DNA of 64,000 bases from Macrophomina tecta (lineage: Eukaryota; Ascomycota; Dothideomycetes; Botryosphaeriales; Botryosphaeriaceae). The notes under the pieces were generated by a model, which saw nothing but the letters and a program-made list of their open reading frames with translations, had not been told where the DNA came from and made no database searches. Every line of letters begins with the position of its first letter. Position 1 is the first letter of the stretch. Of the stretch, positions 1 through 64,000 are shown in pieces. The DNA is taken from assembly GCA_024180945.1 (NCBI GenBank), contig JAKSGN010000006.1, positions 186,001 through 250,000 of the forward strand. The letters run 5' to 3'. A program made the position numbers and the translations under genes.

Positions 1-196
1 GAGAGAGATCATATCGCCAGTATTCATCAGGACTACACGATCTCTATGAAAAGAGGGATGGAAGAAAAATGGATATGAGTGAGTTACTTACTTTTAATAC
101 AAGCGAAATATGCGCTAATTATGAGTAGACTGGCCATCGACTGGAAATTCTCGAGAAACGGCTCTAAGACCCAACCAGACAAACACCGGCATTCAC

Positions 197-511
197 ATGT
201 ACAATCCATACGTTGGAGGTCATAAGCTCCCCATCATTATGGCTGCCAGACGGTACAATCTGCAGCGTAGTATCGTTGTCCCAGGAGAGTATTTGCATTC
301 CTTTAGAAGAAATAGCTCCTGGACAGCCAGCCCATTAGATGGCGAGACGATTCCTCAATATCCTCAAGAGGAGCTAAACATGAACATTGGATGTCAATTG
401 GCACAGTCTGCCGGCTTGCACTTGCAAACAACGGAATTACCTGTAAAGAAGGGAACTAAAAGAGTCAGTTTTGAACTTCCGTGCGGTATAAGCAAGAGGA
501 ATAAATATTAA
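197..511 (+). CDS. Small hypothetical ORF
   Basis: An ATG-started 104-aa reading frame with a basic C-terminus (ends SKRNKY). I recognise no domain and see no convincing splice or promoter signal. It could be the last exon of a gene that starts left of the window, or a chance frame. Confidence 0.22.
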   Translation: MYNPYVGGHKLPIIMAARRYNLQRSIVVPGEYLHSFRRNSSWTASPLDGETIPQYPQEELNMNIGCQLAQSAGLHLQTTELPVKKGTKRVSFELPCGISKRNKY

Positions 512-580
512 AATTGTATGTATTCATCTATTAAGGTGCTGATTCTACTATGGTCGCGTGATTACAACTATCGGATTGTC

Positions 581-1060
581 TTAGGCAGATGCTGGCCTTC
601 GACTCTCTCGCTGGATGTCGACCCACTCCTTGAGAACTTCGTTTTCTTGCTTCAGACTCTCAATATGCACCCGAAGCTGATCAATCTCTTGTGATTTCTG
701 CTCAAGCTTTGTTGATGCCTCCAACCAAGCTTTGTGCCATGCGCTAACAATAATTGTCTGATGGACATAGTGTCGTTCCAGGGTGAAGGACCTCATATAC
801 TGCTCTCGAAGCGCCTCTTGCGTCTGCGCATGCGCTTGTATTTCCATATTGAGCATCAGGATAGCTGACTGTCCATAGTCCGGCGGAAGGAATGAGGCCT
901 GCTCTTGTTGCTCAGGGCTGATTGAAGTATCTGTTGAGCTAGAGTTGAAGTTGTAATTTCCTGCAGCGACAAATGACCCGAAGCTGTCTTCCAAAGAATA
1001 CAAGGATTCTGGGAGATCAGCACCGCTGTGGGTGCTCGGTTGAATCTGGTGGGAACCCAT
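581..1060 (-). CDS. Small coiled-coil protein, paralogue of the gene at 34.4-35.1 kb
   Basis: A 159-aa protein starting at ATG 1060. The first 75 residues are Ser/Gln/Pro-rich and probably disordered. From about residue 75 to 150 it is charged and heptad-like, consistent with a coiled coil. The stretch from AHAQTQEAL through the RSFTLE segment and a central Trp lines up with the protein encoded at 34,367-35,055, which has AHAQTRLAL and RSRTLE in the same order, so the two look like diverged paralogues. No catalytic domain or signal peptide is visible. An AT-rich TATA-like stretch lies about 80 bp upstream on the minus strand. Function unknown. Confidence 0.6.
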   Translation of the reverse strand: MGSHQIQPSTHSGADLPESLYSLEDSFGSFVAAGNYNFNSSSTDTSISPEQQEQASFLPPDYGQSAILMLNMEIQAHAQTQEALREQYMRSFTLERHYVHQTIIVSAWHKAWLEASTKLEQKSQEIDQLRVHIESLKQENEVLKEWVDIQRESRRPASA

Positions 1061-1366
1061 TTTTCTGATAGTTTCGTGATAAATCTGATGCTATTAGCTC
1101 GTTGTTAATATCCGGTGACTTCTTGAGGTGGCGGCTTTTATTTAAGGGCAATTGACATAGCTGGCCCTCAGATTCTGCAGAGTGGAGAGATAGACTAAAC
1201 AGATTTCCGTGTTCGCGAAAACAGGCGCTGCCCAAAGTCCGCTTCTAGTCACAGCGCTTATGACGAAAACCGGAAAACTGTTTGGGAATATGGCAGAACT
1301 AGGTACAAATTAAATCCAGACACCCGCAGAAGGAGAAAACCTGTGGATCTCATATATCGCATAAAA

Positions 1367-2176
1367 ATGCTTAACACTGGGCTGTTACTCATCTCGCTTC
1401 TTTCCGCTGTTTCTGCCCATTCTTGGGTGGAACAGGTCTCGAAGCTTAATGCGGCGGGTACTATCACCAGGATCAGAGGGTTTCCTCGAGGGAATGGTAA
1501 GCAGTCGAAGCCTGTACGTAAATTTAGCTAAATGTGCGTAGTGCCTCGTGTTCTTAACGGGGCTCCGAATACAAACTTCGAGGACAGCAAGATGACGTAC
1601 ATGTTACCACCGGATGGCCGTGCCGAAGCAATAATATATCCTTCGGACCCCATATGTAAGCCAACCCAACAAAACACTAACCAGACAGTAGGTAGCCCAA
1701 TGCTTAAAGCGGAGAGCGGAAGCCGCATTATTTTAATGTACCAAGAAAACGGACACGTGACTTTACCTGAGGCTTCGCCGGGCAAGCTTACGTCCGGGAC
1801 AGTCTGGACATACGGGACTGCAATCCCTTCTCTAGGAGATACATTGCTAAGTATACACGGTGTGTGGAATGAAACAGGTACAGCTGGCAATCAAAGAGGC
1901 AGGCTATTGGGTAAAGCTCCCTTTGATGATGGGAGGTGTTACCAAATAAATCAGAGCGCGGAGTCGCAAAGACGCCAAAAGCTACCTCAACGCCAACATC
2001 TAGAGGAGGAGGGAGAGAATCTCTGGTGTAGTAACTCGATTAAGCTGCCAATGGACCTCACTCCAGGTACGAGTTACACAATTTATTGGGTGTGGGACTG
2101 GCCCTCGGAGGAACCCGGCGGCAAGGTGATAAAACCTCAGATCTACACGACCTGCATCGATATACAAATAGTTTAG
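1367..2176 (+). CDS. Secreted DUF7492-family protein (LPMO-like N-terminal histidine)
   Basis: Two exons (1367-1496, 1542-2176) around a 45-bp intron with GTAAGC donor and GCGTAG acceptor; the predicted protein is 254 aa. I chose the ATG at 1367 because it gives a clean signal peptide (hydrophobic LLLISLLSAVSA) directly followed by HSWVEQ. The motifs MTYMLPPDG, NGHVTLP, GRLL, FDDGRCYQIN and YTIYWVWDWP are those I associate with the fungal DUF7492 secreted family. A mature N-terminal His is the hallmark of copper histidine-brace proteins such as lytic polysaccharide monooxygenases; whether this family binds copper is not shown by sequence. Likely acts outside the cell. The frame is open throughout, so the gene appears intact. 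Confidence 0.85.
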
Positions 2177-2372
2177 AACGAGTAGAAGAATTCTAGACCG
2201 CGGTTATGCTACTCAAAGAAGTAAAGCTAGAGAGGCTTTGGTCAATTATCTATTGCGCGTGTTTCTAAGTTTCCGCGCCTCCTGCATCGTTAAATATCAC
2301 TGAGCCGCTGAGGATGACCACTTTACCATAGCCAAACACCTTTTAAATATTGCAGCACTCAAAAGCAAAAGA

Positions 2373-2783
2373 ATGGTATAAGTGGTGACGAAAATCTTCC
2401 TGCGTCATTGCTGACCACACTGTCAGGCCCCGTCTACTCATTCGTCGAAGCCTGACCTAACACTACAACGAACTGGTAATCCTGGCGGCCATGTGACCCA
2501 TTCATGTGAACCTGAAGGCAAAACTCCAAGCACGCCCACACAGCCCCTCGATAAGGTTGTTCGTGATTCGCTGGCGCAGCACAAGGCACTAGAGAAGGCA
2601 ATTGAGCAGGCAGAGAACAACACTGCAGACCACTATTTCGAGGAGCTTCTGCAGATGAACAGGGACTCCTTCAAAATCTTGCAGAGCTACAGAGAGGTCC
2701 TTGACCGGATCGAAAGTTTCTGTGAAGAGGCGAAGGCGGATGGGACGTTCGCTTCGTCAACCCCTTATACCAGCAAAGAATGA
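2373..2783 (+). CDS. Small helical protein, function unknown
   Basis: The main frame lacks its own ATG, but an ATG at 2373 followed directly by a GTATAAG donor and a TGTCAG acceptor at 2426 (51-bp intron with CTGAC branch) joins in frame and gives about 119 aa. The first third is Pro/Thr-rich; the rest (ALEKAIEQAENN to CEEAKADG) is charged and probably a helical hairpin or coiled coil. No known domain is recognised. An exon consisting only of the start codon is unusual but occurs in fungi, so the 5' end is tentative. Confidence 0.5.
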
Positions 2784-3756
2784 CATTCAAGTTGAGAGAA
2801 GTTAGGCTGAGGATGCATGTAATTTATCAGACTCCATAGCTATAGAGAGGTCACCAGGACCTGCAGTGCCCTTCAGCGGATTTGGTTTGCATATACGGAG
2901 AAGCACCCGAACATGAAGTGTTTGAATGGAAAGAACATGGGGTGCTTCGGGAGATTAAGACTTTTTGCGGAAAAGCAGTCACCGCGGTAGTGCTTAGGGG
3001 ATGGAACGAGTCTCTGTGCTGGAACCCACACAGTCAGAGCTCTTTCCCGCGGGAGGAGGCAGAAGGCTGTGTCCTTACATGGTTTCGATCTTAGCTTAAG
3101 TAGTCCCTGAGATGTGAGGAGTAGAATTTTGTTTGTTTAGCTAAATTTATTCCTGTTCCCATCTATTACCTTGCTCCCAATTGCTCCGAGCTTAGCAGTC
3201 TCGGGAGTGCGGCACCCGCTAATATAAAATAGTATATATTACCTTATTGACCTCTGCACCAATAGAATGATTCCCCTTCAGGTATTAAAGATAAGCTTAG
3301 GCCTCTAATTGATGTACTGTCTTGAGCTCACATGAGAATAAATGACATGTGTCATTATGCTTCGACATGGGAGTGGCTGACGCAATAGGGCAAGTATGGC
3401 CGACAGCGGAGACGCAAACCCTAGATGGTCTACTCGAACTCGCCTAGATCTTGGTAATTACCTCACGTAGAGACACACGATCCCTTTGATACATCGCGTC
3501 TTACAATCATGCCACTATTCCATCGTGGTACTCAACTGGCTTAACTCTTGGTTGAGCGGTGCTCGCCAAGAAACAATAGTGCTTCATGACCGAATCGCCC
3601 GCCCACACTGCCGTTTTCCATGCATGTGAGTTGTCAGCCGGCCCCATCAGGAGAATCCACGTATACTCTGCGTTAGCTGAGCTAGTCTAGGGATCATAGA
3701 ACCTGCATGTGATGTCTGCACTGGCCCAGCTAATTGCACTATAAATTCATTGTAAC
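2784..3756. other. Gene-free interval
   Basis: No coding frame with an ATG, splice support or recognisable product. AT-rich stretches occur near 3,225-3,245. This is probably the 3' flank of the small gene to the left and the promoter region of the F-box/kinase-like gene starting at 3757. Confidence 0.5.
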
Positions 3757-5457
3757 ATGAAGAGAGCATCTCTAAGGACGCCATCAAACCTTATGGATTC
3801 CAGCTCTTCCTCCAGCTCTTCCTCCAGCTCTTCCACCAGCTCTTCCACCAGCTCATCCTCGAGCTTTCACTGGGGCTGGTATGATCCACCAATCCCCGCT
3901 TGTTACGACTTCATGAACGTTCCCACGAACCTCATTTCCTCACCGGCCATATCTCGCAGCGATGGACGAGCCTATATAGTCCTCACGTCAGCCGATATCA
4001 TTCCTGAGATGACTGATAAGCGGTTGTCCGACGGGGCGAAGTATCTTCTCCACAAAACGTTCGTCAATTACGTTCTTCGGAAGAACCGTTCGCAGATACG
4101 TTCATTTTTCGACCGAGAGAATACTATGTCAAGCTATCACCGCGTCTGGATGCTTTATTACCATCTTGCCGACGGAAACGAGAAGACCCAGGGCCCATGG
4201 ACATCCGATGATCTTTGTTTTACTGGACTTGGCTATAAAGACTGGCCGACCTACGACTTGGATCTCCCGATCTACGACCCGCGAGATATCAGGGTAGAAC
4301 GATTCTCTCGCCTGGAGAACGGGTCGATAATTCATGGAACAACCGGGAAGGATCGGCTCGCCTGCTTTATCCCGCCTCTGATCGCGTGCACCAGTAAGGG
4401 CTTCAGCCATACCTTGGAAAACAAAATACTTGCCACGAAGATGGGTTGGGAATGCTGCATGCCTAAGTTGTTGGGTGTCATCGGGATTCAAAAGGATGGT
4501 GGCACTTACGTAGTGGGGACCGTTTTCGAGAGGATTACTGGGATCCGGCTACTGAATTTGTACGTCCCAAAAGTGTTCCGGCCTAGTGTTCTCGCCGAAC
4601 TTGAAAATGGTTACGAGCACCTTCTCAAAAGGGATGCTTATTGGAACGGAAATGGCCCGGAAGACATCCTTGTGACAAAAGAAGGGAAGCTCTACTTTAA
4701 TTCCATGTATGGGCGCTTCGTGCCATACTATGAGCGAACTGCAGATCATTCAGCCATTGAAAAAGTCAAGTCATTCATCTCTCGGGACAGCACAATACGG
4801 CACTCCGTGCGTGTTTTAGAGAAGACCTGGACCGCAAAACCATTCCCCCGAAGACGGCTTGAAGATTTGCCATTGGAGCTCCTCCTGATGATCTTTGAGC
4901 TTGTCCTGATCGACCCGGGCAAGCTATTTTGGGCGTATGGCTCGATACTGGCTGTCAATGGTCTAGAGACACCTGATCTCGACTTGAAGGAGTGGCCCGG
5001 CGAAGGTCTTTCGAAAGTACTCCCAGAAGCCCACAAATTTACTTACGAGAAAAACCATTTTGTCGTCGAAGTAGGATGGCTAAAAAAATTCCTATCCGCG
5101 CCGAAAGACATCAAGAAAATCCTTGAGATCACGATCCAAGTAGACGCAACTCGACCTCATGGAAGTAACCGACCCTGGAAGGAAGGAATTCGAGATCTTG
5201 TCCGCAAGTACCCCCAGCTTACGAAGATCTACGTCAGTATCTACGGTAAGGTACGGCAAGAGTGGTACCTTGAGCGGTTTCAGGACCACTCTGTGCTTCG
5301 TTTGCTTCGACATGTATGCCGGAGCAAGATTGCAGGGGTGATTATCCGAGATTGTGGGCATCGGTCTGAATTCGAGGACGCCAATAGCGAAGTATATACC
5401 CGCAAAGAGGTAGAGGAACACATTCGAGACTGGTTGAGTCACGAAGAAGACACCTAG
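3757..5457 (+). CDS. F-box-type protein with an N-terminal kinase-like region and a polyserine tract
   Basis: A single-exon 566-aa protein from ATG 3757. Residues about 15-37 are a nearly pure Ser/Thr tract. Residues about 220-345 have the spacing of a degenerate protein-kinase fold: a Glu-containing helix (LENKILATKM), a PKLLGVIG strand, VVGTVFERITG, and GPEDILVTKEGKLYF where an active kinase would have HxD..N and DFG. The Asp/Asn catalytic residues are missing, so I read it as a pseudokinase. Residues about 370-392 (RLEDLPLELLLMIFELV) fit the F-box-like helix common in fungal proteins and could recruit an SCF ubiquitin ligase. The C-terminal 170 aa are unassigned. No frame breaks are seen. 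Confidence 0.75.
   Translation: MKRASLRTPSNLMDSSSSSSSSSSSSTSSSTSSSSSFHWGWYDPPIPACYDFMNVPTNLISSPAISRSDGRAYIVLTSADIIPEMTDKRLSDGAKYLLHKTFVNYVLRKNRSQIRSFFDRENTMSSYHRVWMLYYHLADGNEKTQGPWTSDDLCFTGLGYKDWPTYDLDLPIYDPRDIRVERFSRLENGSIIHGTTGKDRLACFIPPLIACTSKGFSHTLENKILATKMGWECCMPKLLGVIGIQKDGGTYVVGTVFERITGIRLLNLYVPKVFRPSVLAELENGYEHLLKRDAYWNGNGPEDILVTKEGKLYFNSMYGRFVPYYERTADHSAIEKVKSFISRDSTIRHSVRVLEKTWTAKPFPRRRLEDLPLELLLMIFELVLIDPGKLFWAYGSILAVNGLETPDLDLKEWPGEGLSKVLPEAHKFTYEKNHFVVEVGWLKKFLSAPKDIKKILEITIQVDATRPHGSNRPWKEGIRDLVRKYPQLTKIYVSIYGKVRQEWYLERFQDHSVLRLLRHVCRSKIAGVIIRDCGHRSEFEDANSEVYTRKEVEEHIRDWLSHEEDT
3801..3865. repeat. Imperfect tandem 12-mer coding for polyserine
   Basis: About five copies of AGCTCTTCCTCC / AGCTCTTCCACC in tandem inside the F-box/kinase-like gene, encoding the Ser/Thr run. 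The copies differ by single bases, as expected of replication slippage followed by divergence. Length variation between isolates would be expected. Confidence 0.85.
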
Positions 5458-6832
5458 ACATCACTCGACTCCGCTGCACACCGAGGGCAAAGATAACAGC
5501 GCACGGCCTTATCGGAGCCTCTCTTCGCTAAGGCCACAAGAGAGGTTATCGAATATCGAATGTTGGGCTTGCCCCTCTGCAAGAGCAGCAACTTTTTCAT
5601 CTCAGATTAGCATCCACTTTCTGTGAGAGTAGGCTCGAACAGCCTCATGTATTCAACAACACTCACCTCGTTCTTCTCAGTCTACCCTTTTTTTGTGGGG
5701 AGTTTATTATGCTTTTCACCATTATCTAACTAGCTTGTACCCCCGTTTTAGGTAATACACGAAAGATGGGTTGAAATATATTACTCGTGTACATGTAAGG
5801 TACTGTGCTGTTGTCAGACTATTTTGCCTTACTGCCTCAGATCGGCTTCTACTCCTTGCCACCTCCTCACTACTCCTCATCTTCACAAGCATCGGATAGC
5901 AATATCGGCTTCTACTCTCCTCGGTTATTCAAGCACTCATTTATGTATATAAGCAAAGCATACCTACCTCCCTCTCAAGAGACAGGCAGAGTCTACTCTC
6001 ATTTCTGACCTCACTACTCTTCACTCAACAAAATCCAACAGCTGTGTCTAGTCACCGGTCTTATTGAAACGAGAAAAGTGGTCGCCCGCAATGTTCTATA
6101 GTCGAGAGGGCCCAGAGAGGCTGCGAAGCAGTCTCCTAGCCTTTATATTGCAGTTCGTGTAATCGGAAGATTTGGACAGTATTCTAATGATGTAATCGGC
6201 CAGAAAAAACCTGCTGCGCATGTAAAAGCACCATAGCTCTAGCGGTCGGCTGCAGAACTCCGGCGCAATGGGCGTCGGACGGTTACACCCAATGGTTGAC
6301 TCCAGCCAGGAGCAGAAAGCCGACCGAAGGGTGCGATTGTCTAACAACTACTGCACTGGTGCATCTTTTGTTAGCGCCGATTAGTCAACAAGGGAGAAAA
6401 CAGGTCTGTGCAAGGATTACCTAGCCAGCCGACCAGAGGCTCCGGTTCGATGAATACGAGGATTTTCTGCAAAAAGCGCTAACAACAGATACATCCCAGA
6501 CCGCTGTAGGCGTTGTTCATGGCTTGATCTCCACTCTAGATCGCAATAGCGCAACAGGCAGCAAACGCATTGTTCTCTTCTTTTTGTCGGTTATTTCAAT
6601 ATTATGGCGTGCGGGAAAAGGCGCGATGCTTGTTGGTCCCATGCTTCTGAGGCAAAACTACCATGTACCACCGATTACCGCGCTGTCCTGGTTGGCGGGA
6701 TGTTCTGGAAATCTCCGTTGTGCTTAACATATATAATATCTCCTTTGCTCTGTTCCAGTAGTCACTCGCTGCATGAACTGTCCTACGATCTATTGTATAC
6801 TTTCCAACATCCAACGCCGAACCCAAGAAGAC
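5458..6832. other. Gene-free interval
   Basis: Only short frames without recognisable products are present, including one at 5,805-6,008 that starts on a non-ATG codon and contains the repeated phrase ATCGGCTTCTACTC at two places. I see no RNA gene or mobile element. The right end, rich in TATA-like sequence near 6,725-6,735, is probably the promoter of the F-box-like gene. Confidence 0.45.
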
Positions 6833-7823
6833 ATGCCCACCAAAAACGATCAACGGAGACTAGTTGTAAGTATATGCACACGAGATTTTCCAGATCAAGT
6901 ACTAACTCAGCCCGTAGGGACATCACCATTCCCAGGACTCTAGGACCGGCGCAAACAACCACCGATTATCTGCAGTCGCTATATTGAGGGATCCAATGTG
7001 GGAAGCCACGCGCTTGGCCAGACTACCACTCGAACTGCGCGAAATGGTCTACGACTTGTGCATCCCAGACTCTTACCCGGTCTTCCGAGCGGCAGAGGTA
7101 CTTCCATGGAACGGAGTGAAGCTCGAGGTTATCAACTTCATCCTCCGTAGCCGGAAGGGGACGGTCTCTGTGAAAATCTACGATACCAAGATCAAGGTCG
7201 AGGGAGAGACATTTTTTCTCCACGAATTAAGACCGGGTAGCCTAGTTTACCCCGTGCTCAGCAAAGCCCGGTCTCTATCCATCGCTATCACAACAAATTG
7301 CTCGCATGCCGCCGGAGACTCCAACAGCCCAGTTTTCAGCATTATGGCCAGAATTTTCATCCTTGTAGAGGCAATGCGAGGAGGCGAACAGGAGGGGAAG
7401 CGTGCGACCATCTCACTTCGTATCCACACCGGCCACCCAAATAGCGACCAGACTTCGGACCCCACTTACTTGAAAGAGTGTGCGAAAGTCCTACTTCGGC
7501 CTTTCACCACTCTAACTATCCAGATCGACGTTCTCAGAGCCATAGGATGTCATACACGTTCGACGGGCAGTTCTTCGCATAATCTATTCCAGGACGCGGA
7601 GTCGACGTATGGCGCAATGAGCCTCAGGGAAGCCGTACAGCGGCCTAATTCCCATCAGGCAGCCGCAAGCTGCGCCCGTTTCGTGCAAGCTTTCAAAGTG
7701 TTCGAAGTGATACAGCTGCAGTGGGCAATGGGGTCACAGCAGACAAAGTCGGAGTTGGAAGGTGCAGGCTTAGCTATACAGGAAATTTGCAGGATGTGGG
7801 TCAAAACTCTCTTTGCTTTGTAG
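6833..7823 (+). CDS. F-box-like protein (LPLELREMVYD motif)
   Basis: Two exons (6833-6865, 6918-7823) around a 52-bp intron with a GTAAGT donor, ACTAAC branch and CGTAG acceptor; 312 aa. The spliced start is preferred because the large exon has no ATG at its open 5' end. Near the N-terminus, RLARLPLELREMVYDLC matches the F-box-like motif that heads many fungal proteins of this size. The rest is a predicted alpha/beta body without recognised motifs. It faces the chromodomain fragment downstream. Likely role: substrate adaptor or uncharacterised F-box relative; the substrate is unknown. Confidence 0.7.
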
Positions 7824-7977
7824 AAAACGTTCTTCTTAGACTTGTCAAACTTTGTTTTCAGTATGGATTTCCATAAATTATTACAGCTTGAACCCTTCTA
7901 CCATAAAACGTTTCCCCGCAAAAGCCTATTGAGAGCGCCTCCGACATACTTCACGAATTGCGAATCTTCTGCGAAGA

Positions 7978-8193
7978 CTAGTACTTCGTCACAAGATATT
8001 TGCTAATCTCCTCGTCAATCCACGAGCTCGCCTCTGGGCCATCTCCCTTCCATCGAACAAGAAATTGATGTGCTCCGTGCCACCCTAGACCACGGCCTGT
8101 CAGTCGCCTTACAGATCTTTGTTGCTGTCGGAGCTGCGACCGAGGGAACCGATGGTCGGGTAGTTTCAAGACTGAGTATCTCCGCAACTCCAT
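7978..8193 (-). pseudogene. Chromodomain-like fragment
   Basis: A 71-aa frame whose second half (HQFLVRWKGDGPEASSWIDEE) is the core of a chromodomain, with the conserved FLVRWKG and a Trp in the following strand. The first half carries only basic, unalignable sequence, and the aromatic-cage residue expected before the first strand is not evident. Short length and lack of flanking exons suggest a relic, perhaps of a retrotransposon integrase or of a gene like the chromodomain gene at 58.1-59.0 kb. Confidence 0.5.
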
Positions 8194-8663
8194 ACTCTTT
8201 TTCCTTCTTTCCGTGTGACTGTCCGTTTTTGTGTGTGAGAGTGAAAATGGACTAGGGAAAAAAGGGGTATAGAGGAACGGGTATCTTGTTTTGTCGGCAG
8301 CTGACGTTGTGGATTCACAGAATGGGTCAATTGTCGTTGGTTACAGGTTCATGAGCGAGGTCAACGGGATATATAGACAAGCGCCCGCCTTGGTTGGTTA
8401 ACTAGATGTGGGTCGATACGGTGCAGCAGTCCTGACGAACCCAGCATTGTGCTAGTTGGCCTTCGCTACTCTCAAGCCGACTAGTCTACTATATGGGAAA
8501 CCGAGAGCTTTGAAGAAGTGCAAGGCATAAGAACCGATGATAACATTTAAGAAGGCCACGGGCCCTGACGCGGACGGCTGCTTCGATCACAGCTTTCGTT
8601 TTCGGCACAAGTCATCTGTTCCCTCCACCCCAGCTGCAACAAAGATCATCGTTTCCACGCGGG

Positions 8664-9078
8664 ATGGCACCAAGTGACGGGACGACGCGAGAAGGGCGAC
8701 AGGAGGGACAGTTCCAGCGCCGTAAAATCATCAACCTGACGGAAATAGAACAAAGGAAAAATAAGCTCCTGGCTCGTTTAGCTGAACGAGCTGTGGGCCA
8801 GCGGAGGGAATTATCACCAGATATTAGAGATGCTCGAGAGGCTCTGTTTGAGCGTACACGCCTCATTATCCGCTATGGATACGCAAAAGGTCTCGCCGAT
8901 GAAGCACGTGATAAAAAAGGATCAAAAAAGAGTGAGACAGAATACTATTGTAATTTTACTCAGCTAATTACTTCTCGTAGTCAGTAACACGCACAACCCA
9001 CACCAGCCAGGGAGTAAGCCCCAGACAAGGAATGACGACAAACGGAGACATCATAAATCTCGGCATACATCGAAATAG
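8664..9078 (+). CDS. Small basic helical protein
   Basis: Two exons (8664-8931, 8981-9078) around a 49-bp intron with GTGAGA donor, GCTAAT branch and TCGTAG acceptor; 121 aa. The central part is strongly charged and helical (LTEIEQRKNKLLARLAER), and the spliced tail is basic and His-rich (DDKRRHHKSRH), suggesting nucleic-acid or chromatin association. No family is recognised. The intron fits length and branch-point expectations and avoids a premature stop, which supports a real gene. Confidence 0.5.
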
Positions 9079-9166
9079 GAACATCATGCCTCACTGTTTC
9101 GAATGGTTCCTCTTGTGCCCTTTGGTTCCCTGTGAGAGAGATGTATCAGGCGTGGGGTCGGGATGC

Positions 9167-9710
9167 TCAACGCTGCTTATTTTGCCCACTGGTATCTGCA
9201 AGCGAGGCCGCATCTTCGGATTGAGAGAGACGATGAGTCTCTATGACCTGCGACAGGCCTGTGTGGTCAGAAAACAGCGGCTCTGAACTGTGGCCTACCG
9301 AGAAGTCCGGGTCGAGGGGTATCTGGTCGATGGCTGAGCTGATCCGGGCCAGGTGAATCGGTACCCACTGCTCGTATATACTTTTCGTAAATTTATATGC
9401 GGTCCATTTCTCCTTTCCTCGTTGTTCGGTAAAGCTGAACTCGCGAATGAGGTGACGGTGGTACGTGTCTTCGATAGAGCCAAGATCGCACGGTATCTTC
9501 GATCTGCTGGATGTTGTCGCTGGGCAGAACAATGTGCTTACCGAACAGACGGCTTTGATAAGCAGAACACCAGAACGGAAACGAGGCCAACGCGCTCGAG
9601 GCATGGCAGGTTAAGGCGGATAGACGCGAGGGAGAGATGGGTATGCAGGTATCTACGCCCGTGGAGAGGACACGGAGGAATCTGACTTCACAGCCACAAG
9701 TTGACGCCAC
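9167..9710 (-). pseudogene. Truncated DUF7924 copy
   Basis: The frame contains a recognisable C-terminal piece of DUF7924 (KEKWTAYKFTKSIYEQW, HLARISSAID, TGLSQVIETHRLSQSE) that aligns with the end of the intact gene at 9,862-11,544. Upstream of IEDTYHRHLIREF the similarity stops and other frames take over, so the first three quarters of the gene are missing. It lies tail-first behind the intact copy in the same orientation, which points to a tandem duplication followed by decay. Confidence 0.75.
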
Positions 9711-9861
9711 TCATGGTGGTGTGCTCTGATGATCTATGCGAACACTGAGATTCATAACCTATAGCGAGGTATTGGAAAACATAATTGCCGAAAGAACCAT
9801 GAACACGCCTCCGAAATCCCGAAAAGAAAAAAAAAAAAGGCACAAGCAGCGATAAACGTCA

Positions 9862-11544
9862 CTACTTCCACCTCGGCTTCTTGGAGCTCTGAGAAACAGA
9901 CGTGTCAGGAGTCGTGGCTTCAATAGGAGCAACGCTTGATCCATCGTCTCGACCAGCAACCGATACCGATCCCTCCGACTGCGAAAGGTGGTGGCTTTCC
10001 AGCTCTTGAGAGAGGCCGGTCTGGCTTGGAAACTGCAGTTCCGACTGCTGCGAGACATCAAAGTTGACGCCGTCAGGGAGACTATCGATCGCCGAGCAGA
10101 TCCGCTTGAAGTGGTCCGGCATCCAGTTGTCGTAGACGTTCTTCGTGAATTTATAAGTCGTCCATTTGTCTTTGCCATTCCGGGCCGTGAAGTCAAACTT
10201 GTCAATCAGGTGACGGTAGTATTTCGTATCCTTCCCATCGATGACAGGATAGTGACCGTAGATGCGGACGCTGCTGTGGTCGTGCGACACCGAGAAGGCC
10301 AGGATCTCGCGGTCGATCTCCTCCTCGCGCTTCACGAGCCGGAATAGCTCCACGACGGCCCGCACCGCGAGCGTCGCGCTGTGCGCGTTCTGCCGGTCCG
10401 CGATCTCGAGCGCTGCGGCGCCACACTTGACCTCGCAGGTGAGGAAGGGGAAGTACATGTACCACGTCGCTGCGAAGTACGATTCATCCCAGAGGGTTCC
10501 AACGAAGGGCTTAAGACGTTTAAGTTGTTCTTCTGAAAACGCCGACGAATCGAATCCGACTGAATAGTCTGGTTGTGGACGAGATTTAAACAAAGGAATC
10601 GACTCGCTCCATTTCTCGTTCACAGTTTCGGCGAGGGCTTTGAGATGCTTTGCTCCCCGGCGGGCGAATTGTGCTGCTGAAGGTACGATGAGTAGCCCAA
10701 TCTCACGGCTAACCATAGCCTCGTTCCTATTGACTAGGTAGTCGCAAGTCTCCTCGAACAAGTCGTCGTTGAACAAAGAATCTTGGGGCACCGGTTGCTC
10801 AGCCTCAAGCAGTTCCTTGCAAAGCAATTTGCTCTTAGGAGTAACTCCTAATCCATCCTTCTTGAGAAAGCTTCCATGACCTGCAAGTAGGCCATCATAT
10901 CGTCTGTCCCTATACACAGAACCCTTGTTTTCTCTGGATGTATTGTCAGATGGTGTTGTCTCACTTGCGTTGATCGACGACGCCGATGGCTTCCGGCGAA
11001 GCGTGGAAGTGGACTTCTTCCTCGCAAGTAGGTGACTCATACTGTCTCCAGACTCGAAATACGTCCGTGGCCAGTGTTGGTATTTCCGCCAGTAGTCAAT
11101 AGGGTTGTTGCTATCCGCCTCGTCGCTCGCCGTTTGCGTGTGCGCGTCCTCTGCCGTGGTGGAAGTCGACCGCTGTCGCTTTTGTGTCGGCTGATCCGAC
11201 GTGTCTATCTCGCAGGAACGTTTGCGCTTCGGGCCCGTAGGCTGTGTGGTCGTGGAAGGTTGCAGCTACAGGCCCATAAGCTCAGTGCGCCATACGGCCA
11301 AGGAGGGGAGACTCACTGGACCGCTAGGACCGCTGTTCTCAGGCGCAGGAAGTAGACTTTGGATCAACTGATGCGTGCGACCCTGGTGAAGGCGTGCGCT
11401 CCTTCGGAGAGGTCTTGTTTCTTTCCTGATTCCTTGGGGTCGCTCTCCTACGAAACGATCAGCCAACGTACAAGACGACTTGCGTAACAACATACCTCGA
11501 GCGAGCGATGTTGAGCGACAGCTGTAGATATTTGTGCGAACCAT
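9862..11544 (-). CDS. DUF7924 domain protein
   Basis: Three exons on the minus strand (11544-11496, 11447-11317, 11265-9862), introns of 48 and 51 bp, predicted 527 aa. The N-terminal part is basic with LRRSARL and GPKRKRSC, a likely nuclear localisation signal. The C-terminal two thirds carry the DUF7924 signature: LIVPSAAQFA, RPQPDYSVGF, ATWYMYFPFLTCEVKCG, IADRQNAHS, VVELFRLV and WTTYKFTKNVYDNW. The ExxxCEVKCG-like and DYSVGF motifs resemble nuclease-fold signatures, but no activity is established for the family. First exon and start are my reading; an in-frame variant without the 48-bp intron is also open. Apparently intact. Confidence 0.85.
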
Positions 11545-12492
11545 GTTGATGAGGAGTGAGAAGGGGTGAGCTTTATGTAGAGAGTAAGCGGAGTTGGAGT
11601 TGTAGAGATGGATGGCGAAGCGCGTTGATCGCACGGATGCCTCTCGGCAAATATCCGGCTAAACCGCCAGTGGTCCGATAATGAGTCATGTGTTTCAACC
11701 ATGCGCCCTTGCACGCCCAGTCCAAAACGTTGCGTTCGTCGAAGCGCTTACATGGGCGATTCCTCTACTCATTCGTTGCCCTCGCACACAGAGCAACTAA
11801 TACGCGAGCAACCAAAACGCGCCCAGGGCTAGATCGACTACTATTTATAGCACGCGCCCGAACAGCAGTCGTTACCTTCGCCGAACGTTGCGTTGAGAAT
11901 ATCTCGGCCTTCGACCAGCCTAATATCTGCGCTGGAGAGCCCCGCCAGAACTGAGACCTCATGTACTCGAGCTTAGAGCGAGGTGCCATTTTTCGGGGCA
12001 TAATCACCAGAAAGACAGGCTTCTGCTGAACCTTTTGGATTCCGCGTATTCCTACAGCAAATGAACATACGGGCCCGACCGGGGGAGAGTATGCACCAAC
12101 CTGTGCCTTTTCGCAGGGAGCGACTGTTCTGAGCCTCGACACGATCCTGCTGGCGACGAGCCACGTTGAGTAACTGGTGCGAGAGAGCGAGATAAATAGA
12201 TGGGTCGCAGACACACAGAGGTAGCTTCGAACGACGTGCACGTTGGCTCCGGGCTGCTGCTTGGGTTTCGCCAAGCGCGCGCCTCGGCATAGCCATCTCC
12301 AGCCAACCAGCAGCGAAGCACGTGATAACTACCGTTCTCCGCACTGTGTTACGTCAGGTGACGCGACTTTTCTCATCCTACCAGCACGTCTCCTGAGAAG
12401 CAATGATAGCGGTGTGCCGTTCACATGAATGCAAACTAAATGTCACGGTGACAGGTACGCGTAATCTAGATTGATGGAGGCTGGGAGAAGTG
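11545..12492. other. Gene-free interval
   Basis: Several overlapping frames exist on both strands but none has a recognisable product or consistent splice signals. The region lies upstream of the DUF7924 gene and downstream of the kinase gene. I see no tRNA, no terminal repeats and no obvious low-complexity DNA. Confidence 0.4.
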
Positions 12493-13278
12493 CTAAATAT
12501 CCCCGGCTGAAACTCGTTCGAGATATACAAGATCGCTAACGCAAGTGGCAGCGTTATCATATACGAGCTCCCAGCATTTACGGATGATCTGCCCTCCTAG
12601 GACTCCGTTGACGGATGGAAAGCTCCCTTCTTTGTAACGTCTCTCAATTTCTTCCTCATCTATATCTTCATCCAATTCTGGAAAAGGTTCGTGACCCGTC
12701 ATTATCTCGTAGATAGCCGTGCCCAGTGCGAAGAGATCCGATTTTATGTCTGAATGGTTTTGTGGACGCGGAAGGTATGACTTCACATTTTCCACAGCGT
12801 AGCCATTAATGATTCGACCATCAGGCTCAACGGATACTCCTTGAAAGTCCGAAAGCTTGAGGTCGAGGTTTTCGTCAAGCAGGAAATTTCGGGTGCTAAT
12901 GTCGCAGTGAATAACGTTCTTCGTATGGATATACGCAACTGCCTCCGCGGCTTGTCGCGAATATTTCAATCGATCTTGACGCGGGATGGCTTCGTTGCAA
13001 GTACTATTGCGGAGGAGGTCTCGCACGGTCCCCTTTGGTGCATATTCTAGCTTGAGGCCTCGTTCATCGATTCCGAAGCATGCGATTATCCTAGGATGGG
13101 ATCCAAGAGTTTTGTAAATGCGCGCTTCAGTGATCAAACGGTCCCAATCTTCCCCGGCTACTCGCGGATATTTTAGAACGGCTTTGTCGTTCAGGCGGCC
13201 AATAAAACTGGAGGAACCGGCAGCTACAAATCTGTCGACACCTCGTGGAAAATACAAAGGCACAACTCTGCTCTCCAT
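12493..13278 (-). CDS. Protein kinase domain protein
   Basis: A 261-aa, single-exon protein from ATG 13278, consisting almost only of a kinase domain. Visible motifs: a Gly/Ser-rich loop (AAGSSSFIG), the strand-3 Lys (AVLKYP), the helix-C Glu (TEARIYKTL), HCDISTRNFLL with catalytic Asp and Asn, LSDFQG in place of DFG, and SDLFALGTAIYEIMTG. The catalytic Lys, Asp, Asn and metal-binding Asp are present, so activity is plausible; HCD for HRD and DFQG are deviations seen in fungal-expanded kinases. The natural substrate is unknown. Comparable single-domain kinases are often found among allorecognition-type genes. Confidence 0.85.
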   Translation of the reverse strand: MESRVVPLYFPRGVDRFVAAGSSSFIGRLNDKAVLKYPRVAGEDWDRLITEARIYKTLGSHPRIIACFGIDERGLKLEYAPKGTVRDLLRNSTCNEAIPRQDRLKYSRQAAEAVAYIHTKNVIHCDISTRNFLLDENLDLKLSDFQGVSVEPDGRIINGYAVENVKSYLPRPQNHSDIKSDLFALGTAIYEIMTGHEPFPELDEDIDEEEIERRYKEGSFPSVNGVLGGQIIRKCWELVYDNAATCVSDLVYLERVSAGDI

Positions 13279-14322
13279 CACGCACCATGCAGACTTCACA
13301 GTCTGGCACGCGTAATGTTACTAGATGGACGGTGACGAAGGAGAGCTCGTTGCGAAGGCGAAACCCGTACAAAGGTACTAAAACCAAACGCGAGGTATGC
13401 GCTAGTGGCAATTGGCCGGAGATCGGGTCAAGTTGTGGTTTTGTAAGAATCGTAGGATGGACAGAATTGTCTTGTCCTGAATGCTGAATAGGGGAATGTC
13501 AAATGTCTGAAAGGCCAAGGTACGTGTTCGAGGACTGGCGCGAGCTCGGCAAGAGTGCTGTGGAAGGACGGTTGGCAGAGCATGCATCCACTAGGCTTGT
13601 GGCTGAATCGACCGAAAGTGGGGCAGGGCAATGAACGCATCACAGTGCGATGTATTGGGTCATGGTGAAGAGGGGGTGGAAGAGAGTGGTGGAGAATGAT
13701 GCGGGCGTGCGGGGAAAGATCGCTTAAATCAAGTATGGCTTGCAGCACTTCGATGACTCAGCGGCGGCGGCATTTACATGGGAGCAGTGAAGCAAGTTAA
13801 TAAATATGGGCGCTAGATGGCACTTTCTGGTGGTACAACCTCTTTGCTGATTATTACACGGGATTCCTGAGCCCCTACCGCTGCCTGCTTTAGTCATACA
13901 CTTGTGCACATAACCATAATGTGTGAAAGACTTGTCCAGACGATCATTTACCGAAACTGCACAAATACGCCAAAACATCGCCTTATCGAGTATACTCCGA
14001 TGCCATGCGCAACAAACTGTGGAAACTGGGTCGATAAGCATCTCGGACAATCTACTAGGCGAGGAGGGATTTGTCCCAAGTGCTGAGCACGTATGTTATT
14101 TACTAACTCACTGGAACGGCAAAGGCTTATATCCTATAGGACGAGACAACTAGTCTATATGCGCGGCTCTTGTAACGAGTTGAAACAGGGAAGAAGAGAA
14201 CGGTAAACATAGAGATGGGGCTAGGAAATAAGGTCGAGGCGCGCATATGCCTACTGTTCAGTATGGCTGTGCTTTGCAATTAAGACGTTCTAAATAGAAA
14301 TATATATTGCGGCATGCCTAGC
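13279..14322. other. Gene-free interval
   Basis: No supported coding frame; the frames present are short and overlap on opposite strands. It holds the kinase promoter on its left side and the 3' flank of the patatin gene on its right side. Confidence 0.4.
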
Positions 14323-17300
14323 TTAAAAATATTCGCCACTTTCTAAACTGCTTCGTTTACGCTTTAATGGTACACTAGGCAATCTCTTCCCAAATGTGTG
14401 GTGATTAACCCTTCCAAATGGCGCGTCCAACTTTTGCTGCTTGATCAATTCCCTCAGTGACTTCGGAAGCCCACTTATGTATCGAGGATGCGCAATGCCT
14501 CCTATAGTTATTGAAACTTGTTGGTCAATGCTAGCCGTCTTAAATTGTATACGTTTTCGATAGAGGGGTACCCCTCTAGGTGTAGCCTCCATACAGCGGA
14601 TTGGATGGCCATCGAGAAGGAAATAATACGAGTTCTGGCGAAGTTCCTTATATAGCGCTTTTCGACCCTCTTTGCAAAGATTTAAGCGGCAGAGGATATG
14701 TCCCACACATAAATAGGCCCCGCTCTGGTATACCGGGATATCTTCTAGTTCGAAGTAGAATATTGAGGCGAATACGGATTCTCGAATAAGTGTCAGTTTT
14801 GGGGAAGATCTTAGATAATTCTGAGCCTGGCTTTTAAGCAGCTTCATCGAAGAAACATCATCAATATCCGGCTCTGGACCATCTAAATTGAGGTTCAGTC
14901 GGTGGTAACGGTGCCTATGCTGTTCTGGTACTGCGTTCATAAAATCTTTCCATGCTTTCTCTCCGTCAAAACTCCGCATGAGAGCTCGAAACAAGCGAGA
15001 GAAGGTCCTATCTCGAACGGGAGACCGCGGCTCAAATGCTGCTTCTTCGAAGCTGGTGCCGGTACCGATCGATATGGCAAAGTCGGGAGAGCCTCTCTCC
15101 GGCCACAAGAAACTGCATTCGCGAAGTGATATTCCCAACGGATTGTTGTGCTGTAGACCTCCATCCTGAAACGTGCCTAGGCCTTTAACTACCTTGGGCT
15201 TAAAAAACCTGGCGTCATGTCAGCTTACGAAGTACGAATTCATTCAATAGAGAGGGGATACCACGGAGCAGCGGAAGTGCAAGAGGCTCTGAGTCCCATT
15301 AGCAAACATAAAAGCGTAGGGGAAAAGACGTACGCCTCTCCAACTGATATATCGTTCTGATGCTTTTGCGCCCGCACAACCTGATAGCCTATTCCTGAGG
15401 GCCTCCGGACCCCGTTGTAGTTCGTAAAAAGACAGGGATGTACCTCTCGTGCCGTTGTCGTTGTGACTGCAACCTTTGTCCCGTTCTTCAGAGGATTGAA
15501 CATCTTCATCGGTGGGTTTGGGTCCAGCCGGAACGCATCTTCAATTGCAGTGGAATCATACTTGAAATCTCTCATGTATGACAAGATCGCTCTTTGCAGC
15601 TGAAAGAGTGAGCTTGGGCGGCCATTCTCTCGTCTAAACGTTCTCATCGCCAACTCTTCAAATTTATAGAGGCATTCTTCAACTGACCATTCCATAAGGA
15701 ACAGGCCAAGGACTATAAGGCCACCTATTTCTAAAAGTAAGTGGACGAAGAGTAAAAGCGTCTGGAGGCTTACCAGCAGAAGTACCGCATATGAAGTCGA
15801 AATATGATCGTAAAGGGGCCTTTAGATTCGAGAGCATACTTTCCAGGTGCTTTAGGAAAACAAGCTCGATAATGCCTCTGACACCCCCACCGTCCAGTGT
15901 GAGAATTCGGATCCCAGCAGTGGGTGGGATGAAAGAGAAGGTGGCGACAGCGTCGCTCTCACCGCATAATACGCAGTCATGGAGTGAAAATGTGTTCTTC
16001 TCCGTCATCGACGGCACTCCGAACATCTGAACACAGACATCACAGTACGCGTGTCCGCAACTAAGTACTTTCTCCGGCGTGCGAATCACACAGCAGAGGC
16101 ATGTCTTGTGGCTTTTTAGGTCGCGCAGAGATGGGTGGATAGCCTTTAGCCTTGAAGTATGAAGTGCGCGTGAGCTACTTCTTTTTCCGTTGCCGACCAG
16201 GGAAGAAAAGGCTTGGATAAACTCCTGCTGCACACTCTTCAGGAACTTTTGCCGTACGTCGCTGTGAATGGTGTACTCGAGCATTGCTAGCTCACAAGCA
16301 CCGCGATACAAGCGAGCAAAGACCGCATCAGGATCGAAATCTTTCATTTTATTAGCAATGCCAGATGGAAATACAGTTGGACTTACGGTGAGATCCAGGC
16401 GGATAGCTGGCTAGAAAGAGCGCAGAGCCCACGAGTGGGCATATAGTATGCCATAACCAAGCTTGAGATGGTATTATCTCTAGGAGCTCCTTCAAATGAA
16501 TATGTAAGTCACGGGAGTAAAACCCAAAGGGACGCGAGGCCTTTATATAGTCAAAGGCGAGATCTTTTTCAGTGCAGGAATGATCGAGAAGGAGTCCAAA
16601 GAAGGCCTGAATGTGCCTATACGACAAAAGCATCCTGGACGCTCTCCGTGCGGCAGAGACTGACTGGCAGATTGATGAAATGCGGTTCCGCAAAAGTTTT
16701 GCACGAATTGCCGGGCTCTCTGACCTTTTCAATGCTAAAACGCGCACTTCAGTGAAGTGTTCAAGAATCTCTGACCATGCGTCTTCATCCTTTGAAGGGA
16801 CCTGGATATCTGCGATAGCTCTGCGGATATCCTGTAAAAGCTTCACCTCCGCGACTCCTGCATCGAAAACAGGTGATGAAGTATCAACTATGAATAGGGC
16901 TTGGGGTAGAGCTGCAGGCGAAATACCACAAGCAGTGGAAGCCACGATTTGTTCTGCAAGCACTCTTGCGGCCCTTTGGAGTCCTCCCAGATCCGACACA
17001 AAATAACATACTACTGATGCAAGCGGAACCAAGACCTCACCGTATACCTTGTAGACAGCCGTTTGTCTGGAGTGAGGCCCAGGTTGGTACCAGCGCGCTG
17101 TCCTCTGCCGGTGCGGCGCATGCGTAGAGGAGCATCGGCCTGACTCCTGTTTCTCGGCATGTAGCTCGCAATCGATGTAGATCTTCGGCGTTGCTTCTTT
17201 CCGGGATTTGGGATCGTTCCAGAGATTGACTTGATGGTGAGGGCTGGCTAAGCAGGCAGGAGACGCGTCAATCAACTGCCGCAAGTATCTAGACTTGGTA

Positions 17301-17437
17301 TGCCCGCCAATCAATGTAATCAGGGCTGGGTAATGGGTGTCCGATAGGCCCAACGACGGAAAGGCCTGCGTGTATTCCTTGATACCAAAGCTGTCTTCGG
17401 AGCAGTTGACCGAAAGCCAGGGGCAGTCAAGAGACAT
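14323..17437 (-). CDS. Patatin-like phospholipase with RING-like Cys cluster (Starship PLP)
   Basis: Five exons on the minus strand (17437-16387, 16340-15774, 15724-15334, 15288-15262, 15208-14323); four introns of 45-53 bp; total divisible by three, 973 aa. Motifs in order: a long N-terminal region; a Cys/His cluster at about 431-453 (CLCC, CGHAYC) resembling a RING half; the oxyanion loop DGGGVRG at 500-506; the nucleophile elbow GTSAG with Ser538; and the dyad Asp694 in FQDGGLQHNNP. All patatin catalytic elements are present, so an active acyl hydrolase is likely. The very short fourth exon is needed to complete the conserved TSAAPWFF segment. It diverges from the DUF3723 gene. PLPs with this layout are a recurrent Starship cargo class. 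Confidence 0.93.
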
Positions 17438-17706
17438 TTTGGTGTGTAATTATAAGCATACTGTTGGTGAACTTGCGTGATTGTCATTTTATATAGCCCA
17501 ACACATTCGGCCCGACTTGTGCTCGTTTCTGGTTTTGGGAAAACCAAACCTCGCGCTACCGTCCCATCCGAAACAGTCGCTCGTGTTTCCGTTATTTGCA
17601 ATCCATCTATTATGTATCTCTCATGTAGACATGATGTAAGCTCTCTGAAAAGTCGACCTTCGCTCTAATCTTCGAAGATTTCCTGCCCACACATCGTCGA
17701 GACACT
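17438..17706. promoter_or_regulatory. Divergent promoter between PLP and DUF3723 genes
   Basis: Only 269 bp separate the two start codons, so the genes very likely share a bidirectional control region. I see no strong TATA box in either direction; pyrimidine-rich stretches occur on both strands. Co-expression of the two cargo genes is an inference from the spacing. Confidence 0.6.
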
Positions 17707-20700
17707 ATGGAGGATATAGCGGCAATTGTGGAAGGTAACCTGTCCCCTTACTTCAAAGGCGTTGCGAAGGTGCAAATTTCAGCCTTGGATTTTGGCCACG
17801 CTTTGTCGAGTGAGAGACACAGACCGTTGTCTGAGAAGACTGTTGCACGTTTAGTTGATATCCTCCGCCGCGAGGGCTGCCGGCGAGATGATGGAGCAAA
17901 TTTCGTTGACGCTGTCGTTGACGATGACGCGCTTCAAGCCGCTCTGGCTGAGGTTGCATTATCTAATGCTGATCTTAAGAGCTGGTCGATAACTCACCCA
18001 GTTATACCGTTGCAAAGAGTGCAATGTCTTCACGGGCTGCATCGAATCGCAGCGGCACGTTCGTTACTTGACAAAAATGACCAATGGTGGACCGTTAGAC
18101 TGTATTCAGGCACGTCGAGCTAGTTAATGGCTAAGATAGGGTGCTGACATCTTCTTAGACCTACCGAAGGACTTGGGTATCAAGGTTATTGAAGGCAGCG
18201 TCAACGAACAGCCTTACGCCGACGGGATTATACTCCGAAAGATTCTCTTGTACCGAAGGGAGGGCAATGAAGCCCTCGAGAATAAGTGGTGGGCTCGGCT
18301 ATCAACTACGAAGCAGAAAGACCTCAAGCAGTTGTTGAAAAAACCGTTGTTTATGAACGCCTTAAATGAACTTCTCGACATGCCTGGCCTGTGGTATCCT
18401 ATAAAACTGGGGACCCTGCATCGCTTACTTACGCTGCGTTGCGACGAGGTAGGTGGATTTGGAGCAGAAAAGAACAGCGGCTTATTTATTGTAGGAGCTC
18501 TTACGGTATCTACAACATGTGCGCACAGTATGGTCGTCAATCCTTCAATGTGGAGAGGATCAAGTATCTGCCGAAGTCGTTGATCGATTAACAGTTGAAA
18601 GGCTTGACCTGCTAGCGCCTGCAGCATCAGAGCGGGACTCGAAAATTATCGAGAATCTTTTTAGATCTGGGGAAATTTTCGGACAAGTATCAAACGAAGC
18701 GGTTAGGGGACGTATTAAGAGTAACCTAAGCTCGGTCCAGGTGCTGATTCCGACACTCCGAAGCTTTTTCGAGAACCTAAAATACCTCGAGCCATGCTCC
18801 CTAATCTTGAAGCGGCTTCTAGATCCTGATGACAAGCGATCCATTTATCGCTGTCTGAAAGCGGCTTATTTCAGTCCGAGTAGCCAGTTTATAGAATACG
18901 CAGAGGGACGCGTACATGAGTACTCGAATAAAACCGCTTCCGAAGATATGTGGACATCTTACGTCCAACTTTGGGCCTTTTGTTTCCGAAACTTTCCGAA
19001 TATGACAAGTTTGGAGCCGAGGAAGGAGCTGGGAAAGGAAAAACCCTCCACCACTACTAACGCAGCGCTCTGGCATCATCTAGGTAATCTCGCGGTTAAA
19101 TTGGGATTCCGTACTGAGCAGGCCGTTATATTCCAGCAAGAGAGCCCCTATTTCACACTGGCTCAACAAGTTATACAGAGCGCTCATCCAGGCCTCACAC
19201 CGGACAGTTCCCTCGTCTCCCAGATAGCTAGACTTCTCGAGCATACTAGCGGTGATTCCCCTGAGAGGAACGCAGTCGCCCTCACAAGCAACGTAACCCT
19301 TCCGGTTGAACGCAGGTGCGGACGTCCTTTCGAGGACGACCATATACGCGACCGTGAATTTATGTTCCTCCCCATAGTTTATGAGACAGAAACCTCTCAT
19401 GGTCCGGATATAAGTTCGTTTTACGTCAAGCAGGATCTGTTCAAGAGCTTTTTCGGTGATCTATACGTGATGGTACGGATACCCTGCCATAATATTTTCT
19501 CGGCGCTGACCAAGATTAGGATCGGGAAAACGCAGAAGCAGTAATCGAGAATATCAGCCAATCCTTACCTCTCGAATCTTCACCATTCATGGGAATTTGC
19601 CATGGGACGTGCGATACAGCTAGAGCTGCTCGCGAAGAGTGTCAGCTCTCAACTCGGAAGATCGCGGAATTGGAAGCACAAATCAGCACCTATCAATCCA
19701 GTGGCCGTCATTTGGACGACATGCAACAACACCTACTGGACAAGACTCGAGAGTGCGAAGACCTAACCCGGAGGCTTCGGCAAGGTGAAGATTGTGTGCG
19801 TCGAGAAAAGCAACAGCAAGCCGCGTCGAATGATAAAATCGAGGAACAGGGAAAAAAAATTAAGGAGCTTGCCTCGAACTTGAACAACGCTTTGGAGGTC
19901 CATGCTCAATGCGCAAACTTGACTCATGAGCATGAAAAACGGTTCAATGAGATACAGGCTCGGCTCACTGCTAAAGAAGCAGAGTTACGAAATATTCTAG
20001 AGGATCGAGATAAGCTATCTGCCGCTCGAGAAAACCAAGAAGAATGCAGTCAAATACTTGAGCGTATAAGAGGAGAGAATAAAAGACTCGAACAAGAGCT
20101 CAAAGACCTTCAAGTAATAGTTGCGAGGTCAGATGAGGAGGCGGAAATGAGATCAAAAGAGGCTAGTATCCTGAGAGAAGAGATAAAGCGTCTACAAGAT
20201 ATAGAGACTCAGACCTCGACCGAAAAGGCCGCTACAGAACAGGAGCTGGACCATTTAACCCGGAACAATCACGAAGTAGAGGAACAAAACAAGAGGCTCC
20301 TTGAAGAGCTAGCTGATATGAGGCGCCAACTTTTAGAAAGAACAACCAGATTAGAAGAAGCAGATGGACGGATAAATAGCCTCGAGACACTGTTCAAGAG
20401 CAGCGAGGTCAAAGAGATGCGCGAGATGAATCAAAGATTAAAAAAAGACAAAGCGGAGCTGGAAAAGCAGATTGGCGACTTGCAAGCCCGGCAGAATCAT
20501 GAGGTTTCGACGCTCCAACGCCGAATGACTGAAGCATCCGGATTCGACGACCCAAGATACCAAGAGCTCTTCATCCTGGCAAGGAGAGCAGAGCACAAGG
20601 CTGTTGCTTATCCGTACTGCTTCACCGTAGTTATGGGGCCGCAGAAACGTCCGATCCATATCCGGCTTGAGAATGATCAGCATCTGCACAAGACCCTTGA

Positions 20701-20941
20701 TGATATCATTGCAATAATCACAAGAATTGAATTGGAGACCAATGGGGTCTGGTCGATCTATGCGCTCCAAGAGGGGAAGCAGCCAGGGAAGCTTCCGTCC
20801 ACAGATAATATTGTGGATGTGCTGAAGAAATGTAAGAACATCTATGCGGGCACTCAGCAGCACATGGATGAGTGGCATAACGCTCAGACTACCAGTCTCG
20901 AGAACAAAGGGAAGAGGAAAAGACTTCATGGCGACGCTTAG
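17707..20941 (+). CDS. DUF3723 protein with C-terminal coiled coil (Starship cargo)
   Basis: Four exons: 17707-18109, 18159-18448, 18495 to about 19472, 19520-20941; about 1,030 aa. The first intron is GC..AG (CAG followed by GCACGT, CTGAC branch); the second removes a segment containing a stop and restores the conserved RCDE-ELLRYL junction; the third donor may be 19467 or 19473, both in frame. DUF3723 features include LHGLHRIAAAR, WWTVRLYS, LGTLHRLLTLRCDE, FFENLKYLEPC and LWHHLG. Residues from about 590 to 900 form a long coiled coil, followed by a small globular end. The biochemical role of DUF3723 is unknown; the family is enriched in Starships. Apparently intact. Confidence 0.9.
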
Positions 20942-21086
20942 AATATAGATTGCTTCTTTTTACATAGCTCACATACGATGTTTTGCTGTCGTATAATATC
21001 AAATGCCGTTGTTATGTACTCGCGTCCATTACCTGGTATAAGAAATAACTGCAATTTGATTCAACATCCCAACTGCCGGATGGCTC

Positions 21087-22114
21087 CTAACGGCCCATTC
21101 CTGCGCTATCTCCAGCCAGTTGCGCGGAAGGAACATGCCGGGATAAGGGAGCCCGAGGAGGTGGGCGAAGCGAGTATACGGGAGCGCTACTGGCTGAAGA
21201 GGGACTTTTTCTGAGGCTTGGGTTTCTTTCAGAGCTATGCGGACTTCGGCCATGTTCCCGAAAGCCGGGCGGAGATGAGTGCTGGACCAAAGGCTTTTCT
21301 GGGCCATGTGACCGTCCTCTATCCAGAAGAGGGGTGTTTGGACGTGTACTGAAAGCTGTCCTTTGTTGCACGAGGTGGTTTTCACCTGCGAGAGCCTCAG
21401 GGGCCTGCACGCACCCAAAGTGGTTCGAATCAACCCTGTTATTGCCACAGAGGTACGAATATTCTCCTTGCGGCAGAACCTTCGGTGGCCCAGAATGGCG
21501 ATGGGCAGAGGAGTCTGTTTGAGTCGTTGAGCGTCTAGAACATGCTCTCCGGGACTGAGATCCAGTTCCTATCTCTTCATGAGCCGTGATCGGCCCTGGT
21601 GTGATGGTTGCCTGGTGCGGCGCAGCTTGACCGTCCCCTCGTGTCCCTGGTCTGCGCTGAGGCCACTCGGAAAGCTCGGCTTGATAGTTTCCGCCGAACC
21701 TCATCGAAGAGTCACGGTCGCTAGCATCCCCTGAGTGGTGTCCTGCCAGCATAGATACCTCGCGAGACGGCGGGCACAATGCCATTTCATCATCAACATC
21801 GGAAGAGACGGGGCCGCTCGCGTCTGCGTCCCGGACCGTCTGGAAGTCGGTTGGCAGTGTGATCGCGGCGTCGCGCAATTCCTAGATATGGCTTAGCGGA
21901 GCTCATGTGTAATTAGAACGAGTCATACAGAAGCCTCCGGAGCTGGGGGCCAGCTCGTCTTCCGAGAGTTTCGATAGACGTAGTAGCTGCCCTCGTATTC
22001 CATTACAATGTAAACTCTTGCCTGGCATCTCCTTTGGATCTCGAAGGCTTTCTTGAAGAGCCCGTTCCTACGACGATCGAACATTCGACGTTGCTTGATC
22101 CAGGCGGACGCCAT
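21087..22114 (-). CDS. MADS-box-like protein
   Basis: Two exons (22114-21929, 21881-21087) around a 47-bp intron (GTATGA donor, GCTAAG branch, TCTAG acceptor); 326 aa. The first 60 residues resemble a MADS/SRF DNA-binding domain of the short fungal type: KQRRMFDRRRNGLFKKAFEI, then a QARVYIVMEYEG strand and YYVYRN, ending in SWPP. The remainder is Ser/Pro/Arg-rich and probably disordered. I start at ATG 22114 because the frame upstream has no other ATG. Likely a DNA-binding regulator; its targets are unknown. Confidence 0.7.
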
Positions 22115-22817
22115 GAGTGCTCTGGAATTTGGGAATTGGCAGTCGTATTCTGGGTTTTTATTCACTTCGCAGACGGCGCGTAATGTGGTAAAACTTGCGG
22201 GCCCTGCACCCGCGGAAGCATCCTAGTGGCTCTACAGGGACGCCACCGTTGGCCACTGATTGGAGCTCTCGGGCGCTCCGTTGGGCGTTCTGACAGGGAT
22301 GTAAGCGCGATGTTTGTTGCAGTCGCGCGCTAACACCCAAAATAGCAGTAGTGGTGCCTGAGGATCATGGATGGCCCATGTAAACACCAACATGCGATTG
22401 ACGTCCAAGACCCAGAGAGGAAGCCCGCGCGTCGTGGGGGTGGATCCATTGTCTCCAATCAGGCAACGATCTCGTTAAACTCCGCTTCCACCGAGGACCA
22501 TCCATCTTGGATGGCCGTTGAACGTTGACTTCTTCTCTTCAAAGCTGCGGCACAGTCACTGAACTATCACTTGCCACCTGCTGTGCCGCAGAGCACGCCT
22601 CAGCACATGCCTCAGCACACGCGGCGACCTATCTTGTCCAATATGATCAGCGAAGGTGCAAGTGGGGACAGTTTCTTCGTTATGCCGGAGCTATCTCCTG
22701 AGGTTATATCTAGGTGCTCCTGCCTCCAGGAGAACACAGCATCACAGCATCTTATTTTACCCCGAGACTCAGCCTTCACACTTTTCTATTACACAAACGC
22801 CAGCTTTTTCGATCAAA

Positions 22818-23412
22818 ATGCGCTACCTGGACCTTGAAAAAGACCTCCTCCGCAGGCTTGTTGCTGATCATGGTATCACGATGGCAACCATCCATAACGA
22901 TGTGCGTTGGCAGCGCCTTGCAGAAGATTACAACCCAAACGTCGTACAGGAAAGGAGGAGGACTTTCATTGCTCTTCGCCAAAAGTTCAAGAGGATGTTG
23001 CTTGAGGGTGAGGCCGACCTGCCCCCGGCCCCACTCCCACTGGGCTCACTCGCGGTATATCGCTCTACTGCGTACTGGGAACAGGAAACTAACGCATTCT
23101 CAGGAGACGTACAGATTCCTACATTCTGATACTGCCCCCGAGGCATACACCAACATCGGCGCCAACACCCAATTCCCGCATCATTCTTTCAATTCAACGA
23201 CGAATGTCACTGCCATCGACCCCGCGCTTGATACTCCATCTTTCGGACTCGGAATAATGAATTTAGAGCCGCAGAATGGTGGCCGTATCGAACAATCGCT
23301 TGATTCTCCCACTCATAGGATCGCGGACAGGAACTCGGAGCCCTCCATTGCGAACCGAACGCTACCATTTCCCTCTCAAATTATCGAGAGGATGAGGGGT
23401 CAGCGTGCCTAA
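22818..23412 (+). CDS. Small protein with a putative Myb/SANT-like helical N-terminus
   Basis: Two exons (22818-23054, 23104-23412) around a 49-bp intron with GTATAT donor, ACTAAC branch and TCTCAG acceptor; 181 aa. Residues 1-65 are helical with Trp and many basic residues (LLRRLVADHG, RWQRLAEDYN, RRRTFIALRQKFKR), compatible with a Myb/SANT-type helix-turn-helix, though I cannot confirm the family. The rest is Asn/Ser/Thr-rich. Its stop codon overlaps that of the convergent coiled-coil gene. Myb/SANT genes have been reported as Starship cargo, but here that is only suggestive. Confidence 0.55.
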
Positions 23413-23978
23413 GATATTTGTCTTCCTAGTAGTGCATCGGTGCTGCTGGGGGACCATTCGCAAGATCTGTAGACTGTTCTCATGTTAGTCAATCCAAGCT
23501 ACTTGATATTATACCACATACCTTCCTCGTGCTCCTTATGGTGTTCTGTATCATCGTAGCATTCCGAACTTGATTCCCTTTCCAACCTAATTGCATACTC
23601 TAGTTCTTGGATTCTGAGTTTGTTCTGCTCGTTTTCCTGGACCAGGTTCTGCCAGCTAAGGGGGCAGTCGAGGGGAGAAGTTGGATGATTGCGAAACATG
23701 GCCTCGATGATCTTTTCGTAAGCTCCTGTCCTGGCATTGGCTCGGTCCAATTCTCGCTGGGCGGTGAAGAGGGTATCTGAGTCGTTCTTGGAGCTTCGCC
23801 TGAGCTGTTCGAGCTCTCGTAGAATGACAGCTAGCTGGGCCTGTAGATTCTGAACTTCATGTCGGGCCTGTGCAACCTGCGATTCCAAACCACGAGCATA
23901 CATGACTAGTCTGCTCTCTCGGCCACCTGCTGGGGCACTTTTCTGGTGGGTAAGCTGGGTTGACTGATCGCTCTGCAT
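23409..23978 (-). CDS. Coiled-coil protein, function unknown
   Basis: Two exons (23978-23522, 23473-23409) around a 48-bp intron (GTATGT donor, ACTAAC branch, AACAG acceptor); 173 aa. Residues about 30-90 are a clear heptad-rich coiled coil (QVAQARHEVQNLQAQLAVIL) and a second helix follows after PLDCPLSWQNL. No known domain. It converges with the gene to its left so tightly that the two stop codons share two bases, and it diverges from the ferric reductase gene on the right. Confidence 0.6.
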
Positions 23979-24302
23979 TTCTTCTTCGTTAAGTGCAGGA
24001 GCTTGAGTACGTATTCTGCGAGCTCTCAGCCGTTATATAGAACCCTCAGCGGAGAGTCGTTGTCATCAATCCTTGTTGATAATAATTGTTGATAATGATG
24101 GTAATAATGATGGTAATCCTGATGTAAACTTTGATAAACATTGTTGAAAGGCTCGTTGGATTCGATATTTTTAGAGATTGTGGTGATCAGAAAAACTGTT
24201 TCGCGGAACCGGAATCACTGAATTGGATCACTCCTACCGCCGAGCTTGCTTCCTTATATACTGGCAGCTTCCTTTTGCTTCATCGGCTGCTAGAAAACTA
24301 CG

Positions 24303-25969
24303 ATGAATGTCCTTGCCATATATTCCATTTTCTTTGGTGTTCTGCTTGGGACTTTGGCACTTCGCCGCTTGTATGAGATAATCAGCGCGTGCGCCCATCG
24401 GTACTTTGAGCCCCTCGTACGTAAGTGGGTCTTTAACACGATTCTCCTGCGGAGGCAGTCAGGCAGTAGCGACATTAGTATTTGTACTGCTCTGCTGATT
24501 ACTGTCTATCTTACCGCAAATGCGTTTGCTACCTTTCTACACTCGGCCGGCGGACCTGATATCAACAGAAGGCTGGGAATGCTTTGTTTAATCAACCTCG
24601 TGCCTCTTTACGTGGGCGGAAGAACCAGCTACATTATCGATCACGCTCTAGGGATGAGCCTTGACCGATATTTGCTTCTTCACCGGTGGATTGGCCGGGT
24701 GTGTCTCCTTTATGCGGCTGGTCATGGAATTTCTCACTCTGTTAGGGATGCTGGGAATCTCTCAGGAATGAACATCGCTGTGAGTTTCAATTATTCACGT
24801 TCAAGCGCACTGACTAAGTTCATTAAGCTGCTCTCCTTGTCTACATCCATGGCCCTAGTCTCGTTTCTTTACATTCGCCGGCGGTTCTATGAGGCTTTCC
24901 TGTTCACCCATGCTTGTTCGGGACCAGCTCTTCTTGCACTTCTGTGGTTTCATACGACTCGACGTGGCACTCCACTCATCTGCTTAACCATCGCATCGTC
25001 TCTTTGGTTACTACAAAAGTTAACCTGGTTGGTTCTACTATTTTACCGCAACCACGGCTTCCGTGCTGGGCATCAAGCCTGGATCATTCCTCTCCAGCGA
25101 GGCCTAGGTACTGCTGCGGTAAGGCTTGACATCGAGGTACTGAAACCGTGGGCTGTCCAACCAGGACAGTATGTCTATATCACAATACCAGGAGTCGATC
25201 GCCGGAGACTTGGGTTTCTCCAAGCCCATCCCTATATTATTTCCTGGGCAGCCAATGACGGGCAAAAAGGATACATAACCATCATCCTTGAAGGAGCTCA
25301 CGGGTTTAGCCAGGGTATTATTGACTCAAGGAAAGATAATGTGCAAGTCATGCTCGATGGCCCTTATGGCAAACAGGCCAGCCTTCACGCGTTTGACAAG
25401 GTCCTCTTCGTGGCGTGTGGCATCGGTGTCACTGCGCACTTACTTCAGATACGGCAGCTGTTGGAAGCTCATAACCAAAGCACTGCCCGCGTCAGGAGGA
25501 TCACCTTGATTTGGTTTTTATATACCCGCAGCGAGAAACTATGGGTGGATGACTTCTTCGACGAACTCTTAGATATGGACCATCGTCACGTACTCAACAT
25601 CATCAGATACATGCCACAGGCGTCCTCCAGTTCCTCAGACCACGAAAAACGAGAAGTTACGACTAGCGTTGAGAAAAAACGCAACAACGTCTATGACGTA
25701 ACTGTCCCGCTAGAGTTATCTTTTATACTTCAGAAAGAATGGATGGCCGATGCTGGAAACATGGCTCTAAATGGTGAGCTCCGCCTATCGTGGCTTTCTT
25801 TGACTGACATTCAGGACAGTATGCGGTCCTCCGAGCTTTGAGAGCGGTATACGGAAGGCGTTGCGGTCATTGCCATATAACATTCACTTCTCGACGCCCG
25901 CCTTTAGGCCGGATGAGACCTATGACAGCCGTCTGGCTGTTAGGCCTCCCAGGTTCATCGCGTAAATAG
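24303..25969 (+). CDS. Ferric reductase-like transmembrane flavocytochrome (Starship FRE)
   Basis: Modelled as exons 24303-25773 and 25815-25969 around a short 41-bp intron (GTGAGC donor, ACTGAC branch, ATTCAG acceptor), 541 aa; without splicing it stops at 25841. Several membrane helices fill the first 270 residues. Two bis-haem His pairs are present with the classic 13-residue gap: His127/His141 and His203/His217. An FAD motif (HPYIISW) and NADPH-binding motifs (DGPYGK, then CGIGVTAHLLQI) follow. The C-terminal Cys-Gly motif normally near the end is not visible. Expected to move electrons across the plasma membrane to reduce ferric or cupric ions. FREs are a recurrent Starship cargo class. 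Confidence 0.9.
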
Positions 25970-26204
25970 CTATAGTAGCAGATAGTGAAAGTACCAGTCA
26001 CAAACATATGGCAATTAATTCGCTTCATTGGATCTCTTCTTATCAAACATGTTGAATGTTGTACTGTTGGCAAGAAGTCTGGAAATTAAGAACAGATTAA
26101 CTCCCGCTGGGGTCAGGGAAAATCCCATAAGGGGAAGCCCCGTTGAGTGAACGAGCACCTTCATCCCAAGCCGAAGCGCTTGAAAGAACTCGCTCGGAAA
26201 TGAT

Positions 26205-26400
26205 AGCAGTAATAGTAATAATGGTTTATTGGCGCTGATAGTGTCGGTAGTAATAATGATAATAATAATTATCGTCGTGATGATGATGATGATGATGATT
26301 TTGTTGGCGCTGATAGTGTTGATAGTAATAGTAATAATAATAATGATGATTCTGTTCGCGCTGACATTGGTAGTAGTAATGATAATGCTGTTGATAGTAT
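26205..26400. repeat. AT-rich tandem repeat with trinucleotide runs
   Basis: The phrase GGCGCTGATAGTGT occurs at about 26,231 and 26,306 with a weaker third copy near 26,356, each followed by stretches of GATAAT, AATAAT or GATGAT. It looks like an expanding minisatellite built from trinucleotide slippage. It lies 140 bp upstream of the Zn2Cys6-acetyltransferase start. A similar but shorter GATAATGATGG run lies at about 24,080-24,125, upstream of the ferric reductase. Confidence 0.75.
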
Positions 26401-26539
26401 GGGCGAAACCTACGCGCCGTGCCTCATCAATCTAAAATGGGATGCTCTTCCCACATGCACGTTATATACTGGCGGCTGCTATGACACAAAGACGGATACA
26501 AGCAGGAACTTGACCATAGATTTCGTGTGCACCCTCGAA

Positions 26540-27932
26540 ATGTCGCAATCAAACAGCTCTCCGAGCGAAAGTTGCTCCAGCGCACCACAGGAGTCGGTGT
26601 TCGATCAGGATGCAGGCGAAATGACATCCAGAACCTCATCGGTTGAGTCTGTTACCCGTGTCAGCGGCTCACAGAAGAAAAGACCGGCACGTTTATTGGT
26701 CCGCTGCGTAGTTCTATGCTAACTCTGTAAAGTTTTATCCACGTACCAAGTCGGGTTGTCTCAACTGTCGCAAGCGGAAGAAGAAGTGTAGCGAGGAACG
26801 GCCTATATGTAAGCATCCCTTCAACAGTCCCTTTAGACGCAACATCTGTTAACAATATATACAGGTGACCAATGTCGACGCTTCGGGCTCTATTGTGATT
26901 TGCAGGTTGATTCAAGCGATACTCTGCATGAGTCTCCCCAGATTCTCCCGAGAGAATCGGCTTCACATATGCATCCGGCGCACCCGAAGGAGTCCTACGC
27001 TCCTGCCGGCAGTGCAATGAACCCCATTTCCTTGGAGGGAAGGCAGGGTCCTCCAGGGTATTCTACCGTCGCGACATATGGAAACAACTATAACTCGATG
27101 ACGCAACTTACACCGGGTGCTCCTGTGCCGTTGTGAGTGGCTCCTCCTTCTCGTTCCCCTCTCGTGGCCTCGCCACTCTGGAGGCTCTTAAGAGATGAGA
27201 TTTGTTTTTGACAATCAAAGCAGCATGCAATTTATACCTTGGCAGCCGACGGCCCAACAGCGTCCTCCGGTGACGGTCCAACAGCATCGCCCGGTGACGG
27301 CCCAACAGGGCTCTGACGTACCACCTAATTGTTCCGCCGAGAAAACCAAGATGCTGTCCGGGAAGACCTACAACTCGATGGACTCCCAGCTCATCCTCGA
27401 TCGTGAGCAATGCCGCAAGGCGCTTTGGCGTTTGGGCAGCGTTTTCACCGAAACGGAGCGCGGCGCTATCTTGCGAGAACTGCTTGGCGGCATAGGAAGG
27501 GATACGCAGATTGAGAGCCCTTTTGTCTGTGAGTACGGATACAACATCAACATCGGCGACGATGTGTTCATTGGGCCGAACTGCAGCATTGTAGATCCAG
27601 CTGGTGTCGTGATCGGTTCAAGGTGCTTCATAGGTCCGAACGTGAGCATATTTGGCAAGAGATTCACCTTGAACCCTCGCGACCGCAGGGGCTCTCGCAC
27701 TGCAGCCTATGGCATGCCGGTTCATATTGAGGACGAGGTGTGTATCGAGGGGAACGTGACAATTCTCCCGGGAGTCAAGATTTGCCGAGGTTCAACTGTA
27801 GCAGCAGGATCTATGGTAACAAAGGTAACTTTTCCCAACCTGTCGGGCCCGGCAAAGGCTGACTATCTCTAGAGTATCCCTCCAGGCTCTTTTGCGGGAG
27901 GAAATCCAGCCCGCATTAGTGAGTATGTCTGA
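26540..27932 (+). CDS. Zn2Cys6 DNA-binding domain fused to a maltose-acetyltransferase-type left-handed beta helix
   Basis: The N-terminal domain has six Cys spaced C-X2-C-X6-C-X6-C-X2-C-X6-C (begins CLNCRKRKKKC), interrupted by an intron at 26809-26864. The C-terminal part has the Mac domain (KMLSGKTYNSMD) and hexapeptide repeats (GYNINIGDDVFIG, VVIGSRCFIGPNVSIFG, ILPGVKICRGSTVAAGSMVTK), with a last intron at 27825-27872 and end GGNPARI. Intron boundaries near 26,690-26,745 and 27,134-27,219 are my best guess. Such fusions are known in filamentous fungi. At the place of the catalytic His of the family (xHP) the sequence reads GKRFTLNP, so the enzyme may be inactive. It converges with and overlaps the JmjC gene by 17 bp. 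Confidence 0.8.
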
Positions 27933-30900
27933 AAAGAGATTGGAACTCCCTACCGCCTGCAGCATAAGCTGCCCTTATCTCGTCGTCTGTTCTCTGCTCC
28001 AAGAAAATTTTTCCTAAATGTTGCTTCTTACCATGACGTATTCCAATCAAAGGAGGGAGGAAAGAGAGGTCTATTTCTTGCAGTTCTGGACGTACTACTG
28101 GCAGTATCTCTCCGAGCCAAGAGGCAGTACTAAGCGGTATCTTCAAAATTCTGTGCATAATTAGTATGCAAATGAGATCTGAATGAATCACTTCTACTTA
28201 CTCGTTTAGAGTAATTGGTTTTGTATAGGGCACTGTGCCTGAAGTCTCGCCTTGAATGGTAAGTTCCGGTGAGCTTTTCTCTTCTCCAGGTAGGAGAACA
28301 AGAAGCGCTGTGTTCAATGGCCTTGCCGCTGGTTGACCAGAGCTTGAATCTACCGCAACCATGCAGCCTATAATACGGCACAAAATCTCGCCCTGCTTAA
28401 GGAGGACATTGACGCGCTCCCGAATTTTCATCCGATCGCAGCCAAAGCTAAGGTCTATTAACTCTTGGACGATGCTCCGCCTCAGCAGTTCTGCAGAGTC
28501 TCTTTGTTTGCCGACCCCAAGATGCCCGAATTCACGGCTGAGACTATCGGTAATCGGGGTGACTTTTCTGCCACGCCTCGCGCTATTCTTTTCGCGGCGG
28601 CTCTCTTGGATTCTCGAGCTCAACTGTACCCGGGCAGCTTCATAGGCCATGAAATAATGAGCAAGCGCTACCGCTCCACCGACTACTTCTGCATGGCTAA
28701 CGAAGCCGAGCTGGTTGCTGACAGCAACATGGGCATGTGCTAGTTTCCTTCCCCAGGATACTTCGGTATCGTCTTGGGGAATGTCTACACAGAGCCTGGG
28801 TTGCCGCAGAGCGATCCTGATCTCCCCGAGGATCGTCGGATTGGCAATATCAACCGCTATCTGAATTGCCCTGAGAGCCCGCCAAGGGGGCACGTCGGAT
28901 GGCTTAGAGCTCCATATGGCCTCAAGGATTTCGGGGCTCAAGCGGGTTGAAAGGAATTGGGATTGATGGAGCTGCGCAAGGAGCAATCCGTCATCACCTT
29001 GTCTCCCGTCTTCGTGGTGGGTACGCCTCACGTCGGGAGCGCTTTCTTCCTCGGGCTCATTAATACCGGGCCTATCGATCCTCAGATGTTCTCCTCCGAG
29101 GTCAGGGCAGTATTGAGACGCAGCAGCCAGTTCCTTCTCGAGTCCATACGCGGATAACAGCGGAAGGAGTGCCGATCCGCCACCGTGCCGCTGTAGCCTA
29201 GGCGATTTTTCAGGGTTACTTGCTGAGCGGCCAGCCATTAAGCCATCCTGGTAGATTATCTGAGCGTCTCCTCGACGCGAATCAGAAGATGCCATGGTTC
29301 CGTCGGAGGTAGGTAGACTTTGCTGCGTTGCTCTCACAGCAGGAAGCGCGGAGGTGAGTGCAGATCGCGCTGTTACGACTCTGGAATTCTGTGTCGGACC
29401 GGCTGCGTCTTCGGAGCTTGATTCAGACCTGCGGTCATTTGGCAGGGGTTCCTCTCCTATTGAAAGCATTTCCAGCGTTATCGGTGCCGAAGAGCACTTC
29501 ATGCTGCAATAGCTATAGTCTTTTGGAGGCTCCCAGTTCCGGTCGAGTGCAAGGTTTATGGCCTCGGCGCGGTTAGGTCCAAGATTAAAGCCAAAGTGAT
29601 AGGCGAATGGAAACGTAACTACGAGCTCTCCGGGGTGTTGTATGACTATCGAGAAATCGATCTCCCATTCGGCAAGTTTTTGTGGCGAAATGATGGGTGC
29701 GAGGTGTCGTACAAACTGGGCACAGCTCGTTGTCGCCCGGAAACTGCTCTTCAGCCTCTCTTCCAAAACTTCTCTGTGGTGTGGGGCAATGATGACCCAG
29801 AGCTTCGGCTCGCCGGCATAAAGGATGTTCGCAGACTGTAGACCGGCATCTTCGATGTGCATACTGAAAGGGGAGACTGACTGGCTGATGTATGCGTACG
29901 GGGTGTGTATGCCGGGAATCTGGTACCGCGTCTGCATTAACCTCCCGCCACAGCTGAGTAGTGGGCCGGGAAGCCCGAGCTTTTGTGCGTCTGCTGAGTT
30001 CCGAACATCAACGATCAAGTACTCCATCGGCGCTGTTGAGAGTTCATCTTTGGGATAGTGCTGTACTAAGCCCGTAAACCACTCGCAGAGAGACTTGGAA
30101 CTGTGATCCCCTGGTAGCCGGAGCGAGAATGGTCCATCTGCCTTCCGGGAGGACCTCGGCCCCTGATGAGCGAACGGCACCTTCTGAGCCTGTAAGAAAT
30201 GAGGTGATGAGTGTTGAGATAGCTCCCTGCAACGGGACAGCACAAATGCGGAGCTCTCAAGCCGATCTGCCGGTATATTGGTGTGTTGAATCTGAGCATA
30301 CGGGGCCCTCGCGCCAGAGACCTTGACCCGCAAGAATCCTCGAGCAAAATTGCGCTCGCCGATTTCCCCTCGTGCCGCGAGGGAGTCGATTGTTAACGGT
30401 AGGTCTCGAACCTTATCTACATCCCAGGCCATTGCGTCCTCCGCGGAAGAGACGTAGATAGAGCGGTATTGGAGTTCCGATTGCGCCACGTCGCCTGCAT
30501 CCCTCTTCCCATTTTTTTTCGTATTGCCCTTGCGTGGCCGACGACTAATCAGCTGCAGAACGCTCTCCGCTACCCGAATGATGGTTTTCGCAGAGCGAAT
30601 TGCCTGCCTCCAACATTGTGCTTCATTTTTTGAGAGCGACAACTGTCCCAGCGCCATTGAAGCTACGTGGAGAGTTTCAAAATCGTGCAGCCACGACTGA
30701 AACACGGTCAGCTACGTGTCGTAATGCATAGCATCTATACCTGCTCACCCTGGCGCGCTGAGCGTGCTTTGAATAGCACTTTGCATTGTGTGTAGAGAGC
30801 GATGAACGCATGTCGTTTAGTGGACCGGCAAGCGCGATAATAGTGATGGCGATGTGGATACGAGTTGTGCTTCTTGTTATCGCCGTCCAGAAGCACGGAC

Positions 30901-30980
30901 ATTTCGGCCACGTAATACGGGTTGCTGCACACACCTTCAGCCGATTTTGGCGCTCCAGGTGTGTCAAAGCTGCCACACAT
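27916..30980 (-). CDS. JmjC-domain protein (putative dioxygenase)
   Basis: Three exons (30980-30741, 30696-28202, 28150-27916), introns of 44 and 51 bp, total divisible by three, 989 aa. The JmjC core follows GIHTPYAYISQSVSPFSMHIED: metal ligands His and Glu in HIED, a PKLWVII strand carrying the usual 2-oxoglutarate Lys, a VIQHPGELVVTFP segment, and the distal His in YHFGFNLG. All three metal ligands are present, so an active Fe(II)/2-oxoglutarate oxygenase, perhaps acting on histones, is plausible. No PHD, Tudor or JmjN domain is obvious; the N-terminus is basic (RRPRKGNTKKNGKR). The C-terminal third is unassigned and helical. Confidence 0.85.
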
Positions 30981-31673
30981 GATTAGAAGCACGTGCCTAG
31001 GTAGTTCGCAACATGACGCATGCACGATTTGCGCTCCGCATAGCCAATTCGTGGCGCCAGGATGAGAAAACGGTGTCTATATCATCTAATCCCTCAGTAT
31101 GTCTAGCGGATTCCGAGTCATTCAGTTTTATCTAGACGGAGCATCTCGAGATCTTTTTTTTTATCTTTCTATGCCTCTTGTTTTCCTCGATTATTACCTC
31201 TTTAGCGTATCCTTCTATGGTGCAAGTGCTCAACTAAAACTTTGTCGCTAGTTCTTGAGCACGGATAATATGTATTTATTGCAATGTCCCTACTGTGTAG
31301 AGCTTTATTACTATACTAACCACAGGATAAAACTACGTGCGCTACCCTCCTCCTGTTTCGGCCTTCGCCTAATGTCCCGGATACGGAATAAGATTGCCGA
31401 AGATGCGGTAAGCCTGCACGATGCTTCCTTATTGGTCCGTGCTAATCTTACCAATCATACGATTGCTTCTCTTTCTGTCGAGTCTGCGGGGTATTTTCCA
31501 GAAAATTTGAGAAGGTATGAGTCAACATAACTATATTAGAACGTTGTCAGAGTAGAAAAACAGCCTAAATCTCATGCAAGTCTATTAAATGACTATCGTA
31601 TGCTTTTCTCATCTACTGCCCACCATACTTCGTATCTCACTGCTACTTTTGCTTGAGAACCACGCCACCATCT
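30981..31673. other. Divergent intergenic region
   Basis: It separates the JmjC gene (leftward) from the FTA2-like kinase gene (rightward). A T-run lies near 31,154-31,162 and AT-rich stretches occur further right. No supported gene or RNA is visible; one frame at 31,255-31,530 starts on a non-ATG codon and has no recognisable product. Confidence 0.45.
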
Positions 31674-32628
31674 ATGTCACGGAATAAGAGAAGACGAAAC
31701 ATAGCGGTTGCTAGAAGGCGGGAGGAGCGAGATAGAGAATTCACCGCAGGACACTATGGGGAGCTTCTTCCACACTACTGCGGCCCTAGGATGCATCCCT
31801 ACCCAGGCACGATTTCTCAAATCCAATTCCAGGAAGTTATACCTCAGCTTGGGCGCTCTGTTTTTGGGAGGGATGGATACACCTTTAAAGTATACCTCAA
31901 CTCTCAAATCTTCATTCTTAAGATAGTAGGTCACCTTATTACTAGCTGGACGTAAGTCATTGCTGACACATTCGAAGTTTAAGTTTTTTGATCTCTATGA
32001 GGAGAGACTTTTATTTAGTAGTCGCCAAAACCGCATGATTCGAGATGAAAAGTTCCGAGCTCACCTTGACCCTTTTTACGCTGAATGCCGTGCCTACGGA
32101 CGTATCGAGGAGTTCTACCGTAAACACCCGAAGGAGCATACATCGATCGCTGCAAGGTGTTATGGATACCTACTTATATCGGCTGAACAAGAGAAATTGA
32201 TTGGAGAGAGATTCGGTATAACAGATTGGAACCGCCAAGGGAACGGAAAGAGGTCATTACGCGCACTTGTTAAGGAGTTTATCCCGATCGAAACCCCTAT
32301 CGACACAGCCAAGCGGTCTATACGTCGAATGCTTGTAGATTTACGGACGCTCCGTAAAATTGGCATATATTCGAGGGACATTACTCTGCGTAATTACCGA
32401 GCCGGTCTTTTGTTGGATTTTGGAAGGTCATTTACGCGACCTCACGCCGCACTCATGGTGTTGCCTAAATGGCAAGTGGATCTCGAGATAGAGGGGGATC
32501 TGGAAAGTTTCGATGCCATGATTCGAGATCTAGAAATCAAGACGACGGTGAGAGCCTCTCGTAAAGAGGGACTAAGCTTGCGGTCGGACACAGCGCGTAA
32601 AAGACGAGAGGAGCAAGAACTTAGTTGA
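31674..32628 (+). CDS. FTA2-like kinase-fold protein
   Basis: Two exons (31674-31925, 31978-32628) around a 52-bp intron (GTAGGT donor, GCTGAC branch, TCGAAG acceptor); 300 aa. Family features: HPYPGTISQIQFQEVI, a VYLNSQIFILKI strand with Lys leading into KFFDLYEE, DPFYAECRAYGR, RCYGYLLI, and a C-lobe with GIYSRDITLRNY and LLLDFGRSF. The Asp, Asn and second Asp of the kinase core are kept, while the HRD His is replaced. Named after the Sim4 kinetochore subunit FTA2, the Pfam family is greatly expanded in filamentous fungi, where kinetochore roles are not implied. Apparently intact. Confidence 0.8.
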
Positions 32629-32761
32629 GAGCGGTGATCACTTCTGGATCATATGCGCCCAGCGTTGCTCCGGTGCCCTACCATATTACTGTATTCCCAG
32701 TACCACATAGGACTCTATGGGTGTCTCTTCTAAGCCGATGGGCTTTTTAAATACCCTTTAA

Positions 32762-33115
32762 ATGCAGCTAGCAATCTATGCACTCAGTAATGGTTGTGTA
32801 GTCTTAAAACGCGGCATTCTTACTAGTAGTATCCACATTGCTCGGCCCTCCGCTACTAAGGCATTGTACGTCTGCCTTAATGTCCGCCATGTCGATCTGA
32901 TATTGATAGAAATCAGAGTCCCCGTTGTAGATGTTCGCTACAGCGCACGAAGTCGCTGCCGGGCCGAGACACTCCCTAAAAAGCCTGAGTTGCAGATTCC
33001 TACGATGCGGATAAGCTTACCACTTGACCATGACTCTGCCATTGGGAACACTCCTTGGAAGAGTAATATAGGCAGTTTGGTCTCCGGCGCAGTCTCGCGG
33101 CTTCGCAACAACTAG
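32762..33115 (+). CDS. Small hypothetical ORF
   Basis: A 117-aa ATG-started frame without recognisable domain or low-complexity bias; ends with SRLRNN. It follows the FTA2-like gene by 133 bp. No splice sites or promoter motif support it strongly, so it may be a chance frame. Confidence 0.25.
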   Translation: MQLAIYALSNGCVVLKRGILTSSIHIARPSATKALYVCLNVRHVDLILIEIRVPVVDVRYSARSRCRAETLPKKPELQIPTMRISLPLDHDSAIGNTPWKSNIGSLVSGAVSRLRNN

Positions 33116-33597
33116 CAGAGAGATGTAAATAGAATCCTCAAACTCTATGGTCGCGGCGCATGTCACGTTTCTATAATTAAAAAGCCTATACGAGAGATTA
33201 GCTTCATTGAATTCATTCATTCATTTATTCGTCCTGTTTACTGAAATACAAGGTCGCTCCCGGCCTCTATCTCCGGGATAGGAGACATCATGCAGGGTAG
33301 CGGTTGGTCGAAAGGGATGCGCTGAGAAATCGCGAATGCAAGGAGAGTTGTAGAGACGATCAATGATGGTATAGAATACATCTTGCCGGCTGAATGTAGC
33401 AGCATAATTTTTGCAGCGATTCTGTCTCTTTATATTATTCCGGCCGGGAAAAGTATTTGGGGAAAGCGAATCTGGTATTTGTGGATAAGCGCCGCATTGT
33501 TCTCGGATTCCGGCTTAGCGCCCGTGAAGGCGCATATATATCCCTAGGCTTAGACCCTTACGAACTTTCGCAAAGAAGAGAAAAATAGAGGGAGAAA

Positions 33598-34098
33598 ATG
33601 TCTTTTCCGCTATCTACCCGGTGCAACAATTCCCTACTCTTCACCATTCCTTCAAGAAGTGTCGCAAGAAAGATTCAGGACGACGCTGAATACGCAATTC
33701 CGCTCCGAAAACAACTCGCCGGAAAGATACTTTGTCGCCGTATTGAAGTAATCGCGTCAATTCTATCCCGGAATGAAGTAGACATCGATCCAATCCCAGA
33801 CCAAAGAATTTTAAAAGTTACTTTGTACCTCCCTCCACAAACGTTCGAACCTTATCCATTGCGACAAGCAGCCCTCCCAGAGCGGCCTAAGCCGATTAGG
33901 TACCATTCCCCCCGTACGCTCCCAACAATACCAGAGCATGAAGAATTGGATACTTTCGTTAAAAATCAGGACCTCGCTCAGGTTAGCAAAACTACAATTG
34001 TTGGTCATTTGGGCACTAATCTAATATTATAGGCCTGGCGAAGAAGGACGCGTATAGGACTACGGACTATACCTCCTTTTGAGAGAAGAGAAATGTAA
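33598..34098 (+). CDS. Small protein, function unknown
   Basis: Two exons (33598-33981, 34033-34098) around a 51-bp intron with GTTAGC donor, CACTAATC branch and TTATAG acceptor; 149 aa. A TATATAT box lies about 60 bp upstream of the ATG, and the spliced form ends in an Arg-rich tail (AWRRRTRIGLR). The middle (IDPIPDQRILKVTLYLPPQTFEPYPL) suggests a small beta domain. I do not recognise the family. Confidence 0.55.
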
Positions 34099-34366
34099 AG
34101 GCCAAGATACGGATAGCTTAAGCTTTCAATATAATACCAAGTCATGCTACTAATTTTATTACTATTCTCTTGCTTGCAGAAATCAAACTCCTGTGCCTCG
34201 AACCTATCGTGTCTCTCGTACACTCGATCGTACGGGCTGTTTTTGGTTGGTCGATTAGCGTTACTTGCACACTGAACTCCAAACGCTTGCTTGTCGGTTT
34301 CCAAGAATTGCTAAGTAAAATCAATCGAAGATAGCTATCTGTAGCATATAGCATGCGAAAATCAGG

Positions 34367-35055
34367 CTACCTTGAGCTCTGCGAGTATTCCGATGTCGGG
34401 GATTGGCTTCTACTACTATTCCGCGGTTCTTCAACATCGCTGCATGAGCTCCCTGATCCTCTACTTAGTCGAGCCAACTTCCGTCGGAGTACTTGGATCT
34501 GTCGATCCTTCGGGGCAGTGGCATCTAGATGGAATTTGCCCTAAAATGGAATCAGCTCCGTAACGGTGCATACAGCGCAGCACTCACCCTGCTCTCTGAT
34601 CGCTGAATCTTGCAATTCAGGATGCTAACCTTGGTTTCGAGCACGCTCTTCTCACTTATATGTTGTTGCAAGTTTCCGTAGCACTGCTGATACGCCGCCG
34701 CCCAGGTGGCTGCCATGTTTGTTTTATTGTAGACCTCCCCCTCGAGCGTCCTCGACCGTTGGGCCTCAGTCTCCAGGGCGAGCCTTGTCTGCGCATGAGC
34801 GCGCTTCTCTTCCTCCAGGGCCGCAACAAGAGCGGCATATCGTTCGCAGTCGGACCAGAAGTTTTGTATTTCAACGGCTGCCTGAAAGTCGAGGCCATTT
34901 GGTACGGGCTCGAACGCTTCAGCCTGGGATTGGACCCTAAAATCGGGGCTGAATGGGCTCCCCAATTTATCCATGTTGGATCCCGAGAAATTGCGGCTTG
35001 GGGGGATTGGGTGGACGTATGGGTGGGTTGGAAAAGTTGCTTGTCGCGTGGGCAT
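34367..35055 (-). CDS. Coiled-coil protein, paralogue of the gene at 0.6-1.1 kb
   Basis: Two exons (35055-34588, 34540-34367) around a 47-bp intron (GTGAGT donor, GCTGAT branch, TTTTAG acceptor); 213 aa. Residues about 60-155 form a charged coiled coil containing RAHAQTRLALETEAQRSRTLE, which matches the order of residues in the protein at 581-1060. The C-terminal exon adds a Ser/Arg-rich tail (RGSGSSCSD, SQSPTSEYSQSS). No enzyme motif. Duplication within the element or its ancestors is the simplest explanation for the pair. Confidence 0.62.
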
Positions 35056-35403
35056 TTTGCAGGAACCCGCAGGTGGATGGAAGTGCCGTATAAGTATGTT
35101 CGTTCCGATTAATAGAATTGCAAATGGGGCATGGACATGTTGCCGCCGAGGACGAGTTCCCAGGCCGCGCGGTTACCAGGCACTAGCTGTCCCATTAAAA
35201 AAGAGCCACATCCGGCGCGATCCGCACAGGCTGAGTAACCTTAGCGCGCGGCTGCTATTTTCGTCCAGCTGGACGGCTCTCCTCACTCGGTCAGTCCATG
35301 CGGTGCTGCCATGGTATGAGTATCTATACACCGGCTAGCCCCGGCTAACGCATCATTTCTCACGCTTGAAACACTTGTCCGTCCTCATCGACCCGACTTC
35401 TAG

Positions 35404-36599
35404 ATGGACCAAAATTCAATCCACGAGGCCTTCAGTCGCCGTCCCCGGCCTCAAGCTCCTTCTGTACCCACGCATAGCTCCCTGCTACGCCAAAGCCTGC
35501 AAACAGACACACAAACGACCATAACCAGCCCACCACCAGCACATGTGTCAGAAAAGAGGTCCAAGGGCGGTTCTATAGAGATAATTCGCAAGAAAGCAGA
35601 CACCACGAGCACATTGCACAGGGATGCCTACGATGATGCTATTAAGGGACAAGATCCTTGGGCATCTTTAGCACGCCTTGGAACCTTAACACAGGGAGAC
35701 CTGCAATTGACCGTTTGCGTCAGCCGCAGCAAACCCCAGAACATGAGAATGGTCAAAGCAGCTGATGATGTGAAAGGAAGCAAAGAAGCCAGGATGATTA
35801 ACAGCCTTCGTCACCCGAATATCATCAGACTCTTTGAAGCGTTCCGGCATGAGTCTCAGGTGTATCTCACGTTTGAATATGCACCTATCACGCTTGAAGA
35901 GGTAGTCAGCGTTCATTTACGCCTAGATGAGTCCCATATTAAACTCATTGCGTGCTCCGTAAGTTTGCGCAGGTCTCATTTTCCCTTTCTCAGAGAATGA
36001 GGATTGCGAACACTGCTGACCAGTTCAAAGATCTTTTCTGCTATCAAACACCTGTGCTCACAGAGAGTGGTACATGGAAACGTGAGCCTCCGATCGATTA
36101 GGATTTCCGAAGATTCAAGGCTTTTGCTCTGTAAGTGTGCATCTCTGGCCGTAGACACATCAGTCAAGATCCACCAGCTGACTTCGAAAGCCTCCTTCGA
36201 CCAAGTACAAGAACGAAGCGGTGCGCTCCCGAACACGGACTTCGATGGACTGGGTCTGGCCCTGCTGCAATGTATGGACGGCCAGGTAGATCGTGTAAAA
36301 AGGGACGTCGAATACGTACGCGAACAGAGAGCTCTCAACAAAGTTTTCGGGTTGAAAGAGCCGGAGCCCTGGAGTGGTGCGAAACAACTCGTTGATTTCT
36401 TGGATGAACTATTCAATCACGAGAAGAGTGTTGATGCGAAGGTCGAGAAGCCGGTAAGTTCACCCTTGTCCTTGGATAGACCTATGTCAACTGATCGCTT
36501 AAGCATGAATACGTTCGTGGTGATGACCCACGTGCAAACTTGAAACATTATGTAGAGATGGCACGTCTAGAATGCTTTTTCTTGTGGAGGCCCGAATGA
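35404..36599 (+). CDS. Pseudokinase
   Basis: Three exons (35404-35958, 36031-36453, 36504-36599), introns of 72 and 50 bp, 357 aa. After a disordered 70-residue N-terminus comes a kinase-like fold: MRMVKAADD with a possible strand-3 Lys, KEARMINSLRHPNIIRLFEAF, then VYLTFEYAPITLEEVV. The catalytic loop reads VVHGNVSLRSIRI instead of HRD..N, and the DFG position is occupied by CKCASLAV, so catalytic Asp and metal-binding Asp are lost. The frame is intact, which suggests a maintained signalling or scaffold role rather than decay. Similar inactive kinases occur beside fungal HET and NLR genes. Confidence 0.78.
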
Positions 36600-36957
36600 T
36601 GCGTGGACGAGTATCTTCTGTTAGCGTTAATGACATGTGGCGCGACCTTGGCAAACTAGTAGTTCGCCCTTCTCCTCAAGAGATACATAACTAGTACAAA
36701 TACTCTTTCACTGCCTCTTTTAGTGTCCTCGTATATGCCTAACTCAGATAAGAAGGTTGAAACAGCCTGTGGGAGGTCAGTTCAGCCAACTAGAGACCTT
36801 AAATTAGTACACAACGAGTTGTGGGGTAATACGTGAGTAGATACCCTTTTGAACATACGGACGTTTTTGGATCGAGACACTATCAAATACGTGCAGGAGT
36901 AATGTACTGCATTGTAGACGTGTGACGTCACGTCGCAAACTGATTGTGATAAAAATT

Positions 36958-37032
36958 GCCAAGCGCCCGTGTAGCAGAATTACTATTACTATTACTATTA
37001 TTGCTATTATTACCAATATTACTACTAATTTT
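36958..37032. repeat. ATT/ACT trinucleotide low-complexity tract
   Basis: A run of TACTAT/TATTAT-type trinucleotides, probably slippage-derived. It sits between the pseudokinase and the next coiled-coil gene, about 150 bp upstream of the latter's start. Confidence 0.7.
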
Positions 37033-37186
37033 AACCAAACACTTGATCGGCGCTTAGCATTCCTATACGCAGCATCTATTTCTATAAAATATAGATAGAA
37101 TCCTACATTATTTCTCTAGATCCATTTTTCTCCGTTAAGTTTACTTTTGTTGCCTGTGCTTAAAGTGCCCTTTTTATCTATCCAAG

Positions 37187-37719
37187 ATGGACTGCACCCA
37201 AAAGGAAGACGATAAGCAAGCGGAGCAGGGACAATCTATTCCCCACGCCGATCCGGAAACTTACGTCCCCTGGTCGCCCTCGAATGAGTTTTTTGGTCAA
37301 GCATTTAATACATCCACGCCACTTACACCGAACGAGCTCGCCCGTTTCTGCAATGCTCTGACCTCTGAGGTAGACTGGACGCAGGAAGCATTCAAAAGCC
37401 CTCGGGTAGGCGCATCATGGGGCAGTGGACAAGATAAAATGACAGAAAGCGTCGAGGGGCTGAAGAAGTGGGTGCACCGCCAGAGAGAATGTAATGCGCG
37501 AAGCTAATAGCCAACAGTGAGCTGGCCCAGATGAAGACCGAAGTTGAATCACTTCGACAGGATATGGAAGCAGTTCGTAACTGGATGTTCCAAGTGGAGA
37601 AGTGGAGCGAGTCTATAAATCAAGTGTGGAGCTCTCTCGAAAGCCAGAAAGCAGAGCAGAGCACATGTGCGGAGCCTGGCTGTACTTGTCAATGGCAGGG
37701 CGATAAGCACGACTCTTAG
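37187..37719 (+). CDS. Small coiled-coil protein, exon junction unresolved
   Basis: A first frame from ATG 37187 (106 aa) and a second open in another frame to 37719 appear to belong together. A GTGCAC donor at about 37,473 joined to the CCCAG acceptor at 37,530 keeps the frame, but the nearer CCAACAG acceptor after a CTAAT branch does not, so the junction is uncertain; a frameshift is also possible. The N-terminal half is polar; the second part is a coiled coil (VESLRQDMEAVRNWMFQVEKW) ending with a Cys-rich tail (CAEPGCTCQW). Function unknown. Confidence 0.5.
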
Positions 37720-37747
37720 ATATTAACTCAATCGCTCTTTGATAGAG

Positions 37748-38085
37748 TATTTTAACAAACACCGGCTCTCTTCTTGAATTTGCATATAAATGTAGAGTGA
37801 TTACCGTGGCCACACAGGAAGGCATCAATCAATACAACACTGATGCTTAAAGTGCTTGTAGAAATATTGACCCCGTGTAGATGCGCCTCCCTTCCACAAG
37901 GGTCCCAAATCACGAGTAGCTCAGAGTGGTGTTATATCTCGAAAGCCTCGGAGGGACAAGCCAGTAAGAACTGTCCTGGGCAAGCTCTCGGTGCAGGTAA
38001 AAACTCTTCCGCCACGGCAGCTTCGCTTTGGAGCTGGACCCCTTATGTCCCAGAACGCCGGGAGAGCAATTCGAATGTAACCTCC
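37748..38085 (+). repeat. Dispersed repeat, copy A
   Basis: About 340 bp that recur in the same orientation at 51,614-51,955. Identical blocks include AAACACCGGCTCTCTTCTTG and TATTGACCCCGTGTAG. Differences are mostly C/T and G/A transitions. No coding capacity is evident. A short stretch after this copy (38,078-38,126) also resembles 48,364-48,412 weakly. Confidence 0.85.
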
Positions 38086-38488
38086 CTCCCTACGTGCCGG
38101 GCATCCCTGCGTGCCGAGATAAATGCGAGGTACTTTTACTTCGCAGCGATATAAATTCTGTGCACACACTAACATTTTTATAACTCTGAATAAACTATAC
38201 TCTACAGGTACTACTTAATATCCGAAACCTCTCTTACTTAAAAAAAAAAATTGTCTTAGCATGGCCGTCTATCGCCTGCTCTCTGCAGAGTGCATCTTCT
38301 TGGCGCGATAGGATTTCTCCGCTACAGCATTAACATCAATCTCTCATCACTTCTAAAACTCATGAAAGGGCCTAACCGGAGCCCTTAGCCCTACCGAGAT
38401 ACTAGGAAGTAATAATCAACGATGTGTCTAGCGCGGCGTTAAAGTTCGCCACGCAGGTCAGTACTCGGAGCCAACGGCCTGTCCGTGT

Positions 38489-38547
38489 CAGTTGGGCTGC
38501 GGGCCAACTGCGGTCCAACTAGTTGGACTCCTCGCAAGCGAGGAGCT
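38489..38547. repeat. Cluster of three adjacent inverted repeats
   Basis: In order: CAGTTGG and CCAACTG separated by 8 bp; the perfect 16-bp palindrome GTCCAACTAGTTGGAC at 38,513-38,528; and the hairpin CTCCTCG-CAAG-CGAGGAG at 38,528-38,545. The first two share the CCAACT core. They lie just left of the LINE relic. They could be the end of a small transposon or a protein-binding cluster. Confidence 0.7.
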
Positions 38548-38608
38548 CCCAGCTCAATGAACACCCACACCTCAATGAACAATGAAACACCCAAATGACA
38601 TTTAATCA

Positions 38609-38655
38609 ACTTGATGGAAAATGAGCTCAATCATGATGATGATGATGATGATTCA
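38609..38655. repeat. Shared 24-mer followed by (GAT)n run
   Basis: CTTGATGGAAAATGAGCTCA continues to a 24-nt block that occurs again at 47,912-47,935. Here it runs into a GATGATGAT repeat, which on the minus strand would sit at the 3' end of the LINE relic and may be its tail. The other copy leads directly into the 155-bp tandem repeat. Confidence 0.7.
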
Positions 38656-38799
38656 TATACCCCGTCGGCCTCCACGGACCATAGGGAAAAGACGCACTAT
38701 GGAATACTTTTAAAATACATAAAGATCCCGGTTCATCCAAAGCCCAAAAATTGAGAGAACAACAGTCGAATACAAGCAGTCACCCAGCGAGAAAGAAGA

Positions 38800-40440
38800 G
38801 GAGAAAACGAGAAACCCCTAAAGCTAGTAAAAGATGAAGGCCGCCTTACCCTGTTTCCTTAACCATCCTGCCTCCTGGTTTCCATCAAGAGCGCTTTCCT
38901 GAGTGTTGCCCGTCTCTCTAACGGCGGGGCAGCAAGCACCGAGAGACCATTAACGATAGGGCCTGACTGCCTCCACGTCACCAGCTCCTCCTCTTTTCTC
39001 TGTACTTTACTTCTCCAGCCTCCCCATCGTCTCCTCCAGAAGCTTCTTATACCTCGGGCAGCCTCGATCGTCTGCCCTATGCGGGCCGCTGCAAGCTGCG
39101 CATTTCTCCACACTTGACACACAACTCTCTTCCTTATGCCCGTAGCCTGCGCACTTCACGCATCTCTATACGCCTCTGCATCGAAATTGTTGATGGTCAT
39201 AGCTCTGGCAGCGGAAGCAGCGCCGGGGATGAGGCCGATGCTCAAACACGTTGGTGTACGCCGCTTCTCCGCCGATATCTATCACTCTGCCCGCCAGAAG
39301 CGCGTCCGCGTCGCTTTTCCTCGTCAGGTAACTCACCGCTGATCCGTAGGGTCGGTCGCTCGGCTTGCTCATCATTTCGCAGGTATCCGCTCGCAGACCC
39401 GTGCGCTCCTCGTGGAAGGCTGCCTCTTGTTCACGCTGTCTACCTTCACCGGGTACCATTGTTGGCCTCTCATTTTAGCGCCTCGGAAAGCCGTGTCTAG
39501 CCAGCCGCTGTTCGATCTAACGGTTTCCTCATCATCCTGGAACGGAAGAGGGGTCGTACTTTCGCCATGTCGCTCGCGTTCTTCGTCAGGCCACAGCACT
39601 TGATGTTCTTGGTCGCTTTATTGCTTTCGACCGCTCTCTGAAACCGCGCGCGAATATCTCCCGGCTTTGTGGTGTCAACGTTGGCTTCGGACAGATCAAG
39701 TTCGATCGCTGGCGGCGGCGACAGTGGCAGTGGCGTGTTCGTGATCGCGGCTCGCACCGGCATGGCTGGCGTCGACGCTGGGCTGGTGTTCGTGGACCTT
39801 GGCGGCGTGGCGGGCATGTTCTTAAGGGCGCTTGCATAACTCGCGTTGATCTGCGACTGCGAGGTCAGGTTCCTGCGCGTCGTCTCGACGAGCGCCGCCA
39901 TCTGCTTCTCCATCTTTTCCATGCGCCCTTCCATCTTGACCTGCGTTTCCTCGACATCTCTAGCGCGCTGCACAGCCGCATGATATCATTCTCGTCGCTG
40001 GCTACTTGTTCCGCAAGCGCTTCATTCCGCTCGGTGAGCTGGTTATTCTGCGCGACAATGATGTTGAGCAAGCCAATCACGTCGTCTTAAGGTCGATTCG
40101 CTTGGTAGGTCGGATACGATTGTCGCGCGAACCCTGCGCTGTCTCGTTGGTTTGCCGGTGTGGAGGGCACGATAGTCGGTTTGTCGGGCCCGATGGCGCG
40201 TGGAACGTCGTGACGCGCCCCCGGACGCGTATCCGCCCTCAATCGTCTTCGTCCGCTGACATTCTACGGCCGAGAAATTCGAATTCGCGGTGAGTTTTTG
40301 GTTCTCTCCAGCTACAGCAGCTTTCGTTTCGTAGCCTCGCCTCCTGGTCGGCTGGATCGTTACAACACTTATTGGAGGAGACAGGCCTTTGTGCATCGCA
40401 CTCTCACGTGATATTACTCCTTGTCCAATAATTGCCACCT
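38800..40440 (-). mobile_element. Degenerate Tad1-type LINE, ORF1 (gag-like) relic only
   Basis: Read on the minus strand, the relic has a heptad-rich N-terminal part (MIGLLNIIVAQNNQLTER near 40,080; KMEGRMEKMEKQMAALVE near 39,930), a Pro/Thr linker, a DTAFRGAKMRGQQWYPVKVD segment, and then CCHC zinc knuckles (CFRCQSYDHQQFRC, followed by CVKCAGYGHKEESC) near 39,100-39,190. At least three frame changes and an in-frame stop between the knuckles break it. This arrangement is that of ORF1 of Tad1-like LINEs of filamentous ascomycetes. No reverse transcriptase or endonuclease sequence follows, so the downstream ORF2 is missing. Confidence 0.82.
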
Positions 40441-40890
40441 CTCTTCGTTCGAACCCTTCGACACCATTGACCTACCCTGCGACTCCGAAGCTTGGTAGAA
40501 GAGGCCTATCATTACAATTTCCTCTTCCCCAAGCATAGGAAGCATTGCGTTGGCTTTCATCTAAACTTCTGAGTTTAAAATGCCCATCAACGCCGCGACA
40601 TTCTTGCCAGAATCAGATGCATCGCTTTATCCAGGACCTTAGAGCATTACGCTCGGCAACGAACTTTCTTCTAGCAGGAGGGCATAAGTGCCGACGCCTC
40701 TCTCCTAAAGTATCGATGTACACAATCTATTCGTCACAGCCCTCCTGAAACACCTAAAGTAAAACACCAGATCGTGCAGTCATTATGAAGCCTCAGGCAT
40801 CGTTATCCCTCTCTCCTTCAGCTGCAGAACCTCATTTAAGGATTTAGCGCGTTGGGGTATACCCTCCCTCCTCCACCCCATCATCGATCG

Positions 40891-41601
40891 CTAGCGTCGA
40901 TTTCCATCGCGCGACACAACTATCCAACCAAGTCCCTGCATGAAAGTCTTTGCTGAAGCCGATGGGACTCCGCCAAAGACCTCAAATCGGACAATGATCC
41001 TTTTCAGTGAGGAGATGCCTTTGAAACGGGCGTCAATTAGCGACAACGCCTCTTGGAGAAGATCGTCTGTCTTTTTAAAGACACCGCAATTTTCGCTATG
41101 GACAAGTGTATCAAGTGTCGAAAGATTGGGGCACTTGTCTTCAAGGATTTTCAACGTCTGCAAACTGTCGTCCCTCAGCTTGAAATTTCCAGGCTGTCCA
41201 TGTATACATTCTGCGACCGGGAAGTTGATGCATAAATGCGAGAGCGAAGCTGCGTTGGCAGGTCCAATGCAGTCTACAAATGATTGTAGAAGGCCAACTT
41301 GTTGCTCCGTGATGTCCACGAGGTGAAACTGATTCACTCCATAAAGCGCTGCGCTAGCCTCACGGTTTATCTGTCGGTTGGTGTATAGCAATGCAAGCCA
41401 CTGGGATGGTCTGTCCGGCCCGAAGCACTCTACTCGAGAGCCTGGCTCTTGGAAAAGATAGAGCGGATGGGGCACAAAGAGCACTCTTTTGTAGATTTTA
41501 TCGCGGACCGCTAAAGGAAGAGCGAGAAAGTTGACCGTAGCTGAGCTTGCCGCCTGTGAGGAATGGAAGGGTGTTGTCGAGGTCTTCTCTTCGGAGCCCA
41601 T
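40891..41601 (-). CDS. F-box-like/2EXR-type protein
   Basis: A 236-aa single-exon protein from ATG 41601. FLALPLAVRDKIYKRVL near residue 28, followed about 45 residues later by LLYTNRQINREASAALYG, is the pattern of fungal F-box-like proteins whose N-terminal motif precedes a conserved NRQI.EA..L element. The rest contains leucine-spaced segments (KILEDKCPNLSTLDTLV) without a defined repeat. It lies between two transposon relics but keeps an intact frame. Probable adaptor; partner unknown. Confidence 0.7.
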   Translation of the reverse strand: MGSEEKTSTTPFHSSQAASSATVNFLALPLAVRDKIYKRVLFVPHPLYLFQEPGSRVECFGPDRPSQWLALLYTNRQINREASAALYGVNQFHLVDITEQQVGLLQSFVDCIGPANAASLSHLCINFPVAECIHGQPGNFKLRDDSLQTLKILEDKCPNLSTLDTLVHSENCGVFKKTDDLLQEALSLIDARFKGISSLKRIIVRFEVFGGVPSASAKTFMQGLGWIVVSRDGNRR

Positions 41602-42045
41602 GGCAATTCGATGATGGTAAAGCAGAGAGTCGTGCTGATGTGCGACACAAGTTTCTCAACAACTGTCGCAGGTCAGGCAAGGGCAAGAAGTGCGCAACTC
41701 CGTTCCGACTAGAGATTACGAGAGAGGACCAATTCGACAATGCAGGCGACTGGAATCGTCTAGAACTCTAAGGGCAAGGCAAGGCTGCCAACGTGCAAAA
41801 TTTGCGCCGGGCTAAATTTTTTCCGGCGGGGCTGTAGTGTGGTGTCAAGCAGGGCCAGGGACGCACGGAGACCCTGCACCCAAAACGTATCGAAAACACC
41901 AGAATTTCTCCGAAATTCTTTTGGCCATCTTCATAAGCGCTTATAGTTTTTTGATCGTTGCCTCGCATACACGCACAAAAGGAGCCATGCAAGCGGCCAG
42001 CCTAACAGCGCTGCCAGCGCTGCTAGCGACATTTATGCTAAAAAC

Positions 42046-42890
42046 AACATAAGAAACATGATTTGAGACAAGACGACCGCCCGCGGTGCCCTAACCCTAC
42101 GAGAGATTGGCTGGCAGTACGAGGAGATTGAAAGCTAAGTTGGCTGCACGATTAGACAAGCGCAAACCGTGTGCGCGCAAAATCATCCAACACCAAAAAA
42201 AAAAAAAAAAAAAAAACGCAAGAGCTGGCCAGACGCGCTTACCGAGAAGTATAAGAATGAGCTAGAGGTATTCATATGCTCGTTAAAAACGAACCGGCTA
42301 CTCTATCCTCTGCACAGATGAGACATGGGTAACTAGTAGGAGGCACAGGAAACAATACGTAACGAGAAAACGAGGCGAGGAGCTGAGTCCAACGTGCGTA
42401 CTTAAGAACATACGTCGTAAACGAGGCTGGATGTTTTAGGGTTCGTTTTTTAGCGAATAAAAAGGGCCAGCTATCCTCTGGGAGAAGGAATGGGGATTAA
42501 TTGACCAGGAGTTATAGACGCAGCGGATTATGCCTATGATTAGTTAATGACTTTCTAAAGAGTTATCTCTGCCTCTCTTATGCAAGATAGCGCTCCTGGC
42601 CACTCAGCAAAAACTACTTAATTAGATCTCCAAAATAACGAAGTATCTCTATGATTTACTGACCAGTTTTCTCGCCAGATCTAAATCCAATTGAGACAGT
42701 TATGGAACTGGATGAAAAACTGGATTAAGCAGAACTATCTAGACAAGAACCTAACATATAAGCAGCTCAGGGAGGCAGCTAAAAGAGCATGGGAGACCGT
42801 AATCGAGGAATAGCTAAGGGAGCTCTTCAACATGCATCAGCGTTGTAAGGACGTAATTGAGGCATACGGCTGGCATACAAAGTAGTAGTA
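42046..42890 (+). mobile_element. RIP-damaged Tc1/mariner transposase relic
   Basis: Translated fragments in the plus orientation include REIGWQYEEIES and VGCTIRQAQTVC (helix-turn-helix part), TDETWVTSRRHRKQYV, MQDSAPGHSAKTT and FSPDLNPIETV, then KQLREAAKRAWETVIEE and IEAYGWHTK. The catalytic residues fit the DD34E arrangement of Tc1-like DDE_3 transposases. Many in-frame TAA/TAG codons sit where CAA (Gln) or TGG (Trp) is expected, for instance in the WMFWGS segment, the mark of repeat-induced point mutation (CpA to TpA). A run of 22 A lies at about 42,196-42,217. I could not define terminal repeats. Confidence 0.88.
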
Positions 42891-43273
42891 TATGCGGAGA
42901 AGTACTGTAATTTACACCGGATTTGGGCTAGATTCTTGAGTGTTCCATGCCCCACTTCACAGCGCGCTAACAATACTTAACCGGCTTTCTTGTGGGGGCC
43001 CCACAATAGCCGAGCCCCTCGCGAGCTCTCACGGGCCGTTCATACTTGTCTGTGCAGACATGTAAGCGCCCGGGTAAATCCCACCCAATCAGAGTGTGTG
43101 CTATGCGGCATGCTTTTCTTGGCGGCCAACATGATGGGATTAAAAGATGGTACGAATTCCACCCCTGGTTATCCTTCCACGCCTTCCCGCATTCCGCTCA
43201 ACTACGGTCCTGTCTGTCTTGCAGGCTACCCAGAGGTACAGCTACCCCAAGCATATTAAATTTCTCCATCACT

Positions 43274-46200
43274 ATGGAATTTTCTTCATCCGAACAGAAT
43301 GAGAGCATCCGGCACAGGCTGTCTGTGCGGTTGAATCGGTTTCGCCGTAAATTCCACCATCGTTCGAATGAGCCAAGTACTCAATCGCCTCAGAAATCCA
43401 GTGCGGATCCAAATATTGTGTACGGATGAGTCTCATATCTTTGTCAACAAATTGCGCTAACCAAGTAAGCGGTGCCGGCGCGCGGCCGTCCCAACTTGAA
43501 CAACACTCCACCAATCGGTCGAGTGTTGATAACGACGTCAGCAATGCGAATGGGTCCTCAGATCTTTGGAGCGCAGCCTATCGTGAAGCAGTTGACAGCT
43601 TTGGTAAAGATATAGACGTTGCTATTCTCATGGGCAGTAATGCTGCACAGTTGTTGAAAGAACTCGAGGAGATCGACGAAGAAGCAACTCAGGAGTCAGT
43701 CTTCCTACGCGGCGTGGCGTATTTGCGCTCCATACAAGTACCACTCGAGAGGTTCAAGCTGGCATTAGACCTGGCTTCTCCCTTAACCAGTCTCGATCCA
43801 ACGGCGACAACTGTTTTTGGTGTGGTCCGAAGCGTGACTGCAGTAAGCTTCTTTCATATAGATTTTTGTGTCTATGCCTATGATTAGTGCACTGAGATTA
43901 TTGACTTATCTGAACAAAGATTGCCATAAGCTTCGCAACCGCCGATTTGGAGTTTGCGAAGCAAATTGGGGATATGTTAGAGCAGATTTCCTACATTGAC
44001 GACTGCGATACACTAGGCCAGAGAGCAAACAAGGCAGACATTCATAAGGTAGTCCACCCAGCTTATTTAAGGGCTTTCTAATTTTTCATAGGCACTCGTG
44101 TCTGTGTATCAGAAAATTTTGGAATTTTACCAAGTCGCACACGAAATTCTCACTAGGAGAGGAAGAAAATTGATTATGAAAATGATTTTGGAGACCGATC
44201 GTCTGCCAAACATTGTCCAAGATTTCTTGAGACATGCTGATACTCTTCGAAAACTTATCGAAAAAGCGACGTTGGAGATCGTTGAGGACATTAAGACTAT
44301 GCTCTATGACCGTGAAAGTAAGCTATTGTCAAACTCATACGGTGAATGCAAACTTACGCACCTCAGTTGCCAGGTGGCTTGATAGTGGCAAGCTGAATCT
44401 GCAGAGCCGATATCATGCACGTTTGCAGGATCTTCGAACGGACGAGGCTTGTGAAATCTTGCTCACACACTCTAACTTTATCGACTGGTACCGCGCCTCC
44501 AATTCCGAGTGGTTGGTGATTCTCGGTCCGATGGGCTGTGGGAAAACAGTTGCAATGGCATTCCTCGTGGACGAGCTGATTCGAAGAAACGAGCACCAAC
44601 TACCTAGGCCCAAGGTGTGCTATTACTATTGCCGAGATGACGAAACGGGCCAGGCTGTCCACATATTCTCTACACTGGTCCTGGCGCTTCTTGAACAACT
44701 TTCCGGTCTGAAAAAAACGTTCTATGAATGGTACAAGGAAAATCAAGCTTCCGGGATCCTTGTACCAGCAACAAGTACAAGGAAACTAGAAGAGTTCCTG
44801 GAAATGGTACTGGAAACACTCGATCGCCCACTTTTTATCGTTATTGATGGTCTAGATGAGTGCGATAGAGGATCACGGAAGAATCTTCTCCAATTATTGG
44901 GAACTTTATCGCAGAAAACTCCGCGGCTCAAAATTGTACTTTCTTCCCGTCCTGAAGAAGAAATTTTGGAGCAGTTGGATGAAGCCATCAAGATCGATAT
45001 GAGCTCTGACGCTCATAGAGATGCCGTTATCGTTCGGCATACGGTTGAGAGGCAACTATCCCATTTACCCGAAGATGTTAGGGCGCTCGTCATAGAGTCA
45101 CTGTCTCGTTTGGCACAAGGAAGTGCCATATGGGTGAAGATGGTAGTTGAACTCATTGAAGTTCGTAAAATCAGAGCGCTGGGGCCGATGCGGACTTTTT
45201 TGGACCACATGCCTTTGCCGGGACAACTCTCAAAACTCTACATCACACTGCTTTCGCGAAGCTCTTCAAACGACCTCGAGAATGAGCAGCTTGCTACTCT
45301 GGCTTTAAAAATTCTCGCTGTTGCATGCAGGCCTCTCAGTATCCAAGAGCTCGCCTGGGCCGTGGCGTTGGCTGCAGTTCAACATGAGGTCACCACTGTT
45401 GCTGCCCTTGCCCAGCTGGTCGATCCTCAAAGGGTGATGAGTTTGATTCACCCGTTCATTACTCGCATCGATTTTACGGATGGCAGAAAGCGTCAAGTCC
45501 AACTCGTACACCAGTCAGTGCGGGAATTCATCATATGGGAATGGCCTCATCTGCAAGGGTCCGCTACATTAGCAGCACATGATCAAGCACTTTCTCGCAA
45601 CCACATCGAGAACTTAGAGGCGTTTATATTGAATATCTGCATCAATTATCTTCTACTAGAAGAGATTGGCAGCTCTGATCTATTTTCCGAAGAGCAAGTT
45701 GCAATTGACGAGCTACCCCAAGAGTTCGACCTATTTGATGAGAGGGAGTCGTTCGAATACGATCCGCATTGTTCGTGGGAGGCCTGGGAAAAACAAATGA
45801 TACGCTACGATCCGACCGAGCGTGGCTTCGGTGAGTTCTTCGTTTACGCATCAAGCCACTGGCTCAAGCATTTTGGCGCCATCGAGACTGGACCTCTTCC
45901 ATGCCTGGCGAAGATAGAGAGTCTCTGCCATGCAGGCTCCACCCGACTTCAAAACTGGACCAGTCAGAATTGTCGCCCAGACTGCACAATCAAGGCCAGG
46001 TTTGAGTTTGACAGTCGTCTGTACGATCCTCTCAGCATCACTTCACTTTACGGCTCAGATCCCTTCCTCCGCCATATCCTGAGGAACTCGAACTTCGAGC
46101 AAGACAAATACCTTCGTTTACCAGCCATATGTGCCGCTGAGCAAATTCTGCAGTGGGGTAATTTGTCAAGGCTTCGGATGCTCTTTTTGGAAGGCAAACT

Positions 46201-46981
46201 CAGTCACCAGCTTCGAAATCTAGATTTTTTTCGTCTCGTCATTAGACGATGGGTCGACTTCGGTGCACGCCACGATAACTGGGAGGTGGTTTTTGACCTT
46301 GTCGATTACATATTGGATACTCTAGTTGAGGAACAATGGGGCAATGAGCTTCTATGCATCGCTGCTCGCGCCGGCTGTATGCCCATGATCCAATGTTTGT
46401 TGAATCGAGCGCGGCATAAGGCAGAGCTTAGGACTGAATTGCTGCGTGGCTTTCCATCGATTGGACAAGCTGTTTTGGGAAACCATACTGGCGTGGTAGA
46501 GTATTTGCTGAGGGAGGAAGGCTTTGAAAAACACCTTCAATACCTAAATTCCCGCGGTGAAAACCTTCTACATATGGCGTCAGGAGCCTGCAATCCAGCG
46601 ATGTTTCGCCTACTGGTTCCCCATTTACAAAAGTCCATGAATCAGACCGATAGCCAGGGTGACACGGCCCTCCTGCGGGTTATCAAAAGCTCCTCAGATT
46701 CATGGCACCGTTACGAGTCCGCAAGAGTACTCCTTTCGTATGTCGATGTCAATGGGAACAGCAATATTGGGAATGGGCAGCAGGATCCCTTGCAGGTGGC
46801 TGTACAGCTTGGGGATGTAGAGATGTGCCGCCTTTTGATTTGTGAGGGCAACATGAATCCACTGTCAGCCTTGACACGTCGTCATGATGGACAATTGGTA
46901 ATCGAAACCGAGCCTTGGACGAACGAGGAGGCCATACTGCAATTGCTACGAAAGCATGCCACCATTGCATCGACGTCGTAG
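43274..46981 (+). CDS. NOD-like receptor: N-terminal helical domain, NACHT, ankyrin-like C-terminus (Starship NLR)
   Basis: Five exons (43274-43419, 43470-43842, 43920-44048, 44092-44317, 44367-46981), introns of 43-77 bp, total divisible by three, 1,162 aa. Residues about 70-285 are helical and resemble the fungal STAND N-terminal (Goodbye-type) domain. The NACHT ATPase follows: P-loop GPMGCGKT at 345-352, Walker B LFIVIDGLDECD and the sensor-like IVLSSRPEEE. The C-terminal 350 residues contain degenerate ankyrin-like repeats (ENLLHMASGACNPAMFRLLV, GDTALLRVI, DPLQVAVQLGDVEMCRLLI). All ATPase motifs are intact. Expected to sense a ligand through the repeats and trigger incompatibility or cell death. 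The first intron has a non-obvious acceptor chosen to keep the frame. Confidence 0.9.
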
Positions 46982-49024
46982 AAGAGCTCACCGAAACTCG
47001 GGACAATGGCGGGGCTTCCAGTCCTTTTGGGGGCCTTCCTTCATCCGCACTGTAGCTTGTTGATTTTCTACAAGAAGCAAACCTTTTATACAATATCTTT
47101 TGCCCTGAAGTCTCACGAACTGGCAGATTACCTGGGCAACTTTTGGTCATATCGAAGTGATCACTGCTTCACCATTTGCAGAATTTGATACTGTTACATT
47201 ACACCCTTCTCCACATAGTGCTATGGCGTGAGATTTGAACAATTACCTTGGTAGCTGGCTCAAGGCTGTGCTGTGTGCTCTGCCTTGCTAATGCAAATGG
47301 ATGTGCCTCACAGAGCTGTTTAATTTCGCTAGGCAACAACAGGCAGCCAGTCATTCCGTCAACTCATTCTTCAGCATCGAAGTCCCCGAGTTAATTCACC
47401 AGTCGGCGTCGAGTTCGAAGACCTTCAAACCCCGCACAAGAAATACAGGCAAAATTGCTCCCTCCAATCAAATTCTCCGTTTCCCAGGTCGACCCATTTC
47501 CAACCCCGCCTGTTTACCGTCAATAACTCAGAAAATCTCCACCTGGATTATTCCAGCACATTTCTTTCCCATGTCAATCTGCATGAGTTTGCAGAAGGAT
47601 ACATTATCGAACAGCTGAGAGAATTATAGCGCGCAATATATACATGGCTCTCGAAAGCTTTACCCCCAATGCACAGCGCATCAACGATATAGTGGCGCTG
47701 ATAAAGCGTATATACGACTGCACACCTTAGCTACGAAAGTCTCGAACGGGCTCCCCTTCGTTGCCCGAGATTGTCGCACATTATGCTGCAAAAAACTTTC
47801 ACATTCTGGTCAACTTCGAAAAGTCCCAGAAGCTCCTGGTTAATAGGCGATTTCTCTCACTTGATCCGACATCCACATTGGCTGAAAGGCAGTAATCTCA
47901 TGTAAAATGAGCTTGATGGAAAATGAGCTCAATCACCTCCGTTATCTGTTATTGGATAGCATATTAGCTTAGTCATTCATTCTGAGACGTCTTGGGGATC
48001 AATACCACGAGCGCCTCAACAACGAAGCAATCAAGTCATTCATTCATCGATTCTGACCGATCAAGCGCGAATTCTATCAGAGCTCAATCACCCCGTTATG
48101 GTATTGGATAACCTGTTAGCTTAGCCATTCATTATTAAATGTTTTGGGACTCAACACCATCAGCGCTAGGAGTATCACGCATTCAAGTCACTCATTCATC
48201 AATTCAGACAGACCAAGCGCATATTCCATCATGGTCGAATCTGGTGATACGCATCAGTACTTATTAAGGTTGTAGCATCTGCAAAGTAGATCCAAAAGAA
48301 AAACTGGGGACCGCCAAAGTGGTCAGAAAATATGAGCGTACTCGATTCTTGGAGCAAGGAGAGGTAACGTCCCTCCCTATGTGGCGAGAAACCCACCGTG
48401 CCGAGACGAATTCATCATTCAGGCATCTCAAGTCTCTCCCTCACGAGTCTATGAACTTATGGCGAATATCCCACTGTAGTTCAGGCACTTCTCCACCAGA
48501 CCTCAGGCTGCAGCGAGAAAAATACGGCGGTCTGGTCATGCTGTCGATCGTTCCGTTTACGCCATCGAAAATCGCCTCAGCTTTGCCCCCTTGCTCAACC
48601 GCGACTGTTGGAGTCTCTTCGAAGTTCGGAGCGCTGGTGTGAAAGCTCCATGAAGGAAAAATATGGCTTCAAGTTTTGACAACCCTAAGAACAAGCATTG
48701 GTGGAGTCCGGCCGTGCGAAAGGGTTCCACGGACGCCAACGCGTCTGTGCGTGTAGGATTTAGCACGCTTACATGACCGTATATTGAAAGTTTTAGTGGC
48801 TGTATTATATTATACGCTATTCCTGATCGGTAGAAGAGTCATGGGCAGCCACGTGCCCGGTTTTATTGTTGCCGCGCAGCCTCTCGCTCGTTCATTGTTG
48901 CCTAGAGCTGCCTCTCACTCGTTCCCTTCCCATCACCAGCTTCATCCGCTCGCTATTAGGCCCATCACTGCCTGCTAAGAAACTCCGATACCGTGAAGCT
49001 CTGCCATAAACGCTTCAGCCCACC
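46982..49024. other. Repeat-containing intergenic region
   Basis: Between the NLR and HET genes. It holds the 24-mer and 155-bp tandem duplication (47,911-48,231) and a weak match to the dispersed repeat near 48,364-48,412. An ATG frame at 47,301-47,618 (105 aa) has no recognisable product and I do not call it a gene. No RNA gene seen. Confidence 0.5.
47912..48231 (+). repeat. Diverged tandem duplication of about 155 bp
   Basis: Unit 1 is 47,925-48,079 and unit 2 is 48,080-48,231. Both start GAGCTCAATCAC, contain GTTA..TATTGGATA, TTAGCTTAG..CATTCATT and CAAGTCA.TCATTCATC, and end with TCAAGCGC/CCAAGCGC followed by ATTC.ATCA. Differences include several transitions. The block is preceded by the 24-mer shared with 38,609. 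No coding potential. Confidence 0.85.
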
Positions 49025-51137
49025 ATGGATGACATATTTGCACCACATAAATTCTGTTCAGTATGCCAAAGAATAATTTCCAATTCAAAGATCCTGTTGG
49101 GCGGCAAAGGGATTGAAACATTGGATCACCATCAAAGCTTTGCTGCTCTTACCGACTCAGCAGGTAACGGATGTCACCTCTGCGCCCTTCTACTGTCCAC
49201 TCTTCCGACCAAGATACCTCCAGGCAGTGTAATCCCAGATACTTCGGTATCCTCAGTAAATAGCGAGGACCTAAGATACAGGATCATAGGACCAGATTCA
49301 TGTCTCCGGATAAGAATTTTAGACCGCTTGGATGCAAAGCTCAGGCGAATCAGTCTCGATAAAATACAGTTCCCCGGCCTACGTATTATTCCTTCATCGC
49401 TCCATCTTGATGATATTGAGGATGCGCTTGCTATTGAGAACGATGTGCAACAACTTTTGAGAACATCAGAGAATAAGGCTAAGTTAAGCCTTTTCACCGG
49501 ATCTGATGCCACTTTCGAGCTAGCTGAAACATGGATTCGATACTGTATATCAAATCATCATGCTTGCAAAGAGGCCGGGATATCAGTTTCAGCTTTGCCA
49601 ACTCGACTTTTTGGATCTACAAACTACTAGCAAAGAAGACGACATACGGCTATGTCTCACTACAGACCTTCTGAGTCATACAAATGCAAAGAGGATTGAA
49701 TATGTGGCATTGAGCCATCGCTGGGGGACATCAACGACACTTCGCCTACTTCAGGGGCCAAAGGGTACCATGGAAAGGTTCACGACCTCAATTCCGCTAA
49801 ACGCCCTACCTCTGACATTTCGACATGCTGTGGTGATTACCCGGCGTCTGGGATATCGATATCTCTGGATTGACTCACTATGCATTATTCAAAACTCTGA
49901 ATCGGATTGGACAGCGGAGTCGACTATTATGGGGGAGATTTATCGCGGCAGTGTGTGCACTATCGCGGCGCTTGGGGCGAAGGATAGCCACGGAGGATGT
50001 TTTACAACCCGCAATCCGTTAAAGTTCATACCATGTCACGTGAACTCTACAACAAAAGTGAGGGTGCGAGCCGTCCGGGATCCGATAAGGCTTTCTGGAG
50101 AGTTGCTTACAAGAGGATGGGTGATCCAGGAACGTGTATTATCTCCACGCACGCTGTTTTATGGGTCTTCTGGAATATACTGGGAATGTATCCAAACTCA
50201 GAGGACAGAGGAGGGCCTGGATCGATTTAACGAAATGCCTAAAACGGCCTTCAACAGACTGGTTAGCTCATTCGAAAGCAACCCAGACAATGACGACGTC
50301 AGAAATCCAACCGAACAGCTAGCTGCTTTTCACAGATCATGGACCGAACTGTTGCAGTCTTACACCTCAACGCAGCTTACAAACCAAACAGATAAGCTGG
50401 TGGCTTTCCAGGGCATAATTCTGCACATTGCGAAGAATCGTCGCTATAACTCAGCGGCTGGGTTGTGGAAGGAACTTCTTCCGGCGGAGCTTTTATGGCG
50501 TACAGAAAGACCGGTTCCAAAGAGGACCAATATCTATACCGCGCCATCCTGGTCGTGGGCGTCTATAGATTCTCCAGTAAATAATTGTTGGACGGAACTG
50601 GTGACTTCGAAAGAGACAAGAGACCGGGAATATCCGTGCAAGGTAGACTGGAAAGTAAAGATTCAAGATGTTCAGGTGATAAACCAGCCGAATGGGCGAG
50701 TCATAAGCGCCTCACTTCAAATCAAAGGTCCACTGCGGAGACTTCCTGTTGGTGAGGAACAAAGCAAAGGTGGTCTCCTTCATCAGACGAGAGAATGGGC
50801 TTCAATTCAAGGAAAAAATCAAATACTTGAAGGAGGATACGGAATTCACGACGGGACTATTACGAGAAGCAAGGTTTTCCCGGATTATTGGAGCTCGTCT
50901 TTAACACCACAATTATTTGTTCTGTGGGTTGGCCGTAGCACTGGCACCGAGACTCGAATTCGTGATGGTCTCATTGAGCCACGCTTCGTAGACGTCGGGC
51001 TTGTGTTAGAGCGTGAGGGTCACGAGAATGATTTTCAGCGGAGAGGATATTTTGAGCAACGGTTCTATGGGAACGCAACGTCGTACCTATTCGCTGATGA
51101 CCAGGAGTTTAAGACAATGTCTATCTGCATACGCTAG
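49025..51137 (+). pseudogene. HET-domain (heterokaryon incompatibility) gene with a one-base frameshift
   Basis: The N-terminal 195 residues contain a CSVCQ..C..CALL Cys-rich start typical of long HET proteins. A five-T run at 49,608-49,612 shifts the frame and gives a stop at 49,630; with one T fewer the frame would continue without break to 51,137. The second part has the HET motifs YVALSHRWG, AVVITRRLGYRYLWIDSLCIIQ and RGWVIQERVLSPRTLFYG, then the usual C-terminal half ending in SICIR. HET proteins cause cell death upon recognition of non-self. Either this copy is inactivated or the T-run is a sequencing error; apart from it no damage is seen. It follows the NLR gene by 2 kb in the same orientation. 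Confidence 0.88.
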
Positions 51138-52266
51138 ACGGAAACTCTGTGTCACGAGACTGACAGCTTCCATGACTACCAGGTTATGGTACTCATTATA
51201 ACAGTAGAGACTTCGCTTTCTTATTAAGTGTTCAACATACTGACCTTAAACTCGCTTCTACTATATATTCGTCTTTTTTCTTTATTGTAATGTCTATGAG
51301 GTTCAGCCAGCGCCTCGCCTCTACACGCAGGGACAACTGCATCCGCAGGAGAGGGGCGCAGCCACAGGTCTAACAGCCACAAGCTGGGCAAGGAGAGATG
51401 ACATAACGTTAAGTTAAATTACACCGTAATTGTCATTTGGAACGTTGCGGGATCGTCGATCGTTCCGATTGGAGGTACCGGCCTTCATTGCCAAACTTTA
51501 TGCCACGCGTGAGAGATTGCTGGTCACGGCTTCCAAGCATAGCGGTGAGACTGTGAGGCCCGTACCTAACCCCTCTATTGGCTTAAAAGGTGAAAAGAAC
51601 TCGATGGTAACGTTATTTTAATAAACACCGGCTCTCTTCTTGAATTTGCATATAAATGTAGAGTAATTATTATGGCCACACAGGAAGGCATCAATTAAAA
51701 CAACACCAATGCTTAGAGTACTTATAGAAATATTGACCCCGTGTAGGTGCGCCTTTCTGTCACAGGGGTCTCAAAGTCACTAGTAGCTCAGAGTGGTGTT
51801 ATACCTCGAAAACCTCAGAGGGAGAAGTTAGTGAAAACTGACCTGTGCAAGCTCTTGGTGCAAGAAAAACTCTTCCGCTACGGCAACTTTGCTTTGAAGC
51901 TGGACCCCTTATGTCCCAGCACGTCGGAAGAGCAATTCGAACGTACCTCTCTGCCCCACTGAGCACGTATGACTTCACTGAAGAAGGGCTCCTTTCCTCT
52001 ATACTTTTAACTAAAACGCTCTCCTTCAGTGCAGAGCCCCCCCCAATAACACCACTTTCCTACAAGCATAGGTCTCGCTCTCGTCTCATGGGTGGTAGAT
52101 AAACTCTCTGATGCCTCATTGTGGTCTCTAAAACTGCGTAGACTACTACCATGCACATCCACGATATAATCAAGCCTTAGTACATTTCTATTCTTTCGTA
52201 TTCTATGTAATCTCTACGTATTAGTTGAGGAATCCTCACAGCTCAGGATGGTAGGTAGAGAGCTAC
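51138..52266. other. Gene-free interval with repeat copy B
   Basis: Between the HET gene and the 692-aa gene, which converge here. The only recognisable content is the dispersed repeat (51,614-51,955). A pyrimidine/GC-rich patch lies near 51,300-51,370. No supported coding frame. Confidence 0.5.
51614..51955 (+). repeat. Dispersed repeat, copy B
   Basis: Same orientation as copy A at 37,748-38,085, about 13.9 kb away. Compared with A it is richer in T and A at transition sites (for example GCGCCTTTCTG for GCGCCTCCCTT), as if more strongly affected by C-to-T mutation. Boundaries are where alignment by eye stops. Confidence 0.85.
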
Positions 52267-54345
52267 TTATTTCAGACGCCTGAGCGCTTGAAGAAGTTCC
52301 TTCTCCGAAATATTCGCCGCATCTACAATTTGCTTTACGGCGTTAGTTGCGGCTATCTTTCTACGTGCCGGGCGTTCTACATAGTCATCCTCTTCCTCTG
52401 TCTCCTGATCCTCTTCTTTATTCACCAGAAGTTCCGGATGCCGCCTGCGGAGGGTTGGTGGGCTCCAAACCACATGCTGTTGATTTTTTGCCCATGGATC
52501 AGGAGCATCTAAGAACAGCCATGGCACCTCGGATCTGTCCGACTCCGAAAGTGTCTGCTCCGTTTCGGGGTGCAGGTTCTCTCGTTTATAATACGCCAGC
52601 GTCTCCTTAATCTCTTCCATATAACGAAGAGCTCCATCTCTTAACTTCCTAGCTTGAGACTGGCCTCTAATTGAACCAAGGCCAGACATTGTTGTTATAT
52701 AATCCACGTCCGGTTCCTGTAACGTTCGGACTGTCAACCACTGAGGAGCGGCGCGTTTCCCACTTGCAGGAGCTTCTCCAGTCATAACGCAGGTAGCGTA
52801 CATGATATCCCACGAAGTTGTCTCCGCTGGAAGCTCGTTTAAGTACCCAAATTTCGGATAAAGCTTCTCCAAGACACCCTTTGGAAAGTCCGAGCTAGGC
52901 CTCATAAAATAATAAGGTAGTTCGTTAGTTCCAGCGTTGACGCAGGCTCTATATAAACCCCGGCCGGCCTTTCGGATATGGACAATCTTTCCGTAGGGGG
53001 TAATACCAGCTTCCATGAGCTCGGGGCCAAAGAAGGCGGAGAACTTCGGCTTCGGTGTTACTGTGTCCGACCATTTGCCCCTGGACCTGAGGCTCGTATT
53101 GTTCTCTTTAACCCTTCTTGGTGCACTGATATCGGAATTATAGCCTGTTATAGATCCGTAGTCACCACGACTGTTCTTATCGTCTGGGTAATACCGAAGC
53201 AGCTGACTGGTATATGCCTGCTGTCCCCTCTCAGCCATCTTTGACTGAGTACCGGCCATCCACTGCACAGGAAGGCCGCCAATCAACAACTTGGCACTTA
53301 TTTTCCCTAGAAGCTTGATAATCGCCGCTGATTTATCATCTTCGTCATCTTCCTCTGAGATTACTACTTTATGAATTGATCGGAAATCCTCAAGTGGAAG
53401 TAAGTGGTCATCCTGTCTTAAACCACTCCCGCTATTCGTCTTTGAGAGGGCTTTATTGAGGGATTCGATCTCGAGTATATCTTTTTCCAACTTTTTGGCA
53501 TCTCCGGACTTTGCATGGGCGATGAGCTTTGGTATGATTTCCTCGGCGGGTCGAAGTACAGCCAACTGGTTAGGAGTGGCTTTTGTAAAGGCCTTCCGTG
53601 ACTTCTCACCCTTTCCAGTCCCGTAGTTCTTTGCCAATGCTTCAACAACTTCTTTTGTTACAATCATTTTGTAAGGAATCCCTCTTTTTTCCATCTTAAG
53701 TGCATAAAGGCCGCAGTTCTGGTCTATTTCATCGAACAGCCTTTCCTTCTCGGACTCGTCTTTTTCATCAAGAAACTGCTGCCAAAGCTTCTTGAATGCA
53801 TGTATATGTCCTTGTAGCTCCCTCCATGGATACTCATACGTCGTTTCCGGAACTTCGGGGTACTTCTTTGCAGTAATCCTTCTGATCTGGCTGTTGAGGT
53901 TCTCCATGCCCTTTTTGTGCCCCTCAGTCAGGTTTTGCTCCCACCAGCTTCGGGTTACCCGATAACATTGTTCGTAGATGGTGAGAATCTCGGGGGGAGC
54001 TAGTGTAACCTCATCGAGGTTTTCCAGCGCTGCCTTGCTGCCTTGTGCGAGAAGTTCCTTTCGGCTCCGTTCGTCTTCTTCGAGGTCATCGTCTTCAGAC
54101 TCTCTACCACTACCATCATCGTCTCCTTCAGAAGCATTTGACGCGAACCCATTTTCAAACATATCGGTGTCCTCATTATCATTGGCGTGAGTGTAGGGGC
54201 TTGCTTTTCTGAGCTTATCTTGCCGCTCTTTCTGATGCCTACGCGCCCTATGTTTCCCTTTAGAGTTTTGCGGGGCTGTATCATTGCCGCTAAACATCTC
54301 CTGATGTTCGCTCGATGAGCTGGGTTGCTGTCCTTGAACTGACAT
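52267..54345 (-). CDS. Large protein of unknown family (692 aa)
   Basis: A single uninterrupted frame from ATG 54345. Residues 1-110 are polar with a basic patch (KGKHRARRHQKERQDK) and a long acidic stretch (EDTDMFENGFASNASEGDDD), consistent with a nuclear or chromatin protein. A second acidic patch (SEEDDEDDKS) lies mid-protein, and another (EEDQETEEEDD) precedes a basic C-terminal segment ending KELLQALRRLK. Between these are helical and mixed parts with many Trp and Tyr (RSWWEQNL, TTYEYPWRELQGHIHAF, LPVQWMAGTQ, LPYYFMRPSSDFPKG). I recognise no named domain. A TATATAAA box on the minus strand lies about 140 bp upstream of the ATG. Confidence 0.8.
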   Translation of the reverse strand: MSVQGQQPSSSSEHQEMFSGNDTAPQNSKGKHRARRHQKERQDKLRKASPYTHANDNEDTDMFENGFASNASEGDDDGSGRESEDDDLEEDERSRKELLAQGSKAALENLDEVTLAPPEILTIYEQCYRVTRSWWEQNLTEGHKKGMENLNSQIRRITAKKYPEVPETTYEYPWRELQGHIHAFKKLWQQFLDEKDESEKERLFDEIDQNCGLYALKMEKRGIPYKMIVTKEVVEALAKNYGTGKGEKSRKAFTKATPNQLAVLRPAEEIIPKLIAHAKSGDAKKLEKDILEIESLNKALSKTNSGSGLRQDDHLLPLEDFRSIHKVVISEEDDEDDKSAAIIKLLGKISAKLLIGGLPVQWMAGTQSKMAERGQQAYTSQLLRYYPDDKNSRGDYGSITGYNSDISAPRRVKENNTSLRSRGKWSDTVTPKPKFSAFFGPELMEAGITPYGKIVHIRKAGRGLYRACVNAGTNELPYYFMRPSSDFPKGVLEKLYPKFGYLNELPAETTSWDIMYATCVMTGEAPASGKRAAPQWLTVRTLQEPDVDYITTMSGLGSIRGQSQARKLRDGALRYMEEIKETLAYYKRENLHPETEQTLSESDRSEVPWLFLDAPDPWAKNQQHVVWSPPTLRRRHPELLVNKEEDQETEEEDDYVERPARRKIAATNAVKQIVDAANISEKELLQALRRLK

Positions 54346-54651
54346 TGCGGTGAAGATAGTATAGGCTTTTCGGTCGTGTGGTTCTCTGATTGATAGATAT
54401 ATTGTGTCGTTGAGATCCTGCTCAACTAAGTACTGGAATGCTGATGGGTTTCTGAGTTTTACTGGGCGATTTGAAGCCTCTTTATATACCTAGGCTCATT
54501 TATCGCGGAAAGGATTCTCCCTTTATCGGAATAACCGAACAGTTTTCACGGATCTGGTATTCATGAAACGCTGCGGGTTTTCCTCGGCGGCGCCTCGCTC
54601 AGTTTATATATACCTATCACCGGCAATTCAACTGATACCTGCAGAACCGCA
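54346..54651. promoter_or_regulatory. Divergent promoter with TATA boxes on both strands
   Basis: Leftward: TATATAAA (minus strand) at about 54,481-54,488, serving the 692-aa gene. Rightward: TTTATATATACC at about 54,603-54,614, some 40 bp upstream of the GPI-protein ATG. Two clear TATA boxes in a 306-bp gap support separate core promoters for two real genes. Confidence 0.6.
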
Positions 54652-55107
54652 ATGTTGCTCTCTAGCCTCTTGACCCTCTTTTTATCCGTCCCAGTCTACT
54701 CATTGGGAAAAGTTGTTCCAGTGAGCGGGTGGATCGGCCAGCGCAACTGGAACGCTTCTATAGCCACCTCACCACCCTCACCGTTGTCGAGTATGCCGGC
54801 TAGTATCTGTCATGCGCCAACGCCATTGAATACCACCAGACACACCATTACCAGCCCCTCTTCCGGCCACTTCAAGACTCCGAGCTTGTCTATCTCTTCT
54901 GCAAAACTTCCGTCCATCGTCACTCCGGTTCCATCAGCCTCTACACAAAAAATCATTGGGATCTCAACTCCTTCAGGTTTAGCCACTCCTGGGACTCCAA
55001 CACCAACCCCAATATTTCCCACGCCAATGTTTTCGAACATAGCAGCACAGGCTGCACCGCAATCTCTTTTGCTAAGCGCGCTCCTCATTATCACCATCTT
55101 AGTATAG
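54652..55107 (+). CDS. Small Ser/Thr/Pro-rich GPI-anchored-type surface protein
   Basis: A 151-aa single-exon protein. It begins with a signal peptide (LLSSLLTLFLSVPVYSLG), continues with a Ser/Thr/Pro-rich middle suited to O-glycosylation, contains few Cys and ends in a hydrophobic tail (LLLSALLIITILV) preceded by small residues (AAQAAP), the pattern of a GPI-anchor signal. Likely on the cell surface or wall. It neighbours an Och1-like glycosyltransferase. Family not recognised. Confidence 0.7.
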   Translation: MLLSSLLTLFLSVPVYSLGKVVPVSGWIGQRNWNASIATSPPSPLSSMPASICHAPTPLNTTRHTITSPSSGHFKTPSLSISSAKLPSIVTPVPSASTQKIIGISTPSGLATPGTPTPTPIFPTPMFSNIAAQAAPQSLLLSALLIITILV

Positions 55108-55202
55108 CTCAATATCATGCAGTAGATAGCTTAAAGCTTAGGTAGTCAATCTAGAATACACATTTCTTTCTAAATGCTCAGTACGACTACAAGAGCGCCT
55201 CC

Positions 55203-56218
55203 TCAACTAATATAAGAGTCCGCGGAATGGTGATGGGGGTGCGTCGGAACCCAACTCGACATCCAGGCGTGCGAAACCAACGCTGTCTCATCATCAGCCG
55301 TTCCCGAATGTGAATGTTGCTGCCCACTGGCAAATCCGTTCACAGGGACGATGAGTGCGTCGGCAAGGAGTATTGGCTGTCTCAGTCCTGATATCTCGTC
55401 GCCAGTTATCCTCAACCCGATGCATTCAGAAAGATACTCAAAAACAGCCGTGGTGAAAACTCGCGGGCCCGTGAGACCAATGACATCGTCGAAAAAGAGC
55501 TGAGGTAGCGTGTCTCTATCCTGTTGCCTCAGGAATGTCTCCACTCCATTTTGAACATCATGCACCACCCGGCGGATGAGAGGGTGATTCCGTTTCGCCA
55601 TAATCGTAAACTGGGAGATTTGTATGCTCCAGGGCATTCCGCTCCACAAAGGTCCTTGGCCCTTGTCGATCTCAATGCCAAGAACTATGTTTGTTCGATT
55701 GCGATATTGGGAAGGTATCCAGTCATCTACGGGGCGAATTGGCCGTGTGTCAACATCAGTATAAACGCCCCCCTCTGCAAGGAGGATGAGATATCTAAGG
55801 AAATCCGCTCGGAGAATTGGATCGGATTTGATTAGGTCGTAGGTCTGACGTATCCCGCTATCATAGCGGAATTTGTCCCTGACAAAGGAGTCTTCGGTCC
55901 CTTCTGTCAAGCACTCATGTTCATATCGCGGATTAACACTCTTCCATTGGGCCTGATAATCATCGACAAACCCAGGCTTCTCGTCAGGAGAATAGTGTAA
56001 GATCTGCCAGATCTTCTTTGGGACTGATTAAGGTCAGCACTGTGCCGGTCGAACATGCTTTTCTACTTACAGCTCTTGTCATAATGCGTGAAATAGTACA
56101 CATCCCGGCAGGACCAAGAGAACCAGGTAAGTAAAATAGCAGTGCATGCTAGAAGGCTAAGTTTGTAGACTCGTAGAAGGTTGGAGCTTCGAGACTGGAA
56201 GAAACGAGGCCGCGCCAT
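55203..56218 (-). CDS. Och1-like glycosyltransferase (DXD sugar-binding family)
   Basis: Two exons (56218-56071, 56023-55203) around a 47-bp intron with GTAAGT donor, GCTGAC branch and AATCAG acceptor; 322 aa. A short basic tail and a membrane anchor at about residues 20-37 (KLSLLACTAILLTWFSW) make it a type II Golgi protein. FPKKIWQILHYS, then QAQWKSVNPRYEHE, and the catalytic ILLAEGGVYTDVDTRPI with the DXD motif are those of the GT32/Och1 family (alpha-1,6-mannosyltransferase type). HAWMSSWV near the end fits the family. Acceptor specificity is not determinable. Intact. Confidence 0.9.
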
Positions 56219-56312
56219 TTCTGGGACTTAAAAACAACATAAAGCGTGGAGGTGACATCGTCAATGCAGTAGCAACGGAAATCAAGGGATTTATAACTAT
56301 TTCCGCGCATTA

Positions 56313-56700
56313 ACGATACGCAGGGGATTCAGTTCCGCGCGGCACTATATCCCGCAAGGGCTTCAGATTGCACGTGAAACTCCATGAATAATCCCGTACG
56401 GGACTAATTCCCCTCCACTTTTCGGGCGCGTAGGGCTCTGTGGGTTGTGTGGGACCATCAATTCGGGCATTTTGTGAGCGTTCGCGGGACTCAGTCCCGC
56501 GCGGGACATTGGCGTGTATGGACAATTGGTCCATATGGGCCTGCAGCCAGTGCGGGACTGAGGGATGTACGGACAATTGGTCCATGCGGGATAGCCGCCC
56601 ATACGGCACATTATCGAACAGGGAATTTCAATCCGTGCGGTAAGGCAAAATCGGTGCAATTGACGTAATGCAGGGGATTTTCTCCCGTGCGGGAGAGGTG
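56313..56700. repeat. Cluster of degenerate ~25-bp palindromic motifs
   Basis: Three direct units CAGGG(G/A)ATT-N5-CCGYGCGG start at 56,321, 56,619 and 56,671, each with exactly 14 bp from the start of CAGGG to the start of CCG. An inverted relative lies at about 56,392-56,414 (TCCCGTACGGGA then CTAATTCCCCT). Perfect or near-perfect palindromes GTCCCGCGCGGGAC (56,494-56,507) and CTCCCGTGCGGGAG (56,682-56,695) occur. A second motif, GGACAATTGGTCCAT, appears twice 51 bp apart (56,520 and 56,571). No gene overlaps. Looks like an array of protein-binding sites or a minisatellite. Confidence 0.8.
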
Positions 56701-56980
56701 AACTAAGCGCCCGGACTAACATTTCTTCTAACATTCCTTCCAACATTTCTTCCAACATTATTAACAAATGCCAGCGCTTACACTACATCGCTTCCCATGG
56801 GCCAATACATGAGGAAGCAAAGATGCACGATCATTTAGCGAAATAATTGCCAGGTAACGTGCAAGGCGCGCGACTAGAGGAATACGTCACGAACCGGACG
56901 AACGAAAATAGAATTTAAAAATCTTGGGGCTTATTTACAGTCCCGAGCCTCCTTGCTCCCTCGAGCTATTCAAGGCTAAA

Positions 56981-57467
56981 ATGTCGAGAAAACGATCACG
57001 ATCTTGCGACTTTCACGATATACTATCCTCAGGTATGTTCACAGGTCGATTCGATGATTGAAGCTCATTGGCCAGAAACTTTAAAACTCCGTCTGGATGA
57101 CATACTCCTCTTGGAAGAGAAAAGGCACAGAGAGGTCATCGATCAGATCGAGAGCCTAAAGGAAGATCTCTCAGGCAGTCGTTCCATCGAACGAAAGCAG
57201 CGCAAGGGGAATGGTCAACCGCCATATAACCAGTTGGAACTCGCCATTAATCATGATGAGGGCTGTGTGCGCTCTCCGATTGATGAATTCGAGAGACTTG
57301 AACGATCGGAGTTGCTCTTGCAACTCGGTAAAGGCTACATGAAAGGTATAGCCTCACAGCTCACGCGACGCATCATGGAGGATTTACATGGACGCATCAG
57401 AGGTGAATTCCCCGTCCGATTTATTATCTCAACACTGACTTCGCAGCGTACGGGTGGAGGAGAATAG
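56981..57467 (+). CDS. Small protein, function unknown
   Basis: Two exons (56981-57032, 57076-57467) around a 43-bp intron (GTATGT donor, GATTGA branch, GGCCAG acceptor); 147 aa. The spliced form starts with a basic, nuclear-signal-like MSRKRSRS. A charged helix follows (LLLEEKRHREVIDQIESLKEDL), then a folded-looking segment (IDEFERLERSELLLQLGKGYMKGIASQLTRRI). No family recognised. It is one of three small or medium genes close to the captain. Confidence 0.55.
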
Positions 57468-57556
57468 CTACAAGAGGACTACACCACCTTCTTAAGGAAA
57501 AGTGATTCGTGCTCCACCTAGGGGTTTTCATCTATAAACATGGTGGTATGTATGGC

Positions 57557-57967
57557 TTAGTAGCCAGATAAACCAATAAATCTCCCCAACTCTCTTCGCT
57601 TAGCTGAAACCCTTTCTTCGCATCTCATTGTGGCAAAGGTAGCCTGATCCCAATTCATTGTGGTTGGATACATCTTGGTGAAGTCGTCCGGGATGGATTG
57701 GGAGTAGTAGGCTGCAAGCTCATCTATCTGCTCTTCGTTTAACAAGAAGAAATGGAGGACAGTTTTCGGAAAATAAGGATGAGGCTCTCCAACCGGAATT
57801 CGGTAGAAAGGTGTCAATTTGATAACGAGATTGCGTAGTTTGTATCTAAAAAGAGCTTTGTTCATTGAAGAATGCATGGTAGGAATGTGCAGTAGGAGAA
57901 CAGGCGGGAAATGGCGACCCTTAAATACCCAGACAAGTCGAGAGCTTGTTATAGAAATAGAATTCAT
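57557..57967 (-). CDS. Small conserved-looking protein ending GRFIGLSGY
   Basis: ATG at 57967 gives 136 aa; a later ATG at 57877 would give 106 aa starting just before NKALFRYKLRNLVIKLTPFY, and an upstream exon is also possible. The body has motifs that look conserved: KLTPFYRIPVGEPHPYFPKT, LLNEEQIDELAAYYSQ, and KRRELGRFIGL at the end. I believe similar small proteins occur in many ascomycetes but cannot name the family. Function unknown. Confidence 0.55.
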   Translation of the reverse strand: MNSISITSSRLVWVFKGRHFPPVLLLHIPTMHSSMNKALFRYKLRNLVIKLTPFYRIPVGEPHPYFPKTVLHFFLLNEEQIDELAAYYSQSIPDDFTKMYPTTMNWDQATFATMRCEERVSAKRRELGRFIGLSGY

Positions 57968-58053
57968 ATTTCGTATTTTCCAAAATTTTCCTGAACCCCC
58001 ACCCCCCAATGAACTCTACACGCTACTTTTCGGTGCTCTTTCCTTTCCTGGGC

Positions 58054-59042
58054 CTATGATTGATGCAGGTCGAACATCCGCACAAGTTCAGTATCAATGT
58101 TCCTCTTTAGCACCCAGCTATTGTGCTCAGGGCCGTATCCTTTCCACTTTACAAGATAGCTGATTACCTTCCTCTTCCCTCCTTGATGCCTTCGGGCCCG
58201 CCGTTGCAGCAAACAGTCGACATAGTACTCGTTTTTCTCTGGAACAGCCGGCGGCGATAAATCTTGAGTAATGAGGTCTGCGGCTAGCCTTGTCCCATTG
58301 CCTTTATCTTCCCTACCGTGACAGGGAGAAGTATAAGGCTCGCTGCGGCGAAACTGGCGGGCCCGCCTCCGAGGACTGAATGGCTGACGTAGGTACGGCT
58401 CATGGGTTCCAGTAGCCGGTGTCGAAGTATCGGCTTCCACATGAGCTGATGCTTGAGGCGTGCCCTGATGTTCCGGCGAGCAGGGTCTGACCCAAGCGAC
58501 GGGAGTCTCTCGGGAGGTTTCGCTGTCGGTAGAGGTGGTCCCTTCTAGACCACTGCCTACAATGCTGGACATGGGTGTGATACCCTCTTCGGGTTCGTAT
58601 TTCTGGTAGCAAAGAGCCGAGCCATTTTGAATAATTGGGGGGAGCATAAATTCCGGGGCGGAGTACAAATTAGCGGTAAGTCCTTCCTCCTCTAGTTTGA
58701 TGTTCAAAGAACGTTCTTGAGGCTCATTTGAGACAGCCGGTGTATTAAAATCCTCGTTCATATCTCGGCCAGGGGATTCTGCTCATTTCCCACTTTAGGA
58801 TAAGATGTTTATGATGAGAAGATTAAGGACTTACCAGTCGCTTCAACATAAGAATTTTCGAGAGCCTCTAATTTAATAGCAGGCTGGAAATGCTCCTTGT
58901 GCGCGCGGTTGATTGCCCCAAGAGAAGAATACGTGGTATTGTCATCTTCGAGGACTTCCCTACCAACAAACTCCTGGGAGGTTCTGTAGGGTCCGGTCGT
59001 TGGAGCCAAAGAACTCATTGCTGAAGTGAGTTGCGTAGACAT
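58054..59042 (-). CDS. Chromodomain protein
   Basis: Two exons (59042-58835, 58778-58054) around a 56-bp intron (GTAAGT donor, GAGCAG acceptor); 310 aa. The first 240 residues are polar and disordered. The C-terminal 60 are a chromodomain: EYYVDCLLQRRARR, VISYLVKWKGYGPEHNSWVLKRNI, with the aromatic-cage Tyr and Trp residues in place. Single C-terminal chromodomains usually bind methylated histone tails, or occur at the end of retrotransposon integrases; no integrase is seen here. It is the second recognisable gene after the captain, in the same orientation. Confidence 0.82.
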
Positions 59043-59880
59043 GGTATCGGAAGAAAAGACTATCTCGGTGAATGCGGGTGAAGAGGTTGGAAGGCAAGAG
59101 CAGGGCAACTCAAGCCTTATGTATTCCCCTCTCCTGGCTCGTGCACCAATTGCACGTGCTGCCACCTCGAAACATGGTACAAAGCCCCGGTTGACTTGGC
59201 CGTGCCACATCCATTAGCGAATGGTGGCCTCCGACTTCATGAATAGGAAGTTCTGGCCTTGTCAACCTCACCCCAACCACCGACGCCGAATATCTCGGGC
59301 CAGTCATAGACCAACAACTACCCTGTTTTCCCCAAATGCACGGCGTGCTAAAAGATCATTCTGAGCTATCTCGTAGCGCTGACGAAGGGTGCAAGCTTGT
59401 AGCGAGTTGATACGTGTTCCAGTGGAACCTCCCCACTCCAGCGGCCCCTACTGATTGCATATGACTGTGTGCAGCAGGCGGTTGATACCGTATTTTTGCG
59501 AAAATCTTATTATTAGTGCAAAGTTCTGTTTCCACTGCAGACATATGTCTTGCTTGAGTAAGAGATTTCCGCTCTGATATCACAAGGGGCACGAGTAAAG
59601 TTACTGCCGGAGCAGTCATGCATGGACAACACTGGTACACATGAGTTTTAATTATTGCTTTCATTGGATCTACGTTTGTATCGGCTGCCAGCTTTGCCGA
59701 TCACGCCCGCAGAAGGCGCCATATCAAGCCAGTCAACTCGGCTTGGCGGCCGGCTAGGTGTACCGGGACTGAAGCTTCTGTTCACTTGCATCTGGCGGAC
59801 CCCGTGATAGTTTTTAAGATGTATGGTCAAAATGGAAATTAAATCAATATGTATGTAATGCGTTGCTCCTGGCCATTAAA
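59043..59880. other. Interval between chromodomain gene and captain
   Basis: No supported gene. It holds the chromodomain promoter on the left and the captain 3' flank on the right. Short minus-strand frames near 59,356-59,664 and 59,648-59,830 have no recognisable product. Confidence 0.45.
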
Positions 59881-62546
59881 TTACAGCTGAGGGTCCTCCT
59901 GCTGAACTCCGAACAAGATACCGTGCGACTCCGTGAAATGCTGGAATACCCCATTAACACCCTTGATCTCTTCTTGGCATAGCGGATGTGGGCAAGGGAA
60001 TGATTCGCAGATATATCGTAGGTGGTGATTATGAATATGATCTTTGAGGCTCATACCTGCCTCCGGAAACTGCCTATACCGATGAGAGGGTGATCCGCGA
60101 GTTCCGAGACAGAAAGGACACAGGGCTGCAGTACTTGTAATTCCGTGCCGCTTGACAGCCCCGCAAAACATGTCCTTAATGTCCTGCACGTGCTTTTCGC
60201 AGTGAGTATCCCATTCGAAATCTGACTCAAACCATTCTGCACATTCGTAGCAGTAGTACGCTTTTGAGTCCAGCGTATACTCTGAGAACATGCCGTGAAC
60301 CCGTAATAAGTGAACACTAAGATCGAAGTGGCTTGCAGTGGTGGTCCAGCAGCCTGACCACAGACAGCGATAGCTACGCGAACGGTGAGCGTGGTGCGAA
60401 ATGTGGGACGCCACCACAGCAATGGACTTATAGATGAATGACTCGGTACATCCTTGCCACTGGCAGAGGTGCGCTCCACCGTGCTGGTGTTTGTTCTCTT
60501 TTGCTTCCATCTGCATTCTGGAAAAGGTCTTCTCAGAGACCTCAATCGGTCGAAGGTAAGGCTGCGCGTTCAGCCGCTCCATCTTTTTCTTTTCTTGGCT
60601 TCGCTTGCAGCACTTTATAAGATGGTCATTGAAGTCCCACCTTCCTTGCCTTCATAATGGTCAATAACTGATTGTCGCAGCCGCTTGGAGAACTTACTTG
60701 GGCCTGAATTGCGTAGTACACACCGGGCACTCATCATCTTCAGCAGCTGCAAGTGGATAGCAGGCAAACCAAGCGCCAGGCTTGGCTATATTGACCAAGG
60801 GCTCTAGCGCTTCGCCGAGGGGAAGTGGCTCTTTCGTTTTTCTCTGATAGAAATTTTGTACAATGGCGCGTCTGGGATGGTCGTACCTCAGCAGTGCCGT
60901 AAGGCACCTGGACGGCTCTGGGCCCTTCTGGGGCTTGTCTTCGTCCGTGTCCATAATATCCCACGACTCTGACGGTGCCTTAGGGACGGGATTCTTGAAG
61001 AACTGCTGCCGAATATATGACAGTTGCTTTTTTCTCTGAGCACGTTGTGCCTCGTAGTCGTGGGCAGAGGTAGTTTTGCCGCGCACCCGCACCCCGGACT
61101 TAGTAAGCTCCGAATTCGGTACCTTAGGCGCTCGTCGATCCCTGGTGAGTTCCATCGAGCGTAGCAGGTTCATGGTGTCCTTGTGCTGCTCTCGTCCTAG
61201 GATAATCGATTGAAGGTCACCACCAAAGGTCCGCGAGATGTAATGTTGGAACATAGCTTCGTTATGATGGCCCATAAGCTGTTGACGCTGCGCAACCGTC
61301 ACATTTTCTATTTTGGCAAGTTAGAGATAGGTAAACGTTTGCTCTCAGGATTGCTCACCGTCGAACACATTGCCAGCACCCCTCCGAAAGCAGTAAGAGG
61401 TCAGGTTATCCTCATATCCGGCTCTCTTACCAAGTTGGCTGAGAAAATGGTTCAACGAGCTGTATTTGAGTATCCGGTCCTGCGAGATACGGCTCTGATT
61501 CTCGATCGCCCGTAGTATCGGGACGTCTGCAACGCTGTCTTTGATGTGAATCGGGTCCGACTTTTTTCCTGCCGTGATCTTTTCCTTACTGAGCACATCA
61601 GACATCTGAATTGCACCATCTGCAACGGCCAGAGCAATGAAGTAAGTTACAGGGCATACATCCCGTTGCGACGGCTCCTCATAGAAAGAGAGCGTTATAC
61701 TAGGAATATTAGCAAGGTCTCTTAATACGTATGGGTCTGTCTAAACGTACTATTTCGATTCATCACGTCTCTGATTTTTCCGGAGTTGAAAAGTCACCTT
61801 GAGGTGGATTATCGGGACACCATCCCTTTCGATCCAGAAAATCTCCACGTCTCCATACTTGAGGCCTTGATTTGTCCCGCGGTACCGGCTAGATTCGATG
61901 AATTCGCCGGGCCGCAGCCCTGCGTATGCCGAAAGTATAATAGACCAAGCTAGTTGCAGACGCATCCGGGGATGCTTGAACACATGCTCATCACAGGCCC
62001 ATAGATAGTAAAGTAGATCTTCCACGACCGCCCAGGTAGCCATTGGCTTTGGCGCACCTTTAGTTGTTGCCCCCTCCGTGACATCAAGGTTGTCGATAAA
62101 CTATGAAATTATTAGCGCCAGCCTAGATTAGATGATTTTAGGATCGTTACAGTCTTCATACACCGATCTTCACTTTTCTTATACGCATAGTTCGCGCGGA
62201 CACCGATCAGGCGCTTTAGATCGCACCACCACCGCTGAAGTGTTCGGATGCATAGTTTTCCCCGGAGGCCCTTCTTTTCTCGCACAAGCCATTTGAAGAA
62301 GATCTGTAGTTGGTTAAGGGTTGGTGCAGTGTAGAAAGGCTCGCACGACGGTGATTTTTCTAAGAGAATTTCTTTTGCAAACCTTCTATCTATTAGCTTA
62401 CTACTATGCGAGAGCGAGGATACATACTCTTTCCACCGCTTGACATGGACATCAACTCTGTAAGACTCCAGGAAGTTTTGCTCCCGCAGGTCGATAGGCT
62501 GCGATTGGTTGGCAAGCGCGATGAGGTCACTATATTTTGCACTCAT
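59881..62546 (-). CDS. Starship captain: DUF3435 tyrosine recombinase
   Basis: Five exons on the minus strand (62546-62151, 62100-61751, 61699-61359, 61307-60698, 60640-59881) with introns of 50, 51, 51 and 57 bp; the sum is divisible by three and gives 818 aa. The start is ATG 62546 before SAKYSDL. Recombinase boxes: Arg195 in LSAYAGLRPGEF; Arg354/355 in SYCFRRGAGN; QRQQLMGHH with His376/377; and Tyr385 in FQHYISR as likely nucleophile. After the catalytic domain comes CPVC..H..C (Cys556, Cys559, His572, Cys576) and C2H2-type fingers (CLWSGCW..H..H) as in long captains. No stop or frameshift is seen, so it may be active. It should excise and integrate the whole element. Confidence 0.93.
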
Positions 62547-62940
62547 GATGAGTTGTGGAGGGAAGAGAAGCAATGGACAGTCGAAGAAACGTCGCAGGTG
62601 ATGCCCACCCTATATATACGTGGCTGGCGCGAGCGTAGAGCGGACGACACGCCGTTTGCCGGCGCACGACCGCCCCTGGAGCACAGATGGACATAGGAGT
62701 CATGGAAAGATGGAGCTGGTTTCAGTACAATCGTGAAGCCTGATATCTTTTCCATACTTCCAAAATCCCAGAAAAGGGAACTAGTAAGCAATATTAGCGT
62801 CTACGGTATAGAAAACACATTTGATAGGTCGCTAATATTGGTCACTAATTAACGGATTCCAATTTCTGAATCGGTGTTTGGTGGGCGCTTAATTGTTCCC
62901 GAAAAGTAATACGAAAAAAAATCGGGGTGAGCGGACACGA
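62547..62940. promoter_or_regulatory. Element 5' terminal region upstream of the captain
   Basis: About 395 bp between the captain start and the 5S junction. It contains the captain promoter and presumably the recombinase-binding ends. Visible structure: GCAATATTAGCG at 62,788-62,799 and its inverted partner CGCTAATATTG at 62,830-62,840, and TGAGCGGAC at 62,928-62,936 next to the junction. The exact element end is not certain. Confidence 0.6.
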
Positions 62941-62965
62941 GAATACAGGGCTTCCCGTCCGCTCA
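62928..62965. repeat. Inverted 9-mer spanning the element/5S junction
   Basis: TGAGCGGAC (62,928-62,936) and GTCCGCTCA (62,957-62,965) form a perfect inverted repeat with a 20-bp spacer. The right arm belongs to the conserved 5S sequence; the left arm is on the presumed element side. Confidence 0.7.
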
Positions 62966-63042
62966 GCCGTACTTAAGCTGCGAACCGGCTGATTAGTACT
63001 CAAGTGGGTGACCATTGGGGAATCCCGGCTGTTGTACGTTTT
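62941..63042 (+). rRNA. 5S rRNA, 5'-truncated
   Basis: From about 62,943 the sequence matches ascomycete 5S rRNA: ACAGGGCTTCCCGTCCGCTC, then GCCGTACTTAAGC, GATTAGTACT, GTGGGTGACC (internal promoter box) and GTTGTACGTTTT with a T-run terminator. The first 20 or so bases expected (ACATACGACC and the start of helix II) are absent and replaced by unrelated sequence, so helix I cannot form. Non-functional as it stands. Either the insertion of the neighbouring element split it or it is one of the truncated 5S pseudogenes common in these fungi. Confidence 0.88.
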
Positions 63043-64000
63043 GTAGTTTTCTTTTTGGTCTGTGCTTGGTGCATCTTAGCTACTTTTTTCTTTCTTTTTT
63101 TTCTTTTTTTTTTTTGGCGGTAGTTCCTGACGTATGTGGAATTCTATCCCGTGTCTAGGTATAATAACGGTTAACTAAAGGTTTATTCGACTAATCAAAT
63201 AATTTGAGTGCGGCGAAGATTTAACAATGGCCTTGTTGGACCGAAAAAAGCACGGCGCTGCACTGTTATTCAGTGCGAATTGATTAAGTTATATCCCAAC
63301 AAGCCTTAACAACTTTTCTTATCTTTCAGAGCCCAGCTGTCCCAGATCTAGCCAGCAGCACTCCCAACTTCGGAATAATAGCAACAATCGAGGCTTTGGC
63401 TGACCAATCACTCAGCATCGGCAACAGTCCTTAGAGCCAGACGTGCGCGAGAAAGAGAGGGAAATAGGTATGCATGATAGTGTCCTGACTCGGTTTCTCT
63501 AAACTTTCCACGTTCCGCCCGACGAGTTTACAGAAGGAACTTTCTATGAAGAGCCTGAATCCTTTACATATTAAGAACACAATAGGCCAAAATAATGCCA
63601 AGTGAACCCCTTGCATACAGAGTACCGTTCGTATGGATTGATTAGGAATGCATAAACCAAAACGTTCCAACCAACGTCTAGAGACACTTATAAGTAATGC
63701 ACAAGATCTCCTCTCAGGCAAAGCATTTAATTGGATTGCTTAGTCTTCGAATCCATAGGCTAGTCCAGCTAAAGTCTCTATTTATACTTCTATAAGCTCT
63801 TCCAGTGGCTAACACGGAAGACTACACGGGCTTTATAAGTAACTTCTGGAACCTGTTTGAAGGCGAACATGCGTGTAGCGGGAGATATTCCACATGAGAA
63901 TGTCCAAGTAACCCAGTCCTTGATGTTTCTGGAATAATAAATGTATTACGGCGCAGCCTCCACAGGGTTGGGAAACAGCAGAATAAGGTAGTAAGTAGGG
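63043..64000. other. Flank right of the element, no gene recognised
   Basis: A T-rich run (about 63,084-63,114) follows the 5S end. A minus-strand frame at 63,431-63,721 lacks an ATG and has no recognisable product. This is presumably host chromosome. Confidence 0.45.

Follow-up and report, generated by a model that had tools for sequence, protein, structure and literature searches.

A probable Voyager Starship with an apparently intact captain gene in a split fungal 5S rRNA gene

The auxiliary genes typical of a Starship encode a DUF3723 protein, a ferric reductase (FRE), a patatin-like phospholipase (PLP) and an NLR-like protein (NLR). One such element, Voyager, was reportedly found in Macrophomina phaseolina in a 2022 study and is said to insert into 5S rDNA. 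An excerpt of PMC10128009 names FRE, PLP, NLR and DUF3723 as Starship genes, reports AGAATACAGGGC as the Voyager target site and puts the element at about 100 kb; the excerpted text of PMC11623301 likewise ties the name Voyager to M. phaseolina. A second group with this target is Osiris (Enterprise family, Aspergillus fumigatus), whose Starships insert into and fragment 5S rDNA, and direct repeats longer than 6 bp have been linked to 5S targeting (PMC12153272, in excerpt).

The element described here is almost certainly a well-preserved copy of a known kind rather than a new kind. The window, the stretch of 64,000 nucleotides that was analysed, corresponds to positions 186001-250000 of contig 6 (C6:186001-250000; other contigs are written in the same way) in the one genome compared, of 54.1 Mb and 37 contigs. 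On its minus strand, at 59,881-62,546, lies an apparently intact captain gene, very probably that of Voyager, an already published Starship. We use this name because of the target site, the insertion into a 5S rRNA gene and a captain fragment from M. phaseolina that is 98% identical. An earlier note on this DNA had assembled a DUF3435 gene from five exons with consensus introns and had seen no stop or frameshift, and our splice model bears this out: exons 1 to 5 (62,151-62,546, 61,751-62,100, 61,359-61,699, 60,698-61,307 and 59,881-60,649) are separated by introns of 50, 51, 51 and 48 bp, each GT...AG, and are predicted to encode 821 amino acids and a stop, with no internal stops. The model takes the best donor sites among 7200 combinations; an open frame of 800-822 aa is given by 24 of them, which differ in the exact splice sites alone. 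The copy of the element on C27 has GT...AG ends at the places matching all four introns.

The DUF3435 assignment, which the earlier note had left to a profile search, follows from PF11917 on residues 161-429 (Pfam, E = 1.8e-45), while the phage integrase profile PF00589 gives a weak match on residues 323-388 (E = 1.6e-4), below its cut-off. The residues of the tyrosine recombinase boxes sit at exactly the numbers previously assigned to them: Arg195 in exon 2, Arg354 and Arg355 in exon 3, and His376, His377 and Tyr385 in exon 4. In an alignment of eight captain sequences R195, R354, R355, H376 and Y385 are invariant and H377 is variable. The tyrosine recombinase features are thus the R...R-H...Y residues in the captain itself and a Cre-like catalytic fold in its relative P0011, the 98%-identical M. 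phaseolina fragment; the Cre/Xer-like fold of the catalytic core was predicted on this fragment, not on the captain here, with a mean pLDDT of 60.6. The C-terminal zinc-finger tail claimed earlier stands in part. Its Cys/His pattern, in exon 5, is present and is retained in P0001 and P0002, both of which cover the tail, but the finger profiles are weak (GLI fingers, E = 0.0014; PF12171, E = 0.0086, below cut-off), and they give weak support to a putative zinc-finger character. An NCBIfam scan of P0011, P0001 and P0002 gave no match above cut-off. Across the genome contigs, a DUF3435 profile search gave 43 exon-level matches, the window's own being C6:247108-248016 on the minus strand. Two captain matches with identical scores, at C10:24625-26064 and C37:482450-483889, may belong to a duplicated segment or to a second Starship pair.

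The earlier note had placed the captain before all other genes of the element, at its 5' end and pointing inward. Indeed, 393 bp separate its ATG (62,546) from the 5' end of the element at 62,939, from which the element reads leftward on the minus strand to a 3' end at C6:169,923, 16 kb past the left edge of the window. In full, the element spans C6:169,923-248,939 and measures 79,017 bp, 16,078 bp of them beyond that edge. With both ends located, and in agreement with the repeats and the C27 copy, positions 1-62,939 of the window are therefore element. The proposal that a single element takes up the rest of the window thus holds up to 62,939 and fails for the final 1,061 bp, which consist of the direct repeat, the 5S remnant and host flank.

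Directly outside the 5' end stands the right copy of a 10-bp direct repeat, AGAATACAGG (62,940-62,949, plus strand), followed by GC; it occurs a single time in the window, both strands considered, and flanks each of the two complete copies, on C6 and C27, on either side. The same position begins the 3' part of a 5S rRNA gene cut by the element, nt 20-120 (62,940-63,040, plus strand; Rfam RF00001, 36.6 bits, E 8.4e-6). Scanning the window with Rfam at the gathering threshold gave no match; the truncated 5S gene is missing there because its 36.6 bits fall short of the required 38. The remaining half of this gene is the orphan 5S 5' end at C6:169894. When the flanks are joined, C6 and C27 each yield a 120-nt 5S gene; compared with two intact host genes, the more similar one shows 1 difference for C6 and 0 for C27. 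The ends also appear to carry imperfect terminal inverted repeats: the putative 5' repeat (62,907-62,939, minus strand), reading inward CGTGTCCGCTCACCCCGATTTTTTTTCGTATTA, resembles the 3' end, reading inward ACATCTTCACCGCTCCCTCGAAAAATTTTCGTTATC. Their 60-nt alignment score was reached or beaten in 3 of 500 shuffles, which is moderate support, and the same pair is found in C27.

A 19-nt pattern of the 5S 5' end occurs at 43 places in the genome with up to three mismatches; the reversed control gave 33. Thirty of the 35 places with at most two mismatches are the 30 strong 5S genes, and the other five are orphans (C6:169894, C27:1379996, C10:520064, C13:396926 and C29:531673); by eye, the orphans are followed by the same element 3' end on C6, C27 and C10 and by a decayed form of it on C13 and C29. 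At C36:124791, one of the eight places with three mismatches, no element end was seen. Rfam 5S matches number at least 33 in the genome (30 strong and full-length, one weak at 38.5 bits, and two truncated, in the window and on C27), a lower bound with 47 of 2579 candidates scored. We considered and discarded a foreign origin of the 5S fragment at the element 5' end, by capture from another fungus: over window 62,940-62,980 it is 100% identical to 13 full-length 5S genes of the host and belongs to the second of the host's two 5S types. The host 5S genes (loci L009-L020, L035 and L041) form two types that differ within nt 20-60, and AGAATACAGG occurs in none of the 12 genes examined of one type and in both of the two examined of the other. 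Since the right piece keeps nt 20-120, it probably retains what we take to be the internal Pol III promoter, and transcription of a chimeric 5S that begins within the element's terminal sequence is conceivable.

The direct repeat together with the next two bases reads AGAATACAGGGC, identical to the published Voyager target site and, as there, within a 5S rRNA gene. With the captain as a single-sequence query, nine relatives of 29-46% identity were found among 7991 candidates scored; a profile search added, with others, P0011 of M. phaseolina (98%) and P0012 of Lasiodiplodia theobromae (75%), each of these two over 48% of the captain. Considering that Osiris ships likewise insert into and fragment 5S rDNA, the element could in principle be a 5S-targeting Starship of another captain family, such as the Enterprise family. 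We regard this as very unlikely: the quoted Voyager site is matched exactly, and the M. phaseolina captain fragment is 98% identical. The host also speaks against it. Judged by RPC2, which is 97-98% identical to Neofusicoccum and Diplodia in the best 120 of 3979 matches, it is close to these two genera; the Osiris host A. fumigatus belongs to a different class. Macrophomina does not occur among the abbreviated names given for these 120 matches, of which the best, P0015, carries no name. The host is probably M. phaseolina, an assignment based on the captain fragment, which could itself be mobile.

The cargo supports the assignment of the region to a Starship, which the earlier note had described as full of such genes. 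Besides the captain, 30 of the 74 stop-to-stop frames of at least 130 aa were scanned against Pfam, and all four auxiliary genes are present, the PLP as a partial domain: a DUF3723 protein (18,495-19,544, plus; PF12520, E 1.4e-81), a ferric reductase (24,294-25,841, plus; PF01794, E 3.5e-15, with PF08030 and PF08022), the domain start of a patatin-like phospholipase (15,679-16,410, minus; PF01734, E 1e-6, 29.5 bits against a cut-off of 27.7) and an NLR-like protein with NPHP3/NACHT and ankyrin repeats (44,231-46,981, plus; PF24883, E 1.3e-30, and others). Adjoining the captain is a chromo domain gene (58,054-59,213, minus), putatively a single gene made up of frames 58,054-58,782, which carries PF00385 (E 5.5e-9), and 58,809-59,213. 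Further predicted cargo comprises a glycosyltransferase with the DXD sugar-binding region (55,203-56,027, minus; PF04488, E 2.4e-14), a HET-domain protein in a stretch unaligned to the C27 copy (49,524-51,137, plus; PF06985, E 7.1e-30), a JmjC-domain protein (28,198-30,711, minus; PF02373, E 3.9e-23), a protein kinase (12,493-13,317, minus; PF07714, E 6.5e-23), a DUF7924 protein in a region with related copies on several contigs (9,862-11,265, minus; PF25545, E 1.1e-105) and a DUF7492 protein (1,532-2,176, plus; PF24320, E 1.9e-71). A sequence of about 340 bp occurs twice inside the element, at 37,748-38,090 and 51,614-51,955, with 87% identity.

The second complete copy, on C27, is 101,521 bp long, has the same two ends and an open captain frame, and matches much of the window element in the same order. 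It carries about 5.2 kb of different sequence (C27:1465233-1470411) at the place of window 48.4-51.8 kb, the HET stretch, and about 20.5 kb (C27:1429447-1450011) where C6 has about 1.1 kb. C10 holds the element 3' end and a gapped match over about 27 kb (520,093-547,448), which ends near window 12.0 kb. This copy is partial, because no match was found there to window 16-32 kb, 54-62 kb or the 5' end. Decayed Voyager relatives occupy the same 5S site on C13, where the 5S halves are about 5.5 kb apart and the ends are decayed, and on C29, which has a decayed element 3' end; C31 has a decayed 5S or right-end piece. The whole-genome DNA comparison used queries of 6-8 kb, window 32-54 kb and C6:176,001-186,000 lying outside such pieces. 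Cargo is also shared outside the complete copies: window 14.3-17.35 kb is 98% identical at C20:278767-281832 and C16:6535-9599, contigs on which the searches found no Voyager end.

The identity between C6 and C27 is uneven along the element. It is 93.1% at the 3' end, 94% over window 1-5811 and 97% over 6041-7867, and falls to 85-88% over 8.0-10.6 and 11.0-12.0 kb, a multi-copy region that other contigs match about equally. There is no match over 12.0-14.3 kb, followed by 97-98% over 14.3-32.0 kb and 97.5-99.3% over most of 32.2-48.1 kb, and no alignment over 48.4-51.8 kb. From 52,100 the identity is 97.46% up to a change point at 58,380, and 91.37% from there to 62,939; the maximum chi-square of this break is 201.4, and 1000 permutations gave at most 19.7. 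At the 3' end, where C10 can be compared as well, three of four aligned pieces give 98.4, 95.8 and 95.6% between C27 and C10 against 92.6, 91.8 and 90.4% between C6 and C10. In the last piece C10 is nearer to C6 (93.0%) than to C27 (90.5%), and an unbroken C10 match to C6 spans a repeat of about 229 bp at window 5812-6040 that C27 lacks. This repeat is dispersed, 36 of the 44 matches listed being further copies at about 94-95%.

We propose, with fair but limited confidence, that the Voyager copies are recombinant, combining a captain module of about 4.6 kb (58.4-62.9 kb) with recently shared cargo, and that the 3' end has a separate history. The higher divergence of the captain end could instead reflect faster local mutation without recombination between elements, as regional rate differences would be compatible with data from one genome, and both the repeat shared by C10 and C6 and the last 3'-end piece point that way. 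We consider this explanation improbable, since the change point is sharp under the permutation control, transitions and transversions stand in a like ratio on both sides of it (280:113 in the captain end, 116:43 in the neighbouring cargo), the captain is under purifying selection, and divergence recurs at the 3' end, with C27 nearer to C10 than C6 is in three of the four pieces. We dropped the idea that the C27 copy simply had two parents, one giving a C10-like 3' end and the other C6-like cargo, because C10 and C6 have in common the repeat insertion that C27 lacks. Both cargo exchange between Starships (PMC11623301) and discordance between captain and element (PMC12134995) have been described before, according to excerpts of these papers; the mosaic of C6 and C27 has no earlier report in the partial texts of the literature searched, a set outside which the original Voyager paper falls. 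If recombination is the right reading, captain, cargo and 3' end can differ in history even among ships at the same 5S site.

The two captains are identical at 761 of 822 positions, stop included, and are separated by 88.5 synonymous changes against 67.5 nonsynonymous ones (dS 0.185, dN 0.036, dN/dS 0.194), which indicates selection for captain function since they parted. The earlier suggestion that the element could still move is plausible for the C6 copy, as far as can be read from its sequence. It is possible, though on balance doubtful, that the Starship is degraded or immobile despite its intact-looking captain, for instance through silencing or defective ends: the captain ends of C6 and C27 are only about 91% identical, therefore neither was recently copied from its counterpart, and the two relatives at the same 5S site on C13 and C29 have decayed. 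Against immobility, both copies have an open captain frame with the low dN/dS given above, and both ends and both repeats are present in each. There is also no transition excess in the captain end compared with the neighbouring cargo, and therefore no sign of repeat-induced point mutation.

On this basis, we propose the following course of events. The captain, as a Cre/Xer-type recombinase, would recognise the putative terminal inverted repeats and the 5S sequence AGAATACAGG(GC), and strand exchange through Tyr385 would take place inside that sequence, although DNA binding and the position of cleavage are both what we infer. The 79-kb element would then insert in an orientation that puts the captain end against the 3' portion of the 5S gene, splitting the gene after nt 29 and duplicating 10 bp. 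Recombination between the two repeat copies could later excise the element, presumably as a circle, and leave a complete 5S gene behind.

The locus is of value as a clean example of a known element rather than of a new kind; what we add are the ends, the copy comparison and the mosaic. An element whose extent had been surmised now has exact ends, purifying selection is seen on the captains of two full-length copies in one genome, and a probable discordance between captain and cargo is added for a single ship type. Voyager as described agrees in its insertion into the 5S rRNA gene, its target, its DUF3435 and DUF3723 genes and probably its host; the size given in excerpt (PMC10128009), about 100 kb, compares with 79.0 and 101.5 kb here, and nothing contradictory was seen in a comparison made by description, not by alignment. 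Osiris Starships share the targeting and fragmentation of 5S rDNA and, in the excerpted account (PMC12153272), the direct repeats of more than 6 bp that go with it. Cre, XerH and XerA resemble the captain in the catalytic-domain fold of its relative P0011 and in the catalytic residues, whereas identity in structural alignments with P0011 is about 6-16%, and the captain, unlike them, is part of a giant transposon of eukaryotes and carries a long tail rich in Cys and His.
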